Shown here: positions 1-64,000 of the stretch, piece by piece
Layout of the letters: every line of letters starts with the position of its first letter
Numbering within the stretch: position 1 is the stretch's first letter
From: Methylobacter tundripaludum
Lineage (GTDB): Bacteria > Pseudomonadota > Gammaproteobacteria > Methylococcales > Methylomonadaceae
Direction: 5' to 3'
Assembly: GCF_002934365.1 (NCBI RefSeq)
Contig: NZ_PTIY01000002.1
Location: 62,001 to 126,000, forward strand
Length of the DNA: 64,000 nucleotides
The notes under the pieces: model-generated
What the model saw: the letters and a program-made list of their open reading frames with translations, nothing else
What the model was told of the DNA's origin: nothing
Databases searched by the model: none
Made by a program: the position numbers and the translations under genes

Positions 1-537
1 CCCTTATGCGGCCATCCCGTAATCGAAGGCCGGAAAGGCTACGGTTGCAGCGATTGGAAAGCCGGTTGCAAGTTCGTGTTATGGAAGGAAATGCTTGGCG
101 TTCCGGTCAACCGGGACATGGCCTGCCAATTACTGCAAACCGGCCGGACCCTGCACAGTTACGCGGTCAAGCCGGGCGATGAGGTGTTCAACGCCCAACT
201 GACGCTGGGCAAACAGGGCGAAACAGGTTATATCAAAGCCGAGCCGGTGCAGCGGGCCGTTGTAACAGAAGCCATTGCCGATTGCCCGCTGTGTAACGGC
301 AAAATCATTGAAACCGCAAAAGCCTACAGCTGTAGCGAATGGCGCAACGGCTGCAAAATGGCGATCTGGAAAACTGTTGCGCATAAAAAAATCACCGCAG
401 CGATGGCCAAAAAACTGCTCAGCAAAGGCGAGACCGGGCTGTTAAAAGGCTTTAAATCCGGCAAAGGCAAGGAGTTTGAAGCCAACCTGAAACTGGTTGA
501 GGGCAAGGTCGAAATGGATTTTTCGGTACCTGAATAG
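1..537 (+). CDS. topB: DNA topoisomerase III, C-terminal part (5' truncated by window)
   Basis: The frame is open from base 1, so the start lies outside the window. About 178 residues are visible. They hold two copies of the zinc-ribbon-like topoisomerase C-terminal repeat, each with a CPLC-type pair followed by C(S)xW..GCK and an I/L-W-K. One copy is at the very start (PLCG, then GYGCSDWKAGCKF). The other begins near base 280 (CPLCNGK, then YSCSEWRNGCKM). Such tandem repeats end TopB and TopB-like type IA topoisomerases, which relax negatively supercoiled DNA and decatenate. The catalytic domain is not visible, so a TopA-like or accessory topoisomerase cannot be excluded. The gene is convergent with the next one, with a hairpin repeat between them. 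Confidence 0.8.
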   Translation, partial: PLCGHPVIEGRKGYGCSDWKAGCKFVLWKEMLGVPVNRDMACQLLQTGRTLHSYAVKPGDEVFNAQLTLGKQGETGYIKAEPVQRAVVTEAIADCPLCNGKIIETAKAYSCSEWRNGCKMAIWKTVAHKKITAAMAKKLLSKGETGLLKGFKSGKGKEFEANLKLVEGKVEMDFSVPE

Positions 538-677
538 AAACCGGCATGGAGATTGGGATCGGGGCAAGCAGGTTAAAAAATATTTACCACGAAGACACGA
601 AGAAAAACACCGTCGTTCCAACTCTCCGGCGCAGGCATGCTGTTCTGACACTTCAGCGACCCGCAAAGCTTGAGCGT

Positions 678-727
678 TCCAAGATTCCGTTCGCCCTGAG
701 CCTGTCGAAGGGGAACGGAATCTTGGA
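678..727. repeat. Hairpin repeat with CTGAGCCTGTCGAAG core
   Basis: Two 15-base arms (TCCAAGATTCCGTTC and its complement) flank a core containing CCTGAGCCTGTCGAAG. The same core, in variants, occurs near 32340, 32655, 44270 and 44320, so this is a dispersed family. Lying between convergent topB and the PepSY gene, it could act as a transcription terminator in both directions (inference). The remainder of 538-774 holds no supportable gene. Confidence 0.7.
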
Positions 728-774
728 GTGCGGCGGGTGGATGGGAGCCGCCTATACGACTCGCGCAGCATCCG

Positions 775-1434
775 TTATAGCGAGTCCAGCACAAAAAACA
801 CCATCAGTCCAAGCGAGCCCAGCCCCAGCCCGGCCATAGCCAAACGCGAGCCGTGCAGCTTAGTCCACAACAATAGGCCGGTCAGGGAAAGAAATACCAA
901 TCCGCCGGCCAGCGTATCGGCCAGCAGCACCCAGCCGGTCCCCATACCGACGCCCTTATGCAGGCGGGTGATGAATGCGAACGCGTTGGCATCCTGATGT
1001 CTTATCGAAACATAAGTATTCCCTACCCAGTATTCCGCGTTAACGGAATGCTGCGGATTGTGGAAGTCAATCTTCCATTGGCCGGGCTGCCGGAAGCTTT
1101 GTCCGCCCCAGGTCACGGTTTTTGCCGGTTCGGTGGAAATTTTATGAGGTTCCCGGCCGATGTTTAATTGGACTTGCAGCCATTCTGCCAGGGCTTTTGC
1201 ATCGGCCGGAGGCGGCTCGGGCAAGGCCAGTTCGACTTGCGACTGTTCCATATGCGCTGCCGGAATCTTCATCACCATGCGATGATTGAGCAAAATTCCG
1301 CTAACGCCGAACAACAGACCCAGCGCCGCACCCCACAGCCCGACCCAGGCATGCATGCGGCGCAGCCATTTGAGCCAATGAAAGCGTTTAGGTTGCCGGC
1401 TGAATGTTGTGTCCCGGCTTTGCGTTTGCACCAT
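775..1434 (-). CDS. Short PepSY-associated TM-helix protein
   Basis: A 219-aa membrane protein. It has an N-terminal cytoplasmic segment, a helix around residues 28-50 (HAWVGLWGAALGLLFGVSG, then LLNH), a periplasmic PepSY-like part, and two C-terminal helices around residues 165-215. His residues at the helix edges (HAWVG, LNHR, RLHKG) resemble the haem-ligating pattern of PepSY_TM-type iron reductases, but the protein is only half the usual length. An AGGA motif lies 7 nt before the ATG. It is the last gene of the receptor-ABC cluster starting at 7477. A 48-nt copy of its 3' end is found at 7653-7700. A role in siderophore-iron reduction is inferred from family and context. Confidence 0.75.
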   Translation of the reverse strand: MVQTQSRDTTFSRQPKRFHWLKWLRRMHAWVGLWGAALGLLFGVSGILLNHRMVMKIPAAHMEQSQVELALPEPPPADAKALAEWLQVQLNIGREPHKISTEPAKTVTWGGQSFRQPGQWKIDFHNPQHSVNAEYWVGNTYVSIRHQDANAFAFITRLHKGVGMGTGWVLLADTLAGGLVFLSLTGLLLWTKLHGSRLAMAGLGLGSLGLMVFFVLDSL

Positions 1435-1518
1435 TATTTATCCTATTCTGTTTCGTTTGTCGGAACGCCGGAATCGGCCTGTCGGTTCCGGCGGTTTTCC
1501 ATTTATGCCTGAGCTTGG

Positions 1519-2979
1519 TCATGCCGTAATCGGATAATCCCGGATGCGGCGAAGGCTGAACAAATATAGCACAGCAATCGGGACAACCAAGCCGAGCAGC
1601 CCGCTGAGCAGGCGCATATTGGTCTCGGAAACGGCCGGGCCGGCATAGACAAAGCGCGGAAAATGTTGGTAATCCTCGAGTGTGAGCGGCGTGTTCTCAA
1701 GCACTTTCGGCAGGAAAAACGCTTGCCATTCGCGGTGAAACGCATCGACCTGTTCAGACAAATGCCGGTAGCGGCTGTTGTCGGTGCCGGCTACGGCGTT
1801 TAACGCCTCCTGCATCACAATCGCCGGCGATAAAAAGCGCAGACTGTCGACGACGCGCTGTTGCCGCGCCAATTGCCTATCGTACCCCGCCATGATTTGG
1901 CTAATCCGGCCGGCCGCCGCTTGCTGCACCAATACCCGCTTCCTGATGGCCGCAACGTCATCGGCTTTTGCAAGCGGTTTCGCGGTCATTTCGGGATGCT
2001 CTTGCTCAAAACGCGCAACGGTTGCGTCGGACTCCTGGTTCGCATCGGTTTGTGCGGCGCGGATCTGTCCTACCATGGCGACGCGGGACGGAACCGGGTA
2101 GGCGACGTTGACCGCGATGCTGATAAAGCTCGGCAACACCAGCAAAATCACAATCCACAGCCCCGTCAACATCAGCGCGTTCTGTGCGGATGATTTGGCC
2201 AGCACGTTGACCGCCGCGGCCAGGGTCAACCAGAACAGGATGTAGGCCAGCAACAGCAGCATCCACCAGCCCAGCCGCACCAAGCTATCCATCGTCGACA
2301 AATCGGTACCGATGGCCAGCAAGCAGATCACCGTCATGCCGGCAGTCAGCGAGAAGACAAGCGCCGCGCGAAAGCCGAGTTTACCGGCGATCAAAACCCA
2401 AAGCGGCACCGGGTTTGTCATTGTGACAGCCAGCGTACCCTGCTCGTGCTCGGCGGAGAGTACGTTGTACGACAGCGCAATAATCAGCAGCGGCAATAAA
2501 AACACGACGACAAAAGCCAGATCGAAATTGCCGATCAGCAAATTGCCGGGGTTTTCGATTTCCTCGTTTAAGGCGAACGACTCTTTATTATCGGAGGATA
2601 CCTTGACGTAGGGCGGGTTGAGATCGCTTTGGCCGATTGCGGTCGCGGCGAATGCGGTAGGCGGCAGCACGGCATAGCTTGCCGCATGGCGATTGCCCAC
2701 CCAATAGGCGTTGACCGGATTTTCAAACGCCTTGGCCGGTGCAAGGCCGCCCGCATCAATCCGGGCTAGTTTGTCTTTCAGCTCTTGCAGGCGCACCGAC
2801 TCTTCGGTTTGCGCCGCATGCACGGCTTGCTGCTGTTTGTTGATCCATGACTGGCCGTTGACAAACGCGTAACCGACTGCCGCAACCAGAATCAATGCGA
2901 CAAAAAAATCCAGGCGGTCGGCGCGGAACAGTGAGCGCTCAAAGTTGAATATCTCTTTTAAATACAGTGATGTGTGCAT
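1519..2979 (-). CDS. ABC-2 type permease, DUF3526 family (second permease)
   Basis: 486 aa, with one N-terminal helix (FFVALILVAAVGYAFV), a large extracytoplasmic domain, and about five helices from residue 155 onward. A second soluble loop rich in Q/A precedes the last helix (LLSGLLGLVVPIAVLYLFSL). This fits ABC permeases carrying a DUF3526 domain. An AAGGA ribosome site sits 8 nt before the ATG, 12 nt after the preceding permease. With the ATPase at 4455 and the paralogous permease at 2992 it forms a heteromeric transporter directly downstream of a TonB-dependent receptor. The substrate is unknown; export or iron release across the inner membrane are both possible. Confidence 0.85.
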   Translation of the reverse strand: MHTSLYLKEIFNFERSLFRADRLDFFVALILVAAVGYAFVNGQSWINKQQQAVHAAQTEESVRLQELKDKLARIDAGGLAPAKAFENPVNAYWVGNRHAASYAVLPPTAFAATAIGQSDLNPPYVKVSSDNKESFALNEEIENPGNLLIGNFDLAFVVVFLLPLLIIALSYNVLSAEHEQGTLAVTMTNPVPLWVLIAGKLGFRAALVFSLTAGMTVICLLAIGTDLSTMDSLVRLGWWMLLLLAYILFWLTLAAAVNVLAKSSAQNALMLTGLWIVILLVLPSFISIAVNVAYPVPSRVAMVGQIRAAQTDANQESDATVARFEQEHPEMTAKPLAKADDVAAIRKRVLVQQAAAGRISQIMAGYDRQLARQQRVVDSLRFLSPAIVMQEALNAVAGTDNSRYRHLSEQVDAFHREWQAFFLPKVLENTPLTLEDYQHFPRFVYAGPAVSETNMRLLSGLLGLVVPIAVLYLFSLRRIRDYPITA

Positions 2980-2991
2980 TGTTGCTAGTCC

Positions 2992-4458
2992 TTATAATGG
3001 CCGTAAGCGCCGCGTAGCCGTTACCGCAAAAGCGATTGCCCCGAACATCCAAGCCGATAAAATCCCCAGATTCAAGCCCTGTTCGGCGATAGCGGTTCTT
3101 GCTTCCGGTATTTTGTGTTCCAGCGCCGGGATCTGTTCCCACAACCGGCGGTTCGATACATAGTTGTTGTCGCCGTTTTTGTGGTGCTGAATCAGGTCTT
3201 CGCTCATCGCGGTCTGGATCTGCCGCCGGTACAGTTCGGCAGCCGTGGCGAAGCGGTTTTGATGAAAGGTATCGGTGCCCGCCAAGCCCATCGAAAACGG
3301 TCTGAGCGCGGCCAGCGGGAACGCAAACCCGGCGATCGCGCGGATACGTTCCTGGCGCGCATAGATGGCCCAGAGCGCGCCGTAGTGCTCGTCGTAAATG
3401 CGGTAGCCGTTCTCGTCGTCTTTGCGTAAGGTCAGGCCGCGAAAGCTGACCGGCAAATCCTCAATGCGGGTCACGTTGTACTTTTTAAATACTTCATCGC
3501 GGAAAGCGGCGAAAGCGGGATGCGTTTCATCGTGACCAAAAGTCGCTTTCCGCGCTTCGTTGAGGCCGTTTTGGAATTCCACCTTGGTCGGCGTCGGGCT
3601 GACGATGCGGGCTAAATCCGTCATGGCCCGTGGCGCGATAAAACCGTTCACTACCCAAAACGCGAGCAGCCCGATCAACGCTTTGCGGGATGACGACGAG
3701 GCGGCCGATACGCCCAACGCCAATGCAATAAACCCGGTCAAATAAATTGCGTAGCCCAGGATCAGCCAAGTGCTCCGCAGGTATAAATTTTTCGCGTCCG
3801 CATGTTGATCGTCGACAAAACCCAGCGCGATAAAGCCGAGCAGCGCTACCGGCAGCAGTAAAGCGCCGACGGCCGCGATAATCGCCAGGCCTTTGCCGAC
3901 CAGCAATTGCGTAGGCTTTACGCCGATGCTCAACAATTGCCGAAGGGTGCCGCGTTCGCGCTCGCCGGTGAATGCGGAAAATCCGAGCAGCACAATGACC
4001 AGCGGCGCGAGTATTTGTAATACGAACGCCATGGTCAGCTCGCCGAAGCGTTGCAGCGAGGTTGCATCCCGCGCCGGACGGAAATTGAATTCGTTTTGTT
4101 TGTGCGCTTCCACCCACACCGTCGAGCCGACAAATTGATCGATGCCCGGATCGACGAAAGCCAACGGACTTACCGGCTTGAAAGCGTATTGCCCAAAATG
4201 GGCCGCCTGGTGCGGATTTTTATCGCCCTGATCAAGCCATTGCTGATAAGTCACTGCGCGCGCCGCGGCGTGCTCGCCGTCAACGCGCTGCATTTGCCGC
4301 CAGCCCAGAAACAGAGCGATCAACATCAGCAGCAGAATGATGCCGCCGGTCCACCAGAAACGCGAATCGCGCAGCAGCTCAACTAATTCCTTGCGTGCAA
4401 TGGTATCGATAACGCCGGCATCGGTTTTGCCGCCGGCAACAGTTGCGGCGGTATTCAT
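2992..4458 (-). CDS. ABC-2 type permease, DUF3526 family (first permease)
   Basis: 488 aa, paralogue of the next gene. Helix near residue 35 (WWTGGIILLLMLIALFLGW), a long extracytoplasmic loop (about 55-140), then helices near 150-290 including ASSSSRKALIGLLAFWVV, a second soluble loop, and a last helix near 465. The segment FSAFTGERERGTLRQLLS is the usual ABC-2 permease coupling region. Its ATG overlaps the stop of the ATPase gene by four bases (ATGA), and AAGGAGG lies just upstream, so translation is probably coupled. The substrate cannot be read from sequence. Confidence 0.85.
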   Translation of the reverse strand: MNTAATVAGGKTDAGVIDTIARKELVELLRDSRFWWTGGIILLLMLIALFLGWRQMQRVDGEHAAARAVTYQQWLDQGDKNPHQAAHFGQYAFKPVSPLAFVDPGIDQFVGSTVWVEAHKQNEFNFRPARDATSLQRFGELTMAFVLQILAPLVIVLLGFSAFTGERERGTLRQLLSIGVKPTQLLVGKGLAIIAAVGALLLPVALLGFIALGFVDDQHADAKNLYLRSTWLILGYAIYLTGFIALALGVSAASSSSRKALIGLLAFWVVNGFIAPRAMTDLARIVSPTPTKVEFQNGLNEARKATFGHDETHPAFAAFRDEVFKKYNVTRIEDLPVSFRGLTLRKDDENGYRIYDEHYGALWAIYARQERIRAIAGFAFPLAALRPFSMGLAGTDTFHQNRFATAAELYRRQIQTAMSEDLIQHHKNGDNNYVSNRRLWEQIPALEHKIPEARTAIAEQGLNLGILSAWMFGAIAFAVTATRRLRPL

Positions 4459-5264
4459 CGGGCCTCCTTTTGTCCGGCAACTGCTCCCTGCATGGCGCTC
4501 GGCAACTGCTCCGTGCGTTGCTCTGCCTCCCCCGTCCTTGGGGGCGCGCCTCCTGCATCGGTGCAGGAGGCGATATCGAGATAAATACGTTCGAGATCGG
4601 CGTGGCCCAGATCATCGGTCGTCATCGTCGAGACCAGTATCCCGCGCTGCATGATGCCGACGCGCGTACCGACCTGCTTGGCCAGGAACAGGTCGTGGGT
4701 AGCCATCAGGATCGCCACGCCATCGGCCTTGAGCCGGTCCAGCAGTTTGGAGAATTCGTTGGCCGCTTGCGGATCGAGGCCGGAGGTCGGCTCGTCGAGC
4801 AGCAATGCTTTGGCGTTTTTCGCCATCGCAATCGCAATGCCGACTTTTTGCCGCATGCCTTTCGAGTAACCGGAGACGCGTTTGAACGCCGCCTCTTTCG
4901 CCAGCCCGGCTTCGGCGAGCAACTTGAGCAATTCATGCTCGGGCCGCTTATGCCCGAGCGCGAGCGTGGTGAAATAGTTAAGATTCTCCAGGCCGGAAAG
5001 GCTGGGGTAAAGCATCACCGTTTCAGGAATATAGGCGATGTGGCGCTTTACCTCGAGCGGTTCCGCGCTGACGTCGATACCGTTTACCAGCGCCCGTCCG
5101 GCGGTCGGCGTCACGAAATTCAGGAACAAATTGATTGTCGTGGTTTTGCCTGCGCCGTTCGCGCCCAGCAGGCAGAAAATCTCGCCGCTGTTGACGGTCA
5201 GGTTCAGTTTGTTCAGGGCAACGACGCCGTTATAGGCTTTAGTGAGTTCAGATGCTTGCAGCAT
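4455..5264 (-). CDS. ABC transporter ATP-binding protein
   Basis: 269-aa ATPase with Walker A GANGAGKTT (about residues 35-43), a Q-loop region near residue 80 (AYIPETVML), the signature YSKGMRQK and Walker B ALLLDEPTSGLD, with a switch His in ATHDLF. It supplies energy for the two DUF3526-type permeases that follow, the first of which it overlaps by 4 nt. A GGAGA site precedes the ATG, and the gene begins only 14 nt after the TonB-dependent receptor, so all four genes form one operon. The last 35 residues beyond the ATPase fold are Gly/Glu-rich and unremarkable. Confidence 0.9.
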   Translation of the reverse strand: MLQASELTKAYNGVVALNKLNLTVNSGEIFCLLGANGAGKTTTINLFLNFVTPTAGRALVNGIDVSAEPLEVKRHIAYIPETVMLYPSLSGLENLNYFTTLALGHKRPEHELLKLLAEAGLAKEAAFKRVSGYSKGMRQKVGIAIAMAKNAKALLLDEPTSGLDPQAANEFSKLLDRLKADGVAILMATHDLFLAKQVGTRVGIMQRGILVSTMTTDDLGHADLERIYLDIASCTDAGGAPPRTGEAEQRTEQLPSAMQGAVAGQKEAR

Positions 5265-5278
5265 GTCCGGTCTCCGCT

Positions 5279-7477
5279 TTAGTTAAAGTTAAAACGCAGG
5301 CTGCCGTAAACGCTAAGCGGGTCGCCGGGCAGAGCGCCGACAAATGTCGGGTTGGTATAGTAATTCTCATCGGTCAGGTTCTTCAGGTTAACCGCGGCTT
5401 CCCAGCGGGGTTGGCGATAGGCGATTGCGGCGTCGACCGTCGTGTAGGACGGCACTTTGAGCAAGTTCAGGTTATCCGCATAAGACTCGCCTTTATGGGT
5501 AACGCCTACGCCGAAGCTTAGGCCTTTGACGGCCCCTTGCTGGATTTCATAATTGTTCCAGATGCTGAATGTTTCTTTGCTGACGCCTGTCGGGGTAGTG
5601 CCGTAAATGCTGCGATTGTTGACGCCCAAAGTCGCATTGCTGGCGACGGCCCGAGACAGCGTTTCCGGGTCCATCCATACCGCATTGCCGGTGATATTCC
5701 AGCCTGCGAGCGGGTGGACGCCAATATCCATTTCCACGCCTTGGGACCGGTCTTTGCCGTCCTGGGTCGCCAGGCCGTTGTTGCCGGGCAAGGTGACGAA
5801 ATAGTCGCTGCGCTCGGTATCGAACAGCGCTGCATTCAAGTCGACCTTGCCGTCCAGCAGCGTGGTTTTAGCGCCGACTTCCACCTGTGAAGAGGTTTCA
5901 GGCGCTGTCGGGTAGGCCTTGCTTTCTGTACCCAGGTTGATGAATGCCCCTTCGCTATAGCCCGCGTAAAAAGCCAGGTTCTTGGTCGGCTGAAATACTC
6001 CGCCTATCGATCCGGTGGTAAAGGACTTGCTTTCGTTAATTTCACGGTATTTGGATATGCCCGCGAGACTCTGAACCGTCCGTTCAAAGCCTTTGTCGTC
6101 GTAATTGATAATGTCGTGGCGGACGCCGCCGCGCAGTTTCCAATGTTCGCCGAACGCCAGCTGGTCTTGTCCGTAGAAAGACACGGTATCGCTGGTCATT
6201 TTTCGGTCGAACAGCTGGTAGTTGGTGTTTCCTGCCAGCGAAGTTTCCAATACGACCGGGTTCAACAAGTTGGCGATATTGGGGAACATATAAATATCGA
6301 CATTCGAGTCGATGTCGGTATTTTTATATTCAAATCCGCCGAGTATCGTGTGATCAACCGGTCCGGTGCTTGTTTTCCAGGTCAACTCATTCTGGAACGT
6401 GGTGTAAGAAGCGTCATCGGCTTGTCTGCGCGCGTTTCGTCCCGTTACGGTGTTCGCCAACGTGGCGGTGGCGGACAGGTTTCTGATTAAGTTCAGCTGA
6501 CGGTTTTCAGTGGTCATTGCGGTGCGCATGCTCAATGCGTCGGAGAATGTCCAGTCGTGGGTGACGCCGACCCGGTTGATTTGCTGGTCTGTTTTATTAA
6601 ACGGGGTGTAGTAGCGGGTTTCGCGGGAGACCTCGGGAAGATTGCCTTTGGCGTCGAAAAGGATGCCGAAATTGTCCGGCTTAACCTGGATATCGCGATG
6701 ATCGAAATCAACGGTCAGTGTTTTATTATCGGCTATGTTCCAGGTCAGACTCGGGGAAATTTCGACAATGTCGCGGCCTAAACCGCGAAAGCCGTCCGAG
6801 TGTTCGCCGTTCACGATTAAGCGGCCCGCCGTATCGTTCAGCATCGGCCCGGTTAAATCGAGATAGCCGGTGCCTGTGCCGAAACTGCCGAACGTTGTGC
6901 CTCCCGATACATTGAACTTTTTTTGCGGCTTTTTGGTGATCATGTTAATGCTGCCGCCGCCGTTTGCAGCGCCGAACAGTGCGGAGCCGGGGCCTTTTAA
7001 CACTTCGATGCGCTCGACGTCATACAGAGTGCGGTAATAGCCGTTTTGGGACGGCCCGTCGGGCATATCGTCGCGTAAAAAGCTTAAACTCAAACCGCGC
7101 GAGGTATAGTTATTGGCATAACCGTAGCCGCCCGCCATTTGCGGCTGAACGCTGCTGACATTGCGCATGGCGTCATTCAGGGTGATGGCGGCCTGTTCCT
7201 TGAGCAGTTTTTCCGGCACCACCGCCACGCTGGCCGGAATATCGCGTAGCGGCGTATCGGTCTTGCTGCCCGTTCTCGCGACATCGTCAGGGGATCCGGG
7301 GTATATCCGCGCTGCGTTGGTCTTGACTTCCGGCAGCACGGTTTCGTTTTTAGGTTTGGCCGGCGGTATTTTCTTGCTTGCCGCGGTATCGGCCAACGTG
7401 ACTAACGGTGCGCCGGCAAGCGCCAATAGCAATGCCGCACTGGCGCGTCCTTGCCTGCGTTGGAATGGATGTTTCAT
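5279..7477 (-). CDS. TonB-dependent siderophore receptor
   Basis: 732-aa outer-membrane receptor. The signal peptide (about residues 1-30) ends near LVTLADTAA. The plug domain has DIPASVAVVPEKLLKEQ, a YTSRGLS loop, VERIEVLKGPGSALFGA and GGSINMITKKP (about 80-190). A 22-strand-type barrel follows, ending in an aromatic-rich strand (LRFNFN). These are hallmarks of the FhuA/FpvA-type siderophore receptor group. AGGGG lies about 10 nt before the ATG. The hairpin leader motif at 7510-7548 sits 32 nt upstream. No clear Fur box was found in this promoter. The ligand is unknown; linkage to an ABC transporter and a PepSY protein suggests a ferri-siderophore or related chelate. Confidence 0.92.
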   Translation of the reverse strand: MKHPFQRRQGRASAALLLALAGAPLVTLADTAASKKIPPAKPKNETVLPEVKTNAARIYPGSPDDVARTGSKTDTPLRDIPASVAVVPEKLLKEQAAITLNDAMRNVSSVQPQMAGGYGYANNYTSRGLSLSFLRDDMPDGPSQNGYYRTLYDVERIEVLKGPGSALFGAANGGGSINMITKKPQKKFNVSGGTTFGSFGTGTGYLDLTGPMLNDTAGRLIVNGEHSDGFRGLGRDIVEISPSLTWNIADNKTLTVDFDHRDIQVKPDNFGILFDAKGNLPEVSRETRYYTPFNKTDQQINRVGVTHDWTFSDALSMRTAMTTENRQLNLIRNLSATATLANTVTGRNARRQADDASYTTFQNELTWKTSTGPVDHTILGGFEYKNTDIDSNVDIYMFPNIANLLNPVVLETSLAGNTNYQLFDRKMTSDTVSFYGQDQLAFGEHWKLRGGVRHDIINYDDKGFERTVQSLAGISKYREINESKSFTTGSIGGVFQPTKNLAFYAGYSEGAFINLGTESKAYPTAPETSSQVEVGAKTTLLDGKVDLNAALFDTERSDYFVTLPGNNGLATQDGKDRSQGVEMDIGVHPLAGWNITGNAVWMDPETLSRAVASNATLGVNNRSIYGTTPTGVSKETFSIWNNYEIQQGAVKGLSFGVGVTHKGESYADNLNLLKVPSYTTVDAAIAYRQPRWEAAVNLKNLTDENYYTNPTFVGALPGDPLSVYGSLRFNFN

Positions 7478-7509
7478 ATAAAGCCCCTGTTGTTTTGTAT
7501 AGAGATGGT

Positions 7510-7548
7510 TGGCTGGCTATACAAGCGGCAAAAGCTTATTGGCTGGCT
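7510..7548 (-). promoter_or_regulatory. Leader hairpin motif, copy d
   Basis: On the transcribed strand AGCCAGCCA is followed by a small hairpin (AAGC, UUUUGCC, GCUU, with flanking AUA/UAU) and then TAGCCAGCCA. It ends 32 nt before the receptor ATG at 7477. The same layout occurs at 24070, 24878, 27169, 39164 (degenerate) and 39627, always before iron-uptake genes or their remnants. A leader RNA element is inferred. Confidence 0.6.
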
Positions 7549-7652
7549 GGAGATGCGATTGAAAAATTAAATATTGAAGAATTAAATCCGTAAACCACAA
7601 AAGCGCGTTGGTTGCCGCAGTTCCCGTTTTCGTGATGTTGGCGTAGCGGCAG

Positions 7653-7700
7653 TTATAGCGAGCCCAGCACAAAAAACACCGTCAGCCCGAGCGAGCCCAG
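7653..7700 (-). pseudogene. 48-nt remnant of a second PepSY gene
   Basis: Translated on the minus strand this gives LGSLGLTVFFVLGSL and a stop. The gene at 775-1434 ends LGSLGLMVFFVLDSL. The nucleotide match stops at both edges. The fragment lies upstream of the receptor cluster, as if a PepSY gene once sat here or a duplication brought it in. Nothing else coding is visible in 7553-7807. Confidence 0.7.
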
Positions 7701-7705
7701 CCAAA

Positions 7706-7752
7706 TTGGAGTGCAGGCTTCGCCTGCTTGGCAAGCAGAGCTTGCACTCCAA
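7706..7752. repeat. Small palindromic repeat element
   Basis: Arms TTGGAGTGCA and TGCACTCCAA bound a GC-rich interior able to fold further. The edge TTGGAGTGC also appears at about 723-731. It directly abuts the PepSY remnant. It is probably a dispersed REP/MITE-like element. Confidence 0.6.
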
Positions 7753-7807
7753 AATACCGGAAAACTTTAGCTCGATTACTTATCAATACTGACTGAGTGC
7801 CAGTGAA

Positions 7808-8137
7808 TTAATGGGCGGTTTTTCTATCCGTTGAAATATTTGTCCTTTGTTCCAACAAAGTCGCTCTTATGTTTTGCCATTGTTGCAGCAGTTGCAAGTA
7901 TAGGGTTCGGCAATCAGGAGAACCGGCTACATCAGGATGCTCAATTACCAGACGAATGTGGCTGACAATAAAGTGGGCAAGCTTAGGACATTGATCCTTA
8001 TGAAATCGTGTCATTAAAAAGCAGAGGGTGGAATGTAATTTAATAAACGATAAATCATCGGTTTTTTTTTCTTTAATGAGTGTTGCGATGCTATTCAGGT
8101 TTTGTTCCACGGTTTTTCCTTTATCAGTTGCATTCAT
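7808..8137 (-). CDS. Unrecognised small protein, third gene of Fur-boxed cassette
   Basis: 109 aa when started at the ATG at 8137, which overlaps the upstream small gene by 14 nt. An in-frame alternative ATG at 8155 would add six residues. Mostly helical by eye, with four Cys and several His (LHSTLCFLMTRFHKDQCPKLAHFIVSHIRL). No known domain is recognised. It is present only at this locus; the second cassette at 28036-28511 lacks it. Cotranscription with the two upstream small genes under the Fur box at 8574 suggests a role in iron limitation (inference). Confidence 0.6.
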   Translation of the reverse strand: MNATDKGKTVEQNLNSIATLIKEKKTDDLSFIKLHSTLCFLMTRFHKDQCPKLAHFIVSHIRLVIEHPDVAGSPDCRTLYLQLLQQWQNIRATLLEQRTNISTDRKTAH

Positions 8138-8357
8138 GAGGCTGAATAAAATCATTAAGCTGATTTTGCATTTTTTGGGAATGCCTTGAGTATTTGACGT
8201 ACTTTCCCCGCTTGTTTTTAGCAATACTTAAATTTGCAAGTAAGCGGTAATATCGGGAAATGAGCAGGGCAATACAAGGATTTTGCAGAGCTTCATATTG
8301 AGTTTTCAAATATTCGATAGCCATTAATAACGTCTTTTGCTGATCTTTTTCAGACAT
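8124..8357 (-). CDS. Small conserved protein B1 of duplicated iron cassette
   Basis: 77 aa with AGGAG placed 7 nt before the ATG. It is clearly homologous to the 85-aa protein at 28254-28511. Both share LL..AI.YLK.QY...PC.AL.ISR.YRLLA, with a single conserved Cys and a conserved ISRxYRLL core. Likely a small helical cytoplasmic protein, since no signal peptide or membrane helix is seen. No known family is recognised. It follows protein A1 by 23 nt and shares its Fur-boxed promoter. Confidence 0.75.
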   Translation of the reverse strand: MSEKDQQKTLLMAIEYLKTQYEALQNPCIALLISRYYRLLANLSIAKNKRGKYVKYSRHSQKMQNQLNDFIQPHECN

Positions 8358-8380
8358 AGTAATTCTCCTGATATCCGGTT

Positions 8381-8545
8381 TTATTCTTTTTTCGTTAATT
8401 TCACAGTGGATAGGAATAATTTCCAGACCGTTTTTTTCGAGTCAATATCCAGGCACTTAAAATCCACTGCATGAATACATTCGCTTTCAATGAGTGAGGC
8501 TAAGGTATGTACCGAGAGTGCTATGTGTACCAAGTTATTTTCCAT
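8381..8545 (-). CDS. Small conserved protein A1 of duplicated iron cassette
   Basis: 54-aa ORF. It is supported by clear homology to the ORF at 28036-28248. Both share a C-terminal half of the form IHA.DF.CLD..SK..VWK.FLS. It is directly preceded by a Fur-box-like sequence (8574-8592) and followed by gene B1. The order Fur box, A, B is identical at the two loci although the strands are opposite. The function is unknown. The conserved acidic-Cys stretch (DFKCLD) might bind metal or a partner protein, but this is speculation. Confidence 0.75.
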   Translation of the reverse strand: MENNLVHIALSVHTLASLIESECIHAVDFKCLDIDSKKTVWKLFLSTVKLTKKE

Positions 8546-8573
8546 GTTAAAACCGGATCAAGTTTTATTTGAC

Positions 8574-8592
8574 GTTAATGATAACGATTCCT
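8574..8592 (-). promoter_or_regulatory. Fur-box-like site upstream of cassette 1
   Basis: The 19-mer GTTAATGATAACGATTCCT matches the classical Fur consensus GATAATGATAATCATTATC at 13 of 19 positions. It lies 29 nt before the ATG of small gene A1, a usual position for iron-dependent repression. Confidence 0.65.
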
Positions 8593-8693
8593 ATTTACAA
8601 GTCAAATGAATTTCTTCTTCCCGATGGCTTTTATGATGCGATCTTATGAAATACAGTGAGCCAACTGTCGAGGCATAGGTATCTACACAAGTT

Positions 8694-8797
8694 CTAGCCC
8701 CTTCTCCCTTGAGGGAGAAGGTTGGGATGAGGGGGAATATAAAGGGTTGTTTTTATTCTCCTCACCCCAGCCCTATCCAGCAGGAGAGGGAGCTAGG
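8694..8797. repeat. Pair of inverted CTAG(C)CCCTTCTCCC-type repeats
   Basis: Two imperfect copies of one unit (CTAGCCCCTTCTCCCTTGAG onward to GGATGAGG) face each other. The second copy is in reverse orientation, ending GGAGAGGGAGCTAGG. The element fills the otherwise gene-free stretch 8593-8960. It is probably a non-autonomous dispersed repeat. Confidence 0.65.
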
Positions 8798-8960
8798 CCG
8801 ACTTATAACTTATTGTATTTATAATGTAAAAAGTTGTGGAGATGCTTATGCTGTCGAGGGGAAATACACGCATGGTTGAGGGGGGAATGGCAGTCTTTAT
8901 GCTTAAAGCACGGTATGCTTTTTAACATACCGGCCTATAGGCTTTATCACCGTCTTGATT

Positions 8961-10223
8961 TCATCGTGAGACCGGCTGAGCCGCTCTGCCTCTTGATTTA
9001 CGCTTCCTATTCCAGATCAGCACCCCGGTTATCGATAACATTACCGTCGCCAGTCCGGTAATGCAGACAACAATCCGTCCCGGCAGGCCAAGAACTTGAC
9101 CGGAATGCAGCGGAAACTGCCAAGCGAGGAACTTGTCGGACGGGGTGCCGCTGCCGTAGCCTCGCCGGCCTCTGAGTTGACTTGTGTCGGCATCGACAAA
9201 TACCTGTTCAAAGCCAAGGATGAAGGCCGATTCGCCGCGCCCCTGCTCCTGAAAACCTACCCGATAAACGCCCTGCGCCGGCATGTAACCGACGAAGTCG
9301 GGCTGCATACCGCGCGCTTGCTCAGGCAACAGGGTTCGCGCGCGTTCGATGGCGGCCTCGAACGACAGTTGCGGCGCGGGCTGTACGCCGGAGCGTTTGG
9401 GCAGCGCCTGTACCGGGTTGGGGCTCAACGTGCCGAACAGGCTCACCACGGGCCGGAACACTTCCTGAGCCAGGTTGAAATACGCGCCGCTCATGGCAAG
9501 CGTGAACAGCATGCCCCAAAGCCACAAACCGCCGGCACGGTGTAAATCGAAATTGAGGCGTGGAGCACCGGCGCCGCGCTTGATTAGCCAGGCCGGTTTC
9601 CAGCGTTGCCGCCAATTCCTTTCGGTCGAGTAGCCTACTGTTCGGCAAGCCGATGTTTTGGGGTTCCGATAGCTTGGCAGCGTCAAATAAACCCCGACCA
9701 AGCAATCGAACATCCATGTCAGCGCCACCAGTCCCATCAACCAGACTCCCCAGCGTTCCGGCAGGTGCATCGAACGGTGCAGGCCATAGAGGAAGGGCAT
9801 CAGGTGTATCCGGTCCGCACGCAATGCGTCCGTTTGGCGACCGCCCAGTATCCGCCCATCGTAGGGATCGAGATAGACCTCATCGATGTCAGGCACATTC
9901 GGTTTGCCGTCGGCGGATTGGTTGCCCGGACTCAAACGCACATGCACACTCTCCCGGTCCGCGCGGTGCAGCGCGAGAAAGCTGACCTGGGTATTCGGAT
10001 ACGCCTTCTGTACGGCGGCAACCAACGCATCCGGCCCGAGTGCCGCAGTCCGGCGCTCCTGCACACGGAACAGGCCGGGATTCAATGCCTGATCCAGCTC
10101 ATGATAAAAAGCCAGCAACGCCCCGGTGAGTCCGCTCACAATCAAGAACAAAGCCATGCCCAGGCCCGCATAGCGATGGACTTTGGCAAGGAAAGGGCGC
10201 ACTCGCCAACCGCGCGCGGTCAT
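8961..10223 (-). CDS. PepSY-associated TM-helix protein (siderophore-iron reductase type)
   Basis: 420 aa from the ATG at 10223, chosen because AAGGGA lies just upstream; an upstream in-frame start would add 26 unlikely residues. Four helix regions: about 12-40 (LAKVHRYAGLGMALF), 175-205, 245-275 and 375-405. His residues at helix edges (KVHRY, GLHRSMH, DLHRAGG, PLHSGQ) fit haem ligation. Two periplasmic PepSY segments are present, one with YLDPYDGRILGG. Members of this family (FoxB, FegB, PiuB-like) reduce siderophore-bound iron at the inner membrane. It lies downstream of the sbn-linked receptor, so a role in releasing iron from that siderophore is likely. Confidence 0.88.
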   Translation of the reverse strand: MTARGWRVRPFLAKVHRYAGLGMALFLIVSGLTGALLAFYHELDQALNPGLFRVQERRTAALGPDALVAAVQKAYPNTQVSFLALHRADRESVHVRLSPGNQSADGKPNVPDIDEVYLDPYDGRILGGRQTDALRADRIHLMPFLYGLHRSMHLPERWGVWLMGLVALTWMFDCLVGVYLTLPSYRNPKTSACRTVGYSTERNWRQRWKPAWLIKRGAGAPRLNFDLHRAGGLWLWGMLFTLAMSGAYFNLAQEVFRPVVSLFGTLSPNPVQALPKRSGVQPAPQLSFEAAIERARTLLPEQARGMQPDFVGYMPAQGVYRVGFQEQGRGESAFILGFEQVFVDADTSQLRGRRGYGSGTPSDKFLAWQFPLHSGQVLGLPGRIVVCITGLATVMLSITGVLIWNRKRKSRGRAAQPVSR

Positions 10224-10375
10224 GATTCCCTTGCCGGCGCAAAAACCAGCTTTCGCCGAAAGTGGCACAGTCTGTCCGATGCCCGAGCAATACGCGAACA
10301 TAGCACTGCTAAGGCCGGGAGACAGGATTGAAAAACAGGAGATTTCATGGGTATTTTTTCCTTTTAGATGGTAGA

Positions 10376-10392
10376 AATCATGATAATTATTC
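10376..10392 (-). promoter_or_regulatory. Possible Fur box upstream of PepSY gene
   Basis: The A/T-rich dyad AATCATGATAATTATTC resembles overlapping NATAAT hexamers of Fur sites. It lies about 150 nt upstream of the PepSY start. It is weaker than the sites at 27514 and 39943. Confidence 0.4.
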
Positions 10393-10436
10393 AGCCGGAG
10401 ATTAATACGGATTAAACAGATTGCTTTGTAAGGCGC

Positions 10437-10463
10437 AAGGCAAAAGGGCGCGCCTTTTGCCTT
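10437..10463. terminator. Hairpin after the sbn-linked receptor gene
   Basis: A perfect 11-bp stem, AAGGCAAAAGG and CCTTTTGCCTT, encloses GCGCG. It lies 62 nt beyond the receptor stop and before the PepSY promoter. The stem itself ends in T-rich sequence on both strands, but no long T run follows, so termination is plausible and not certain. Confidence 0.5.
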
Positions 10464-10524
10464 TAATCTTTATGCAAAATGTACCCGCCCTTGGTAGCCC
10501 GAGCTACCGCAACGGCAGCGGCGG

Positions 10525-12621
10525 TCAGAATTCGACCTTGGCTGCGAGCTTTAGCGAAATCGGCGCGCCGACCCCCAGCAAGCCGTTACCCGCGGTACTC
10601 CAGTAATTATTGTTGGTCGCATTGTCGAGCACCGCCTGAACCGTGGTCAGCTTGCCCGCAATGCGGGTCGCATAGCGCGCGCCTAACGACAACACCGCAT
10701 AGTCATCGACGAAAGCTTGGTTTTCACTATTGACCGGGCGCTTGCCGACGTAATGCACCCCGCTGCTGAGCGCCAGTCCCGGCACGCTTTGCAGGCGATA
10801 CTCGGCGAACAGGCTGGCGGTTTGCTCCGGCGTGTTATCGGGCGTCTTGCCGAAGGTTGCCGTATTGGCGGCGTTCAGCTGCTTGGCATTCATGAACATG
10901 GCCGACCCGATCAGCGACAGTTGCGGGGTCACTTCGCCGGAGGCCGACAATTCCACGCCCCTGTACTGCGCCATGCCGTTCAGCACAAAGCGGTTGGCCG
11001 AGTCTACCGTGGTCGATGCGCGCTTGATGTCGAAATACGCCGCCTGCAGCAATATCCCTTTTCCAAGCTCCGCCTTCACGCCGGCTTCCTTCTGCTCCGA
11101 CACAGCCGGGGCCAATATCTCGCCATTATTGGCGCGGTTGGCCGGCGCTTGCCCGCTTTCCTCGACCCCTTCGATGTAACTGCCGTAGATAGATACGTTG
11201 GTAAGAGGCTTATACGTCAGCGCCAGCGACGGATTGATAGTGTCCGCCTTAAAACGCGAGGTAGCTCCGACGCTCTCATAGTTGCTGCCGCGCACTCCCA
11301 GCATGGCTTGCCATTTCTCGCCAAGCAAAACGCGGTCGGATAAATACGCGCCCAGGTCCGTTATTTTCGATGAATTTGAAGTGAATGGGGCGGTCGGAGA
11401 TCGTTGTGGGATGTCAACCGGGTTGTACAGGTTTTGCGTCACGTCGAACGTGGAGGAGGAGCGGGGATCCTGACTGCGCTCATTGCCGGTAACGCCCAGC
11501 GACACTTCATGCGTGATCCACTCGCCCGGGAAGCGGCCGAACACTTCGCCGCGAATATTCTCGTTATTCCACTCCGCTCCACGCTGGAAGAAAGTGCGCA
11601 GGGTGCCTTGGCCGGTGGCGAGATTATAGTTTTGGAATTGCGAGAAATTACGGTCGCGCAGGACTTCCGCTTTACCGGCTTCGACTAACAACGCCCAATC
11701 GTCATTGATCGCATAATCGGCGCGCAGCAGCAGATTAGTGGCTTCGGCGTCGTATTTCTGCCATTCGCTGGCGAGATTGCGGGTCGCGTCCGGTACGCCG
11801 GGCAAGGTGATAACGCCGTTGACTGCCGCAGGCACCTGGATTCCCGCCTGCTCGGAGACTTCTTTGCGGTAATGTTCAATATCGAATTTCAGCGAAAGTT
11901 TATCGTTGACCAGCCAGTCAAAAGCGCCCGAAGTCAGCGCACGGTAGCCGGAAAAATTGTCGATGCCGATGTCCTCGCGGCCACCGAGCAGGTTGACGCG
12001 CGCGCCGAATTGCTGCCGGTCGCCAAAGCGCCTGGCCGCATCAATGTGTCCATTTGTCCCGCCATATTGGTTGGCCTGCACCGACACATTGGTAATTGGA
12101 TTCTTGCCGGCGCGTTTGGTGACCATGTTGACGATACCGGAGGGCGGCACAAAGCCGTAATAAAGCGACGAAGCGCCTTTGAGCACTTCGACGCGTTCCT
12201 TGTTCTCCAACGGAATGTCGATCAGATTGATGACCGGCAATGATCCGTTCAGCCGGTAATTGCTGCGATTTTCCACCAGAATGCCGCGAATCGAAATATT
12301 GTCGTAAGTCGAACCGTTCAATTGCGCGCGGGTAACGCCGGCCGTGTTACGCAAGGCGCCGAACAGGGTGCTCGCCGCTTGGGCATCGAGCACCTCCCGG
12401 GTGACCACGTTGCTGGTCTGCGGAACGTCGAGCGGCGCCATGTCGCGGAATGTGCCGACCTGAACGACATTGGACTTGAAGCTCTTGCTTTGCTCGGCGG
12501 CCACATTCACGGTGGAAAGCTGCGTGGCCGGTTCGGCCTTGTCTAGGCTCTCGGCGTTGGCCTGGGGAAGCAAAAACGCCAGCGTAAGACCGCTTGCCAA
12601 GGTGGGTAAATTAAATTGCAT
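10525..12621 (-). CDS. TonB-dependent siderophore receptor linked to sbn operon
   Basis: 698 aa from the ATG at 12621, preferred because AGAGG lies 8 nt upstream and a signal peptide (about 1-23, ending PQANAES) then starts properly. The plug contains DVPQTSNVVTREVLDAQ, SIRGI, KERVEVLKGASSLYYG and SGIVNMVTKR. The barrel ends in LAAKVEF with the terminal Phe expected for Bam recognition. The gene starts 75 nt after the sbnI-like gene on the same strand, which makes it the obvious uptake receptor for the staphyloferrin B-like product, comparable in role to AleB of Cupriavidus (analogy, not sequence proof). Confidence 0.92.
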   Translation of the reverse strand: MQFNLPTLASGLTLAFLLPQANAESLDKAEPATQLSTVNVAAEQSKSFKSNVVQVGTFRDMAPLDVPQTSNVVTREVLDAQAASTLFGALRNTAGVTRAQLNGSTYDNISIRGILVENRSNYRLNGSLPVINLIDIPLENKERVEVLKGASSLYYGFVPPSGIVNMVTKRAGKNPITNVSVQANQYGGTNGHIDAARRFGDRQQFGARVNLLGGREDIGIDNFSGYRALTSGAFDWLVNDKLSLKFDIEHYRKEVSEQAGIQVPAAVNGVITLPGVPDATRNLASEWQKYDAEATNLLLRADYAINDDWALLVEAGKAEVLRDRNFSQFQNYNLATGQGTLRTFFQRGAEWNNENIRGEVFGRFPGEWITHEVSLGVTGNERSQDPRSSSTFDVTQNLYNPVDIPQRSPTAPFTSNSSKITDLGAYLSDRVLLGEKWQAMLGVRGSNYESVGATSRFKADTINPSLALTYKPLTNVSIYGSYIEGVEESGQAPANRANNGEILAPAVSEQKEAGVKAELGKGILLQAAYFDIKRASTTVDSANRFVLNGMAQYRGVELSASGEVTPQLSLIGSAMFMNAKQLNAANTATFGKTPDNTPEQTASLFAEYRLQSVPGLALSSGVHYVGKRPVNSENQAFVDDYAVLSLGARYATRIAGKLTTVQAVLDNATNNNYWSTAGNGLLGVGAPISLKLAAKVEF

Positions 12622-12696
12622 GGAGGATACCTCTTTAGGTTGATGTGTATGAAAAATAAGATGCTTATGCAAAGTACGCAGCCGGTGACGGCGCGG

Positions 12697-13215
12697 CTAG
12701 GGAGGGTTGCCCGGCCGGGTGGCAAAGCCGGACGGTATCCACCGTTCGGCGGACTTCCTGATCATTTTTGCCGCATGCCGGTCAACGGATCGCACTGCGG
12801 ACGAGGGAAGTGGTGCGCCCCGGTCTTGCAGCAGCCATAATGAAATGTTGCAGACGGGTAGCGGCGACGGAAACCGATGGCGGGTCGTTTTGGGTGGGTA
12901 TAAGTCTCCGGTCCGGGCGCGGCGCACGATCTCCTGGGGGGTAACGATATAGCCCTGCCGCGTGGCGATGACCTCCACCTGCTCGTAGTCGAGGAGCAGG
13001 CACGGAACATGGCTCAGCTTGAGCCGCCGCGCCGCCTCGAAGCGGTGATGGCCGTCCATGACGGCCAAACTGTTGCGTTCGAGCGTAATCGGAATGCGCC
13101 AGAGCTGCTCGCGCATGATCGTATCGGCCAAGGCCGCGGCATGTTCGGGATGGTGGCGTTCGTTCGGGCGAATAAGGTCTATGCGCACAAAATGGATGGG
13201 AAGAGAACAAAGCAT
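12697..13215 (-). CDS. sbnI: SbnI-like ParB/Srx-fold protein (putative free serine kinase)
   Basis: 172 aa. The ParB-like core spans about residues 6-110. It includes the VMDGHHRFEAARRLKL motif, and GDLYPPKTTRHRFP, typical of the SbnI/SerK branch, which phosphorylates free L-serine to O-phosphoserine. In staphyloferrin B synthesis this feeds SbnA; in Staphylococcus SbnI also senses haem and regulates the operon. Here the protein is about 80 residues shorter than staphylococcal SbnI, and its tail after residue 115 looks low-complexity. AAGGA precedes the ATG, 2 nt after the sbnH-like stop, so it belongs to the operon. Confidence 0.8.
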   Translation of the reverse strand: MLCSLPIHFVRIDLIRPNERHHPEHAAALADTIMREQLWRIPITLERNSLAVMDGHHRFEAARRLKLSHVPCLLLDYEQVEVIATRQGYIVTPQEIVRRARTGDLYPPKTTRHRFPSPLPVCNISLWLLQDRGAPLPSSAVRSVDRHAAKMIRKSAERWIPSGFATRPGNPP

Positions 13216-13217
13216 GG

Positions 13218-14414
13218 TCAGATCCTTTCTATACAGTTGTCTAGGTACACCCGGTCCGGGTGCGGGTGACTCAGGAAGTCGTGATGGGAAATGTGCCAGC
13301 CGTAGGCGCCGGCCAGCAAGAAAGCGACACAGTCGCCCGCGCGCAGGTCATCGACGTGGGCGTCGCGCGCCAGGACGTCCTTGGGCGTGCAGAGTTCGCC
13401 GCACAGCGTGATTTGGGCGTGGTGTACGCCTGGACGCGAAAACGGGTAAGGCCAAGCGTCGCGCGGCAGGATCACGAACGGATGATTGTGTTGCCAAGAC
13501 ACCGGTAAGCGGAAATGGTGCGATCCGCCGCGCAAAATGGCGAAGTGTTTGCCGTAGTTACTTTTCACGTCGGTGACTTCGGCCAGGTAATAACCGCAGT
13601 CGGCGGTGAGGAAGCGGCCGCATTCGAAGATAATGCCGAAGCCGGGTTGACGCGCGGCGATCAGCGCCGATAGTCCGGCGCAGAAGCCTTCCCAATCGAA
13701 TTGCGCGAGCGGCTCGGCGTAGTTCACGCCGATGCCGCCGCCGACATTGAGCCAATCGAACGCCAGCCCATAGCGGCGCTGCCAAGCTTCCGCCAGATCG
13801 AAGTAGTGTTCGAGCAGGGCAAGATGGGTCAGTGCATCCAAATTGTTGGAGATGGCATGGATATGCAGGCCTTTCAGGCGCACGCCCGGTAGGCTTAGCG
13901 CCAATTCAATCAGCGCCGGTATCCGCGCCTCTTCGATACCGAATTGACTGGCTTGTCCGCCCATGCGCAACGTGGCTTGCTGCGGCACATACGCCGGATT
14001 GACCCGCAGCAGGATGTTCGCCACTTGGTTGCGCTGGCGCGCGATCCAATCGAGACGCCGCAACTGGTGTTCGCTTTCCACATGGATCAGTGTGACCCTG
14101 TGCTCAAGAGCGCCTTCCAGTTCGGCATCGGTCTTGCCGGGACCGCCGAATATAACCGGCACGGCGCTGTCGACGGCGCGCACGCGCTGGATTTCACCCA
14201 GCGAGGCTACTTCAAAGCCGTCGCTACGCTGTAACAGCGACTCCAGGATCGGCGCGTCGCTGTTGGCCTTGATGGCGTAGAACAGCTTGCATTGCGAAGG
14301 CAGGTTACGGCGTAGCGTGTCGACGCGCCGGCGCAAATGCGCCAAATCGTACAGATAGGCGCACACCGGCTCCGTTTGGCCTTCCAGGTAATTATGTAAC
14401 TGTTGCAGGTTCAT
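13218..14414 (-). CDS. sbnH: SbnH-like PLP-dependent decarboxylase
   Basis: 398 aa starting at the ATG at 14414, which overlaps the aldolase gene by 4 nt; staphylococcal SbnH is about the same length. It is a fold-type III decarboxylase (DapDC/ODC group). The PLP lysine is in YAIKANSD (about residue 45). A glycine-rich phosphate site lies in LNVGGGIGVNY, followed by ECGRFLTADCGYYLAEV and the C-terminal active-site motif GELCTPKDVL. In the staphyloferrin B pathway the enzyme decarboxylates the citryl-diaminopropionate intermediate to give the diaminoethane unit. Position between the sbnG-like and sbnI-like genes supports this role. Confidence 0.88.
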   Translation of the reverse strand: MNLQQLHNYLEGQTEPVCAYLYDLAHLRRRVDTLRRNLPSQCKLFYAIKANSDAPILESLLQRSDGFEVASLGEIQRVRAVDSAVPVIFGGPGKTDAELEGALEHRVTLIHVESEHQLRRLDWIARQRNQVANILLRVNPAYVPQQATLRMGGQASQFGIEEARIPALIELALSLPGVRLKGLHIHAISNNLDALTHLALLEHYFDLAEAWQRRYGLAFDWLNVGGGIGVNYAEPLAQFDWEGFCAGLSALIAARQPGFGIIFECGRFLTADCGYYLAEVTDVKSNYGKHFAILRGGSHHFRLPVSWQHNHPFVILPRDAWPYPFSRPGVHHAQITLCGELCTPKDVLARDAHVDDLRAGDCVAFLLAGAYGWHISHHDFLSHPHPDRVYLDNCIERI

Positions 14415-15172
14415 TGCTCGATGTCCTTTAGTTGATGTTGGGTCAGATGGGCGGCCATAGCGCGGCGGGCGATACCGCGATCGTCGCCCAGGATGAACAT
14501 GCGGACTTGGTTTCGGCGCCAGGCTTGAAAATCCTCCGGCGCGCGCGGCAGGGCGCAGAAGGTTTTGCCGTGCTGTAAAGCTGCCGCGTGTATGCGCGAC
14601 ACCGCCGCACAGATGTCCGGGTGGCGGGTCTGCCAAGGCAGTCCGAGCGACTGCGAGAGGTCGGCCGCGCCTTCCAGCAGCACGTCGATTCCGTCCACCG
14701 CAGCGATGGCGTTGGCTTGTTCGACGCCTTCACGGTCTTCGATCATTGCCACTACCAGGGTGTGCTCGCGCTCAGTTGACATGGCAGCGGCCAAGTCGTC
14801 GCGGCCGTAGCCGTTGCGCCAGGTGGCGTTCAGACTACGGTCGCCGCGCGGGGAAAAATGACAAAGCCGCACCGCATCCAGAGCGGCTTGCGCCGAGCGG
14901 ATGCGTGGAAACACGATGCCTTCGGCCCCGGCGTCCAGCGCCTGCAACGCTTGATGCGGAGCCGCCACCCGGACCAGCGCGGCTATGCCGCCGGCGCGTG
15001 CCGCCAACAACATGCCGGCAAGTTGTTCGGGGCCAATCAGCGTGTGTTCCAGGTCGATCACCGCGAAGTCGTAACCGGCCGCGGCGATAAGCTCGACGGA
15101 GAGTGCGGCCGGCGTCGAGCAAAACAGCCCGTATAGCGGCTCGTTCAGTTGCAAGCGGGCTTTCAGGCGCAT
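14411..15172 (-). CDS. sbnG: SbnG-like HpcH/HpaI aldolase-family citrate synthase
   Basis: 253 aa from the ATG at 15172; a GTG one codon earlier is an alternative, and both overlap the sbnF-like stop. HpcH/HpaI fold. The motif VIDLEHTLIGPE near residue 40 supplies active-site residues. Others are FPRIRSAQAA and MIEDREGVEQANAIAAVDGID, with the metal-binding Glu and a following Asp region. In staphylococci SbnG condenses oxaloacetate and acetyl-CoA to make citrate for the siderophore, freeing synthesis from the TCA cycle. The operon context makes that the best assignment, although other aldolases of the family look alike. Confidence 0.88.
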   Translation of the reverse strand: MRLKARLQLNEPLYGLFCSTPAALSVELIAAAGYDFAVIDLEHTLIGPEQLAGMLLAARAGGIAALVRVAAPHQALQALDAGAEGIVFPRIRSAQAALDAVRLCHFSPRGDRSLNATWRNGYGRDDLAAAMSTEREHTLVVAMIEDREGVEQANAIAAVDGIDVLLEGAADLSQSLGLPWQTRHPDICAAVSRIHAAALQHGKTFCALPRAPEDFQAWRRNQVRMFILGDDRGIARRAMAAHLTQHQLKDIEQ

Positions 15173-16929
15173 CACAGCTTGCCCTGTTGCGCCAGTGGGT
15201 TTGGCGCAAGCCGCGTGCGCAAACGGATTTCCTGCCGGAATCGGCGGCTGGCGAGCAGTTCAATCGAGACCTGATCGGCAAAGCAGTCGAATAACGCATA
15301 ACGCGCCGCCAGCCGCGGATGACGCTGTTGATGAGCGCGAAGCACCTCGCGGGTGATCTGCCAGAACCGCGCCCCGGCCATATCGTAGAAGCGCTGGAAC
15401 AACCAGGCCAGTTCGGCCAGGTTGACGAAGAACAGCGCATCGAAAGTAAAATCGCGCAGCTCGTCGGCGTCGGCGGTTTCCAGAAAAGAGTTAGGATTGA
15501 CGCGTGCATGCTCGGCGGGCGGCGCTGTCAACACCGGCGCGGGACCGGACAGTAGCGCCTTGCTGAAGCGCACGCCGTCGTGAAAGTCCTTGAGCGCCAC
15601 GCGCGCCGGGAATCCGTCTTCGTGCAGCAGGATCATGTTTTGCGCATGCGATTCCAGCGCCGTGCCGTGTTCCCACAGCAGATGCAATACCGGCAACCAA
15701 GCTCGCTCGATCAGCCGCTTTAACCACGCTTCGGAGCCGTAGCGCTTTACCCACGGGTCGATAAAGGGCCGTCCATCGGCGTCCACATGCATCAAGGCCG
15801 TCATCGGAAGCGCGGCTTCACCCGGCTGCAAATGGTTATGCACGCTTTCGCGCCAGATGCAGGCCAATGCCCCGTACTGTCCGTGCGCCGGAGCCTTAGA
15901 GCTGAAACTTACGCCGGCCACTTCGCGCAACAGCACCGGCCGCGCCATCGGTTCAGCCCAGTCGGTGCGCTCCACCAGCGCGTGCAGCCAGTCGCTGATG
16001 ACAGGGGCGTTTTGCACGGTATGGGGCGCCAGCACGCGCGACGTGGAAGTATTGACTAGGTTCATCGCCAGCTTGAGCGACAGGCGGCCGGGGTCGCTCA
16101 GGTTGCTCAGGGTGCGGATCGATTGTTGCGGCAGGTAATGATCCGCTAGCGGCCCGATCGGCAGCAATTCGCCGCGCGCCATCGCCTGATGGTAGCCGGG
16201 CAGGATCACTTCGTCCCATTGCCAGGGATGAACCGGCAGCGGCAGATAGTCTTCGGCCTGCAATCCGCGCCGAGTCAGCTCATCGGAAAAACGCTGCACG
16301 TCCGCTTCGCCCAGTAATGGCTGGTTCAGCGTAGCGCTGACGGCCCAACGGCTGCAATCGCGGCGCACCGCCAACAGCAACGGCGTCACAGTCGGCGAGA
16401 ACTCCGGCGCATAGGCGCGGTTGTCGGACAACGTGAAGCCGAGGCGCGATTTATAGCTCGGATGGTACGGGTGGCTATCGGTCAGCCGGGCCTCCACCGT
16501 ATCGTAATCGGCACCGCGCAATGCCTGATAGCCGCGCGCATGCAGGGTTTGGGCATCCTTGATCTGGGTCGCCGTTAGTTCTGCCGCGAACCGGCTGAGC
16601 AGGATTGGGTCGGCGCCCAGCCATGGCGCGATTTCCGCCAGGAACAGCGCGGGATCGGTCGCGTCTTCGCTAACGCCGTCAGCCTCGCGCAGCAGCGGCT
16701 CAGTGATGCGTATGCGACCGAAACTGAAAGTATGTTGCGCACGGCACCGGTAGCTGACCGGCGCGTGGTCGGCACTGAGGGCGGGCACAATCAGAGTTTC
16801 GCCCTGCCACTCGTAGTGCGGTAACGCGTCTTCGAACAGCAAGGCTTCCAGCAGTTGGCGCAGCACGCGGCGGCTGGCCTGCCGGTAAAAGGGACTGTCG
16901 AGCAGGTTTTGATAATCGTAGGGTTGCAT
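15172..16929 (-). CDS. sbnF: IucA/IucC-family NIS synthetase, SbnF-like
   Basis: 585 aa from the ATG at 16929, 4 nt after the sbnE-like stop, with AAAGG upstream; a longer frame runs back into the neighbour and is rejected. NIS-synthetase motifs: PVHPWQWDEVI (about residue 228), QQSIRTLSN, LKLAMNLVNTSTSRVL, ESHAQNMIL and LKDFHDGVRFS. These ATP-dependent enzymes join carboxylates to amines or alcohols. By gene order it matches SbnF, which adds the second diaminopropionate to the citryl intermediate. The C-terminal domain resembles the FhuF-like IucA/IucC tail. Confidence 0.9.
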   Translation of the reverse strand: MQPYDYQNLLDSPFYRQASRRVLRQLLEALLFEDALPHYEWQGETLIVPALSADHAPVSYRCRAQHTFSFGRIRITEPLLREADGVSEDATDPALFLAEIAPWLGADPILLSRFAAELTATQIKDAQTLHARGYQALRGADYDTVEARLTDSHPYHPSYKSRLGFTLSDNRAYAPEFSPTVTPLLLAVRRDCSRWAVSATLNQPLLGEADVQRFSDELTRRGLQAEDYLPLPVHPWQWDEVILPGYHQAMARGELLPIGPLADHYLPQQSIRTLSNLSDPGRLSLKLAMNLVNTSTSRVLAPHTVQNAPVISDWLHALVERTDWAEPMARPVLLREVAGVSFSSKAPAHGQYGALACIWRESVHNHLQPGEAALPMTALMHVDADGRPFIDPWVKRYGSEAWLKRLIERAWLPVLHLLWEHGTALESHAQNMILLHEDGFPARVALKDFHDGVRFSKALLSGPAPVLTAPPAEHARVNPNSFLETADADELRDFTFDALFFVNLAELAWLFQRFYDMAGARFWQITREVLRAHQQRHPRLAARYALFDCFADQVSIELLASRRFRQEIRLRTRLAPNPLAQQGKL

Positions 16930-16933
16930 GGAG

Positions 16934-18664
16934 TTACCTTTGAGATAGCATGGGGTTGGGGATTTCGACCCAGACCGGACGTTCGCCGTGTTGATGGAAA
17001 CTGCTGAGCATGTTGGCTTTTGCCGGCAGCGTAGGTTGGTTGAGTAATGTCTGTGCCAGCGGGTTGCCGGTCGCATTAAGGTTATCCGCGGTGTCCCGCC
17101 ACAGCGCGGCCTCCGTGGTCAGTCCGGTGCGCGCCAGACAGGCAATGGCATGGCCTATGTGATTGACCAGCACGTAATACTGGAAGCGATGCCATGCTTG
17201 CTCTTCCTCGTACAGCGCGGGACTGTCGGGGTTCAGCCGGTCGAGGAACGGAAAACGCGCGCGGCTGATGCTGGCGCCTTCCATATCGCGCGCATAGCCG
17301 CGCACCGGCCAGCCGCCCAGGAAAGCCACCATGGTGTTTTGCAGATGGGCTTCCAGGCTGATGCCGTAATCGGAAAATAGCCGAAGCAACGGCAGCAGCG
17401 TGACGTCGAGGTAGCGGGCCCACCACGACCTAACCAGCGCCTCGTCGGGCGCTTGTATCCCGGCTGCTTGCCGAAGCAAGGCCAGCAATGGGATTTCCCC
17501 GTCAGCCGGTTCCTCCAGCACCGACGCAAGCACCTGAACGTGTTCGGCTTCCTCAAGCGGCATCGCTTGCCGGTACACCACTGCGCAAGCGGCGCGTAGT
17601 GCGTCGCTCGACAGCTTCAAGGTCCGGCTTCCCAATTCCGGAAGAATGCGGAACACGGATTGTTCGAGTACCTGCCGTGGCAGAAAAGACAGCGCGAGGC
17701 TGGCGTCCAGCGCCCGCTCGACCTGCTCGGGCGGGTTATTGCGGATGAAATTGGTGATGCGGATATCGAGCGATAGCTTGAGGAACAGACTTTGGCCGGG
17801 CAGCCACACCGTGCGAACCGAAGACGTGGGCCAAGCCACTTCTCCCAACGGACCCAACGAGATCAGCGAACGGCTTTTTACCAGTGCATCGATTCCAGGC
17901 AGGCCCAGTAAATAATTAGCTTGCCAGGGATGGCACGGCAACAGCCGATAATCGCCATCGGCCAACAAGTTTTCGGCTAAGCGGGCCGCCTCAGGATCGA
18001 CCGGCAAGCAGTCTCCGCCCAGGACGCGCTCGTCGAGCAGTCCGTCGGCTACCGCGAAGTAATGCAGGCGGAACGAGGCTCCCAGCTCGGGCGCGTAGCG
18101 CTGCATGTCTTCTTCGCTAAAGCCTTCCGAGGCTTTGGAGGTCACATGGAAAATGTGGCCGAAACGCAAGCCTTGCTCGGCTGCCAGAAAAGACGAGCGC
18201 AGCCCATCAGGCTTATATCGGTGGAAGCGATGCACCTTATCGATACTGTTGTACATCAGTGTCTTCAGGCGGTCGCGACAGTGATCCGCGGCATCGGCAG
18301 GATGATTGCCGGTCGCAGCGAGCGTGTCGACGATCAGATCGACCAGGGGCTTTACGTCGTCGGTTAGGGGGCTCCAGTCGCCATTCAGTCCGATCCAGGC
18401 GAAAGGCGACACGCGGTGGTAGCCGATCGGCGAGAAATAGCTTAGCGCCCCGACCAGCTGATACCCGGTTTGGGCAAACGACACCCGATAAGGCATCAGC
18501 CCTGCGGCTCGCCAGGCTTCAATCGGCGCATGCAATTCGACCGGTCCCGGTTCGGCAGGCGCAAGGCGAGGGTCGAAACAAGCGGTTTCCCGGCAATAAG
18601 TATTGAGGTACTGTTCCACCAGACGCCGCTCTATTGCGGCAAGTTGCGGTAGGTGTGGTGACAT
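16934..18664 (-). CDS. sbnE: IucA/IucC-family NIS synthetase, SbnE-like
   Basis: 576 aa, nearly the same length as SbnE. Motifs: GYHRVSPFAW near residue 78, FGHIFHVTSK with SKASEGF, LLPCHPWQANYLL, PTSSVRTVWL, FLKLSLDIRITNFIRN, EAHLQNTMV and RDMEGASIS. The pattern is the type A, citrate-activating clade. In the known pathway SbnE makes the first amide between citrate and L-diaminopropionate. It lies between the MFS exporter (13-nt gap) and the second synthetase. Assignment to E and not C or F rests on order and motif style. Confidence 0.9.
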   Translation of the reverse strand: MSPHLPQLAAIERRLVEQYLNTYCRETACFDPRLAPAEPGPVELHAPIEAWRAAGLMPYRVSFAQTGYQLVGALSYFSPIGYHRVSPFAWIGLNGDWSPLTDDVKPLVDLIVDTLAATGNHPADAADHCRDRLKTLMYNSIDKVHRFHRYKPDGLRSSFLAAEQGLRFGHIFHVTSKASEGFSEEDMQRYAPELGASFRLHYFAVADGLLDERVLGGDCLPVDPEAARLAENLLADGDYRLLPCHPWQANYLLGLPGIDALVKSRSLISLGPLGEVAWPTSSVRTVWLPGQSLFLKLSLDIRITNFIRNNPPEQVERALDASLALSFLPRQVLEQSVFRILPELGSRTLKLSSDALRAACAVVYRQAMPLEEAEHVQVLASVLEEPADGEIPLLALLRQAAGIQAPDEALVRSWWARYLDVTLLPLLRLFSDYGISLEAHLQNTMVAFLGGWPVRGYARDMEGASISRARFPFLDRLNPDSPALYEEEQAWHRFQYYVLVNHIGHAIACLARTGLTTEAALWRDTADNLNATGNPLAQTLLNQPTLPAKANMLSSFHQHGERPVWVEIPNPMLSQR

Positions 18665-18677
18665 CTGAATTTTTCCT

Positions 18678-19883
18678 TTAATTTTGTTTACAGGGAGTTA
18701 AAGCGGCATGTCGGCCGCTATGAACCAGCAATCCGGCGGCCAGGAACAACGCCGCCACCGGCCAAACGAGGTTGACTTGGTCGAGGCGCGGCATCAGAAC
18801 CATGATCAGCAGCGGGCCCAGCAGTTGGCCGACGACCATGAAACTCCTGCTTAAGCCTGTCACATGCCCATAGGCCGAGGCAGGCAGTTGACGGCTACAG
18901 GCCAGCAGCATCGACTGCGCCAGCGCTGCATAACACGCGCCCTGAACCATCCGCAGCAGGGCGACGAGCCAGATTTGGTCGGCCACAGTCAGTAATCCGA
19001 TCGACAAGGCGCAGCCAACGGCGGCCAGCGTAAAATGGCGTCGCGGTTCGCCGCGGTCGTTGAGACGGCCCCACAGCGGACCGGCCAGCATGGCGGCGAG
19101 CCAGCCCAGCGCGTGCAGCAGCCCGATCTTGCCGGCAGTGGCGTCGGCAGCGGGGAAATGAGCCGTCACGTAAAGCGCAAAGACATTGACCAGCGCGAAC
19201 GCGGCGGCCTGAATCAAACAGGCGGCGAGCATCCATTTGCGCAAATCGGCGTCGGCGAGTACGGTGCGCAGTCCGGCGAACTGCGGAACATCGGGAACGG
19301 GCTTTGTTTTTGGCGGTTCGCTGAGCCGGCTCCACAGCAGCCCGCCGATGATGCCGGTCAGCAGCGCGCTGGTTGTCAGCAGCGGCTTGAGCGACCAATA
19401 GTCCAGCATGATGCCGCCAAGGATCGGCCCCGCCAGCGAACCGCAGGCGATGGCGCTTTCCTGCAAGCCCAGCGAGCGCCCGCGCGATGCGTCGTCGCTG
19501 ACGTAACCGATGAAGGCGGTCAGCACCACGCCGATGGTGCTGATGCCTTGCAGCAAGCGGCCCAGCATGAAACCGTAAACATTCGGACTCAAGGCCATCA
19601 GCAGCATGCTGACAATAAACACGGTCAGCGACACTAGCAGCATGCGGCGATAACCGAAGCGGTCGCACCATTGACCGGCGTAGGGGGCGGAGCACAACAC
19701 GCCCAAGGCCGGCGCGGCCAAGGCGAGACTGCTCCAGCGCGCCGCGCCGACCGAGTCCGGCTGCGTCAGCGTCGCCACGTACAGCGGCATGATCGGCACC
19801 AGCACCATCATGCCGAGCGTGGTCACGGCCTGACAGCTCAGCAGCAGCGCAAGGTTGCGGGAACCCGACAGCACGGCGCTCAT
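18678..19883 (-). CDS. sbnD: MFS siderophore exporter, SbnD-like
   Basis: 401 aa with 12 predicted membrane helices. The MFS motif A is in loop 2-3 (GQWCDRFGYRRML, about residue 65-77). A second, related motif is in loop 8-9 (GRLNDRGEPRRHF). Its ATG overlaps the sbnC-like stop by 4 nt. SbnD exports staphyloferrin B in Staphylococcus. Because exporters of this class also secrete other siderophores, the substrate is assigned from its place in the operon. Confidence 0.88.
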   Translation of the reverse strand: MSAVLSGSRNLALLLSCQAVTTLGMMVLVPIMPLYVATLTQPDSVGAARWSSLALAAPALGVLCSAPYAGQWCDRFGYRRMLLVSLTVFIVSMLLMALSPNVYGFMLGRLLQGISTIGVVLTAFIGYVSDDASRGRSLGLQESAIACGSLAGPILGGIMLDYWSLKPLLTTSALLTGIIGGLLWSRLSEPPKTKPVPDVPQFAGLRTVLADADLRKWMLAACLIQAAAFALVNVFALYVTAHFPAADATAGKIGLLHALGWLAAMLAGPLWGRLNDRGEPRRHFTLAAVGCALSIGLLTVADQIWLVALLRMVQGACYAALAQSMLLACSRQLPASAYGHVTGLSRSFMVVGQLLGPLLIMVLMPRLDQVNLVWPVAALFLAAGLLVHSGRHAALTPCKQN

Positions 19884-21646
19884 TCATTACGCTCCACGGT
19901 CAGCAAGGGATTGATCAATCGCCCCATCGCGCTGGGCATGCCGGTGCCGAAGCTCGGGCGGCCGAGCAGCGGTGCGAGCACCTGCTTGAATGGCCAATCG
20001 GCTTCGTCCAGCAGCAGAGTCTTGGTCTGAGCGGCGATTTCATCCGGTAGCGGCACGCATGCCAGGCAGTCTTCCAGCACCGTGCGGACGATATGCCAGC
20101 CATGCGCTTCTTCGCGGCCGTAGCGTTCGGCCAGCGCGGCGAGAATGGCGTACAGGTTGACTTCGATGGCCAAGGTTTGCAGATAGGCCAGCAGTTCGCG
20201 CGGACTGTCCGGTTCCAGCGTATTGGGCGTGCCGCGGTCGATGACGTAAGCGGGCGCTGTTACGCCTTGGGCCTGCATCAGCGGCCGGCAGATGCGCAAG
20301 GTGTCGTGGTCGCGCAGCACCAGCGCGGCGATACGCTTCCCCTGGAAAGCCAACAGCACGTTCTGTCCGTGCAGCTCCGGCATCACGCCTTGCGCGAAAC
20401 AGCGCAGGCCCAACTCCAGCAAAGCGCGGGCGATGTCGGAGAACAGCATCCAAGCCTCTTGTTCATGCGCCGCGCAGCCCAGCAGATGATCGAATGCAGG
20501 CAGTGCGCCATCAGCGCTTGTCATCGGCAGCGCCGCCATCGGAATCAGCCGGGTTCCCGGCAGCGCCGGATATCTGCGGATCAGGCAGGCCAGCTCGCCA
20601 GGATCGGCTTCGAGTGCGTCATGCTGCCGCAGCGCCCACCATTGATTCTCGTCGCACAGCAGCAGGTTCGACGCCAGCCAGGCGTCCTTCCGGCGCAGGC
20701 TTTCCAGACAGGCTCCGGCGAGTACGGCATTGTGCAGGTAGCGCGGCGGCAGGGTGCGGATAGCGCCGAGTGCGTTGATAGAGAGCGACACTTTAAGATG
20801 CATGCCGGAATTTCCGGCGATAGCAAGCGAGCGTAGCGAAGCGGTCGGGATCGCCGATCCCGGCCCCGGTCCCAAGTCGATATGTGCCGCCGTTGCCGAC
20901 AGCTCGTCCCAATCAAACCGCGCCCATTGCCACGGGTGAACCGGCAACCATAGCCAGGCATCGCCATCGGCGCCGTGAGCGTGGGCGGTCGAGCTCAATG
21001 TGTCCCGCTCGATACGGTCGAGCAGGAGTTCTGCAAGGGGCTGGCCGGTCATGGCGCTGCCTCGTAGGTTGTCCCGCAATAAGGCCACCCAGTGCAGCGG
21101 GACTGATGTCATGGTTTCCGGCGAATAGGCTGTGCCGTCGCTTCCGTCCCAGTCCTTGGCGCGGGCCAACGGATGGAACGGCCGGTCTTTCAGGCAACTT
21201 AGCGCTTCCCAGGACAGCAGGTCGTCCGGTGCCGCTGTCAGTTTGGCGACGATGCTGTGTTCATGCTCAGCCGAGAACGCGGCCTGGACGTAGGCAAGCC
21301 GGAAAAAGCGGGAAAAGCGGCCGCTCCGGTCGAGCCACCAGTCGGCCGATTGCAAGGCCTCGACGCTTTGGACGGCATTCAAGTCTGTCGGGTGCGTAGC
21401 GCCATGCAAGACGACGGGCCGATCCGAAACCCGGAACGGGCGCAATCCGGCGGCCCGGCGGCCGCTCCAGTGCAGCGAGCGCAATTCGTCGAGCGCAACT
21501 TTCAGCACCGTTTCGCCATTGGAAGCCGAATCGAACACACAGTGTTTGCGAAAGCCGTAAAGATCTTCCAGCCAGAGTGCGTCGAACAGGTCTTGAGTTA
21601 AACGCCGCGCATAGGGATGAGTTGTGATGGACTGCATAGGCTTCAA
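19880..21646 (-). CDS. sbnC: IucA/IucC-family NIS synthetase, SbnC-like
   Basis: 588 aa, close to SbnC. Motifs: PVHPWQWARFDW (about residue 235), PTASLRSLAI, LKVSLSINALGAIRTL, ELHGQNVLL and VLRDHDTLRIC. SbnC performs the last condensation, joining alpha-ketoglutarate to the citrate-diaminopropionate core. The ATG overlaps the sbnB-like stop by four bases. The Thr and Arg of the ATP site (LR and IRT segments) look intact, so the enzyme is expected to be active. Confidence 0.9.
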   Translation of the reverse strand: MKPMQSITTHPYARRLTQDLFDALWLEDLYGFRKHCVFDSASNGETVLKVALDELRSLHWSGRRAAGLRPFRVSDRPVVLHGATHPTDLNAVQSVEALQSADWWLDRSGRFSRFFRLAYVQAAFSAEHEHSIVAKLTAAPDDLLSWEALSCLKDRPFHPLARAKDWDGSDGTAYSPETMTSVPLHWVALLRDNLRGSAMTGQPLAELLLDRIERDTLSSTAHAHGADGDAWLWLPVHPWQWARFDWDELSATAAHIDLGPGPGSAIPTASLRSLAIAGNSGMHLKVSLSINALGAIRTLPPRYLHNAVLAGACLESLRRKDAWLASNLLLCDENQWWALRQHDALEADPGELACLIRRYPALPGTRLIPMAALPMTSADGALPAFDHLLGCAAHEQEAWMLFSDIARALLELGLRCFAQGVMPELHGQNVLLAFQGKRIAALVLRDHDTLRICRPLMQAQGVTAPAYVIDRGTPNTLEPDSPRELLAYLQTLAIEVNLYAILAALAERYGREEAHGWHIVRTVLEDCLACVPLPDEIAAQTKTLLLDEADWPFKQVLAPLLGRPSFGTGMPSAMGRLINPLLTVERNE

Positions 21647-22668
21647 CCGTATAACGGCAGTTGCGTGCCGATTCCGCGCTCGCGCGCCAGATGATAGAAA
21701 TGCCGTGCGCAGACGATGTCGTCGAGCGCCATGCCCATCGGGTTGAGCAGAATAATCTCCCGATCGTTTTCCCGGCCCGGCTTGTCGCCGACGACGATTT
21801 CACCTAATTCGGCATGCAGGTGTTCGCGGCTGAAACGCCCTTCCAGCACCAGCTGGTTGATGATTTTTTTCTCGCGGTTGGATTGCTCCCAATCGTCAAC
21901 CACCACCTTGTCGGCTAGTTCGTAGACTTCCTTATGCACGTCCATGATCGATACATTACTGACGAAAGCGCCGGGCTTGAGCCAGTCGTAGCGCAAGTAA
22001 GGCGCGTCGGCTACCGTGCAGGTAACGATCACGTCGGCGGCGCGCACCGCGGCTTCCGCCGAGCCGGCCTTAACGAAGGCGATACGCGGGAAACGCCCGG
22101 CCAGTTCGGCAATGAAAGCGTCGGCGGCAGCGGACGACAAGTCGAACAGATGCAAACGTTCGATCGACGGGAACTGCTCCAGCAATGTTTGCATCTGCAT
22201 GCGCGCAATCGGGCCGCAACCGATACCGGCGACGTCAGTGAATCCACCGCGCGCCAGATGACGCGCGGCGACGGCGGTGATGGCGGCGGTGCGCATGCCG
22301 CTGATCAGTCCGCCTTCCATGATCGCAATCGGATAGTTGGTTTGCGCGTCGTTCAGCAGCACTACCGCGCTGGCGCGCTCCAAGCCGAACCGGGCAGGGT
22401 TGTGCTGGCGGCTGCCGATCCATTTGAGTCCGGCGATTGCCTGTTCGCCGCCCAGGTAACAAGGCATCGCGATTATGCGGTCGGCGATATGGTCGGCGCC
22501 CGGCCAGCGCAGGTAGGGTTTGAGCGGCTGCACATAATCGCGGCGCACGTGCGCCGTAAGCCCGTCGATGATTGCGTCGACATAGGGCTGTGAATGGCCG
22601 CCGCCTAATTCGATCAAGTCGTTGCGGCTGAGATAAAGTAAATCCGGTGAGTTGGTTGGTGTAGTCAT
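21643..22668 (-). CDS. sbnB: SbnB-like dehydrogenase (ornithine cyclodeaminase family)
   Basis: 341 aa from the ATG at 22668, which overlaps the sbnA-like stop by 4 nt; an upstream in-frame start would overlap that gene by 67 nt. The NAD-binding Rossmann glycine motif is GIGCGPIARMQ (about residue 147). The substrate-side motifs are AGLKWIGSRQHNP and GGLISGMRTAA, typical of the ornithine cyclodeaminase/mu-crystallin fold. SbnB oxidatively cleaves N-(1-amino-1-carboxyl-2-ethyl)-glutamate into L-2,3-diaminopropionate and alpha-ketoglutarate, both used in staphyloferrin B. Confidence 0.9.
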   Translation of the reverse strand: MTTPTNSPDLLYLSRNDLIELGGGHSQPYVDAIIDGLTAHVRRDYVQPLKPYLRWPGADHIADRIIAMPCYLGGEQAIAGLKWIGSRQHNPARFGLERASAVVLLNDAQTNYPIAIMEGGLISGMRTAAITAVAARHLARGGFTDVAGIGCGPIARMQMQTLLEQFPSIERLHLFDLSSAAADAFIAELAGRFPRIAFVKAGSAEAAVRAADVIVTCTVADAPYLRYDWLKPGAFVSNVSIMDVHKEVYELADKVVVDDWEQSNREKKIINQLVLEGRFSREHLHAELGEIVVGDKPGRENDREIILLNPMGMALDDIVCARHFYHLARERGIGTQLPLYG

Positions 22669-23654
22669 GCTATTTGTCCAAGTAAGTGTGATGTGCGGTC
22701 CAGATGCCGATCTTTCATGCGCGACAGCCATTCGTCGTCATAGACGGAATCCAGGTAGCGCTCGCCCCGGTCGGGTAGGACGGTCAGGATGCGTGCGCCG
22801 CGCGGCGCTTGCGAGGAGAGACGCTGAATGGCTGCGATAACCGAGCCGGACGAGCCCCCGGCGAAAATGCCTTCGTGCTTGACCAGCTCCCGGCAAGCGA
22901 CGGCCGACTCATAGTCGTCGATATGAATGGCCTGATCGATCTCGCCGCGCTGCAACAGCTCCGGTACGCGGCTGGCGCCGATTCCGGGCAGTTCGCGCGG
23001 AGACGGCGGGGTGCCGAACAGCACCGAACCGACGGCATCCACCGCCACAACCTTCAGATCCGGCCATGCTTCCCGCAGCCGCCGGGAGATGCCATGTACG
23101 GTGCCGGATGTACTGACGCCCAGCACCAGATAATCCACCGGCCCATCCAGAGATTTCAGGATCTCTTCGCCCTCGCCGTGATAGTGGCTTTGCCAGTTAC
23201 GTTTGTTGGCATACTGGTTGATCCATACTGCATCCGGCTGCTCGCGCAACAGGTGTTTTACACGCTCGATACGGGTTTCCAGATAGCCGTTTTGGCTGTC
23301 TTTCTCGGTCACCAGTTCGATATCGCCGCCGTAGCATCGAATGATCTTTAAATTGATCGGCGATATTTTCGGATCGACCACCGCCGTAAAACGCAAGCCG
23401 TGGATACGGCAAGCCATCGCCAAGGCAATGGCGAGATTGCCCGACGAGCTTTCGACGATATGCGAATCCGGCTGAATAGTGCCGTCGGCCAGACCGCGTT
23501 CGATGATGTAGCGCGCCGGCCTGTCCTTGACGCTGCCGCCGGGATTGAGCATTTCCAGCTTGGCGAGAACCTCGCATGGCGAATTGCGAAACAAACGCGA
23601 CAGGCGGACGATAGGCGTTTCCCCGATGCCGTTAAGAATGCTGTGCAGGATCAT
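22665..23654 (-). CDS. sbnA: SbnA-like PLP synthase (cysteine synthase family)
   Basis: 329 aa (SbnA is about 326). Beta-family PLP enzyme with the PLP lysine in NPGGSVKDR (about residue 43), the SSGN substrate loop in ESSSGNLAIA, and a phosphate-binding loop GVSTSGTVHG in place of the GTGGT of true cysteine synthases. SbnA joins O-phosphoserine and glutamate to form the precursor that SbnB cleaves. Its start overlaps an upstream 130-aa gene by 4 nt. A plain O-acetylserine sulfhydrylase is less likely given the neighbours. Confidence 0.9.
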   Translation of the reverse strand: MILHSILNGIGETPIVRLSRLFRNSPCEVLAKLEMLNPGGSVKDRPARYIIERGLADGTIQPDSHIVESSSGNLAIALAMACRIHGLRFTAVVDPKISPINLKIIRCYGGDIELVTEKDSQNGYLETRIERVKHLLREQPDAVWINQYANKRNWQSHYHGEGEEILKSLDGPVDYLVLGVSTSGTVHGISRRLREAWPDLKVVAVDAVGSVLFGTPPSPRELPGIGASRVPELLQRGEIDQAIHIDDYESAVACRELVKHEGIFAGGSSGSVIAAIQRLSSQAPRGARILTVLPDRGERYLDSVYDDEWLSRMKDRHLDRTSHLLGQIA

Positions 23655-24043
23655 TGGGCCGCCTCGCTACGCAATGCATTGAGGCCGGGCGCGCCGATGT
23701 GGAAATGGAGGATGTCGAACCGGTGTAGCTTGCGTGTAGCCGCCGCTTCCGGCTGCTTACGGAAGAAGTCAGCCTCATCAGGCGATAAGCGCCGCGTTAA
23801 TGCGCGATAATCTCGTGCGCTAATAGCGGCCGGAATATCGTTAACGGCGGCTTCGCTACGGAGTAGCTCCGCCGCATATTTATGACAGATTGATACTTGC
23901 ATTGCGGTAAAAGTACCTGCGCTTTTCGCTTTCATAGCAGAACGCGGCCGCGGAGTAATCTCCGCAGCTTTGGAATAGAGTGCGTCCGTTAATGTAGCGA
24001 TGGTTAGCGGCAGTACTTGATGTTGGTAATAGCGCATAAACAT
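23651..24043 (-). CDS. Unrecognised 130-aa protein heading the sbn operon
   Basis: No family recognised. It is a soluble, probably helical protein, rich in Ala and Arg, with one Cys and a C-terminal HRFDILHFHIG stretch. GAGGAAA lies upstream; either Met1 (24043) or Met3 (24037) could be the start. The stop overlaps the sbnA-like ATG by four bases, so translation is coupled to siderophore synthesis. It has no counterpart in the staphylococcal sbn operon. The leader hairpin motif at 24070-24103 lies 26 nt upstream. A regulatory or accessory role is possible but unsupported. Confidence 0.65.
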   Translation of the reverse strand: MFMRYYQHQVLPLTIATLTDALYSKAAEITPRPRSAMKAKSAGTFTAMQVSICHKYAAELLRSEAAVNDIPAAISARDYRALTRRLSPDEADFFRKQPEAAATRKLHRFDILHFHIGAPGLNALRSEAAQ

Positions 24044-24069
24044 TTTCCTCGTTGAGGTTGGTTTGTTTC

Positions 24070-24103
24070 TGGCTGGCTACTCACACCCAAGTGATGGCTG
24101 GCT
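24070..24103 (-). promoter_or_regulatory. Leader hairpin motif, copy c (sbn operon)
   Basis: Transcribed strand: AGCCAGCCA, then UCAC-UUGGGU-GUGA, then TAGCCAGCCA. The motif ends 26 nt before the first gene of the sbn operon. It has the shortest hairpin of the set, yet both flanking repeats are exact. Confidence 0.6.
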
Positions 24104-24114
24104 AAATGTGGGGC

Positions 24115-24138
24115 GGCTTATGCATTGCTGCATAAGCC
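24115..24138. repeat. Perfect 10-bp dyad in sbn leader
   Basis: GGCTTATGCA, a TTGC loop, then TGCATAAGCC. It lies just upstream of leader motif c in the sbn operon 5' region. It could be an operator or a transcript hairpin; there is no T run for classical termination. Confidence 0.5.
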
Positions 24139-24282
24139 TGATTTACAGATTTATTCTCGCTTCAAGGCGATTAAGTAAAAAACAACAGCCGGATAGATAG
24201 ACTAAGCCCAATGAATACGACCGATTAAGACAGGGCATCAGTTTGCTGAAAATACTGCGTTAGCCCGGTCCGTCAATAATGC

Positions 24283-24314
24283 CAACGACAGGCCGAGGCG
24301 GAAAGCTGTCGTTG
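24283..24314 (-). terminator. Possible terminator hairpin after exb-receptor remnant
   Basis: CAACGACAG and CTGTCGTTG form a 9-bp stem around a 14-nt loop, 58 nt beyond the receptor remnant and 240 nt before the sbn operon. It lacks a T tract, so its function is uncertain. No gene is visible between 24139 and 24371. Confidence 0.35.
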
Positions 24315-24371
24315 ACCGATTTGCTCGAGATGTGAGTTAGCGATCAATTTTTGGTTGCATATCAGTTTTCC

Positions 24372-24849
24372 TTATATATCTATTTGAACGCTGAGCATCA
24401 CTGAGCGCCCCGGTCCCGGCATTCGGCCCAGGCTGATACCCACGCCGCGGAAGTAGTCGTCCTGATTGAACAGGTTGTTGCCGGCAAGACCGATCCGCAG
24501 GTTGGCCTTGTGACGCGGAAGACCTTGGTGATTTGCGTGTTCCACAGCCAATAGCCCGGTATTTTGCCTCTGTCGCCAATGGCGTTTTCCAGCACGGTGT
24601 TGGCGGCATCGGTATAGGCGGAACTCAGGTAAGAACCGTTTTTTCCAGGGTGGTTTTATGGTCAGCTTGATGTTTTTCCTTGTGGTACTTCTTTTCGCTC
24701 TCTGCTTCTTCCGTATCGGATACGGCAGCGGTGCGCGCATCGCTTTTTATATCGGCGGCATCCGCCAAACTCGCTATAGGTACTGCGGCAAGCATCAGCA
24801 GCAATGTCGCTCTGGTATGCGGTTGCCTGTATTGGAATGATTGTTTCAT
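24372..24849 (-). pseudogene. Internally deleted TonB-dependent receptor (FecA-like C-terminus)
   Basis: Bases 24849-24625 encode a receptor-like N-terminus: a signal peptide beginning MKQSFQYR and ending near SLADAADI, resembling the N-terminus of the 5279-7477 receptor (MKHPFQRR, ending near TLADTAAS). A different frame then gives a receptor C-terminus (SYLSSAYTDAANTVLENA, KIPGYWLWNTQITKVF). After another frameshift it gives NNLFNQDDYFRGVG and GRMPGPGRSVMLSVQIDI with a stop. About 500-550 residues of plug and barrel are missing. It is downstream of exbD and retains the leader motif at 24878. The upstream region also resembles that of the 5279-7477 receptor. A functional product is very unlikely. 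Confidence 0.85.
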
Positions 24850-24877
24850 ACAAAGCTTCAGTTGTTTTTGTAATAGT

Positions 24878-24916
24878 TGGCCGGCTATACAAGCGACAAA
24901 AGCTTTTTGGCGGGCT
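24878..24916 (-). promoter_or_regulatory. Leader hairpin motif, copy e
   Basis: Transcribed strand: AGCCCGCCA, then AAGC-UUUUGUC-GCUU, then TAGCCGGCCA. It lies 28 nt before the receptor-remnant start. The flanks have drifted slightly (AGCCCGCCA, AGCCGGCCA), as expected in front of a dead gene. Confidence 0.5.
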
Positions 24917-24948
24917 GAATATACGGTTAAAAGTAAATTGGAAAAGCG

Positions 24949-25377
24949 CTATTCCTTTGATTTTGGTTCGGTCACAAAGCCGAGCTTTTCTATTCCCACT
25001 GTTTGCGCGGCGGACATCACCATGGCTAATTGCTGATAATTTGTGGCTTTGTCAGCGCGCAAATGCAATTCGGGCTGCGGCTTTTTCTGCGCCGCCGTCT
25101 CCAATCGCAACGCAAGTTCTTCTTGTTCAAATAGCGCATCGTTCCAAAACAGTTTGCCTTCCGCATCAATCGACAGGGTGACGGTGTCGGGTTTTTCCGG
25201 GTTGGCTTGGCTGCCCGCTTGCGGCAGGTCGATTTTGATCGAGTGGGTCAGCAAGGGGGCGGTAATGATGAAAATCACCAACAGCACCAGCATGACATCC
25301 ACCATCGGCGTCGTATTGATTTCCGCCATCGGTTGGGTATGACGGTTATCGCCGCCGAAGCCGCCTGAACCGATCAT
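24949..25377 (-). CDS. exbD: ExbD, TonB-complex energy transducer
   Basis: 142 aa. One N-terminal helix carries the essential Asp (NTTPMVDVMLVLLVIFIITAP, Asp near residue 27), followed by a periplasmic domain. This is the ExbD/TolR family; with ExbB it couples the proton gradient to TonB to power outer-membrane receptors. The start overlaps the exbB stop by 4 nt. ExbD and not TolR is supported by the adjoining tonB. Confidence 0.93.
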   Translation of the reverse strand: MIGSGGFGGDNRHTQPMAEINTTPMVDVMLVLLVIFIITAPLLTHSIKIDLPQAGSQANPEKPDTVTLSIDAEGKLFWNDALFEQEELALRLETAAQKKPQPELHLRADKATNYQQLAMVMSAAQTVGIEKLGFVTEPKSKE

Positions 25378-26210
25378 AGTGACACCTCCGCTTGAAGAGA
25401 ATTTGCTTGCGGAGCGTCTGATGAGGGCCGGGCAGGGGCGGTCTGGCTTGAATTCTCCGACGGTACCGTTTCGGTAATTTGCACGGCTGCCAGCGGTACT
25501 CCGGTGGTCAGGTAGGTATGCAGGTCGTGGGCGAACGTTTCCAATTCGCCCATTAACAGGCGGTTGTCGCGCACCAAGGTGTTATAGGCGAGAACCGCTG
25601 GGATGGCGACTGCCAGGCCGAATGCGGTCATGATCAATGCTTCACCGACCGGGCCTGCCACTTTGTCTACAGTAGCTTGGCCGCCGACGGCGATGGTGCC
25701 GAGCGCATGATAAATGCCCCAGACGGTGCCGAACAATCCGATGAAAGGGGCGATACTGCCTACCGAAGCCAATAAGGTCAGTCCTGTTTCCATCTGCATG
25801 GCTTCCTGGCCGATAGTTCGGCGTAGCGCCTGGGCAATAAATTCATCATGCCGCGAATGTTCCTGCAACGCGGTATTTTCATCATCCCTTACCCGTTGCG
25901 CGGTGTAACGTTTGTGGTGGTCGGTAGCGCTGATGCCTTGCAGCGCAAGGCGCGCAAACGGGTTTTCCGCTTTTTTCAAATCCTGGCCCATGGCCGCCGC
26001 CATTGACGTCAGGGTTGACGACGAGGCATGCCAAAATCGTGTTAAAAAAGCCGCACTGCTGTTTTTTAAACGCCGCGCCTGTATGGCTTTGATGACCATT
26101 AAAGTCCAACTTCCGATGGACATGGCCAGCAGGCCTGCCGCTACGGTAATCGATACGGCGCCGCCTTGGCTGATGAACTCCAGGTTGTCTAAGATATGTT
26201 CCGCTTGCAT
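25374..26210 (-). CDS. exbB: ExbB, proton channel of the TonB complex
   Basis: 278 aa of the MotA/TolQ/ExbB family. The first helix is near residues 20-42. The cytoplasmic segment contains the arginine-rich QALRRTIGQEAMQMETGLTLLASVGSIAPFIGLFGTVWGIYHAL signature region (about 125-170), and the last helix is near 185-205 (AFGLAVAIPAVLAYN). A Pro/Ala/Ser-rich cytoplasmic tail of about 40 residues is longer than usual. It forms an operon with tonB (6-nt gap) and exbD. Confidence 0.93.
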   Translation of the reverse strand: MQAEHILDNLEFISQGGAVSITVAAGLLAMSIGSWTLMVIKAIQARRLKNSSAAFLTRFWHASSSTLTSMAAAMGQDLKKAENPFARLALQGISATDHHKRYTAQRVRDDENTALQEHSRHDEFIAQALRRTIGQEAMQMETGLTLLASVGSIAPFIGLFGTVWGIYHALGTIAVGGQATVDKVAGPVGEALIMTAFGLAVAIPAVLAYNTLVRDNRLLMGELETFAHDLHTYLTTGVPLAAVQITETVPSENSSQTAPARPSSDAPQANSLQAEVSL

Positions 26211-26216
26211 GATGAT

Positions 26217-26972
26217 TTATCCTTCCTCTATTGAAAATCTGACCGGCACTACTACCGATGCACTGACCGATTGTTCGCCGCGTTTGGCCGGAATGAAGCG
26301 CCATTTTTTGACGGCTTCCAGTGCGGCCTGATCGAGACGGTTTGAGCCGCTGCCGGTTTGCAGTTCGACAGAACCGGCTGCACCGTCTTGCGTCACGTGT
26401 ACGAGCAACAATACCAAACCTTGTTCGCCCAGCCGCCTCGAGAGTGGCGGATAAGCGGGAGAAGGGTTGTTTAAATAAGCGGCGTTGAAGTCAGGCGATT
26501 GATATGTCTGGGTGTCAGCAGGCGCCCGGCTGTTTGTCGCTTTCGACTGTTGTTCGGCAATAGAGGAGCTTGGAGCGGCCGCCGGTGTTGATGTTTGTTC
26601 CGCAGGAGGGGTCGGCCGGCTGGTTTGTTTTGTAAGCGGTACGGCAGGTTTATTGACCGGGGTTTTGACCGTTTTCTTAACCGGTTTTTGCACCTCCGCC
26701 ACCGGCTGGGCAGCGGGCAAAGGCTTTTGCAGCGTTGTTTGCGGCGCACTCATCAAGCTGACCATGATCGGTTGGGCGATGGTCTCAAGCGGTGAAGACG
26801 GCTGCTGCTGGGATAATGCTGTAAATAGGGCCAGATGCGCGCATAGCACTAGACTCAACGCAATCCATGGGCGGTCGTTGATGCGGGTAGTTCCGCCATG
26901 GACAATATTTCCCAGCATCAAGGGCGTGGAGTAGTTGTCCATGAAATGGAAGTTGAGTGCCGGGAAAATCAT
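26217..26972 (-). CDS. tonB: TonB
   Basis: 251 aa. A single N-terminal helix near residues 36-53 (WIALSLVLCAHLALFTAL) is followed by a Pro/Lys/Thr-rich spacer (about 70-150). The TonB C-terminal domain has YPPLSRRLGEQG, VHVTQDGAAG, LDQAALEAVKKWRFIPA and PVRFSIEEG. It links ExbBD energy to the three intact receptors here. The first ATG (26972) overlaps the stop of a 45-aa ORF as ATGA; the internal ATG at 26942 is an alternative start with no better ribosome site. Confidence 0.92.
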   Translation of the reverse strand: MIFPALNFHFMDNYSTPLMLGNIVHGGTTRINDRPWIALSLVLCAHLALFTALSQQQPSSPLETIAQPIMVSLMSAPQTTLQKPLPAAQPVAEVQKPVKKTVKTPVNKPAVPLTKQTSRPTPPAEQTSTPAAAPSSSIAEQQSKATNSRAPADTQTYQSPDFNAAYLNNPSPAYPPLSRRLGEQGLVLLLVHVTQDGAAGSVELQTGSGSNRLDQAALEAVKKWRFIPAKRGEQSVSASVVVPVRFSIEEG

Positions 26973-27106
26973 TTTAGTGAACGCGGCAGGTTAGTTGTCG
27001 ATTGCGGCCATTTGCCGGCGACGCATTTTGTATTTGCACAAAACGCCATGCGGCAATTGCTGCTACCGGGTAGGCCTGTTTTCTTGTGTCGTTTAGTTAA
27101 ATTCAT
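26969..27106 (-). CDS. Small Cys-containing ORF, divergent paralogue of 39304-39567
   Basis: 45-aa ORF. Its first part (TKRHKK, then Cys-containing NCRMAFC) aligns with NKRHKKVSLAGNADCRVVFC of the 87-aa protein at 39304-39567, and the flanking DNA is also similar. After that the similarity is lost and the C-terminal half differs, so it may be a decaying copy. Its stop overlaps the tonB ATG by four bases. Function unknown; leader motif copy b lies 62 nt upstream. Confidence 0.45.
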   Translation of the reverse strand: MNLTKRHKKTGLPGSSNCRMAFCANTKCVAGKWPQSTTNLPRSLK

Positions 27107-27168
27107 TGATTTTCACCATCCAAATGCACAGTCTGCCGAAGCGGCAAATCGCTACGTTTCATTGACAT

Positions 27169-27207
27169 TGGCTGGCTACCGGACACTTGAGTGTCGGATG
27201 GCTGGCT
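27169..27207 (-). promoter_or_regulatory. Leader hairpin motif, copy b
   Basis: Transcribed strand: AGCCAGCCA, hairpin CCGACACU..AGUGUCCGG, TAGCCAGCCA. It ends 62 nt before the 45-aa ORF. The stem differs from copy a (CCAACA/UGUUGG), yet both pair, which is a covariation-like signal between two duplicated loci. Confidence 0.6.
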
Positions 27208-27225
27208 GGCTGCTCTTAGTATGTG

Positions 27226-27324
27226 TATTGCACTTTATTGTCGGCATGTTCATCCTCCGTATCATGATCAGGAGAGAGGCCGGTAGGTAGGAGGAAAATA
27301 ACCTGCCGACAATAAAGTGCAATA
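27226..27324. mobile_element. 99-bp insertion with 21-bp perfect terminal inverted repeats
   Basis: The arms (27226-27246 and 27304-27324) share TTGCACTTTATTGTCGGCA and its exact complement, around 57 bp. The equivalent place in the paralogous hemP locus (near 39670) lacks this sequence. It therefore looks like an insertion of a miniature element, or a long-hairpin unit, within the decayed hemP leader. Confidence 0.6.
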
Positions 27325-27343
27325 ACTGTATTAAGATAAAATA

Positions 27344-27504
27344 TTTAGTCAGGATTAATTTGCCCTGACGGGTCAAGCTCAATCATTTTTCCCGCGTATT
27401 CGCTGACAATTCGCGTCCCGTACCGAACATTCGGTGCCGGTTAACCGATGCCGCAAAGCCGGCGTTATGTCCCGTTTTGCAGGCAAAGGTAATTTGTCTT
27501 GCAT
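27344..27504 (-). pseudogene. hemP: Frameshifted hemP remnant
   Basis: From an ATG at 27504 the translation starts MQDKLPLPAKRDITPALRHR and drifts out of frame after TGTE. A second frame gives RIVSEYAGKMIEL (compare REVVIEHAGEEYRL in the intact HemP at 39681). A third step returns to LTRQGKLILTK, the HemP signature end. Two frameshifts and a lost stop indicate decay, or possibly assembly errors. A near-perfect Fur box lies 10 nt upstream, exactly as at the intact locus. Confidence 0.75.
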
Positions 27505-27507
27505 GCA

Positions 27508-27529
27508 AATAATAATGATTATCATTTGC
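27508..27529 (-). promoter_or_regulatory. Fur box upstream of hemP remnant/tonB operon
   Basis: Contains the perfect 6-1-6 dyad AATGATTATCATT (27514-27526) inside an A/T-rich context, as in classical Fur sites. It is likely to control the tonB-exbB-exbD transcript and perhaps genes further downstream. Confidence 0.85.
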
Positions 27530-27566
27530 TAGGTCAATACTTGTCGGCATTTATATGAAAAATACT

Positions 27567-27687
27567 TAAAGGAAGCGTTGATTTAGTCTTTAAATAGAAT
27601 AGTAGTATATTGATTTATAAGTGTATTTTCAGACTCGTTTAGAGGTTCTTTGTCGAACCATGAACGAAAGGGGGCGGCGCTTCCTTA
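27567..27687. repeat. MITE-like element with TTAA(A)GGAAGCG ends
   Basis: Ends TTAAAGGAAGCG and CGCTTCCTTAA face each other over about 120 bp. The interior holds a TTGTCGAACCATGAACGAAA stretch shared with the element at 44234-44353. It occupies part of the gene-free interval 27530-27983, in which nothing else is recognised. Confidence 0.5.
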
Positions 27688-27983
27688 ACGGGCTTTGTTA
27701 CAGTTGGTGAGTATGTGTGTCGGGCAGGCTAATTGTCGTCGAGCAGATGACAAATAATTGCGTGTTGCCGGATGGAAACGTCAATCAGCTACTTTTGTTT
27801 TGAGCACAGGGAATAATGTTGGGAAGTTAGCCTTAGTTTATACGCAGGAAATGCGCATCATCCTCTAAGCCGATGGAATAAGTTTTAGCCATGACGAGCT
27901 TTTAATGGAAAAGGCTATATGCGGCATATTAAAAGTAAGACTTGAAAGAGAGAAGAATGCGGGAGGAAAAAACACTTTACTTT

Positions 27984-28005
27984 TAAATAAGAATCATTAT
28001 TATTT
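27984..28005 (+). promoter_or_regulatory. Fur box upstream of cassette 2
   Basis: Read on the complementary strand, AATAATAATGATTCTTATTT matches the strong Fur boxes at 27514 and 39943 over most of its length. It lies about 30 nt before the start of small gene A2. Confidence 0.7.
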
Positions 28006-28035
28006 GAGTTAAAGCAATAAATACCCGGCCCAGTC

Positions 28036-28248
28036 ATGAAAACATTTTTTTCTATTTTTCGTCCATCTCCATCTGTGAAACTGGCTATAGCGCCTGAGGT
28101 ATTGACTGCTCTTGTTGAAAAAGGGCAAATCCATGCAACAGATTTTAGATGCCTGGATTTTGGCTCGAAGCAGATTGTCTGGAAGATATTTCTCTCTTTG
28201 GCAAAATCAAAAATGAACAGGCTTCCAGTCCAGCTGGGTAAGGAATAA
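28036..28248 (+). CDS. Small conserved protein A2 of duplicated iron cassette
   Basis: 70 aa, homologous to the 54-aa ORF at 8381-8545 through IHATDFRCLDFGSKQIVWKIFLS. It has about 13 extra residues at the N-terminus and a few more at the C-terminus. No membrane helix, signal peptide or known domain. It is Fur-boxed, and its end overlaps the AAGGAA ribosome site of gene B2, suggesting coupling. Conservation of sequence and gene order at two places in one island argues for a real gene pair of unknown function. Confidence 0.75.
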   Translation: MKTFFSIFRPSPSVKLAIAPEVLTALVEKGQIHATDFRCLDFGSKQIVWKIFLSLAKSKMNRLPVQLGKE

Positions 28249-28253
28249 CCACG

Positions 28254-28511
28254 ATGCAAGACGATAAAAAACATGAGCTGCTGATCAGCGCGATAGACTA
28301 TTTAAAAGTCCAGTATGCAATGGGACAATCGCCTTGTCTTGCACTGGTCATTTCACGGCATTATCGCCTGTTGGCCGAATCCAGCGCTGAAAGCAGCCAT
28401 AAAACCAACTATGTCAACCAGGCTAGCTCATGGTTTGGCTGTTATTTGAAAAAAGCAAAGCCGCAGGCCGAAGCCGAAATGCAGATTTACAGCGGCGTGT
28501 ACGGGACTTAA
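28254..28511 (+). CDS. Small conserved protein B2 of duplicated iron cassette
   Basis: 85 aa, homologous to the 77-aa protein at 8124-8357 (LLISAIDYLKVQY, SPCLALVISRHYRLLAESS). It begins 5 nt after gene A2. It is probably a small soluble helical protein with one conserved Cys. The plus-strand cassette converges with the PepSY operon on the minus strand. Unknown function, likely part of the iron-starvation response. Confidence 0.75.
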   Translation: MQDDKKHELLISAIDYLKVQYAMGQSPCLALVISRHYRLLAESSAESSHKTNYVNQASSWFGCYLKKAKPQAEAEMQIYSGVYGT

Positions 28512-28519
28512 CCCGCCGA

Positions 28520-28696
28520 TTAAGTACGCCGGACGCCGTACCAAAGAGCGGTCACGACCGGCGCGGCAAGGGCAATCCATGACACCGCATCGCCGATGCC
28601 GTCGAACAGCAGGGCGGCGGTAAGACCACCAGTGCTGACTAAGCCCAGCAAGACCGGCATCGCCCATATTTGTATCCCGGTTAGTGATGTTTTCAT
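28520..28696 (-). CDS. Small two-helix membrane protein
   Basis: 58 aa from the ATG at 28696, overlapping the PepSY stop by four bases. Two membrane helices (about 8-30 and 34-53) with almost no soluble part. No family recognised. Coupling to the PepSY reductase gene suggests that it is an accessory subunit in the inner membrane. Confidence 0.7.
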   Translation of the reverse strand: MKTSLTGIQIWAMPVLLGLVSTGGLTAALLFDGIGDAVSWIALAAPVVTALWYGVRRT

Positions 28697-29841
28697 GCGC
28701 AATCTTTCTCCTTTTCGTTCGGCAGCGCGTCCAGCCGGGCTTCAATTGATACATTGCGTTTTTTCAACCACAGATACAAGCCGCTGCCGAGTACCGCAAT
28801 GCTGAGTATATCGAGCAACGCCCAGATAATCTTCAGCGGCAGGCCGCCGTAATCGCCGAAATGCAGCGGTTTGGAGATCAAAAGCGCGGTGACGTACCAG
28901 GGCAATTCGCGCGTTTCAACGACGCCTCCTGTTTGCGCATCGATCAAGACCGGTTTCAGCAGCTTGGACGTTAGCGGCGAATTGCCTTGCATGAAGGCGA
29001 CAAAATGGCGCGGCCCTGCAAAGCCGTTGCCGGGAAACGCGATAAAACCGAGCGACATATCGGGCGCAACCGTGCGGGCGGCATCGAGCGCTTTCTGCAC
29101 CGAGCCGGGTTCCCGAACCGGGGGCATAGTGCGGTAGGGGGCGGTCATATCGGCCAATTCGCCGGATTGCCATTGTCCGAATATCGGCGTCGCCAGCGTA
29201 TTGATTACGCCGGTAGCGCCGACGACAAGAAACCAGACCAATGTCGCGATGCCGAGCAGGTTGTGCAGATCCAGCCACTTTAAACGCGTCGATTGCTTGC
29301 GCCGCACGGCGCCGAATGCAAGCTTGCGCATGAACGGGCCGTACAACACGACGCCCGAGACCAGCGAGGCGACCAGCAGCAGCCCCATCAACCCCAGAAA
29401 CAACGTCCCCCAGAGGCCCGCGAACATATCGACATGCAGCCTCAGCATGATATTCATGACGCCCTGGTCCAGCGGATACTGATACAGATAATCGCCGGTG
29501 CGGGCGTCGAACGCATAAAATGCCGAGGGTTTCGCCGCCGCCACGTTTTCGGCCATGCGCACAAACCAGAGATCGGGCTCGTCCGGGTCGGCCACGATAA
29601 ATTGCACGGCATCGCCGGGCCTCCGCGCTTTGGCGGCCGAGATGATCGCATCCAGGTCGGCCCGCTCCGCCGTTTCAGGCAGGTCCGGCGGGGTTACGCT
29701 ATAGCCGAGCGCGCGATCGATTTCATCGGAGAAAATCAACGGCAGGCCGGTCAGGCACAGCAACAGCATGAATGCGGTGCAGATCAGGCTCGTCCATTTA
29801 TGGATCAGATACCAGTGCTTGATTGAGCTGCGCGTCAACAT
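28693..29841 (-). CDS. PepSY-associated TM-helix protein (siderophore-iron reductase type)
   Basis: 382 aa with helices near 15-35, 140-170, 195-215 and 345-365 and two periplasmic PepSY-like segments (DAVQFIVADPDEPDLW, then FVAFMQGNSPLTSK). Haem-type His residues occur at IHKW, RLHVDMF, DLHNLLG and PLHFGDYGG. It resembles FoxB-type reductases that release iron from siderophores. It follows the hydroxamate synthetase by 46 nt on the same strand, so it is probably devoted to the second siderophore. Confidence 0.88.
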   Translation of the reverse strand: MLTRSSIKHWYLIHKWTSLICTAFMLLLCLTGLPLIFSDEIDRALGYSVTPPDLPETAERADLDAIISAAKARRPGDAVQFIVADPDEPDLWFVRMAENVAAAKPSAFYAFDARTGDYLYQYPLDQGVMNIMLRLHVDMFAGLWGTLFLGLMGLLLVASLVSGVVLYGPFMRKLAFGAVRRKQSTRLKWLDLHNLLGIATLVWFLVVGATGVINTLATPIFGQWQSGELADMTAPYRTMPPVREPGSVQKALDAARTVAPDMSLGFIAFPGNGFAGPRHFVAFMQGNSPLTSKLLKPVLIDAQTGGVVETRELPWYVTALLISKPLHFGDYGGLPLKIIWALLDILSIAVLGSGLYLWLKKRNVSIEARLDALPNEKEKDCA

Positions 29842-29887
29842 AAGCGTTACCGCGAAAACGTCGGCGCGCGATATAAAATCCCGCCGC

Positions 29888-32287
29888 TCATACGCACGCC
29901 TCCGCTATGTCAGGCGCGACGGCCTTGGTTTTAAAGACGGCTATCGGATTTTTCAACGTGCCGACAAATTTCAGGTTTTTGGCCGGGTCGGCGAGATCGA
30001 TCATTTGCTGATTATTGCCCAATTGCAGCCGGTTCAGGCAGGAGCGGATAAATTCGGGCGCGAACAGGTCGTACCGCTCGAATTTATCGGCCAGTTCGGG
30101 ATGCGTGCGTTGATAGTCCAGTACGCACTCGGCGACCAGTTGCCAAAACCGCTGTTCGGAATAACCGCCGTGCTCAACCAGAATGTGGGACATATAACGG
30201 AAAATCAGGTCAAAAAAGTCCGTAAAGATAGACAATATTTTCAGCTCTTCCGGCACGAATACCGACAGGCGCTGCACTTTTTCGGACAGCACGATTTCCT
30301 TGTTCATGATCGCGGCCTCTTCGGCAATGTCTTTCATGATGGCCCTGACCGGGACATTGTTTTCCAGGACCAGGATCAGGTTTTCGCCGTGCGGCATAAA
30401 CACCAGATCGTAGGCGTAGAAACAATGCAGCAGGGGGCTCAAATAGCAGTTCAAATAACGCCGCAGCCAGCTTGCGGTATCGACGCCGGACGATTTGATC
30501 AACTCGGGCAACAAGGCGGTTCCCTGGGCGTCGGTATGCAGCAGGGCGGCCATCGTCATCAATCGCTGTCCCGGCTTTAACTGCGGCACCGGGCTTTCGC
30601 GCCACAGCGCGGACAGCATTTTTTTATAGGGGCTGTCCTTAGCCGTGGCCGTTTCGTAATAATGGTTGCGATAACCGACAGCGGCGACTTCACGCAGTAT
30701 GCTGAAACCTTTTTCCGCCAGATAAGGGTCGTGTTCAATCAGCCCGTTGATGCAGTCGTTAATGGCGGGCGTGGTACTCATGTAGTAGGGCGACAGTCCG
30801 CGCATGAACCCCATATTCAGGATCGACAAGGCCGTTTTGACATAGCGTTTGTGCGGATGGCTGGTATTGAAGAAGGTGCGGATCGATTGCTGGGCAAGAT
30901 AGACATCCTCGACGAACCCCAAGCAGACCAAATGCCGTGCGGCGATGTCGGCGGCAAAGATGACGGCCAGTTTGTTATACCATTGCCACGGATGCACCGG
31001 CATAAACCAATAATCATCGGTATCCAGCCCCTGCCGCGCCAATGTTCGGGTAAATTGGTCAAGAGTCGAATTTCCCAGCTCCTGCTCCAGCAATTCCGTA
31101 TAAGACAAATCGTCCGCACAGGCGAAAACCGTTTTGCTTTTATGCGCCGCCAGCCAGATTAGCTTAACCGGCGCCGCGGCTTCCGGCGAATAAGCCTGAT
31201 AGTCGGCCGCATCGAAACCGATGCGGCCGTTATTGGCCAGAAAGGCGGGATGGCCTTCCATCATCGCGGTTTCGACGGTCTGAAAATCGGCGTCGAGGAG
31301 TTGCGCCACATCGACACCCTTCTTGGTGTGCTTATAAGCGCTGCCGTACAGCGTACTGGTGATTTCTTCCATATAAGTCGGCAGTATCGAAGGATCAATG
31401 CCCAGGCCTTCGCTGACTTCCAGGATAAAGCTCAAGGAATCCGACGCGGCCTTGTCGCCGTCAACGAATTTTTCAACGGAAGCCTTGTCGATATACCAGT
31501 GTTCCAGGCTCAACACTTGCGCGCGGAAGCTGTATTCGACGCCCGGCTTGTCGGTCTTGAGCCGGTAATGTCCCCAGTCGCCTTCCGAGAACTGGAGTTC
31601 GGGCGTTATCAGCAATTCGTGCGCAAACTCGCTGATCGCTTTGCAAAGATGCAGGGTATTCACATGCGCCCAGACGTCTTCCCGCAAATGAGCGACGACG
31701 TGATTGGGCGATACGGAGACCGGGTTTTTGCCCCGCGCAGCGCGGTATTGTTCCCGGCTGCAAAATGCCAGATGGGCGGTTTTATTGGGCAGCGTTATGA
31801 CTTTTTGATATTCAAATCCCACCCGTTTATTCAAGGCATGGATTTTTTCATTATTGATGTCCGGCTCGACGACTATTCGCTGCGCCGCCGGATCGCTGAA
31901 TATAAAGTCCATGATGACGGTAAAAACCGAGCCGGTGAAATTGGCTATCGGGCGCTCGGCAGGCGCGACCAGGATATGCATGCCCCGGTCGCCGGCTTGC
32001 CAGGCATAATGTTCGCTAAGCGCATGGTGTTCGGGGTCGTAACATTCCAGTAGAAAAGCGGGTTGGTCGTTGCAAAAGCCCAAATAAACCAGCGACTGCT
32101 CGGCGATTTTCCGGTATTCCGCTTCGACCTGTTCGACTGAGTAGCCTTGCAGTCCCCAATAGCTTGCATAGTCCCTGTTGACCCAATCATGGATCAACGC
32201 AATATCTTGCGGGATTTGCAAGGGGCGTAAACGGAACGTGCCTATCGCGGGTATGTATTTTTTGAAGATGAAAGATTCGTAATTCAT
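29888..32287 (-). CDS. GNAT acyltransferase-IucA/IucC fusion (hydroxamate siderophore synthetase)
   Basis: 799 aa from the ATG at 32287. The longer frame is rejected because its extra residues (VRAEPVEAS) are translated repeat DNA. The N-terminal acyltransferase domain (about 10-190) has GFCNDQPAFLLECYDP and GDRGMHILVA, as in IucB/RhbD/AlcB. The C-terminal NIS synthetase (about 200-799) has MPVHPWQWYNKL, QQSIRTFFN, ILNMGFMRGLSPYYMST, MPHGENLILVL and IMKDIAEE, resembling AlcC/DesD/PubC. The first domain would acylate the hydroxylated diamine and the second would oligomerise or cyclise it. The gene is separated from the exporter by about 490 bp of repeats. Confidence 0.9.
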   Translation of the reverse strand: MNYESFIFKKYIPAIGTFRLRPLQIPQDIALIHDWVNRDYASYWGLQGYSVEQVEAEYRKIAEQSLVYLGFCNDQPAFLLECYDPEHHALSEHYAWQAGDRGMHILVAPAERPIANFTGSVFTVIMDFIFSDPAAQRIVVEPDINNEKIHALNKRVGFEYQKVITLPNKTAHLAFCSREQYRAARGKNPVSVSPNHVVAHLREDVWAHVNTLHLCKAISEFAHELLITPELQFSEGDWGHYRLKTDKPGVEYSFRAQVLSLEHWYIDKASVEKFVDGDKAASDSLSFILEVSEGLGIDPSILPTYMEEITSTLYGSAYKHTKKGVDVAQLLDADFQTVETAMMEGHPAFLANNGRIGFDAADYQAYSPEAAAPVKLIWLAAHKSKTVFACADDLSYTELLEQELGNSTLDQFTRTLARQGLDTDDYWFMPVHPWQWYNKLAVIFAADIAARHLVCLGFVEDVYLAQQSIRTFFNTSHPHKRYVKTALSILNMGFMRGLSPYYMSTTPAINDCINGLIEHDPYLAEKGFSILREVAAVGYRNHYYETATAKDSPYKKMLSALWRESPVPQLKPGQRLMTMAALLHTDAQGTALLPELIKSSGVDTASWLRRYLNCYLSPLLHCFYAYDLVFMPHGENLILVLENNVPVRAIMKDIAEEAAIMNKEIVLSEKVQRLSVFVPEELKILSIFTDFFDLIFRYMSHILVEHGGYSEQRFWQLVAECVLDYQRTHPELADKFERYDLFAPEFIRSCLNRLQLGNNQQMIDLADPAKNLKFVGTLKNPIAVFKTKAVAPDIAEACV

Positions 32288-32558
32288 GTTTTGTTGCTCA
32301 TTGTCAGTGTGGGAGTTGCAGAGGTTGTTAGCTGTCGATGCTTCGACGGGCTCAGCACGAACGGCTTTCACAGCCTCCAACTGTGGTTTCAGGTTTATTA
32401 AAACAAGGCGCTGCGAGTGCTTACGACGGGTGCTGATTCCAAAAAATGTTATTTATATTTACCATGAAGACCATGAAGGACTTGAAGAGACTACTGCATT
32501 GACTTCATGCGTGATATTGAGACGACTCATAAAACATTCGGCCCTGAATTCCAGCCCT

Positions 32559-32697
32559 GTAGGCCGGAATAAGGCTTTTCGAGCGTCAGCGAGAACAAGC
32601 GTTTCCGGCACACCGCCCGGATTCGCCGGAAACGCCACCACGCGCTGCGCCCTTCGTCAAGCTCAGGACAGGCTTGGGTGGTCTTATTCCGGCCTAC
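32559..32697. repeat. 139-bp element with GTAGGCCGGAATAAG ends, within a repeat nest
   Basis: Terminal inverted repeats GTAGGCCGGAATAAG and CTTATTCCGGCCTAC bound a region with an inner GTTTCCGGC/GCCGGAAAC pair and a CTTCGTCAAGCTCAGGACAG core. It sits inside a second pair of arms, TTTACCATGAAG..CATGAAGGAC (about 32458) and GTCCTTCATGGTAATAAA (about 32727). The whole gene-free stretch 32288-32775 is made of such repeats. Confidence 0.7.
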
Positions 32698-32775
32698 AAC
32701 TACTTCCCTTCATTATCTTTATGTCCTTCATGGTAATAAAAACAAGTTATAAACATTGTGCTGCGTCAGCACCCC

Positions 32776-33963
32776 TTACGACGTTTCCATAACCGCATTC
32801 ATAGGCTTTGGCGCCGCCTTGAACAGCAGCGCGTACAAAAAAGCCGTCAGCACCAGTCCCAAGGCGCCCGCGATAAAGGGCATTTGCAGGCCTTGGGCGG
32901 CGACTAACGAACCTGCGGTATATGAGGCAATCAGCGCGCCCAGGCTTTGAAAAAAATAGATCTTGCTGAAGTCGGCGGCATAAGATGCGGGCGTGCTGAC
33001 TTCGAATAACAGCAAGTCCAGACGGACGGTGGCCTGGAACAGCGCCCAGCCGAACAGGCATCGGCCCAGCAGCACAATCGCCTGTTGCCCGGAGGCTTGC
33101 AGCAACAGCCCGAACATGCCCAGTAAAGCCGCCGAAACAATCCCGTGCTTGCTGCTGCCCATGTTTTTATTGATGCACAGCGCCAGCAATGCGATAGCCC
33201 CCGGTATGGCGAAAACCAAGCCGGTGACAATCCCGCCGTTCCATGCGGAGATGGCTTCCCAATAGCGCGAGAAGAAAGGCCGTATCAGGTAAACGCTGAA
33301 ATAGAAGAGCAGCATGACCAAGCCCAGTTTATAAACCAGGCTCCCGGTTAAAACCTCTGCCGCCTGTTCCGCCGGATATTGCGGAGCCTCCGGCGATGCT
33401 TCCGCATCGGTTTTATCTTTGCCGAGCAGGAACGCGCACACCAGCATCTGTAAAAAATCGCCTACCGACATCAACAGAAAGATCAGTCGCGGTTCGAACA
33501 GATCCAGCGCAAAACCGCCGATGCCTGCGCCGGCTATGGCGCCCAGGTGTACGATGACCGACAGCAACCCGATCGTGCCGCCGTGCTTGTCTTTGTGCTC
33601 AAGGCTCATCACAAAAGGGTAAATCAGCAGATAACTGGCTTTAAACACCATCATCAACAGCGACACGAACCAGAACTCCGGCAGCGAGCCGGATTCATAA
33701 CACAATATGCTCAACACGCCCGCGGCAAATTGCGTATAAATCAACAGCCTGAGCACCGGCATATGTTTGGCCGCGGCGGCCCATAACGGAAACGCCAGCA
33801 TGACGACAAAGCAGCTTGCGCTCAGGTACAGGCCGATGTGTTGCGGGGCCGTTATCGAAAAGGCGGCGGCAAAGAATTGCGGATAGAACGGAATCAGCAT
33901 CGAGTCGCTGATTACCGAAACCGCGACCATCGCAACGAGAAAAAATTTCAGCTGCGGATTCAT
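32776..33963 (-). CDS. MFS exporter of the hydroxamate cluster
   Basis: 395 aa, about 12 helices. It starts directly in the membrane (FFLVAMVAVSVISDSMLIPFYPQFF), and a soluble central loop lies near residues 188-205 (KDKTDAEASPEAPQYPAEQ). Its ATG overlaps the N-hydroxylase stop by four bases. Position in the pathway operon supports siderophore export. It is clearly different in sequence from the SbnD-like exporter at 18678. Confidence 0.85.
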   Translation of the reverse strand: MNPQLKFFLVAMVAVSVISDSMLIPFYPQFFAAAFSITAPQHIGLYLSASCFVVMLAFPLWAAAAKHMPVLRLLIYTQFAAGVLSILCYESGSLPEFWFVSLLMMVFKASYLLIYPFVMSLEHKDKHGGTIGLLSVIVHLGAIAGAGIGGFALDLFEPRLIFLLMSVGDFLQMLVCAFLLGKDKTDAEASPEAPQYPAEQAAEVLTGSLVYKLGLVMLLFYFSVYLIRPFFSRYWEAISAWNGGIVTGLVFAIPGAIALLALCINKNMGSSKHGIVSAALLGMFGLLLQASGQQAIVLLGRCLFGWALFQATVRLDLLLFEVSTPASYAADFSKIYFFQSLGALIASYTAGSLVAAQGLQMPFIAGALGLVLTAFLYALLFKAAPKPMNAVMETS

Positions 33964-35291
33964 ACTAAAACACCGGATGGCTCAACGGCGCTGACTTTTT
34001 CTTCCGGCGCCGAGAACCGCTGAAAGGCGATGCTTTGCTCTATCGGGTAGTGCTCCTGGCCGGTGACGGCTTTGATAATGCAGGCATTGCGGTAGCAGAC
34101 CATGCCCAAGTCCGGCGTGACGAAGCCGTGCGTATGCAGTCCCACGTTCTGCACGAATATCTCGCCGCCATTAGGGTCGATGCTGTAGTTCCTGTTGACC
34201 GCGAACCGGGCTTGCGGATCCCGCTGAATGCGCGACGCGATGCCGTCGATAAACGCCGGCAACTGGTAACTGTAGCCGGTCGCCAGCACCAGCCCTTCAG
34301 TGCGGTGGCTGTAGCCCGCCTCCTGCTCGCCTTGAAAGAATTCCAGCTCAAAACGCCCGTCACCGGCATTGAATTCGGCGGCTTTTAATTCCGAGTTCGT
34401 CAACAAATTAACCCGAAAATCATGGCTTAAGCGCTTAACGTACATCAGGTCGTAAATGTCGTTAATCAAGGAGCCGTTAATGCCCTTGTACAGGTTTTTC
34501 TGGCCGTCGATTAAACGCTCCCGTTTGTGCGCGGGCAGTTGGTGGAAATAGTCCACATATTCCGGCGAGGTCATTTCCAGCGTCAGCTTGCTGTACTCCA
34601 GCGGAAAGAATCGGGGCGATCTGGTTATCCAGCTCAGTTCATAGCCGTAACTGTCGATGTCCTGAAGCAGGTCGTAAACAATCTCCGCGGCGCTTTGCCC
34701 GCTGCCCAATACCGTAATCGACTTTTTGCGTTGCAGCGTCTTCTTGTGCCGCAAATACTGCGATGAATGCACCGATTTGTCGGCCGTTTCCAGGCAGCAC
34801 GCGGGCGTGTAGGGCAGGGTTCCGGTGCCCAGCACCAACTTTTTCGCACGGTAAGTTTTGGCTTTCCCGGTTTTCATGCACTGTGACTGGATCACATAAC
34901 AGCCCAGGCTCTCGTCGTACTCGATTTGCCCGACGTGGGTGTTGAATGCGACATTGTCCAGCTTGCTCGCCGCCCATTGGCAGTATTGGTTGTATTCGCT
35001 GCGCATCAGGAAGAAGTTTTCCCTGATGTAAAACGAATAAATCCGGCCTTGCTGCTTGATGTAGTTTAAAAAGCTGAACGGGCTGGTCGGGTCGGCCAAG
35101 GTCACCAGGTCGGACAGGAAAGGGGTCTGCAAATGCGCGTCTTGCAGCAAAATGCCCGGGTGCCAGTTAAAGCCCTCGCTTTTGTCCAGAAAAAGGCTGT
35201 TCAAGCCTTCTATCGGTTGCATTAGGCAAGCCAAGCTTAAATTAAACGGACCTACGCCGATGCCGATTACATCATAAGTGATCTCACGCAT
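33960..35291 (-). CDS. Lysine/ornithine N-monooxygenase family (diamine N-hydroxylase)
   Basis: 443 aa. FAD motif DVIGIGVGPFNLSLA (about residues 7-21), DKSEGFNWHPGILLQDAHLQTPFL for substrate and FAD contact, the NADPH motif TVLGSGQSAAEIVYDLL (about 193-209), and VLATGYSYQLP near residue 332, all typical of IucD/AlcA/RhbE/DesB. It hydroxylates a primary amine, here probably putrescine or cadaverine made by the preceding decarboxylase, which it overlaps by 8 nt. The exact diamine cannot be read from sequence. Confidence 0.92.
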   Translation of the reverse strand: MREITYDVIGIGVGPFNLSLACLMQPIEGLNSLFLDKSEGFNWHPGILLQDAHLQTPFLSDLVTLADPTSPFSFLNYIKQQGRIYSFYIRENFFLMRSEYNQYCQWAASKLDNVAFNTHVGQIEYDESLGCYVIQSQCMKTGKAKTYRAKKLVLGTGTLPYTPACCLETADKSVHSSQYLRHKKTLQRKKSITVLGSGQSAAEIVYDLLQDIDSYGYELSWITRSPRFFPLEYSKLTLEMTSPEYVDYFHQLPAHKRERLIDGQKNLYKGINGSLINDIYDLMYVKRLSHDFRVNLLTNSELKAAEFNAGDGRFELEFFQGEQEAGYSHRTEGLVLATGYSYQLPAFIDGIASRIQRDPQARFAVNRNYSIDPNGGEIFVQNVGLHTHGFVTPDLGMVCYRNACIIKAVTGQEHYPIEQSIAFQRFSAPEEKVSAVEPSGVLV

Positions 35292-36888
35292 CGCAGGCCT
35301 CCTTGATGAATGCCTGGTTGGCGGCCGGGTGGGCCGCTTGGGTTACGGTTTTGTCGGGTGAATTGAAGTAGTTTTGCCCATGATGGGTGATCAGTTTAAG
35401 CACGGCCTGCATGTCCTGGATAGTCGTCAACGGGTTCAGTAAAGTGAATTTAAGATATTGTTTGCCATGTACTTTGGTGCTTGCTATGACCGCTTCGCCG
35501 GACCTGAACAGGGCTTTGCGGATATAGGCGTTAACGCGGTCGATGTCGTGTTCCGAATGTCGCCGGGACGGGCGATAACGGAACACCAGCGTGCTCAGCT
35601 GCGGCTGATGGATCACTTCGATGCTTTGTTCCGACAGCAGCAGCAAATAAGTCTGTTTCGCCAAATGAATATTGCGGTCGAACGCCGCGCCAAGTTGGTC
35701 GGCGCCCATCGTTCTGAGGGTCAGCCAGAGTTTCAGCGCGTCAAAGCGCTTGGTGGTCTGGATGCTTTTATTGACCAGATTGGGCGTGCCTTCATTGGCT
35801 TGGCTGAGCGGGTTCAGGTATTCGGCATGGTGGGTGACTACGGCTAAATAGTGTTTGTCCCTGACCAGGAACGCGCTGCAACTGACCGGTTGCAAGAAAG
35901 ATTTGTGGTAATCGACGGTGACCGAATCGGCGGACTCGATGCCCGCCAGCAAATGGCGAAACTTGGGCGATACCAGCAAACCGCAACCATAAGCGGCGTC
36001 GACGTGCATCCACAATTGATGAATGCGGCAGAGTTCGGCGATTTCAGGCAAGGGATCGATGCTGCCGAAATCGGTCGTGCCGGCGGTGGCGACAACCGCC
36101 ATCGGGATTAAGCCGTCGGCCAGACACTGCTCGATGGCCTGTTCCAGCGCCTGGGCGTTCATTTTGAAATAGCGGTCGCAAGGAACGGAAATCACCGAGT
36201 CATAGCCCAAGCCCAGTATCGCCGCCGCTTTTTGCACGCTGAAATGGCTCATCTGCGAGCTGAAAATGCGCAATTTGCGGAAATCTACCGGCAAGCCCTG
36301 CGCTTTATTGTTATGTCGCCATTTTTTTGCGCAGAAACTGTCGCGCGCGAGCAGCATCGCCATCAGGTTGGATTGGGTGCCGCCGCTGGTGAAAATGCCG
36401 TCCGCCTCCGCGCCCAGGCCGATTCTTTCCGCGGTCCAGTCGATCAGTTTTTGTTCGATCAGCGTACCGCCCGCGCTTTGATCCCAGGTGTCCACCGAGG
36501 AATTAATCGAGGTCAACAGCAGTTCGGCCAAAATGGCGGGCACCGCAACCGGGCAGTTCAGATGGGCGACATAGTGAGGATGATGAAAATAAATCGCATG
36601 ATTGAGATAGAGTTGCTCAATTTCCGCCAAGGCGTCGTTAAGATCGTTGCACGATCGATTTAAATCGATCGAGTGAAATTGGGCCGCAAGCTCGTGCGGC
36701 AGGACGCCGCTGAACGGTTTGTCAGCGGCCGACATGCTTTTTTGCATCAGTTCAATGCCTTTTAGCAGGCTTTCTTCGTAGTGATGCAGACTTTTATCGG
36801 TGAAGATGAAGTCAGGATTCTGTGAGCTCTCCCTGTTTTTTTCTGCGGGAGTTTTTACTGCTTTCAGTATGAAAGTGTCGCTACTCAT
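35284..36888 (-). CDS. Group II PLP decarboxylase (DesA/Ddc-like)
   Basis: 534 aa. The PLP lysine is in TVDYHKSFLQPVSCSAFL (about residue 335). An upstream His of the cofactor stack is in FSSQMSHFSVQKAA, and VATAGTTDFGSIDPLPEI and MHVDAAYGCGLL are family hallmarks. Related enzymes decarboxylate lysine, ornithine or 2,4-diaminobutyrate to the diamine used in hydroxamate siderophores (DesA, RhbB). It is first of the biosynthetic block after the receptor. The diamine product is undetermined. Confidence 0.9.
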   Translation of the reverse strand: MSSDTFILKAVKTPAEKNRESSQNPDFIFTDKSLHHYEESLLKGIELMQKSMSAADKPFSGVLPHELAAQFHSIDLNRSCNDLNDALAEIEQLYLNHAIYFHHPHYVAHLNCPVAVPAILAELLLTSINSSVDTWDQSAGGTLIEQKLIDWTAERIGLGAEADGIFTSGGTQSNLMAMLLARDSFCAKKWRHNNKAQGLPVDFRKLRIFSSQMSHFSVQKAAAILGLGYDSVISVPCDRYFKMNAQALEQAIEQCLADGLIPMAVVATAGTTDFGSIDPLPEIAELCRIHQLWMHVDAAYGCGLLVSPKFRHLLAGIESADSVTVDYHKSFLQPVSCSAFLVRDKHYLAVVTHHAEYLNPLSQANEGTPNLVNKSIQTTKRFDALKLWLTLRTMGADQLGAAFDRNIHLAKQTYLLLLSEQSIEVIHQPQLSTLVFRYRPSRRHSEHDIDRVNAYIRKALFRSGEAVIASTKVHGKQYLKFTLLNPLTTIQDMQAVLKLITHHGQNYFNSPDKTVTQAAHPAANQAFIKEACDA

Positions 36889-36916
36889 GTGCTTCTCCTG
36901 GGTCGAGTGAATGTTT

Positions 36917-36956
36917 GCCGCTACAGCGGTAAAGCGGGCTTTAACGCTGTAGCGGC
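36917..36956 (-). repeat. 12-bp perfect stem-loop between receptor and decarboxylase
   Basis: GCCGCTACAGCG and CGCTGTAGCGGC flank a 16-nt loop, filling the 73-nt gap between two genes of one operon. It may act as an mRNA processing or stabilising hairpin, or an attenuator allowing more receptor than enzyme. Confidence 0.6.
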
Positions 36957-36961
36957 CTGGA

Positions 36962-39139
36962 TTAAAAACTGTATTTGACGGAACCCGTTACGACGCGTCT
37001 CGGTCCGAATGTTGCGAACTCGCCGCCGCTGGTAAAGGCCGTGGCGACGTATTCTTTATCAAGCGCATTTTGCAGATTGATGGAGAACTGAAACTGCTTC
37101 CATTTGTAATGAGTCGATGCATCGAACAAGACCACGCTGGGCACTTCGATCGTGTTTTTGGCGGCATAGCTGTTGCCGAACGATGTGCCGATATAGCGTG
37201 CGCCGCCGCCCACGCCCCAACCTTTGGCGATACCGGCCGGTACGGTGTAATCGGCCCATACAGAAGCCTTGTGCTCGGGGGTGTATTCAAGCGGCTCTCC
37301 GATTTCGGCGGTAAAGGAGCTCTTGGTCACTTCCGCATTCAGGTAGGTATAGTTGCCGGTCAGGTTTAAGCCGTTATCCAAACTGGCGACGCCTTCCAGT
37401 TCGACGCCGCGGGAATTGGCTTCGCCCCGTTGCACATTCGCATAAGTGATCGGGTCGGGGGTCAGGAAGTCTGTACGCGTAAGGTCGAAATAAGCCAGCG
37501 TGACGAAGCTGTTTTGGTTTTTCGGCTGGAATTTGACGCCGAACTCATATTGTTCCCCCGTTTCGGGTTTAAGGGCTTTGCCGGCCGCATCGGTGCCCAG
37601 CGCGGGAAGAAAGGATTGCGCATAACTGAAGTACGGGGCCAGGCCGTTGTCGGCCACGTACACCAGGCCGGCGCGGCCGGTCAGTGCATTGTCGTCCTGC
37701 GTTGTGCTTAAACCGGTGAGCTTGTTTTTGATCACGCTGTCGGCGCGGTCATAGCGCCCGCCCAATGTCGCTCGCCAGTGCTCGCCGAATTTGATCTGGT
37801 CTTGAAGATAAAGCCCGATCTGGTTCTGGGTCGCATCCTCGTTTTTAAAGACCGGAGCGGACGCAACCGCCGAGCCGTAGACCGGATTGAAAATGTCGAG
37901 GTTCGGCGCGGCGCCGTAAGTTTGCAGCGAATTGGAGCCGACATGTTGAAAATCGAGGCCCGACAGCAAGGTATGATCCAGTACCGCTGTCGAGAATTTA
38001 AACTGGGCCTGGTTGTCGAGGTTGAAGCCGTGGACTTTGCCGAAGCTCTCATACAATGCGCGGCTGATCGTGCGTTGGTCGGCCAGCAATGCGGTCGTAT
38101 AAATGGAGCGGTCATCGACTTCGTTGTTGTAGTAACGGGTGTTCTGGCGCAACGTCAGCGCATCGTTGACGCGATGCTCCAAGGCGTAACCGACGGCAAA
38201 CTCTTCCCGGCTGTATTGATCGACATTCGGCTCGCCGGTGAAACGATTGGTCGGAATTTTGCCGTTGGCATTGGTGCGCAACGTGCCTTCGGCCGGTAAA
38301 CGTTGCGAGGGTTTGGTGTCATCCTTTTGGTAATGGCTTAAAAAAGTCAGCGTCGTATCGTCGCTGGGTTTCCAGGTCAGCGCCGGAGCGACATAAATAC
38401 GGTTGTCTTTGATGAAATCGACCTGGGTTTCGCTGTCGCGCACCAGGCCGGTGACGCGATAGGCCAGCGTTTTCCGTTCATCAAGCGCGCCGCCGACATC
38501 GAGTTCGCCTTGGAAGCGGTCGTAAGTTCCCGCTTCAAACTTGATTTCCCGGAACGGGTCGAATGTCGGCCGCTTGGACACGTAGTTAACCAAGCCGCCG
38601 GGGCTGGCTTGTCCGTAAAGTACCGACGCGGGTCCGCGCGGCACTTCAATGCGTTCCGCGCCATAAGGTTCCAGGCTGTAACCTACGGCGAAGCCGGGAT
38701 TGCTGAGTTTGAGGCCGTCGCGGTAAAGCCCGGTTTCCGTCGCATCGAAGCCGCGAATTTTGATGAAGGTGGTGCGCGGTTCAAAACCGAAGGTCTCGCT
38801 TTGCACGCCGGGCGTGTAGCGCAAGGCTTCGGCCATAGTGCTGACATTTTGCGCTTCCATTTGATCGCTGGTAATCACCGAGATCGATTGGGGCGTTTCT
38901 ATCAGCGGAGTGTCGGTTTTGGTGCCGGCCGTCGAGCTGCCGACTTTGTAATTGCCGGAGGTATTATCGCGCGCCGCTTTAACCTTAACGGCCGGCAGAG
39001 TGATCTCTTTTTTTTCAGTAGCCTGCGCTTTGGTTGGGCGCTCGGCGGCCATCGCCATTCCGTTCAGCGCGGCTCCCAGCGGCAATAATGCGGCCAGCCG
39101 CCAGCTTGCTTTCTTTAAAGCCGTATTTCTTTTCGACAT
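36962..39139 (-). CDS. TonB-dependent ferric-siderophore receptor, hydroxamate cluster
   Basis: 725 aa. Signal peptide about 1-32 (ending NGMAMAAE), a TonB-box-like EITLPAVKV near residue 45, and a plug with ETPQSISVITSDQMEAQ, IKIRGFDATETGLYRDGLK, YGAERIEVPRGPASVLYGQASPGGLVNYVSKRP. The barrel ends FGPRRVVTGSVKYSF, typical of FhuA/FhuE/FoxA-like hydroxamate receptors. Degenerate leader motif f lies 24 nt before its start. No own Fur box was seen, so it probably depends on the hemP promoter at 39943. Confidence 0.92.
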   Translation of the reverse strand: MSKRNTALKKASWRLAALLPLGAALNGMAMAAERPTKAQATEKKEITLPAVKVKAARDNTSGNYKVGSSTAGTKTDTPLIETPQSISVITSDQMEAQNVSTMAEALRYTPGVQSETFGFEPRTTFIKIRGFDATETGLYRDGLKLSNPGFAVGYSLEPYGAERIEVPRGPASVLYGQASPGGLVNYVSKRPTFDPFREIKFEAGTYDRFQGELDVGGALDERKTLAYRVTGLVRDSETQVDFIKDNRIYVAPALTWKPSDDTTLTFLSHYQKDDTKPSQRLPAEGTLRTNANGKIPTNRFTGEPNVDQYSREEFAVGYALEHRVNDALTLRQNTRYYNNEVDDRSIYTTALLADQRTISRALYESFGKVHGFNLDNQAQFKFSTAVLDHTLLSGLDFQHVGSNSLQTYGAAPNLDIFNPVYGSAVASAPVFKNEDATQNQIGLYLQDQIKFGEHWRATLGGRYDRADSVIKNKLTGLSTTQDDNALTGRAGLVYVADNGLAPYFSYAQSFLPALGTDAAGKALKPETGEQYEFGVKFQPKNQNSFVTLAYFDLTRTDFLTPDPITYANVQRGEANSRGVELEGVASLDNGLNLTGNYTYLNAEVTKSSFTAEIGEPLEYTPEHKASVWADYTVPAGIAKGWGVGGGARYIGTSFGNSYAAKNTIEVPSVVLFDASTHYKWKQFQFSINLQNALDKEYVATAFTSGGEFATFGPRRVVTGSVKYSF

Positions 39140-39163
39140 GCCTTTCCCCTTAATATTTATAGT

Positions 39164-39195
39164 GGTGGCTGCCTGGCAAGAAAGCTGGGTGGCTG
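39164..39195 (-). promoter_or_regulatory. Leader hairpin motif, copy f (variant flanks)
   Basis: Transcribed strand: CAGCCACC, then an imperfect hairpin CAGCUUUCUUGCCAGG, then CAGCCACC. Both flanks carry the same change relative to the other copies (AGCCACC for AGCCAGCC). The motif ends 24 nt before the receptor ATG. Confidence 0.45.
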
Positions 39196-39303
39196 ATTTG
39201 TGTTATGTAGTAGATTTATCTGGATCGGCGATGAAACCGATGCTTTATATATGTTCCTGGCCGATAGCGTGTGACTCAGGGGCAGGGGTTTTCAGGATGA
39301 TTT

Positions 39304-39567
39304 TTAGTGAACGCGGCCTATTGCCGGCTGAGTATTGCGATGCGCCGGCGCCGCATCTTGCATCTGGGCGATCCGCACCTTGGCGTGGTTTAAGACTGAG
39401 CTGAGTATGTGCAGCGATTCGCAATTGGTGCGTATCTTAGTTTCGCCCAGATTTATCTCTAGGGTGCCGCAATCAGGACAAAATACCACGCGACAATCGG
39501 CGTTACCGGCAAGGCTTACTTTCTTGTGTCGTTTATTTGAATTTATTGAGTTCATTGATTTCACCAT
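39304..39567 (-). CDS. Small zinc-ribbon-like protein next to hemP
   Basis: 87 aa. Cys residues in NADCRVVFCPDCGTLEINLG (about 24-34) suggest a single metal-binding knuckle followed by a beta strand and a helix (LHILSSVLNHAKVRIAQMQ). Family not recognised. It lies between hemP and the hydroxamate receptor; a shortened paralogue sits in the equivalent place before tonB (26969-27106). An ATG four codons in (39555) is an alternative start and corresponds to the paralogue's start. An iron-responsive regulatory role is possible but not shown. Confidence 0.65.
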   Translation of the reverse strand: MVKSMNSINSNKRHKKVSLAGNADCRVVFCPDCGTLEINLGETKIRTNCESLHILSSVLNHAKVRIAQMQDAAPAHRNTQPAIGRVH

Positions 39568-39626
39568 CCAAATGTTGGGCAGGATAAAGTCTGCCGAAGC
39601 CGCGGTATGCAGCGTTTCTTTGACAT

Positions 39627-39668
39627 TGGCTGGCTACCAACAGCGGAAGTGTTGGTTGATGGCTGGCT
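39627..39668 (-). promoter_or_regulatory. Leader hairpin motif, copy a
   Basis: Transcribed strand: AGCCAGCCA, hairpin ACCAACA-CUUCCGC-UGUUGGU, TAGCCAGCCA. It lies between hemP and the small zinc-ribbon-like gene, 59 nt before the latter. It has the longest stem of the six copies. Confidence 0.6.
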
Positions 39669-39680
39669 GCTTTTTACAAA

Positions 39681-39929
39681 TTATTTGGTCAGGATTAATT
39701 TGTCCTGGCGCGTTAAACGTAATCGGTATTCTTCACCGGCGTGCTCGATCACAACTTCGCGGCCCGAGCTAAATAGCTCCGCGCTGTTTAACCTCTGCCG
39801 CACCAGCTGTGATCCCGTCACTGCCGGCACTTCCACCTTCCCTGGTGGTCGTAAAACAGGCGTTGTGTCCTGTTTTGTCGACAGCGTTAAGTCTAAAGGT
39901 TCTGTAGAGGGGGGAAGTTGTTTGTTCAT
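39681..39929 (-). CDS. hemP: Hemin uptake protein HemP family
   Basis: 82 aa. The C-terminal HemP domain reads SAELFSSGREVVIEH, then EEYRLRLTRQDKLILTK, the diagnostic ending. The N-terminal 45 residues are low-complexity. HemP/HmuP proteins are small iron-starvation proteins; in some bacteria they activate haem-uptake transcription. Here it heads a siderophore receptor operon, not a haem operon. A near-perfect Fur box ends 13 nt before its ATG. The decayed copy at 27344-27504 heads the tonB operon in the same way. Confidence 0.88.
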   Translation of the reverse strand: MNKQLPPSTEPLDLTLSTKQDTTPVLRPPGKVEVPAVTGSQLVRQRLNSAELFSSGREVVIEHAGEEYRLRLTRQDKLILTK

Positions 39930-39937
39930 GGTTGCAA

Positions 39938-39959
39938 ATAATAATGATTATCATTTGTC
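39938..39959 (-). promoter_or_regulatory. Fur box upstream of hemP
   Basis: Contains the perfect 6-1-6 dyad AATGATTATCATT (39943-39955). The sequence and the following bases match the box at 27508-27529, showing the two promoters share ancestry. Confidence 0.87.
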
Positions 39960-40058
39960 GAGTCAACATTTGTTGTTCCATTTTGGTAAATTACTTAAAA
40001 GTCAGCGCGTAATCACTTAATTGGATAGTGCATGCCCAAGCTGTTATCGATGCCGATT

Positions 40059-40201
40059 AGGAACGTGCATGAAATAACTTGAGCAAGTTTTATTTTTCAT
40101 TTTTTAACCATGAAGGACATGAAGCGGCATGAAAGGTTTAAGTCTTCATGTCCTTCATGCTCTTCATGGTAATTGCCTAAATTAATTTATGCACGGTCCT
40201 T
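40059..40201. mobile_element. MITE-like repeat, copy 1, upstream of xfp
   Basis: Ends AGGAACGTGCATGAAATAA and its near complement (TTAATTTATGCACGGTCCTT) are terminal inverted repeats. The interior has ATGAAGGACATGAAG facing CTTCATGTCCTTCAT. The element ends about 230 bp before xfp. A second copy at 43974-44099 lies on the other side of xfp-ackA in the same orientation. Confidence 0.75.
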
Positions 40202-40428
40202 AACGCTGGATAATGTCCAGAAAAGACAGGAAAAAAGAGACTTCGTATGATGTGGTTTGAGTTTAATTGAGGTGGGAGGGTAAGAACCGGAATAAGCATG
40301 CGGTACTGGGGCACTTAAGAGCGATTACCTTGTAGTGTTAGCCAGCCTGTCATATAGGCGTCATAATGAGAATGTCTAATATCGAAAGTCAATTGTCCCC
40401 TATGAAACCAAACCCGGATCTATAAACC

Positions 40429-42801
40429 ATGACCACCCAACAGACGAAGCTATCCCAAGAAGAAATCAGCAAGATTGACGCCTATTGGCGCGCATGTAAC
40501 TATCTTGCCGCGGGCATGATTTATCTGCGCGACAATCCGTTGCTGCGCGAACCGCTCAAGCTTGAGCATGTGAAGAGTCGCTTGCTGGGGCATTGGGGAT
40601 CAAGTCCCGGCCTTTCTTTTACCTATATCCACCTCAACCGGCTGATTAATAAGTACGACCTGAATGCTATTTTTATGGCCGGTCCGGGACACGGCGCGCC
40701 GGGCGTGCTCGGTCCGGTTTATCTGGAGGGCGCGTACAGCGAAACCTATCCGAACAAGAGCGAAGACGAACACGGCATGCGCCAATTTTTCAAGGAATTC
40801 TCCTTTCCGGGCGGCATCGGCAGCCATTGCACGCCGGAAACGCCGGGCTCGATTCATGAAGGCGGCGAACTCGGCTACAGCGTCTCGCATGCGTTCGGCG
40901 CGGCTTACGACAACCCGGATTTGATTGTTGCGGTGGTGGTCGGCGATGGCGAATCCGAAACCGCACCGCTGGCGACCTCCTGGCATTCCAATAAATTCCT
41001 GAACCCGATCCGCGACGGCGCGGTGCTGCCGATCCTGCATCTGAACGGCTACAAGATCAACAACCCGACCATCCTGTCGCGCATCCCGCACGAAGAATTG
41101 GAAAACCTGTTCAAGGGCTACGGCTGGACGCCTTATTTCGTCGAGGGTAGCGACCCGGACGCGATGCACCAGGCTATGGCGGCCGCTATGGAGCAGTGCG
41201 TGCTGGAAATCCGCCGTATCCAACAGGAAGCGCGCGCTAGCTGCCAGCCGGTCCGCCCGCGCTGGCCGATGATCGTGTTGCGCTCGCCCAAAGGCTGGAC
41301 CGGGCCGAAAGAAGTCGATGGCAAGAAAGTGGAAGGCTTCTGGCGCGCTCACCAAGTGCCGCTGGGCAACGTGCGCGACACGCCGGAGCATTTCAAACAG
41401 CTGGAAGACTGGCTGCGCAGTTACAAGCCGGAACAACTGTTTGACCGGGACGGGCGCTTGCTGCCCGAATTCAAAGCCCTTGCACCCAAGGGCGCTCGGC
41501 GCATGAGCGCCAACCCCCACGCCAACGGCGGCCTGCTGCGCAAAGCCCTGCACATGCCGGATTGCCGCGACTATGCCGCCGTCGTGACCAAGCCTGGAAC
41601 CACCAGCGCCGAAAACACGCGTCCTCTAGGCAAGTTCCTGCGCGACATCATGCGCTTGAATATGAACAATTTCCGCGTGTTCGGCCCCGACGAAAACAGC
41701 TCGAACAAGCTGGACGACGTGTACGAGGCCAGTAAGAAAACCTGGCTGGCCGACTATCTGCCGGAAGATGCGGGCGGCGGCGAACTGTCGCCGGACGGTC
41801 GGGTCATGGAGATGCTGTCCGAGCATACCTTGGAAGGCTGGCTGGAAGGCTATCTGCTGACCGGCCGCCACGGTTTCTTCTCCACCTACGAAGCCTTCGT
41901 GCATGTGATCGATTCGATGTTCAACCAGCATGCCAAATGGCTGGCGATGTCCAAGGAAGTCGCATGGCGCGCGCCGGTGTCATCGCTGAACCTCTTAATC
42001 ACCTCGACCGTCTGGCGCCAGGATCACAACGGCTTTACCCATCAGGATCCGGGCTTTCTCGACGTGGTGGTCAACAAAAGCCCGGAGGTGACGCGGATCT
42101 ACCTGCCGCCCGACGTTAACTGTCTGCTGTCGGTTGCCGATCATTGCTTGAAGAGCACCAATTACATCAACGTGATCGTTTGCGACAAGCAAAAGCATTT
42201 GCAATTTCTGGACATGGATGCGGCGATCAAGCACTGCACCAAAGGCATCGGCATCTGGGGCTGGGCGAGTAACGATCAAGGCGTCGAACCGGATCTGGTT
42301 ATCGCGAGCGCGGGCGACATCCCGACCAAGGAAGCGCTGGCCGCAGTGGTGTTGCTGCGCGAGAATTTCCCGGAACTGAAGATTCGCTTCATCAACGTGG
42401 TCGATCTTTACAAGCTGACGCCGGACAGCGAACATCCGCACGGCTTGTCGGACAAGGATTTCGATAGCCTGTTTACGCTGGATAAGCCTATCCTGTTCAA
42501 CTTCCACGGCTATCCCTGGCTGATCCATCGCCTGGCCTATCGCCGCAACAACCACAAGAACCTGCATGTGCGCGGCTACAAGGAAAAAGGCAGCATCAAT
42601 ACGCCGCTGGAGCTCGCAATCCAAAACGAGATCGACCGCTTCAGCCTGGTGATCGATGCGATCAACCGCGTTCCGTCTTTGCGCGTGGCGGGCGCGCATG
42701 TCAAAGAAAGCATGCGCGATATGCAGATCGAATGCCGCAACTACGCTTACGAACACGGCACCGATTTGCCCGAGGTTGATAACTGGGTGTGGCCGTATTG
42801 A
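40429..42801 (+). CDS. xfp: Xylulose-5-P/fructose-6-P phosphoketolase
   Basis: 790 aa, full length for the family. Motifs: [21 protein letters not shown] (about residue 50), [39 protein letters not shown], the ThDP motif [20 protein letters not shown], and [15 protein letters not shown]. It splits xylulose-5-P or fructose-6-P with phosphate into acetyl-phosphate and a shorter sugar phosphate. The overlapping ackA completes the phosphoketolase route to acetate and ATP, a bypass known in several methanotrophs. Confidence 0.95.
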
Positions 42802-43856
42802 AGCGTTCGGTTCTAACGATCAACAGCGGCTCGTCTTCGATCAAGGCGAGCCTGTTTGCCGCTGACGGGGCGCGGCGCAATTTCCGTTATGAGCATGTGC
42901 GTGATCAACGGGAAGCATTCGATCAGTTGCTGCACGATCTGGAAGGCGATATGCCGGAGCGGGTCGGGCATCGTTTTGTCCACGGCGGCGATATTAGCGA
43001 TTCGGCAAGGCGGGTCGATGCGGCCGAGCGTTGCCGGCTGGAACAGTTGATCCATCTTGCCCCGCTGCATTTGCCGGGCAATTTGCTCGGGCTGGATTTG
43101 TGCCTGCAACGTTTCAACGCGCCGCAAGTCGTCTGCTTCGATACGGCTTTTCATGCCACGATGCCCGATTTGGCCAAACGCCTGCCGATTCCGAACGAGC
43201 TTGGCTTGCGCCGCTTCGGTTTTCATGGGCTCAATTACGCCTATATCGCCAAAGTTTTGCCCGATATGCTCGGCGATGCGGCTTATAAAAAAGTTGCCGT
43301 CGCCCATTTGGGCAGCGGCGCCAGCCTTTGCCTGATGGAAAACCTGAAATCCGTGGACACGACGATGGGTTATACCCCGGCGGGCGGCATTCCGATGGGA
43401 ACCCGAAGCGGCGACCTTGATCCCGGCGTGATGCTGGAGCTGGCGAAACATTACAATCCCGAACAATTGAGCGACGTGGTCTTCCACAAGATGGGATTGA
43501 TGGCTTTGTCGGCGGGCGAAAGCTCGGAAATGAACGAGCTTCTTTCGAGTAACAGTGAAAACGCCCAATTCGCGGTCGATTATTTTTGCCGTCAGGTAAG
43601 GGCCGCGATAGGCGGTTTTGCGGCCAAGGCGGGCGGTATCGATGCGCTGGTTTTTACCGGCGGCATCGGCGAGCATTCGGCCGAAGTCCGTGAAAAAATC
43701 TGCGCTCCCCTGGATTTTCTTGGGTTTGCGTTGGACCAGACAGCCAACCATTCCGGGATGACCGACATCGGTCTTGCCGGTCACAAGCCCGTGTTGATCG
43801 TTCCCGCTGATGAGGAAGTGATGATCCGCAATCTTTGCTTAAGTACTTGTCCGTAG
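42789..43856 (+). CDS. ackA: Acetate kinase
   Basis: 355 aa, somewhat shorter than the usual 390-400. GTG start overlapping xfp by 13 nt; no ATG lies near. Motifs: [15 protein letters not shown] at the N-terminus, [72 protein letters not shown] and [15 protein letters not shown]. It converts acetyl-phosphate and ADP to acetate and ATP, working directly on the product of Xfp. Confidence 0.94.
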
Positions 43857-43973
43857 ATATTTAAACTTCCAGGACGAACTATACAGGCCGGCACAGATAC
43901 CGCACGACCAGACGGAAACGCCGCCGCGCTGCTTTAAGTTAAGCATAATGGCCCGCTCCTACGCACTTAACTT

Positions 43974-44099
43974 AGGATCGTGCATGAAATAACTTGAGCA
44001 AATTTTATTTTTAAACCATGAAGCGCATGAAGGACATGAAGGATTTAAGTCTTCATGTCCTTCATGCTGATTGCTTAAATTAATTTATACATGTTCCTT
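43974..44099. mobile_element. MITE-like repeat, copy 2, downstream of ackA
   Basis: Shares with copy 1 (40059-40201) the start CGTGCATGAAATAACTTGAG, the inner ATGAAGGACATGAAG and CTTCATGTCCTTCATGCT, and the end TTAAATTAATTTAT..TCCTTA. Same orientation, so xfp-ackA sits between direct copies. Confidence 0.75.
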
Positions 44100-44233
44100 A
44101 ATGGCTGTGACGTAGCGCGTGGAATTTACTTGAATTCTGGCGCGTTGATACCGATAGGAGGGAGGAGTTCATCCCATTGGCCGTATCTTTCAGTTATGAT
44201 GAATCGATGTTTTAAATGCTGTCAGCGGTGTAC

Positions 44234-44353
44234 CCTAGGGAAGCGCTGAACAAATTGATTTCGCTCATGGTTCGACAAGCTCACCATGAACGAAATCAGA
44301 AACTTACCGTTCATCCTGAGCTTGTCGAAGGATTAAATCAGCACTTCCCTAGG
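44234..44353. mobile_element. 120-bp MITE-like element with CCTAGGGAAG ends
   Basis: Terminal inverted repeats CCTAGGGAAGCGCTGA and TCAGCACTTCCCTAGG (one mismatch). The interior carries two inverted GACAAGCTCACCATGAACG-type cores. With copy 2 of the preceding element it fills most of the gene-free interval 43857-44429; the rest shows only a TAAGTTAAG/CTTAACTTA pair near 43940-43973. Confidence 0.7.
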
Positions 44354-44429
44354 CATTTGTGAACTTTATGTTATAAGGGCAAAAGTCCTGCTGACTCTAT
44401 ATATAATTGATTACCGGAGATAATGATTA

Positions 44430-45224
44430 ATGTTTTACTGGATATACGATATTCCGAATGGGCTTCTGGCCGGGTTGATGTGCCTTGTCTGCCTGAGCTA
44501 TACCTGGATTGGCCTGCTGACATTAAGGCCGTGGATACGGAAATGGCTTGGGTCTGAACAGGGGGGAGAAAACGAGTTTGTCAGCTATTTTCTTTCGGCT
44601 TACGGCGTTTTCTACGGTTTGATGCTCGGCTTGATCGCCGTCGCTACTTACCAGAACTTCAGTGATGTAGACGGTAAAGTCGCAAGAGAGGTGACAAGTA
44701 TTGCCGCGTTATACCGGGATGTTTCCAGCTATCCTGAACCGGTTCGGAGCAGCTACCAAAACCATCTACGCGGATATGTCCATTATGTGATCGATGAGGC
44801 TTGGCCTGCCCAGCAGCGCGGGATAGTTCCGATGGGCGGCTCGATGCGCGTTACGAACTTTCAGAAAGACTTGTTCGCTTTCGAGCCAAAGACCAAGGGT
44901 GAAGAGATTCTGCATGCAGAAGCGCTACGGCAATTCAACGTTTTCATCGAGGCTCGGGTGGCGGGAAAGCAAAGCGTGGGGGCCTCATTGCCCGAGGAAC
45001 TCTGGTATGTGGTGGTGATCGGGGCGGCGTTGAACCTGGCCCTGATCTGGATGTTCTCTATTGATAGGGTCTCGATTCATCTGGCTTTGTCCGGTATTCT
45101 TTCGCTGTTTGTCGGCTTGATGCTGTTTTTTATCGCTGCGATGGATAATCCTTTTCGAGGAACCTTGAGTATTACGCCTGAAGCCTTTCAGATGTTACTG
45201 GATAGTACGATGAACTCAAGATAA
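44430..45224 (+). CDS. DUF4239 (bestrophin-like) membrane protein
   Basis: 264 aa. Helices near residues 8-30, 50-72 (SYFLSAYGVFYGLMLGLIAVATYQNFSDV), 188-208 and 215-240. The motif YGLMLGLIAVATYQNFSDVDGKVAREVTSIAALYRDV is characteristic of DUF4239 proteins, which look like bestrophin-type channels; function is not established. GGAG precedes the start. It appears to be a single-gene unit between two repeat regions. Confidence 0.85.
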   Translation: MFYWIYDIPNGLLAGLMCLVCLSYTWIGLLTLRPWIRKWLGSEQGGENEFVSYFLSAYGVFYGLMLGLIAVATYQNFSDVDGKVAREVTSIAALYRDVSSYPEPVRSSYQNHLRGYVHYVIDEAWPAQQRGIVPMGGSMRVTNFQKDLFAFEPKTKGEEILHAEALRQFNVFIEARVAGKQSVGASLPEELWYVVVIGAALNLALIWMFSIDRVSIHLALSGILSLFVGLMLFFIAAMDNPFRGTLSITPEAFQMLLDSTMNSR

Positions 45225-45323
45225 GTTAAAAAACGCGAGGCTCCCAAACTTCAGTGTTTGTGATAATGTTGCAAAAACCTCCTCGTTCCCGCGCGCTGCG
45301 TCACTGCCATTAAGTGAAGTATT

Positions 45324-45391
45324 GTAGGACCGGTCATGCCCGCGATTTCTACAGTCGCTGCCCAAATGTCGCGGGCGCGGCCCGCTCCTAC
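45324..45391. repeat. REP-like hairpin (GTAGGA...TCCTAC)
   Basis: Outer arms GTAGGA and TCCTAC, inner arms CCCGCGA and TCGCGGG. Related fragments (GCCCGCTCCTACG, CCCAAATATCGCGG) recur near 43950 and 58890-58922. It sits between the convergent DUF4239 and glgP genes and may serve as a shared terminator. Confidence 0.6.
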
Positions 45392-45447
45392 GACGTCATT
45401 GTGCTTTATGAACGGGAGCCAACCCGCGTCGCCCGGTGGCTGTTAGG

Positions 45448-47973
45448 CTAAGTCGGATTTTCCAATTTATGCGTTACAGCCGGTTGCGGTGTTAATTTCC
45501 AAATATCGCGGTTGTATTCGCCGATCGTCCTGTCGGTAGAAAACTTGCCGCTGTTCGCGCAATTTAAAATGCTCATTTTGATCCAGTGATCTTTGTCCCG
45601 ATAGGCGTCTTCAACCCGTTTTTGGGTATCGACGTAGCTTCTAAAATCGGCAATCGTCATCCAGGGATCGTGAGGACTTTTTATCGAGTTGATCAGGTCG
45701 TCGAAGATGCCCGGCTCGAACTGGTTGAAATAGCCGGATTCCAGTAGATGCATGACTTGCTGCAAATCTTCGTCCTGGTCGATCATGTCGAGCGGGTCGT
45801 AGTGGGCTCGCCTTGCTTCAATTTGCTCTTCGGTCAAGCCGAACAAAAAGAAGTTTTCATCGCCTACTTCTTCGCGGATTTCAATGTTTGCGCCGTCCAG
45901 TGTGCCGATGGTGAGCGCGCCGTTCATCATCAGTTTCATATTGCCTGTGCCTGAAGCTTCCTTGCCGGCGGTGGATATTTGTTCGGATAAATCGGCGCCG
46001 GGACAGATCTTTTCCATCGCCGAAACGCGGTAATCCGGTAAAAACAGCAAGGTCAGTTTGTCGCCTATATCAGGGTCGGAATTAATGACTTGGGCGACAT
46101 TGTTGATCAGCTTGATGGTTTTTTTCGCCATGCGGTAACCGGGAGCCGCTTTGCCGCCGATTAATACGCATCTTGGCACCCGGTCGGCGTCGCCTTTCTT
46201 TATGCAGTTATAAAGATGGATGACATGCAATACATTGAGCAGCTGACGCTTGTATTCATGAATGCGTTTAACCTGCACATCGAATAAGGCATCGACATTC
46301 AAATGCAGTTCCGCGCCGTGTTTGGTTTTTTTATAGTCAATCAAACGTTGTTTTCCCGCCTGCTTGATCGCGTGCCAGCGTTGACGGAATTTGGCGTCGT
46401 CGGCGTGGGGTTCCAGTTTTTTCAGTTGCGATAAATCGGTGACCCATTTGTCGCCTATGGTTTCCGTTATCAGGCTTGCCAACTCGGGATTGCAGGCCGC
46501 TAACCAGCGCCGCGGCGTCACGCCGTTAGTTTTATTGTTGAATTTATGCGGCCATAAGGCGTAAAAGTCCCTGAACAAGTCCTGCGTCAGTAACTTGGAA
46601 TGCAGCTGGGCAACCCCGTTCACGGAAAAACTGCCGACTATCGCAAGATGGGCCATTCTTACCTGTTGCCGGTCGCCTTCCTCGATGATCGACATCCGGC
46701 TTAATCGATCGGTATCCGCAGGCCAGTGCATCGAAACTTCAGCCAGAAAACGGGCGTTGATTTCAAAAATAATCTCCATCAGCCTCGGCAGCAACCGCTG
46801 CATCAGGCTAACCGGCCATTTTTCCAGCGCTTCGGGCAGCAAGGTGTGGTTGGTATAGGCCATGGTGTTTTTGGTGATTGTCCAGGCTTGATCCCAGGTT
46901 AATCCGTGCATGTCCATCAGCAGGCGCATCAGTTCGGCAATCGCAATGCTCGGGTGGGTGTCGTTTAGCTGGAAGCAGCTTTTTTCGGCAAAATGCTCGA
47001 AATTATCGCCGTGCAGGCTTGTCCAGTGGGCGATGACATCCTGCAAGCTGGCGGAAGCCAGGAAGTATTGCTGCCGCAATCTCAGTTCCTTGCCGTTTTC
47101 GTTGGCATCGTTGGGGTACAGCACCATCGTGATATTTTCGGCCGTGATTTTTGCCGCGACGGCTTCCGCATAACCGCCTGCATTGAATTCATCCAGGTTG
47201 AATTCCTCGGTAGCTATCGCCTTCCACAGCCGCAGTGAGTTAACGGTTCCATTCCGATAGCCGGGTATCGGCGTATCGAAAGGCACGGCCAATACATTAC
47301 TGGTCGCCATCCAGCAATGCCGTTGTTTGCCGTTCTCGTCGGTCTGGACTTCTGTATGGCCGCCGAATTTAATGCAATGCGAATATTCCAGGCGCTCGAT
47401 TTCCCAGACGTTACCGTGGCGCAACCAATGATCGGGTTTTTCGACCTGTTCGCCGTTGATAATAGTTTGGGTAAACATGCCGTATTCGTAACGCAAGCCG
47501 TAACCGATCACCGGCAGCTGCAAGGTGGCGCAGCTGTCTATAAAGCAGGCGGCGAGACGGCCCAGGCCGCCATTGCCGAGCCCTGCATCCTGTTCGCTGC
47601 CGATTAGTTCTTCCACGGCAATGCCGAGATCGTACATGGCCTGGGTTACGGTATCGGTTACGCCCAGATTTAGCATGGCGTTGCTCAAAGTCCGGCCCAT
47701 CAGAAATTCCATCGACAGGTAATAACCCCGTCTACAGTCATTGCTTTTATAGGTTTGATGCGTGGTTTTCCAGCGCTCCATCAGGCGGTCGCGAATCGCC
47801 AGCGATAAGGCTTCGCCGGCATAATAAGGGGAGCGGCAGTTTTCGTCCCGGCCCAGCAGGTGGACATAGTATTCTTTGAAGTCATCAATAAAATCGTTTT
47901 TTTCCCGGCCCTGCGCGGGAAGCTTGGTGATTGACGGCTTGGGGTTGCTGATTACAAATTTGTTGGTGGGCAT
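45448..47973 (-). CDS. glgP: Glycogen/alpha-glucan phosphorylase
   Basis: 841 aa, full length for GT35 phosphorylases. Motifs: YYLSMEFLMGR near residue 85, DAGLGNGGLGRLAACFIDSCATL, GYGLRYEYGMF, TNGVTPRRWLAACNPEL, and the PLP-lysine region EASGTGNMKLMMNGALTIGTLDGANIE. It releases glucose-1-phosphate from glycogen. The ATG shares one base with the stop of the upstream EAL gene (TAATG), with AGGA just before, so its translation is likely coupled to that gene. Confidence 0.95.
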   Translation of the reverse strand: MPTNKFVISNPKPSITKLPAQGREKNDFIDDFKEYYVHLLGRDENCRSPYYAGEALSLAIRDRLMERWKTTHQTYKSNDCRRGYYLSMEFLMGRTLSNAMLNLGVTDTVTQAMYDLGIAVEELIGSEQDAGLGNGGLGRLAACFIDSCATLQLPVIGYGLRYEYGMFTQTIINGEQVEKPDHWLRHGNVWEIERLEYSHCIKFGGHTEVQTDENGKQRHCWMATSNVLAVPFDTPIPGYRNGTVNSLRLWKAIATEEFNLDEFNAGGYAEAVAAKITAENITMVLYPNDANENGKELRLRQQYFLASASLQDVIAHWTSLHGDNFEHFAEKSCFQLNDTHPSIAIAELMRLLMDMHGLTWDQAWTITKNTMAYTNHTLLPEALEKWPVSLMQRLLPRLMEIIFEINARFLAEVSMHWPADTDRLSRMSIIEEGDRQQVRMAHLAIVGSFSVNGVAQLHSKLLTQDLFRDFYALWPHKFNNKTNGVTPRRWLAACNPELASLITETIGDKWVTDLSQLKKLEPHADDAKFRQRWHAIKQAGKQRLIDYKKTKHGAELHLNVDALFDVQVKRIHEYKRQLLNVLHVIHLYNCIKKGDADRVPRCVLIGGKAAPGYRMAKKTIKLINNVAQVINSDPDIGDKLTLLFLPDYRVSAMEKICPGADLSEQISTAGKEASGTGNMKLMMNGALTIGTLDGANIEIREEVGDENFFLFGLTEEQIEARRAHYDPLDMIDQDEDLQQVMHLLESGYFNQFEPGIFDDLINSIKSPHDPWMTIADFRSYVDTQKRVEDAYRDKDHWIKMSILNCANSGKFSTDRTIGEYNRDIWKLTPQPAVTHKLENPT

Positions 47974-49130
47974 TATTTAATCCTGAAAGCTATGTCGGTC
48001 GGGTTAATCAGTTTTTCAAATTCATCTAGCGGTATCGGTTTGCCGAACAAGTAGCCTTGATAGGCCGAGCACCCCAGTTGTTTTAGACAGGCAAATTGCG
48101 GTTCGGTTTCCACGCCGCCGGCAATCACGTCGATCTCCAGTTTGTTGGTCATGGCGATGACCGTTTTTACGATCAGTGCGTCGCCAGTGTCGATGGCGAT
48201 GTCGCGCATCAGGAACGGGTCGATCTTTAACTGGTCGATGGGTAGCTTCTTCAGCTGACTCAATGAGGAATAACCGGTACCGAAGTTATCCATTGAAAAG
48301 CGGACGCCGAGCTGTTTCAGCGCCTTCATTTTTTTGATGGTGTTGGAGAGGTCATGGAGCATCAGGCTTTCGGTCAGTTCCAATTTAAGCCGCTTCGCAT
48401 TGACGCCGGTCTCTTCCAGCGTCCGGCGCAATTGTTCGGCGAAACCGGGGCTGTTGAATTGACCGGGGCTGATGTTGACGGCGAGCTGCAATTTCTTTTT
48501 CAGCGGGTCGGCCTGCCATAATCTAAGTTGTTCGCAGGCGGTTTTCAGCACCCATGCCCCGATCGGCAGGATCAAGTCTGTTTGTTCCGCTATCGGGATG
48601 AATTGATCCGCAGTAAGCACTCCGTATTGTGGATGTTCCCAACGTAGCAGGGCTTCCGCTCCGATCATTTTGCAATTGCCGTCTACCTGAATTTGGTAAT
48701 AAAGCTGGAATTGGCGCTTTTCCAACGCAAGGTTCAACTCCGATTTCAACGTCCGGTGGTCATGTTCATGGTCGGCATGTATTTCCGGGTGCGCAAAAGC
48801 CGAAGTTATATCCGTTTTGCTATACCAGTCAATGTCGTGCAGTTTGAAAAGGCTTTTAGTCAGCCGATTGGTGACCAATTTGCGTCCGTCCCTGTCTTTG
48901 AGCAGAACGGCATCGGGAATCGCATCGATCAGGCGGGTAAGTTGAGAACTGAAAATATGCAGTTTGCCTTCGTTCTTGTGCAGTTTTTGCAGGGCGTTGC
49001 TTTGCTTTTTGATCAACGCAAATTGGTCTTGCCGGGTGTTAGGCAGTTTTTTTTTCAGTTTTTTAGGCATAAATTTTCCACGGAGAATAGGGTGGTCATC
49101 GGTTATTTGAATGTCATAAAACGTATTCAT
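47973..49130 (-). CDS. Degenerate EAL-domain protein with PAS remnant
   Basis: 385 aa. The N-terminal segment (about 60-115) resembles half a PAS domain (LIDAIPDAVLLKDRDGRKLVTN), then directly an EAL domain (about 130-375). The usual GGDEF between them is missing. EAL159-161, the VN..P Asn, ELTES and LKID are kept. The metal-binding DDFGTG reads DNFGTG (Asn282), and AEGVE reads AGGVE (Gly338 for Glu). Loss of two conserved active-site acids suggests no c-di-GMP hydrolysis. It may bind c-di-GMP or a partner and influence glgP, to which it is translationally joined. Confidence 0.85.
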   Translation of the reverse strand: MNTFYDIQITDDHPILRGKFMPKKLKKKLPNTRQDQFALIKKQSNALQKLHKNEGKLHIFSSQLTRLIDAIPDAVLLKDRDGRKLVTNRLTKSLFKLHDIDWYSKTDITSAFAHPEIHADHEHDHRTLKSELNLALEKRQFQLYYQIQVDGNCKMIGAEALLRWEHPQYGVLTADQFIPIAEQTDLILPIGAWVLKTACEQLRLWQADPLKKKLQLAVNISPGQFNSPGFAEQLRRTLEETGVNAKRLKLELTESLMLHDLSNTIKKMKALKQLGVRFSMDNFGTGYSSLSQLKKLPIDQLKIDPFLMRDIAIDTGDALIVKTVIAMTNKLEIDVIAGGVETEPQFACLKQLGCSAYQGYLFGKPIPLDEFEKLINPTDIAFRIK

Positions 49131-49256
49131 TGCAGACCTTGCCTTATGGATTGAGTGCAGCCGAAGCCTGTCATGAGTTTATCGAATGGGGATCACCACG
49201 AACGGCTTAACTTAATGACGTTGGAGCAGGGCGCGGTAACCGGAATGTTGTCATTA

Positions 49257-52142
49257 TTAAAATTCCTCCCAATCGCCATTGGCGAGGGCCAGCAGTTGCG
49301 GCTTCATATTGGCTGCCGCGACCTTTTCCAGACTATGGAGAGCATTGCCGCCGGTTCTTACGCTATCCCAAACAACACGTTCCTTGTGTTCCCGATGGCG
49401 GTGTTGGTGCGCCGGCAGTGCTACAGCGGCATCTTCAACGACAGGAAACGTGTCCGGGCCGGCCAGTCTTTCATCTACGTTAAAGCCGCTTACGGTGACG
49501 GCCAAGTTTTGCGCTTGTTCTTCCAATGATTCCGTAGCGGCGGCTGCTTGTTCTACCAGGGCGGCATTTTGTTGAGTTACATTATCCATTTGGAGGATGG
49601 CTAGATTGACCTGTTCGATACCGGCGCTTTGCTCGACGGAGGCGGCGGTTATTTCGGCCATCATGCCGGAGACGCTACGGATGGAGCTGACGATTTCTTT
49701 CATGGTCAGCCCCGCTTGGGCGGCCAGTTTACTGCCCACATCGATTTTTTCCACGGAGTCTTCAATCAGGCTTTTGATTTGTTCCGCGGATGCGGCGGCG
49801 CGTTGCGCAAGGTGGCGCACTTCGCTGGCTACGACGGCAAAGCCGTGTCCGTGGATGCCGGCATGGGCGGCTTGAACGGCGGCGTTGAAGGCGAGAATAT
49901 TGGTCTGGAAGGCGATGTCGTCGATCACGGAAATGATCTGCTCGATCTTTTGCGAAGATTCTTTTATTTCATTCATGGTGGAGACAACCTGGCCAACCGC
50001 CACACCGCCTTGGTCGGCTATTTCTGCTGCGCCCGTGGCAAGCCGGTTGGTCTGTTTGGCGTTCTCGGTATTATGCTGCACGCTGGATGTAAGTTCTTGC
50101 ATGCTTGCGGCTGTTTGTTCCAGACGGGTGGCTTGCTCTTCGGTACGGTGCGCCAGGTCATTGTTGCCCGAAGCAATTTCCTGTACGCCGGTGTTGATGC
50201 AGCCGGCGGCCTCCTTGATCAGATGGATGATATTTTTAAGTTTTTCCACCGTGGTATTGGAATTGTCCTTCAGTTGTCCGAACGTGCCGTGGTAGTCATG
50301 AGTGATGGTTTGCGTCAGGTCGCCGCGGGACAGCGCTTCGAGCACGCGCACGGTTTCATTGATGCCTGTTTCGGTGGTATACAGGAGCTGGTTGAGGGCT
50401 TCGCCCAATTCGCGCAAGAAGCCTTCCTTGCCGCGTAAGTCGAAACGATGGGTAAAGTCGCCCAGAGTAGCGGCAGCGACAATGGTTGATACCTCTTTTT
50501 CGACGGCGATTTCGGCGGTGCGGTCCTGCCATTCGGCTACCGAACCCAGACGTTGCCCCTGTTTATTGATGACTGGGCTGGCTGCCACTACCATCGAACG
50601 GCCGCCCAGTTCCATAGTGGTTGTGTAGGTGCCGGTTAATGCGCCGAGTAATTGCGCCTGGTGCGCAGGTTTTTTATGAAAACTGTCAATCTTGCTGCCG
50701 ACCAGTTTGCCGGCTGAAAAACCCGGAAAATCATTGCGGATACCTTGCTCGGCCTTGCTGAGCATATCGCTTACCGATGGGTTCGCATAAATAATTTTAC
50801 CGTCGTTGTCGGCGATCATGACGCCGGTGCTGACGTTATCCAACGCAATCTTGATGCGCAGGTTTTCATCGGCGACGCGCTGGTTTTCGGCGACGTCAAA
50901 ACCCAGTTTGGTTTGCATCGCTTTGAGGGCTTCCATGACTTTGCCGATTTCATTCCGGCGTTCTATGTCTATGACATTGTTGTAATTGCCCTGTGCAATT
51001 TGGCCGAAGTGGGCGATGGAGGCCTCAAGCGGATGTATGATCACGCGGACCAGAACCAAACCGAGCCACAGCACCAACGCAATGCCTGCCGCGATCAGGC
51101 CGATGGAAAAAGTGCGGAAGGTTTCATGGCGGGACTGGGCGGCCCCGAACTCCTGTCCGGCTATATCGAGCTGCATTTGCATCAGTTGCCGGATACTTTC
51201 TTCGACCGGTAAATAAAGGTCGTTGATCCTGTCTATGTCGGCCTGCGCCAGGCGGTTGCCCCGCAATGCCGCAACCGCCGGTTTTAACCCATCCGCCACG
51301 AACTGTTTTCTGTATTCGGCAAATTGGTCGGCCAGTATTTTTTCTTCAGCGGTTAATCGGGTGGACATATAGCCGGCCCAAAGCCGGGTGATTTTGTCGA
51401 TGTTTTGCTCCACGTCCGCGGTGTTTTGTTGGATCGCTTCAGGTGTCGGGTTATTGAAGCTTGCGACAATAGCCAGTCGATTACCCTGCAACAAGTTTTG
51501 AATTTCGGCAATCCGGCTGATAGGAAGGGTGCGGTCCTGATACACGGTACGCAGACCTTCTTTGGTCTCGCTCATGCCGAGTAATCCTATGCCGCCGATA
51601 ATCAGCAGTAAGAGTGATAGCAGGCCGACAATAGCGATCAGACGGGCCTTGATGGTCAAATCGCTGAATTCTAATTGCTTTAAAATAGAGGGTCTTACGA
51701 CCTTGCCGTCCTGGATTTTCAAGTTGCGGGCCTTGCCTTCGCGAAATAACCGGTAAGCCGCGTCCGCGGTCTTGATGTGTTCATGCGCGGGTTTGCTGCG
51801 GACCGACATGTAGCCGACCAGTTGATCGCCCTCATAAAGCGGTGTGACATTAGCCAGCACCCAATAGTAATCGCCGTTTTTGCAGCGGTTTTTGACGATG
51901 CCGGTCCACGGGCGGCCTGCTTTCATCGAACGCCACAAATCGGCAAAGGCTTCGGGCGGCATGTCGGGATGACGCACGATGTTGTGCGATGCGCCGATCA
52001 GTTCTTCTCTGGAATAGCCGCTGATACGGATAAAAGCATCGTTAACATAAGTGATAACCCCTTTTAGATTGGTATTGGAAACAATAGAATCAGCATCGGT
52101 AAGAATATGTTCCACATCGGTTACGTGCTTATTAATTTTCAT
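49257..52142 (-). CDS. PAS-containing methyl-accepting chemotaxis protein
   Basis: 961 aa. An N-terminal Aer-type PAS domain (about 10-115, with ISGYSREELIGASHNIVRHPDMP), a helix near 170-195, a four-helix-bundle periplasmic sensor, a second helix near 345-370, HAMP, a second PAS-like region (about 435-520), and the MCP signalling domain (about 680-900). The signalling hairpin reads NILAFNAAVQAAHAGIHGHGFAVVA, where the usual E, R, E and R of AAVEAARAGEQGRGFAVVA are Q, H, I and H. GGGGAA precedes the ATG. It is an inner-membrane sensor for redox or a small ligand, inferred from PAS type. Confidence 0.9.
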   Translation of the reverse strand: MKINKHVTDVEHILTDADSIVSNTNLKGVITYVNDAFIRISGYSREELIGASHNIVRHPDMPPEAFADLWRSMKAGRPWTGIVKNRCKNGDYYWVLANVTPLYEGDQLVGYMSVRSKPAHEHIKTADAAYRLFREGKARNLKIQDGKVVRPSILKQLEFSDLTIKARLIAIVGLLSLLLLIIGGIGLLGMSETKEGLRTVYQDRTLPISRIAEIQNLLQGNRLAIVASFNNPTPEAIQQNTADVEQNIDKITRLWAGYMSTRLTAEEKILADQFAEYRKQFVADGLKPAVAALRGNRLAQADIDRINDLYLPVEESIRQLMQMQLDIAGQEFGAAQSRHETFRTFSIGLIAAGIALVLWLGLVLVRVIIHPLEASIAHFGQIAQGNYNNVIDIERRNEIGKVMEALKAMQTKLGFDVAENQRVADENLRIKIALDNVSTGVMIADNDGKIIYANPSVSDMLSKAEQGIRNDFPGFSAGKLVGSKIDSFHKKPAHQAQLLGALTGTYTTTMELGGRSMVVAASPVINKQGQRLGSVAEWQDRTAEIAVEKEVSTIVAAATLGDFTHRFDLRGKEGFLRELGEALNQLLYTTETGINETVRVLEALSRGDLTQTITHDYHGTFGQLKDNSNTTVEKLKNIIHLIKEAAGCINTGVQEIASGNNDLAHRTEEQATRLEQTAASMQELTSSVQHNTENAKQTNRLATGAAEIADQGGVAVGQVVSTMNEIKESSQKIEQIISVIDDIAFQTNILAFNAAVQAAHAGIHGHGFAVVASEVRHLAQRAAASAEQIKSLIEDSVEKIDVGSKLAAQAGLTMKEIVSSIRSVSGMMAEITAASVEQSAGIEQVNLAILQMDNVTQQNAALVEQAAAATESLEEQAQNLAVTVSGFNVDERLAGPDTFPVVEDAAVALPAHQHRHREHKERVVWDSVRTGGNALHSLEKVAAANMKPQLLALANGDWEEF

Positions 52143-52187
52143 GAGCTGTTCCCCGGTCAGTTTGTTATTAAAAGAGACGCTTTAGGC

Positions 52188-53996
52188 TTAATTAACTATG
52201 TGCAGTTTGGTTGCTGAGTGTGTAAAGGATTGAAAATTGCCGGAATTTTTTGCGGCCATTCGTTGGTTAATAAAGAGACTGTTGCCGGGTATTTTTTTTG
52301 CCATTTTTTTGGCTTCGGATGCCAAGTCGGCTATATCGACATGGGATTGGCACTGGCTCGTTGATACCGGATCCACCAAGCCGACGGACAGGCTGATCAA
52401 CGGGAAAAAACATTTCTCTCCGGCCCTGTTTTCAGTATGAATGCCCCCGGCATTTATATCCTTGTCGCTGTAATGGGACGGGACGGTGCTTTCAAAGGCT
52501 TTCAGTATGTTTTTACAGCGTGTTAACCAGTCATCGCAGGTAAAAATTACAATAAAATCATCGCCGCCTATATGACCGACCCGGCCGCTCTCTGCCGGGA
52601 TGTATTGAATCAGCGTATTGGCGACGGCTTTGATGATCGCGTCGCCGGCATCGTAGCTGTAGACATCGTTAAAAGGTTTGAAGTTATCAAGATCAAAATA
52701 GCCGAAACCGAACGGGATTTTGTTAGCCAGCAATTGATTGATCTGGTTATTGATCGGAACGCTGCCCGGCAACAGCGTTAGGGGATTGGCGTGTTTGGCG
52801 TTATCGATTTGCTGGCGGGTGAATTCGGCGAGTAAGTCCAGCAGAGTGCCTACGCCCATATATTCCCCGTTATGGGTAATGATAAAAGCCGGGTCATTGG
52901 TCATTAATGAGGTCAGCTGCTTACTGACTAAATCGATCGGCATGTTTTTATCGATACACAACGGCGTATTTTCGATAAACATTTTGATTGGGTTTTTGCC
53001 GTGTAAGTCGATGCCGTATCGGCTAGAGAACAGTTTGGTAAGAAATTTGTCACGAAAAATAATGCCGGACGCTATGTTGTCGTCAACCAGAGGCAATATG
53101 GTCAGTTCGCTGTTGTGATGAAACAGGTTCATGACGTCGCTGATGGTGGTTTTGGCTGAAATAGGCGTGATGTCCCTGATGATCTGGACCGCTGTTGTGG
53201 CGTTATTGAATGGAGCGCTTTTGCAATCCGTATCCTGTTCGATAGCAAACAGCGCTTTGTCGATTTCCTTTACGGGAACAGCCGTTGGCCGGGCAAAATA
53301 ATAGCCTTGGGCATTAGTAATGCCGATTTTTTCTATGGCTTTGAATTCTTCTTGTGTTTCGATGCCTTCGGCAATGACGCTGCAATTGAGGGAGACCGCC
53401 ATGCTTTGAATCGAGCGGACAAAATTAAGTTTGATCGGGTCGTTATGGAGGCTGTGGACGAAGTGTTTGTCTATTTTTACATATTCGGGCAGTAATTCCG
53501 CCCAGAGCCTTAATCCCGAATAACCGGCGCCCAAGTCGTCAAGAGCAATCTCAAAGCCCATGCCTCGATAGTGTTTGGCCGAGGCGCGCATGATTTCGTA
53601 GTTATCGGCTGGTTTGTGCTCGGTTAATTCAATGACTACCGAGCGCGGATTGACGCCGTACTGATCTAGCAATCTGAGTGTTTCGCCCTTTTTAAATTCC
53701 GGTTGCAGCAGCACCAACGGGCTGGCGTTGATAAACAGCTTTTCTTTAATGTCCAGGTCGGCGTAGCGTTGTATGGTTATTTCCCGGCATAGGAACTCGA
53801 GTTTTGTGCTTAAATTGAACCGTTCGGCCGTCGTAAACAAGTTAAACGGACTATGCAGAGGGCTATTGGATGGACCCCGGATTAGCGCCTCGTAACCCAG
53901 AATTTTCTTATGGGTCAGGGAAACAATAGGCTGGAAATGCGGCGTTAGGAGCTTGCCATCAAGGATGTTGATTATTTCTTTGCGCAGATCCGGCAT
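52188..53996 (-). CDS. EAL-CBS-GGDEF c-di-GMP signalling protein
   Basis: 602 aa. The EAL domain comes first (about 12-245): GYEALIRGP, ALDDLGAGYSG, VKIDKHF and IAEGIETQ look catalytically complete. A CBS-pair region (about 270-395) holds FIITHNGEYMGVGTLLDLL. The GGDEF domain (about 420-580) has GHIGGDDFIVIF, so its active-site loop is intact. There is no membrane segment. The order EAL-CBS-GGDEF is known in other proteobacteria. Net activity could be synthesis or hydrolysis, perhaps set by nucleotide binding to CBS (inference). Confidence 0.9.
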   Translation of the reverse strand: MPDLRKEIINILDGKLLTPHFQPIVSLTHKKILGYEALIRGPSNSPLHSPFNLFTTAERFNLSTKLEFLCREITIQRYADLDIKEKLFINASPLVLLQPEFKKGETLRLLDQYGVNPRSVVIELTEHKPADNYEIMRASAKHYRGMGFEIALDDLGAGYSGLRLWAELLPEYVKIDKHFVHSLHNDPIKLNFVRSIQSMAVSLNCSVIAEGIETQEEFKAIEKIGITNAQGYYFARPTAVPVKEIDKALFAIEQDTDCKSAPFNNATTAVQIIRDITPISAKTTISDVMNLFHHNSELTILPLVDDNIASGIIFRDKFLTKLFSSRYGIDLHGKNPIKMFIENTPLCIDKNMPIDLVSKQLTSLMTNDPAFIITHNGEYMGVGTLLDLLAEFTRQQIDNAKHANPLTLLPGSVPINNQINQLLANKIPFGFGYFDLDNFKPFNDVYSYDAGDAIIKAVANTLIQYIPAESGRVGHIGGDDFIVIFTCDDWLTRCKNILKAFESTVPSHYSDKDINAGGIHTENRAGEKCFFPLISLSVGLVDPVSTSQCQSHVDIADLASEAKKMAKKIPGNSLFINQRMAAKNSGNFQSFTHSATKLHIVN

Positions 53997-54006
53997 TTGA
54001 TAGATC

Positions 54007-54030
54007 CCCTAAACATGTTGAGGTTTAGGG
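54007..54030. promoter_or_regulatory. Dyad upstream of the EAL-CBS-GGDEF gene
   Basis: CCCTAAAC and GTTTAGGG are separated by 8 nt, just 10 nt before the start codon at 53996. The position suits an operator or a translation-blocking hairpin. No other feature is recognised in 54031-54205. Confidence 0.4.
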
Positions 54031-54205
54031 TAGGATAGGCGGCTTTTATTACGTGAATATTTCTTTGTGATGACACGAATGTTTCCGCATTTGATAAGAA
54101 AGAGTAGTATTCTGCATAACTCGCTGAAAACATAGATCTTTTATGGTTAGTATTGTGAGCGGTTAGCGCTATTTGTTGCAGAAAAACGCCGCTAGCGCGA
54201 CGGCT

Positions 54206-54319
54206 ATGTCAGCAGTCGTATTTCATCCCGACGCTTACAAAGGCGAGTCAGGTTGGCTGGTAGACAGTTTCGGTAACGGCGGCGCTATTTTGCGCATGCA
54301 GCGCTGGTTAAGAGAATAA
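54206..54319 (+). CDS. Possible 37-aa ORF or gene fragment
   Basis: ATG to TAA encoding a compositionally protein-like sequence (VVFHPDAYKGESGWLVDSFG, ending RMQRWLRE). No family recognised and no clear ribosome site. It may be the tail of a lost gene. It converges with the IHF-like gene. Confidence 0.25.
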   Translation: MSAVVFHPDAYKGESGWLVDSFGNGGAILRMQRWLRE

Positions 54320-54370
54320 CCCGGTCTTGGCGTATCGGGCTGCAAAACTGCAATCAGCAATTTTGCACAG

Positions 54371-54697
54371 TTATCCGCGTTCGGTTGTATTTGGCTGCAC
54401 CTCGCCGTTACAACCCGGTACCTTGTTAACTCTCCGCCGTAGTTCTTTGCCCGGTTTGAAATGGGTCGAATACCTGGCCGGCAAGCTTAATTCAGCGCCG
54501 GTTCTGGGGTTTCTGCCGGTAACGGGTGGGTGATAATGCAGGGAAAAACTGCCAAATCCCCGGATTTCTATTCTATCGTTAGACATCAGCGCTGCACTCA
54601 TATGCTCGATCATGCAATCAACCGCCGATTCCACTTGTTTTCGTTCCAAATGAGGCCGCTTCTTAGTCAATATATCAATGAGTTTCGATTTAGTCAT
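54371..54697 (-). CDS. IHF-beta/HU-family DNA-binding protein
   Basis: 108 aa from the ATG at 54697 (MTKSKLIDIL); upstream in-frame residues do not fit the family. It has RIEIRGFGSFSLHYHPPVTGRNPRTGAEL with the DNA-intercalating Pro arm, and RYSTHFKPGKELRRRVN, diagnostic of IhfB. A tail of about 15 residues is extra. Histone-like proteins of this type bend DNA. Whether it is the main IHF-beta or a second copy cannot be decided from this window; the neighbours are not the usual rpsA-ihfB pair, which favours a paralogue. Confidence 0.85.
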   Translation of the reverse strand: MTKSKLIDILTKKRPHLERKQVESAVDCMIEHMSAALMSNDRIEIRGFGSFSLHYHPPVTGRNPRTGAELSLPARYSTHFKPGKELRRRVNKVPGCNGEVQPNTTERG

Positions 54698-54877
54698 ACC
54701 AGTTTCTGTGTTGTTTAAGGTCTGCTCAGGTTTGTGTGGCATATGCCCTGTTTTTCTGCGTGAAATGCCCTGAAGACTGCCGATAATGATTTGTTTAAGC
54801 CCAGTATTCATGCGGCTTTAGGGCGTTTTTACAACGCAAGAACAAACAATAAGCATATATCGCGCCATTTTCCGCGT

Positions 54878-54899
54878 CTTATTGTCGCGCGACAATAAG
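54878..54899. promoter_or_regulatory. Perfect 22-bp palindrome
   Basis: CTTATTGTCGC followed immediately by its exact complement GCGACAATAAG. It lies between the divergent IHF-like and M41-like genes, about 180 and 150 nt from their starts. It has the form of a dimeric-repressor operator. Confidence 0.6.
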
Positions 54900-55045
54900 T
54901 CACATTTCCAAGGCCGGTTTCATTCATTAGACTGTGTGCAACTCTTGTGTGTCACTCCCTTGCTTAAGGGGATTAGAGTTAACTGTCCTTCCTCTATGTG
55001 CGGTCAGCAGCGCTGGCCGCATCTTTTTAGCCTACGGGTGGAGCA

Positions 55046-55723
55046 ATGAAACGGAATTACCAGGCTGATGCATTCTGCTTTGTTAATGATCAAGAGTTGA
55101 TCAGACAAACCGCTTTCCATGAGGCCGGTCACGCGACGGCCATTTATCTTTACAATAAACAAAAACAACTGCCCCCGGTGCATTTTCAAATCACCATTAA
55201 GCCGCTGGATCGCCTAAAATCCGGTCTTCCGAACAACCTCGCCTATGATCGCTGTGCCGCAGTCGTAGAAGGAGGGCGCCTGATTCACAGCCTGCCGGTT
55301 GCGTTGCTTGAAAGTACGCGCTATTTCTCATCTGTCGAGCAGGACGTATATCAGACGGCTTTTGAGGCGGACATGATCAATTTGCTGATCGGGCCGCTGG
55401 CGGAAGCAAGGCATGTCGCCCTGCGCGATGACGAGCAGTTTAATGCCCGCTTGGTTAACATCGATGCCCTGCATTATTACGGCGGGACATCCGATCTTGA
55501 GAAGGTTTATGAATACCTGGACATCTTTATCGCGGACAGGCGCCGGCACGAAGAAAAGCTGGCCGAGCTGTTCGGGCAAGCTTTTCAGTTCATAAATTCA
55601 CCTGTTTATTGGCAGGCTATTGAGCGATTGGCTGACTATATTCTCAGCAACAAGGAAAATATAATCAGCTGCGAGGAAGTGATTGCGGTGCTGGATAAAA
55701 GCAGTCCGCCACGTAGTGTTTAG
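55046..55723 (+). CDS. Stand-alone M41-like metallopeptidase domain protein
   Basis: 225 aa. The zinc-binding HEAGH motif (His25-Glu26, His29) sits in TAFHEAGHATAIYLYNK, as in FtsH-type M41 peptidases, followed by a helical domain with LIGPLAEARHVALRDDEQF, resembling the FtsH segment that bears the third metal ligand. There is no AAA ATPase module and no membrane helix, and the protein is far shorter than FtsH. It may be a soluble peptidase or an inactive partner protein. GTGGAG lies just before the ATG. Confidence 0.75.
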   Translation: MKRNYQADAFCFVNDQELIRQTAFHEAGHATAIYLYNKQKQLPPVHFQITIKPLDRLKSGLPNNLAYDRCAAVVEGGRLIHSLPVALLESTRYFSSVEQDVYQTAFEADMINLLIGPLAEARHVALRDDEQFNARLVNIDALHYYGGTSDLEKVYEYLDIFIADRRRHEEKLAELFGQAFQFINSPVYWQAIERLADYILSNKENIISCEEVIAVLDKSSPPRSV

Positions 55724-55774
55724 CCGGGGACATCATCGGATCATTTAGGATCATGACAGACGGTACACGGCCTG

Positions 55775-56815
55775 CTATTGCTTGATTTGCAAAACTTCCA
55801 CCGAATCCCATACGTCTTCAATAAAATCCGCATCCATTTTGGGCATGCCGTCCTGTATCCATTGCACCAGCGTTTTTGCGATATTGGGATAAGTAATATG
55901 AACGGCGTGATTGTCGTGCAGCCAATGTTCAATAACCGCTGCATCCAGATCGTTCATGACATGTCCATAGCCGAGCTGCTGTAAGGCCGCGGCATTGGAG
56001 ATTTGTTCCATTTGCGCGTGTAGAGGCTTAGCCAGGATTTTTTTGCCCATCTGTAACGACTCGCTGGCCAGTTCAAATCCGGCATTGTTGATAATGCCCG
56101 CGCAATCATATAAATCTTTCTGGAAACCGTCGCGCGACAGAGGATTATAGGTGATATGATCGAATTGGGACGGAACCACTTCCGGCGAATAAACGTGAAA
56201 CTGAAAGTTCTTAAAGGGCGACAAAAGCCGGACGACTTCATTCGGGTCTTCGAACGGAAGGTACACGATGATCTTGTTTTTGATAATGCTTTTCGGTGTT
56301 TCGGGCGTATCGATAATCGGCGGCAAAATGGGCTGGCCGAAATGATGCCAGTGCAAACCGATCCCCACATCCGCGGGGGCAAAATACTTTATGACTTGGT
56401 CGGCGATAGGGTCCGATCCCTTTCTGGGGATGTTATGGTTAAACGCATATTGATGGCCGATGCCTAAAACCGGTATTTTCCGGTTTTTTGCCGCCCAGGC
56501 GGTGACCGGTTCAAAATCGCTGATCACCAGATCATAGCCGCTCAAATCGAGCGACTTTACATCTTTTATGAAAGTAATGGGTTTTGCGTCACGCGCTGTT
56601 TTTAGATAATTGACTTGCCCTTTTTCCGTATTAAAGGTCATGCCGGTACGCAACTGGTAGCCGTTAAATATTTCCATATCGAAATACTTATCCGCAGGGC
56701 GTCCGCTAAATTGAAAGGTAACGTCGATGCCTGCGGCATGGAGTTCTTTCGCCATAACCCGTGCGCGAGTAATGTGGCCGTTTCCGGTGCCTTGTACGCC
56801 ATAAAAAATTTTCAT
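55775..56815 (-). CDS. GT1-like glycosyltransferase (MJ1255/VC2487 family)
   Basis: 346 aa from the ATG at 56815, which overlaps the PAP2 gene stop by four bases. N-terminal Gly-rich motif MKIFYGVQGTGNGHITRARV, central SDFEPVTAWAA, and C-terminal NNAGFELASESLQMGKKILAKPLHAQMEQISNA, typical of undecaprenyl-type or UDP-sugar glycosyltransferases of the GT-B fold. The acceptor is unknown. Coupling to a PAP2 phosphatase suggests a lipid-linked substrate (inference). Confidence 0.8.
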   Translation of the reverse strand: MKIFYGVQGTGNGHITRARVMAKELHAAGIDVTFQFSGRPADKYFDMEIFNGYQLRTGMTFNTEKGQVNYLKTARDAKPITFIKDVKSLDLSGYDLVISDFEPVTAWAAKNRKIPVLGIGHQYAFNHNIPRKGSDPIADQVIKYFAPADVGIGLHWHHFGQPILPPIIDTPETPKSIIKNKIIVYLPFEDPNEVVRLLSPFKNFQFHVYSPEVVPSQFDHITYNPLSRDGFQKDLYDCAGIINNAGFELASESLQMGKKILAKPLHAQMEQISNAAALQQLGYGHVMNDLDAAVIEHWLHDNHAVHITYPNIAKTLVQWIQDGMPKMDADFIEDVWDSVEVLQIKQ

Positions 56816-57336
56816 ATTACGATTTGTCCCAAGCTGAAAAGTGCGGTGCTGATGCCCAAAATAGCGCCTACCAACGTGTCGGTCGGAAAATGCACGCCCA
56901 GAACCACACGGGAGAATGCAACCAATGTCGCCCAACAATAAAGCAGGATCATTAAGGGAGGTAAATAATAGCCAAGCAGCGTCGCCATCATGAACGCGGC
57001 GGACGTATGGCCGGATGGAAAACTGAACTTATCCGAGGGGGTAATGATGCTGCGGAAATTTTGTAAGGCCGCTTGCGGCCGGTTGCGCTTCAGGCCGTTT
57101 TTGAGCACGAAATAAATCGGTCTCTCGATTGAAAAACCCAGTAGAACGGCTTGCAGAAATGGGCTTTCCCAGCCCTCAGACCAATACAACAAGCCTGTGA
57201 TGACCAGGTAAAGCTGGCCGTCGCCGGTTTTTGACAGATAACGGCCGGCCTTGGTCAAGTGGACGTGCATTCTGGCGTTGATCAGCCAGGTGAACATGAA
57301 AACGTCGTATTTATGGATGGAATAGAGCAGTTTCAT
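56812..57336 (-). CDS. PAP2-family phosphatase
   Basis: 174 aa from the ATG at 57336, selected by an AGGAGG 8 nt upstream. The three PAP2 phosphatase motifs are present: KNGLKRNRP, PSGHTSA and SRVVLGVHFPTD, with about five helices. Such membrane enzymes dephosphorylate lipid phosphates such as undecaprenyl pyrophosphate or phosphatidate. It is the first gene of a two-gene operon with the glycosyltransferase. Confidence 0.9.
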   Translation of the reverse strand: MKLLYSIHKYDVFMFTWLINARMHVHLTKAGRYLSKTGDGQLYLVITGLLYWSEGWESPFLQAVLLGFSIERPIYFVLKNGLKRNRPQAALQNFRSIITPSDKFSFPSGHTSAAFMMATLLGYYLPPLMILLYCWATLVAFSRVVLGVHFPTDTLVGAILGISTALFSLGQIVI

Positions 57337-57842
57337 ATCTTTATCCTCCTGAGGGAAGTTCTGCAAAGCATTAACCTTCTGGGCAAAGAGTAAAACTCTT
57401 CTGTGACAAAGAAATGAACGTTTGTTGACGGTTTTGTGACAGCGGGGAGATTCAAGCAGGGCGTGCAAATAAGACTGCACATAACAAGCCTGATAGGGCG
57501 GCAGATTCAAGTAAGGCGGAATATAAATGTTAGGACAAAACCCAGCGTTGAAAGTATCATATCCGTCGCAACGTCAGTGGGGTATTGTCAATAAAGCCGC
57601 ATGTCCGTTGGACAGGATGCACATGAGGGCAGCGTCTTCTTTTACATAACAAGAATATTTATTTGCCTTTTTTAGGTTTGATTGCCTACATCTATTTCGT
57701 GAATACAGATGTTATGGGTAAATTTAAACTACGGACTGACCATTACCTTTATAAATAAGTTTTAAAAAGTGGAGACCAGAACCCACTTAAATAAACGGGG
57801 CGTAAACCGAAAAGCCTATGAGTAAGTAAGGAAATAATAATC
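57337..57842. other. Gene-free stretch
   Basis: About 500 bp between divergent genes. It is A/T-rich toward the right. No ORF, RNA gene or clear repeat is seen. It must hold the promoters of the PAP2 gene and of the carbonic anhydrase-like gene. Confidence 0.5.
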
Positions 57843-58604
57843 ATGAACAATTCATATCTTAAAACAATAAGAAAATATTACCCTAACGCAATTTATTCTG
57901 AAATATTTGGAAAATTAGTTATTGAATATCTAAAGCAGATAGGTTTCAATCCAGATGAAGTAATGACTGCCAACAGTATTTGCAGCGATGATATAAACGC
58001 CATGCAGTTTTCAATATCAGATAGTGGTTTACTAGGCCCTTTTTATCTGGGAGGATTAGATGGATTTCCATTTACCGGACTAACGGGTATACAAGCATTC
58101 GCACATCACATGCCGGAGGATGGAGCATTGCTCATTTTTTATGGACCGCATATTGGCATAACTAAAGAGGGGGAAATCGGGAAAGTGGTCCGCAGAGGTC
58201 AAGATCATGAATCAAACTGTTGTGGAGCTGCACAAGCGGCACTAGATAAAATAAATGACAAACCGCAAGAACCCAGTTTACTCGATTACCAAGAAGATAC
58301 TATTGTGCAATTGTTTCAACAAAACAAAGTACGAATCGAAGATGAACCCTATCCGATACAAGAAGCAACGGAAGTCATGTATGAAGCTGTACAAGAAAGA
58401 ATTCATCTTTTGATTACGAAATCAAAAGATGAATTCGTAGGGAAATACCTGATTTTAATAGGATCCATTTTTATAAACGTAGACGAAGGGGCGGATTCCT
58501 GTATTACTTATAAAGAATTCCGAACGATAAACTTAGATACCAATGAAGAAAAAGACCATTTAAAAGGCTTTGTTACTTATTTGGCTAAAAATAAGTTAGA
58601 TTAA
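57843..58604 (+). CDS. LCIB-type (theta) carbonic anhydrase-like protein
   Basis: 253 aa. It matches the LCIB_C_CA pattern: NSICSDDIN (Cys47, Asp49), HHMPEDGALLIFYGPHIGI (His103), RRGQ (about 117-120) and NCCGAAQAA (Cys126/127). In LCIB proteins a Cys, a His and a Cys bind zinc next to an Asp-Arg pair, and several members hydrate CO2. AAGGAA precedes the ATG. Codon use is much richer in A/T than the neighbours, pointing to recent acquisition. Activity is predicted only; assignment rests on motif recognition by eye. Confidence 0.7.
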   Translation: MNNSYLKTIRKYYPNAIYSEIFGKLVIEYLKQIGFNPDEVMTANSICSDDINAMQFSISDSGLLGPFYLGGLDGFPFTGLTGIQAFAHHMPEDGALLIFYGPHIGITKEGEIGKVVRRGQDHESNCCGAAQAALDKINDKPQEPSLLDYQEDTIVQLFQQNKVRIEDEPYPIQEATEVMYEAVQERIHLLITKSKDEFVGKYLILIGSIFINVDEGADSCITYKEFRTINLDTNEEKDHLKGFVTYLAKNKLD

Positions 58605-58974
58605 AAATACCCGTATGACGTTATTAAATCAAAATCAATGGTGAGTTATAGTACTCCCCATTGTCCAGACCAAATAATCATGGAATTGAGATAGAGCCGG
58701 GCGTCTGGCACGGGCGCTGTTAATAGGTTATTCTGGCAAGTTGGAGATAGGGTGATTCGTGGGGATGCCTCAGAGTCTGCCCCCCCCCATTAAAATTGAC
58801 GGTATCGTCCTGCCAATGCCTTTAAGTTAAGCACCGAAGGAGGAGTGGGCAATGCCCGCTGCGGTGGAATTACTAAAATCCTGCAATAATTGCCGCCCAA
58901 ATATCGCGGCGCTGCCCGCTCCTTGTTTATGATGTATTGTTTGATATTAAGTTAACAATGCAAAATACTTTCTT
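58605..58974. other. Gene-free stretch with repeat fragments and a poly-C tract
   Basis: Contains CAATGG/CCATTG arms (about 58638-58665), a run of C residues near 58781, and REP-family fragments (TTAAGTTAAGC near 58824, ATCGCGGCGCTGCCCGCTCC near 58900). No ORF is supportable. Confidence 0.5.
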
Positions 58975-60390
58975 TTATAAAATATCTGAAGCGTAATCGG
59001 CCAAGCGTGAACGCTCACCGCGGCGCAAGGTGATATGGGCTCCATGCGGCCAGGTTTTAAAACGGTCTACAACATAGGTTAAGCCTGAGGTCGTCGCCGT
59101 TAAATAAGGCGTGTCGATTTGCGACAGGTTGCCGATACAGATGATTTTGGTTCCGGGGCCTGCGCGGGTGATCAGGGTTTTCATTTGTTTTGAGGTTAGG
59201 TTTTGCGCTTCGTCGATGATCAAGAAACGATTCAGGAAGGTGCGTCCGCGCATAAAGTTAAGCGACCTGATTTTGACCCGGTTCATGATGATGTTGCTGG
59301 CCGCGCCTTGTTCCCATTCGGTCTGTTCAGCATTGTGGCTTAGCAGTTCAAGGTTATCGATTAATGCGCCCATCCACGGCGCCATTTTTTCTTCTTCGGT
59401 GCCGGGCAGAAAGCCTATATCTTCACCGACCGGCACGGTTTCTCGGGTCATGATGATTTCCTGGTAGGTTTTCTTTTCCATGACTTGGTTAAGGCCTGCG
59501 GCCAGAGCCAGTAGGGTTTTGCCCGTACCCGCCGTACCCAGTAAGGTGACAAAGTCAATGTTGGGGTCCAGCAGGACATTGAGGGCGAAGTTCTGCTCCC
59601 GGTTTCTTGCCGTTATGCCCCAGATATTGTTGCGTCTTGCCCGATAATCCTTGGCCAGTTCCAATACCGCAACCTGTCCTTCGCAAGATCTGACGATGGC
59701 TTCAAAGTTGGTCTCGTCTTCTATGTACAAATACTGGTTCGGGTACCATTCGGCGACCAGCGGATCGTCCAGTTTGTAAAACGTGCGGTCTTTTTCCTGC
59801 CAGGATTCCATTTTGGTGCCGTGAACGGCCCAGAAATCGGATTCCAGCGCCATTGAGCCGCTGTATAGCAGGTCAATGTCATCCAGAGTCTGGTCGTTAT
59901 GGTAGTCCTCGGCCAGCAACTCCAGGGTCGCCGCCTTGATGCGCATGTTGATGTCTTTTGAGACCAGGATAACGGTGGTGCCCGGCAGTTCCTTAGTGAG
60001 CGCCAGGACGATGCGGAGTATCGAGTTGTCGGCCAGATTGCCGGGCATGCTTTCCGGCAGCAATGCGGTCATCGCGCTGGTTTGGAAATACAGGCGTCCG
60101 CTTTCGGCTGTGTCGGTGTTCGGCCCGTGTTTTATACTTGATAGCGGCAAGCCGTCGTTGATGGTTTGCTGGTTGGCGTCGCGGATTAATTCGTCCAGGA
60201 AACGGCTGACTTGTCTGACATTGCGCGCCAGTTCGGTCAGGCCTTTTTTCGCATGATCGAGTTCTTCCAGGACAATCATCGGGATGAAAATGTCATGTTC
60301 CTTGAAGCGGAAGATCGCGGTTGGATCATGCATCAGTACGTTGGTGTCCAAGACGAACAGCTTCTTAGGCGGTGATGTTTGAATATTCAT
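58975..60390 (-). CDS. PhoH-family protein with N-terminal PIN domain
   Basis: 471 aa. The PIN nuclease-like domain (about 8-150) has acidic residues in VLDTNVLMHD and LEELDHAKKG. The PhoH ATPase (about 245-465) has Walker A GTAGTGKTLLALAAG and Walker B LIIDEAQNLTSKQMKTLITRAG. PIN-PhoH proteins (PhoH2/YlaK type) act as RNA helicase-ribonucleases in some bacteria. It starts 2 nt beyond the peroxiredoxin stop, on the same strand. Confidence 0.92.
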   Translation of the reverse strand: MNIQTSPPKKLFVLDTNVLMHDPTAIFRFKEHDIFIPMIVLEELDHAKKGLTELARNVRQVSRFLDELIRDANQQTINDGLPLSSIKHGPNTDTAESGRLYFQTSAMTALLPESMPGNLADNSILRIVLALTKELPGTTVILVSKDINMRIKAATLELLAEDYHNDQTLDDIDLLYSGSMALESDFWAVHGTKMESWQEKDRTFYKLDDPLVAEWYPNQYLYIEDETNFEAIVRSCEGQVAVLELAKDYRARRNNIWGITARNREQNFALNVLLDPNIDFVTLLGTAGTGKTLLALAAGLNQVMEKKTYQEIIMTRETVPVGEDIGFLPGTEEEKMAPWMGALIDNLELLSHNAEQTEWEQGAASNIIMNRVKIRSLNFMRGRTFLNRFLIIDEAQNLTSKQMKTLITRAGPGTKIICIGNLSQIDTPYLTATTSGLTYVVDRFKTWPHGAHITLRRGERSRLADYASDIL

Positions 60391-60392
60391 GG

Positions 60393-60863
60393 CTAATTCC
60401 CTGTTAGTTCATGCAAGGCTTGCAAGACTTCTTCGCAGTGTCCTTTGACTTTGACTTTGCGCCATTCTCGAACCAGCAGGCCCTGAGGATCGATCAGAAA
60501 GGTGCTGCGCTCGATGCCTCGGACCTGCTTGCCGTACATGTTTTTCATCTTGATAACGTCAAACAGTTCGCACAGCTTTTCATCCGGGTCAGAGAGCAAG
60601 TCGAAGGGGAATTCCTGTTTGCATTTAAAGCCCTCGTGAACTCGGACAGTATCACGCGATACGCCTACGATGACGGCGTTCAGCGCAGTGAATTGTTCAA
60701 TGTTGTCGCGGAAACTTTGGCCTTCCTGGATGCAGCCGGGCGTGTTGTCTTTAGGGTAAAAATAAATAACGAGATATTTGTTTTGGTAGTCGCTTAGCCT
60801 TACCGTTTTATCGCCGGTAGATGAAGCCTCAAAATCGGGTACAGGGTTGCCGGGAGTTATCAT
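60393..60863 (-). CDS. bcp: Bcp/PrxQ peroxiredoxin
   Basis: 156 aa. The peroxidatic Cys is Cys44 in YPKDNTPGC. The resolving Cys normally five residues later is absent (Gln49), so reduction must use Cys81 or Cys98, or an external thiol. This matches the atypical or 1-Cys subgroups. It reduces H2O2 and organic peroxides in the cytoplasm. It lies between phoH and the ACT-domain gene, all on the minus strand with 2- and 8-nt gaps. Confidence 0.92.
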   Translation of the reverse strand: MITPGNPVPDFEASSTGDKTVRLSDYQNKYLVIYFYPKDNTPGCIQEGQSFRDNIEQFTALNAVIVGVSRDTVRVHEGFKCKQEFPFDLLSDPDEKLCELFDVIKMKNMYGKQVRGIERSTFLIDPQGLLVREWRKVKVKGHCEEVLQALHELTGN

Positions 60864-60871
60864 TATTAAAG

Positions 60872-61396
60872 TTATCGTTTTATGGGTTCAAGAATGGCGT
60901 CTATATTCAATTGGTCGCAGAAATCCATAAATTCTTCGCGTAGCGACAACAGGTGAATTTGCGGGGGAATTAAAATTACAAATTTGGTTGAGAATACGGA
61001 AGTCTGGATATAGGGCGCCTGATAGCAGCTGCCGGTTATTTCCTCAATATCTATTTTCCGGTCGAACAGAAACGAGGTAATGGATTCTGTGACGCTATCG
61101 CGGTCGAGGGATATTGTTTCCAATGAGTATGGAACGCATTCTTTGGCCTTGTCTTTCTGCTCCGGCCTTAAGGTATGGATTTTGATGTCCAGCCGTCTCT
61201 GGATAATGTCCAGGGTGTTTTCAAATTTGGCAATTTGATTCCAGTTGCCTTGAATCAGCAGGTATGCGGCGGAGGACTGAGCGAGACGGGATAGCCTTAT
61301 TTCCAGGATATTGCATTTACAGTCGCGCACGGCGGGTAATATTTCGGCAATAAAATGAGTCTGATAATTGCCTAAGACGGTGATGGCTAGTTGCAT
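60872..61396 (-). CDS. GcvR-like ACT-domain protein
   Basis: 174 aa from the ATG at 61396, since the family begins close to the first beta strand (MQLAITVLGNYQTHFIAEILPAV). Two ACT-like halves: about 1-75 and 92-170. Glycine-cleavage repressor proteins of this fold sense an amino acid and act with GcvA-type regulators. In many gammaproteobacteria a GcvR-like gene adjoins bcp, which agrees with the order here. An upstream in-frame ATG (61456) would add 20 residues with no better ribosome site. Confidence 0.8.
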   Translation of the reverse strand: MQLAITVLGNYQTHFIAEILPAVRDCKCNILEIRLSRLAQSSAAYLLIQGNWNQIAKFENTLDIIQRRLDIKIHTLRPEQKDKAKECVPYSLETISLDRDSVTESITSFLFDRKIDIEEITGSCYQAPYIQTSVFSTKFVILIPPQIHLLSLREEFMDFCDQLNIDAILEPIKR

Positions 61397-61563
61397 TTTG
61401 TTTCTTGGAAGTTTTTTGGGGAGTTTAGCATCAAATTGGTGAAACTTGATGAACATTCAGTTTATTTGGTATTAAAATGAATAAAATTGTTTCTCTGCCG
61501 ATAAGCACCTAACGCTGCATTTAAACCGTGTGGTTATCTTAAAACTCATCACCGAGCCTGAAT

Positions 61564-64000
61564 ATGACTGATTCAATGGATAAAAAAGCAAAAGAAAAAC
61601 GCGATAATCTTACTGTTGATCTGGATGCCATGCTGGATGAGGCGGAATCATCCTTACTTCCGTCGAATGAGATACAAGACGATGATGATCTTGATGCAAT
61701 TGATAGATTGTTGATGGATGCCGGGTTTGATGCAGACGATGCGTCCGGGCAAACAGAAACGAAAAAGCAGGTATATGACGCGAAAGATGCCGAGTTGGAT
61801 GAACTTTTGAGTTTTGATAGCTTTGGAGGCGATTTTAACGAACCGGAAAAAAACCAGTCGGCCGTTATCGAAGTAGGGCGGACTGTAGAGGATTTGCCTT
61901 TTGTTTCGTCGAATGAGTCGCAGGATGACGAGGATGCTATTGACAGGTTGCTAATGGATACCGGATTTCATGAGGATAATGCGCCGGAGCAAGCAAACGC
62001 AGAGGATGCCGGTGCGGCGGACGAACAGGACGGTTTTTCGGGTTTTAGTGACTTCAACGAGCCGGAAATGGGTGGACAGGACTCGGCATCTGCGACGGAA
62101 GAGGAGGAGCTTGATGATTTTATGGCCCTTGTTGGCGATGATTTTGACCCATCGGATCTCATTCAGGATGATGACGTTACCGAAGCGGCTTCGACGGCGG
62201 GAGGTTTGACTACGCCCGAAAAAATCGTCGAAGAGTCTGGTCTGGACAAGGATATTGACGCGCTTGACGAAGTGGATGAGTTTTCGGATTTTAGCGACTT
62301 TAATGAGCCTGAAGCTGTTGAACAGGATTTATCACAGACGGCTGAAGCTGAACAGGCTGTAGCGGATTTGCCCCTGCCCGAAGAAATCGCCGATGGCTCC
62401 GGTCTGGACAAAGATGTTGGCGCGCTTGACGAAGTGAATGAGTTTTCGGATTTTAGCGACTTCAATGAGCCTGAATTTGTTGAACAGGACTTGTCGGATG
62501 CGGCCGAGGATGAAAAAGCCGGTGCTGAATCTGAACAGGCTTCCGCGGAAGCATTATCGGATGTCGAACAGTTTGCATCAGCGGCAGTGGATTCGACTGA
62601 GACCACGGAAGTCGTCGATGAATCCGATGTGGAAGAAGAGGCCGGTACAGGCTTGGCGGATGAGGTCGATGACTTTTCCTTCCTTAGCGATCACTTTGAT
62701 GAGTCGGATCTGATTCAGGATGATGAAGTGACTGCTGCACCGGCTGCGGAAGCCGTCGATGTAGAGGATCGGGAAGAAGATATAGCGGATGAGAACGATG
62801 ATTTTTCTTTCCTTAGCGATCACTTTGATGAGTCGGATCTGATTCAGGATGATGAACTGACTGCTGCACCGGCTGCGGAAGCCGTCGATGCAGAGGATCG
62901 GGAAGAAGATATAGCGGATGAGATCGATGATTTTTCCGGCTTTAGCGATGAGTTTGATAGTTCCGATTTGATTCGGGGTGATTCGGAGTCTGCGGATTTA
63001 CCTGCCGCCGATGAAGAGCTGGAGACGGTGGCCGAAGAATCATTTAATGAATTGCAGGATGATAACGGCATTGACAATTTGCTTGCGGATGCCGGCTTTG
63101 ATGCGGAAGGCGAGTTAGATCAAAATCTTGGAAAGAACGAGGCGTTTGGGGATGATGCGGATTTGAGTGAAATTAATGACCTTTTTCAGCTCGATGAAGT
63201 TAGTGACGATTCTTCCTGGCAGGCAGAGGGCGTTCAGTTAGGGGAAGCTGAAGAACCCTCCTCGGCGAAGGAAGATGATTTTCTTTTGCCTGATTTTGAT
63301 ATTACGGCGGATATGGAAATTTCTGATGCAGGCGTCAATAAAGACGATGAGTTGGCGGATGTTTTTGGCGACTCTGGTTTTCTAGGGCCGGATGAAGCGG
63401 TTCAGGGGTTTGACACGGAAACTGCCGGGTTAAAACCGGGAGATAACGAAGCGGTTGCCGGACCGGGTTCGGAACAGACTGCCGCGCCTGAGAAAGAAGA
63501 CGTTGCCAATGTAAAGTTGAGTCCATTTGGGTTTGAACAGGAAGATATTAAAAGACAGCTTGAAGAGGCTGAAAGTAAGGTTAAAAAAGCAAAGCTTTTC
63601 AGTTATGTAGCATTGGGATTTGGCGTCGTTGCATTAAGCACGGCAGCCGGGCTGGGTATGATGATTTATGGCGCGAAAACTGAAGTCTCAAAGTTAAATG
63701 AAGTGGTTTCAACGCTTGAAGCAAGTCTGGCGAAGAGCGCCGCCAATAATCCCAATGAAGAAATGAATGCGATGCGGAATTCAGTTGTGCAATTGAATCA
63801 GCAGGTCGATGGTTTTATAACGGAGCTGAAAGGGAACCCACAGTTTCCCGTCGATTTGTTAAATCACAAGCTGCCTGATATTGTCGCTAAACAGGATATG
63901 GTAAGTAAGGCGATGGATGTGTTGCAGGTCAAGATTGGCGGGCCGGACGTAAAGCCAAAGCCTGTTTCGGAACCAGCCGTTGCAGTTCCACCGAAAGTTG
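61564..64000 (+). CDS. Very acidic repeat protein with one membrane segment (3' truncated)
   Basis: Open to the window end, at least 812 residues. Residues 1-650 are dominated by Asp/Glu with repeated modules: IDRLL(M)DAGFD-type (three to four times), FSDFSDFNEPE (three), and SDHFDESDLIQDDE (two near-identical 43-residue units). A lysine-rich helix (EDIKRQLEEAESKVKKAK) precedes one membrane helix (about 682-703), then a coiled coil and a Pro/Lys tract. It is likely an inner-membrane protein with a long acidic cytoplasmic arm. Some features recall pilus-assembly hub proteins, but no family is recognised. Confidence 0.7.
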   Translation, partial: MTDSMDKKAKEKRDNLTVDLDAMLDEAESSLLPSNEIQDDDDLDAIDRLLMDAGFDADDASGQTETKKQVYDAKDAELDELLSFDSFGGDFNEPEKNQSAVIEVGRTVEDLPFVSSNESQDDEDAIDRLLMDTGFHEDNAPEQANAEDAGAADEQDGFSGFSDFNEPEMGGQDSASATEEEELDDFMALVGDDFDPSDLIQDDDVTEAASTAGGLTTPEKIVEESGLDKDIDALDEVDEFSDFSDFNEPEAVEQDLSQTAEAEQAVADLPLPEEIADGSGLDKDVGALDEVNEFSDFSDFNEPEFVEQDLSDAAEDEKAGAESEQASAEALSDVEQFASAAVDSTETTEVVDESDVEEEAGTGLADEVDDFSFLSDHFDESDLIQDDEVTAAPAAEAVDVEDREEDIADENDDFSFLSDHFDESDLIQDDELTAAPAAEAVDAEDREEDIADEIDDFSGFSDEFDSSDLIRGDSESADLPAADEELETVAEESFNELQDDNGIDNLLADAGFDAEGELDQNLGKNEAFGDDADLSEINDLFQLDEVSDDSSWQAEGVQLGEAEEPSSAKEDDFLLPDFDITADMEISDAGVNKDDELADVFGDSGFLGPDEAVQGFDTETAGLKPGDNEAVAGPGSEQTAAPEKEDVANVKLSPFGFEQEDIKRQLEEAESKVKKAKLFSYVALGFGVVALSTAAGLGMMIYGAKTEVSKLNEVVSTLEASLAKSAANNPNEEMNAMRNSVVQLNQQVDGFITELKGNPQFPVDLLNHKLPDIVAKQDMVSKAMDVLQVKIGGPDVKPKPVSEPAVAVPPKV
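62671..62928 (+). repeat. Tandem 129-bp coding repeat
   Basis: Two nearly identical 129-bp units (43 codons) in a row inside the acidic protein gene, sharing CCTTAGCGATCACTTTGATG and AGGATCGGGAAGAAGATATA. A third, diverged unit follows. A looser 162-bp repeat lies upstream (about 62251 and 62413). Recent in-frame duplication is likely. Confidence 0.8.

Follow-up and report, generated by a model that had tools for sequence, protein, structure and literature searches.

Staphyloferrin B loci have been described in Ralstonia solanacearum and Cupriavidus metallidurans CH34 (Rmet_1109-1118, aleB), where synteny of the core genes sbnA-H is combined with a dedicated TonB receptor (PMC2864759). Shewanella denitrificans OS217 (sden_0590/sden_0589) was predicted in 2011 to be a producer of this siderophore (PMC3179956, Table 4), and the sbn cluster of Methylobacterium aquaticum 22A is required for growth when iron is scarce and solubilises lanthanum oxide (PMC9301485). 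Structures of pathway enzymes are also available, such as 4mp3 for SbnB, 4tv5 for SbnG and 6knh for SbnH (table in PMC7139808). Here we analyse an sbn operon of Methylobacter tundripaludum, located in a stretch of 64,000 nucleotides (the window; positions 62,001 to 126,000 of contig NZ_PTIY01000002.1, assembly GCF_002934365.1). The initial annotation presented it as a complete operon in a gammaproteobacterium; it is indeed intact and colinear, but given the Shewanella prediction it is not new in that respect. The pathway was already known, also in a gammaproteobacterium, and the Methylobacter operon extends it to a gammaproteobacterial methane oxidiser; a search of the available literature turned up no mention of staphyloferrin B for either gammaproteobacterial methanotrophs or Nitrosospira. 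What is new is a compact SbnI, the presence of different cassettes at one site, and a congener in which the synthesis genes have been deleted and the receptor kept.

Open reading frames and family scans place nine sbn families in the order sbnA-sbnI on the minus strand, at 12697-23654, colinear in a single operon followed by a TonB-dependent receptor, with zero internal stops in all nine genes. Together with matches to the PDB, they bear out the staphylococcal order that had been proposed for this locus. The mostly 4-nt overlaps reported between the genes exist at five of the eight junctions (A/B, B/C, C/D, F/G and G/H), whereas the genes are separated by 13 nt at D/E, 4 nt at E/F and 2 nt at H/I. 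Since the same gene order recurs in unrelated genomes, a chance arrangement is excluded.

The dedicated pair for synthesis of L-2,3-diaminopropionate (L-Dap) is present, both members scoring above the NCBIfam equivalog cut-offs with concurring PDB matches: SbnA (22665..23654), the PLP-dependent synthase of the first step, with TIGR03945 (446.7 bits, cut-off 349.95; best PDB match SbnA 5d84, E=8e-125), and SbnB (21643..22668), the NAD-dependent dehydrogenase that gives L-Dap and 2-oxoglutarate, with TIGR03944 (405.2 bits, cut-off 326.9; 4m54/4mp3, E=5e-131). By position and gene trees, SbnC, SbnE and SbnF are the three orthologous NIS synthetases. The gene sbnC (19880..21646), with a TTG start and an alternative ATG three codons later, matches the SbnC model NF033583 over its full length and groups with other sbnC genes in its tree. 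SbnE (16934..18664) carries PF04183 and PF06276 and is 70% identical to the Collimonas/Nitrosospira SbnE. For sbnF (15172..16929) the start is placed at MQPYDYQ, as a longer ORF to 17076 would overlap sbnE; its product matches NF033586 over the full length and shares 74% identity with the Collimonas protein and 70% with that of Nitrosospira. The scores of SbnC (316.7 of 700) and SbnF (484.6 of 900) lie below the NCBIfam cut-offs, which belong to models of the 'exception' type tuned to staphylococcal proteins, and we therefore do not read them as failed operon membership. The MFS siderophore exporter SbnD (18678..19883; PF07690) is 74-76% identical to SbnD at the same operon position in Nitrosospira and Collimonas. 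An SbnG-type citrate synthase of the HpcH/HpaI fold (14411..15175, GTG start; PF03328; best PDB match 4tv5, E=9e-64) and SbnH, the PLP-dependent decarboxylase of citryl-Dap (13218..14414; S. aureus 6knh, E=2e-122), are also present. A 130-aa ORF at 23651-24043 overlaps sbnA by 4 nt and its frame is open in one congener (G012); it was considered as a tenth gene and is not counted as a protein gene because its dN/dS is 1.46 and homologues are absent from the betaproteobacterial operons.

The ninth gene, sbnI (12697..13215), had been called ParB/SerK-like, which is right as to the family (NF053625 SerK match), but its product is a compact version of 172 aa, compared with 251 aa in the S. agnetis homologue. 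Alignment locates the difference in a central block of ~90 residues, missing from the Methylobacter protein and from nine alpha- and betaproteobacterial homologues, so it lacks the full-length SbnI/SerK form of about 240-254 residues that includes this block. Across the ten compact proteins E19 and D54-G55-H56-H57-R58 are invariant, E19 aligning with the catalytic Glu E30 of SerK, and the DGHHR and PPKTTRH motifs are retained. The AlphaFold model has a core pLDDT >90, and its top folds are SerK 5x0b and SbnI 5uje. From these motifs and this fold, the compact SbnI is predicted to be a free serine kinase lacking the staphylococcal central block. That the compact form is common to alpha- and betaproteobacterial sbn operons is a new detail; it is easily missed, and it would define the minimal parts for serine phosphorylation.

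The receptor gene (10525..12672, minus strand; TIGR01783, 297.5 bits) directly follows the operon, as the initial annotation had stated, 24 nt downstream of sbnI when counted from its TTG start or 75 nt from the signal-peptide-like ATG at 12621 (MQFNLPTLASGLTLAFLLPQANA), which is the probable start. Its product is 77% identical to the Nitrosospira receptor at the same place and 72% identical to the one downstream in a Nitrosomonas MAG, and its ligand is likely Fe-staphyloferrin B. Beyond it, on the same strand, a PepSY_TM inner-membrane protein (8961..10301; PF03929), possibly a ferrisiderophore reductase, is a flanking gene common to the window and Ca. Methylobacter oryzae, in which a copy with 76% identity stands beside a different NIS cluster. 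At the sbnA end, also on the minus strand, 24372..24849 holds a signal-peptide-like ORF and only the C-terminal end of another TonB-dependent receptor, of which the C-terminal part matches a stretch of the congener G011 (83% identity over 46 aa) and a Pantoea receptor (56% over 34 aa); it reads as the remnant of an earlier gene at the site. Next comes tonB-exbB-exbD (24949..26972, minus strand), with tonB at 26217-26972 (PF03544), exbB at 25374-26210 (PF01618) and exbD at 24949-25377 (PF02472). Upstream of it, on the same strand, is a Fur-box-like site (27511..27529) with three mismatches to the 19-bp consensus (zero expected in shuffles), which is retained in two congeners; a search for a Fur box directly upstream of sbnA found none.

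By analogy with the S. aureus pathway, the product would be staphyloferrin B. The compact SbnI would convert free L-serine into O-phosphoserine, which SbnA would couple with glutamate, and SbnB would oxidise the resulting compound to L-Dap and 2-oxoglutarate. With citrate supplied by SbnG, the enzymes SbnE, SbnH, SbnF and SbnC would build the siderophore from citrate, L-Dap, diaminoethane (formed by decarboxylation) and 2-oxoglutarate. After export by SbnD, the iron complex would be re-imported via the receptor, powered by TonB-ExbB-ExbD, and the PepSY protein may aid iron release. Because SbnC, SbnE and SbnF share no more than about 30-37% identity with their staphylococcal counterparts, a related citrate/Dap siderophore with an altered 2-oxo acid, amine or condensation order is possible, and the low scores with the staphylococcal SbnC and SbnF models point the same way. 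Nevertheless, every precursor-making gene is present in the same order, and staphyloferrin B is in fact produced by two betaproteobacteria whose published core order matches, R. solanacearum and C. metallidurans (PMC2864759), so we think that a different carboxylate product is unlikely.

As to the origin of the operon, all eight single-gene trees (sbnA to sbnH) group the window with Collimonas, Herbaspirillum, Nitrosospira and Burkholderia, and the concatenated tree nests it among these four genera with 100% bootstraps. The gene-by-gene comparison that had been proposed as a check, carried out here for these eight genes, put none of them in an unrelated clade. A staphylococcal donor, which the initial wording could imply, has the gene order shared with S. 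agnetis in its favour; it is rejected by all the gene trees and by the AU test (p=5e-40 for a window plus Staphylococcus clade), and transfer from Staphylococcus or another Gram-positive is hardly conceivable. Vertical descent of the operon from an ancestor that beta- and gammaproteobacteria share, followed by its loss in other lineages, would suit the relatedness of both classes and the sbn remnants found at the same site in two congeners. Against it, the window is nested within the betaproteobacterial clade (AU p=6e-5 for a clade of betaproteobacteria excluding it), a close SbnF occurs in only 1 of 237 family genomes, and the G+C content of the operon is 62%, ~10 points above the about 51% of the genome (49-54% in genome samples), which makes this explanation very improbable. 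Raised G+C and betaproteobacterial affinity could also come from a contaminating contig, but the operon lies within a 426-kb contig that carries a pmoA-family gene as well, the neighbouring tonB-exbB-exbD and PepSY genes are 67-83% identical to those of Ca. M. oryzae, and the remnants lie at the same site in two congeners; we discount contamination almost entirely. The trees, the same Nitrosospira operon with its 77% identical receptor and the G+C contrast thus argue for acquisition of a betaproteobacterial cassette as a whole, the transfer of an entire unit that had been suggested, with which the patchy distribution concurs. We are confident that a Methylobacter-like methanotroph gained a complete betaproteobacterial-type operon en bloc together with its receptor, and the donor line is betaproteobacterial (Collimonas/Herbaspirillum/Nitrosospira/Nitrosomonas). 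A megablast of the operon against plasmids gave zero matches, so no near-identical plasmid copy was found.

The remnants in the two congeners also overturn the idea of a singleton acquisition, which the SbnF count had suggested. In congener G012 almost all of sbnA-I has gone via two deletions, whose junctions rest on one draft assembly; a truncated sbnA fragment persists, the receptor is intact and 95% identical to that of the window, and no NIS synthetase was found anywhere in the genome, so that G012 is likely a receptor-only "cheater" as judged from its gene content. The dN/dS of 0.11 of its receptor was considered but not taken to prove that selection continued once the synthesis genes were gone: as the truncated sbnA fragment gives 0.07, the value mostly reflects pre-deletion time. 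Synonymous divergence from G012 amounts to 0.20-0.25 within the cassette of the window, a low value to which codon bias could contribute, and to 0.56-0.86 in the adjacent tonB/exbB/exbD. The site beside tonB-exbB-exbD holds different siderophore cassettes in related species, and exbB was found in 14 of 23 genomes of the genus; these genes are a genus-wide anchor adjoined by siderophore cassettes, and the site gains and loses such cassettes within the genus. We would give an even chance to the broader reading in which the Methylobacter site is an exchange point for synthesis-plus-receptor cassettes, with producers becoming cheaters by internal deletion, and the proteobacterial minimal SbnI (about 130-175 residues), lacking the central block, acts as a serine kinase. 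Since a single genus includes a producer with its operon intact, a relative left with the receptor alone and another that retains just a piece of a receptor, natural strains make it possible to test siderophore cheating in communities of methane oxidisers. Moreover, as the Methylobacterium sbn siderophore solubilises lanthanides (PMC9301485), one may ask whether the Methylobacter operon plays a part in lanthanide-dependent methanol oxidation.

Among the known systems, sbnABCDEFGHI of S. aureus has the same nine families, order and direction, and solved staphylococcal pathway enzymes are the best PDB matches of SbnA, SbnB, SbnG and SbnH; the S. agnetis proteins are about 28-59% identical to those of Methylobacter. 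Uptake in S. aureus involves SirABC, whereas Methylobacter has a Gram-negative receptor and TonB system, besides the compact SbnI. Shewanella denitrificans OS217 is likewise gammaproteobacterial, the likeness being by published prediction only. Methylobacterium aquaticum 22A is a methylotroph whose staphyloferrin B-like cluster has a fused sbnE-sbnF gene and reportedly lacks sbnI (PMC9301485); the gene trees put Methylobacterium in an alpha branch and the window in the beta branch. The Ralstonia/Cupriavidus loci share, by published description, the betaproteobacterial core synteny sbnA-H and a dedicated TonB receptor, but they have aleB and fecIR at the sbnA end, whereas in Methylobacter the receptor follows sbnI and no FecIR was seen at the operon. 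Agrobacterium pTi, Methylocystis, a Kiloniellales MAG, Collimonas, Nitrosospira and Burkholderia likewise have all nine genes in the order A-I, sbnI being short in them too. Collimonas sp. OK307 has 67-84% identity across this order and a receptor after the operon that is only 25% identical, while Nitrosospira multiformis Nl18 combines 63-79% identity across A-I with the 77% identical receptor directly downstream; both differ from Methylobacter in host class and in flanking genes.

All nine sbn genes, sbnA to sbnI, are found intact and in the order proposed by the initial annotation on the minus strand at 12697-23654, as judged from open reading frames and family scans. SbnA and SbnB exceed the curated NCBIfam equivalog cut-offs, and for SbnA, SbnB, SbnG and SbnH the best matches among solved structures (PDB) are the enzymes of the staphylococcal pathway. 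The mostly 4-nt overlaps that had been described occur at five of the eight junctions (A/B, B/C, C/D, F/G and G/H), the remaining ones being gaps of 13 nt (D/E), 4 nt (E/F) and 2 nt (H/I). A TonB-dependent siderophore receptor gene (10525-12672) lies directly behind sbnI, also as described, and beyond it a PepSY_TM protein gene (8961-10301). We infer the product and activity of the operon from the S. aureus pathway. At the opposite end, a 130-codon frame (23651-24043) overlaps sbnA by 4 nt and is also open in the congeneric genome G012; it has a dN/dS of 1.46 and probably does not encode a protein. Several congeners have its upstream part (about 23924-24253) conserved beside exbD.

The host genome (4.18 Mb) contains two pmoA/amoA-family genes. 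As one of them is on the operon's own 426-kb contig, and Candidatus Methylobacter oryzae belongs to the same genus, the host is a Methylobacter-like gammaproteobacterial methanotroph and the contig is not a stray one.

Published work already covers the pathway, the order of the operon and its occurrence beyond Staphylococcus (PMC3179956; PMC2864759; PMC9301485), a gammaproteobacterial case among them (PMC3179956). What this operon offers is an informative evolutionary setting. In a scan of named genomes, the nearest SbnF proteins were those of a partial Nitrosomonas MAG (76%), Collimonas (74%), Nitrosospira multiformis (70%), Herbaspirillum (68%) and Burkholderia (59%), with S. agnetis at 37%. 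The A-I order is the same in Collimonas, Nitrosospira and Burkholderia, and the window's receptor type also stands directly downstream in Nitrosospira (77%) and the Nitrosomonas MAG (72%). Every single-gene tree from A to H places the window in this betaproteobacterial group, with no scatter into unrelated clades; its exact sister differs between trees, often with weak support. In the concatenated tree its partner within that group is Nitrosospira (bootstraps 100%). AU tests rejected both a betaproteobacterial group without the window (p=6e-5) and a grouping of the window with Staphylococcus (p=5e-40). Moreover, the operon has 62% G+C versus 49-54% in genome samples, and a close SbnF is present in only one of 237 family genomes, the window's own; three others (Ca. 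M. oryzae, G509 and G521) have matches of 41-43%, which are part of other NIS clusters. Therefore, the operon was transferred as a whole unit, as the initial annotation had supposed, from or through betaproteobacteria.

The insertion site adjoins tonB-exbB-exbD, and an exbB close to this copy is present in 14 of 23 genus genomes. Behind exbD there is a receptor alone in several congeners, a desferrioxamine/bisucaberin-like cluster in G001, and in Ca. M. oryzae an NIS cluster of another kind, which has a receptor of its own and is followed by the same PepSY gene (76%); G011 has another NIS pair nearby. In the window, a remnant of a further receptor is left between exbD and sbnA. Beyond tonB, on its other side, a second cluster (28693-39139) encodes an RhbB/DesA-like PLP decarboxylase, a lysine/ornithine N-monooxygenase, an MFS protein, a fused acyltransferase-NIS synthetase (830-aa ORF), a PepSY protein and an FhuA/FoxA-like receptor, which resembles desferrioxamine/bisucaberin-type pathways; the G001 version (72-87% identity) is on the opposite side of exbD. 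Also near the operon, 775-7477 holds another TonB-dependent receptor together with a PepSY-like protein and an ABC transporter made up of an ATPase and two DUF3526 permeases.

At the same site G012, a receptor-only relative, carries an sbn remnant in which the sbnA start (93% nt) is joined to the sbnF end plus sbnG start, and this to the sbnI end. Two deletions account for this, about 7.9 and 2.2 kb long relative to the window, and a few bases are shared at their junctions. The receptor that follows is intact (715 codons, 95% aa), and no NIS synthetase was found anywhere in this genome, rated 100% complete. In another congener, G021, nothing but the receptor's 3' part is left. This pattern fits production having been lost before uptake was. 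The stretch between remnant and exbD in G012 (contig C17, 10300-15164) holds a further TonB-dependent-receptor-like ORF as well as PepSY-like ORFs and a small Spy/CpxP-like protein, none of which the window has. For window versus G012, synonymous divergence amounts to 0.20-0.25 in sbnA and the receptor, but 0.56-0.86 in tonB, exbB and exbD; for G012 versus G021, the receptor gives 0.26 and exbB 0.065. These values suggest that the cassette was exchanged between species after their separation, although codon bias and pseudogene drift are also compatible with them.

The window's SbnI (12697-13215) has 172 aa. Like nine homologues from alpha- and betaproteobacteria (128-177 aa), it lacks a central stretch of about 90 residues that is present in the S. 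agnetis protein. These compact proteins retain the catalytic Glu known from the SerK mutants E30Q/E30A (here E19), the DGHHR motif and a PPKTTRH motif that is closer to archaeal SerK (PKTTRH) than staphylococcal SbnI is. The AlphaFold model (core pLDDT above 90) is closest to SerK (5x0b) and SbnI (5uje), with sulfiredoxin and ParB folds next. The S. aureus SbnI acts as a serine kinase and also as a heme-sensitive regulator (PMC7139808); of these two roles, the compact form may have that of the kinase alone. It may also be easily overlooked, because two other Methylobacterium genomes encode it directly after sbnH, whereas sbnI was stated to be absent from the Methylobacterium 22A cluster (PMC9301485). 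The Bacillus badius plasmid pPM400, in turn, bears a rearranged relative, an sbn-like cluster that lacks sbnG and has its three NIS genes in a different order; A, B, H and a full-length SbnI (255 aa) are present.
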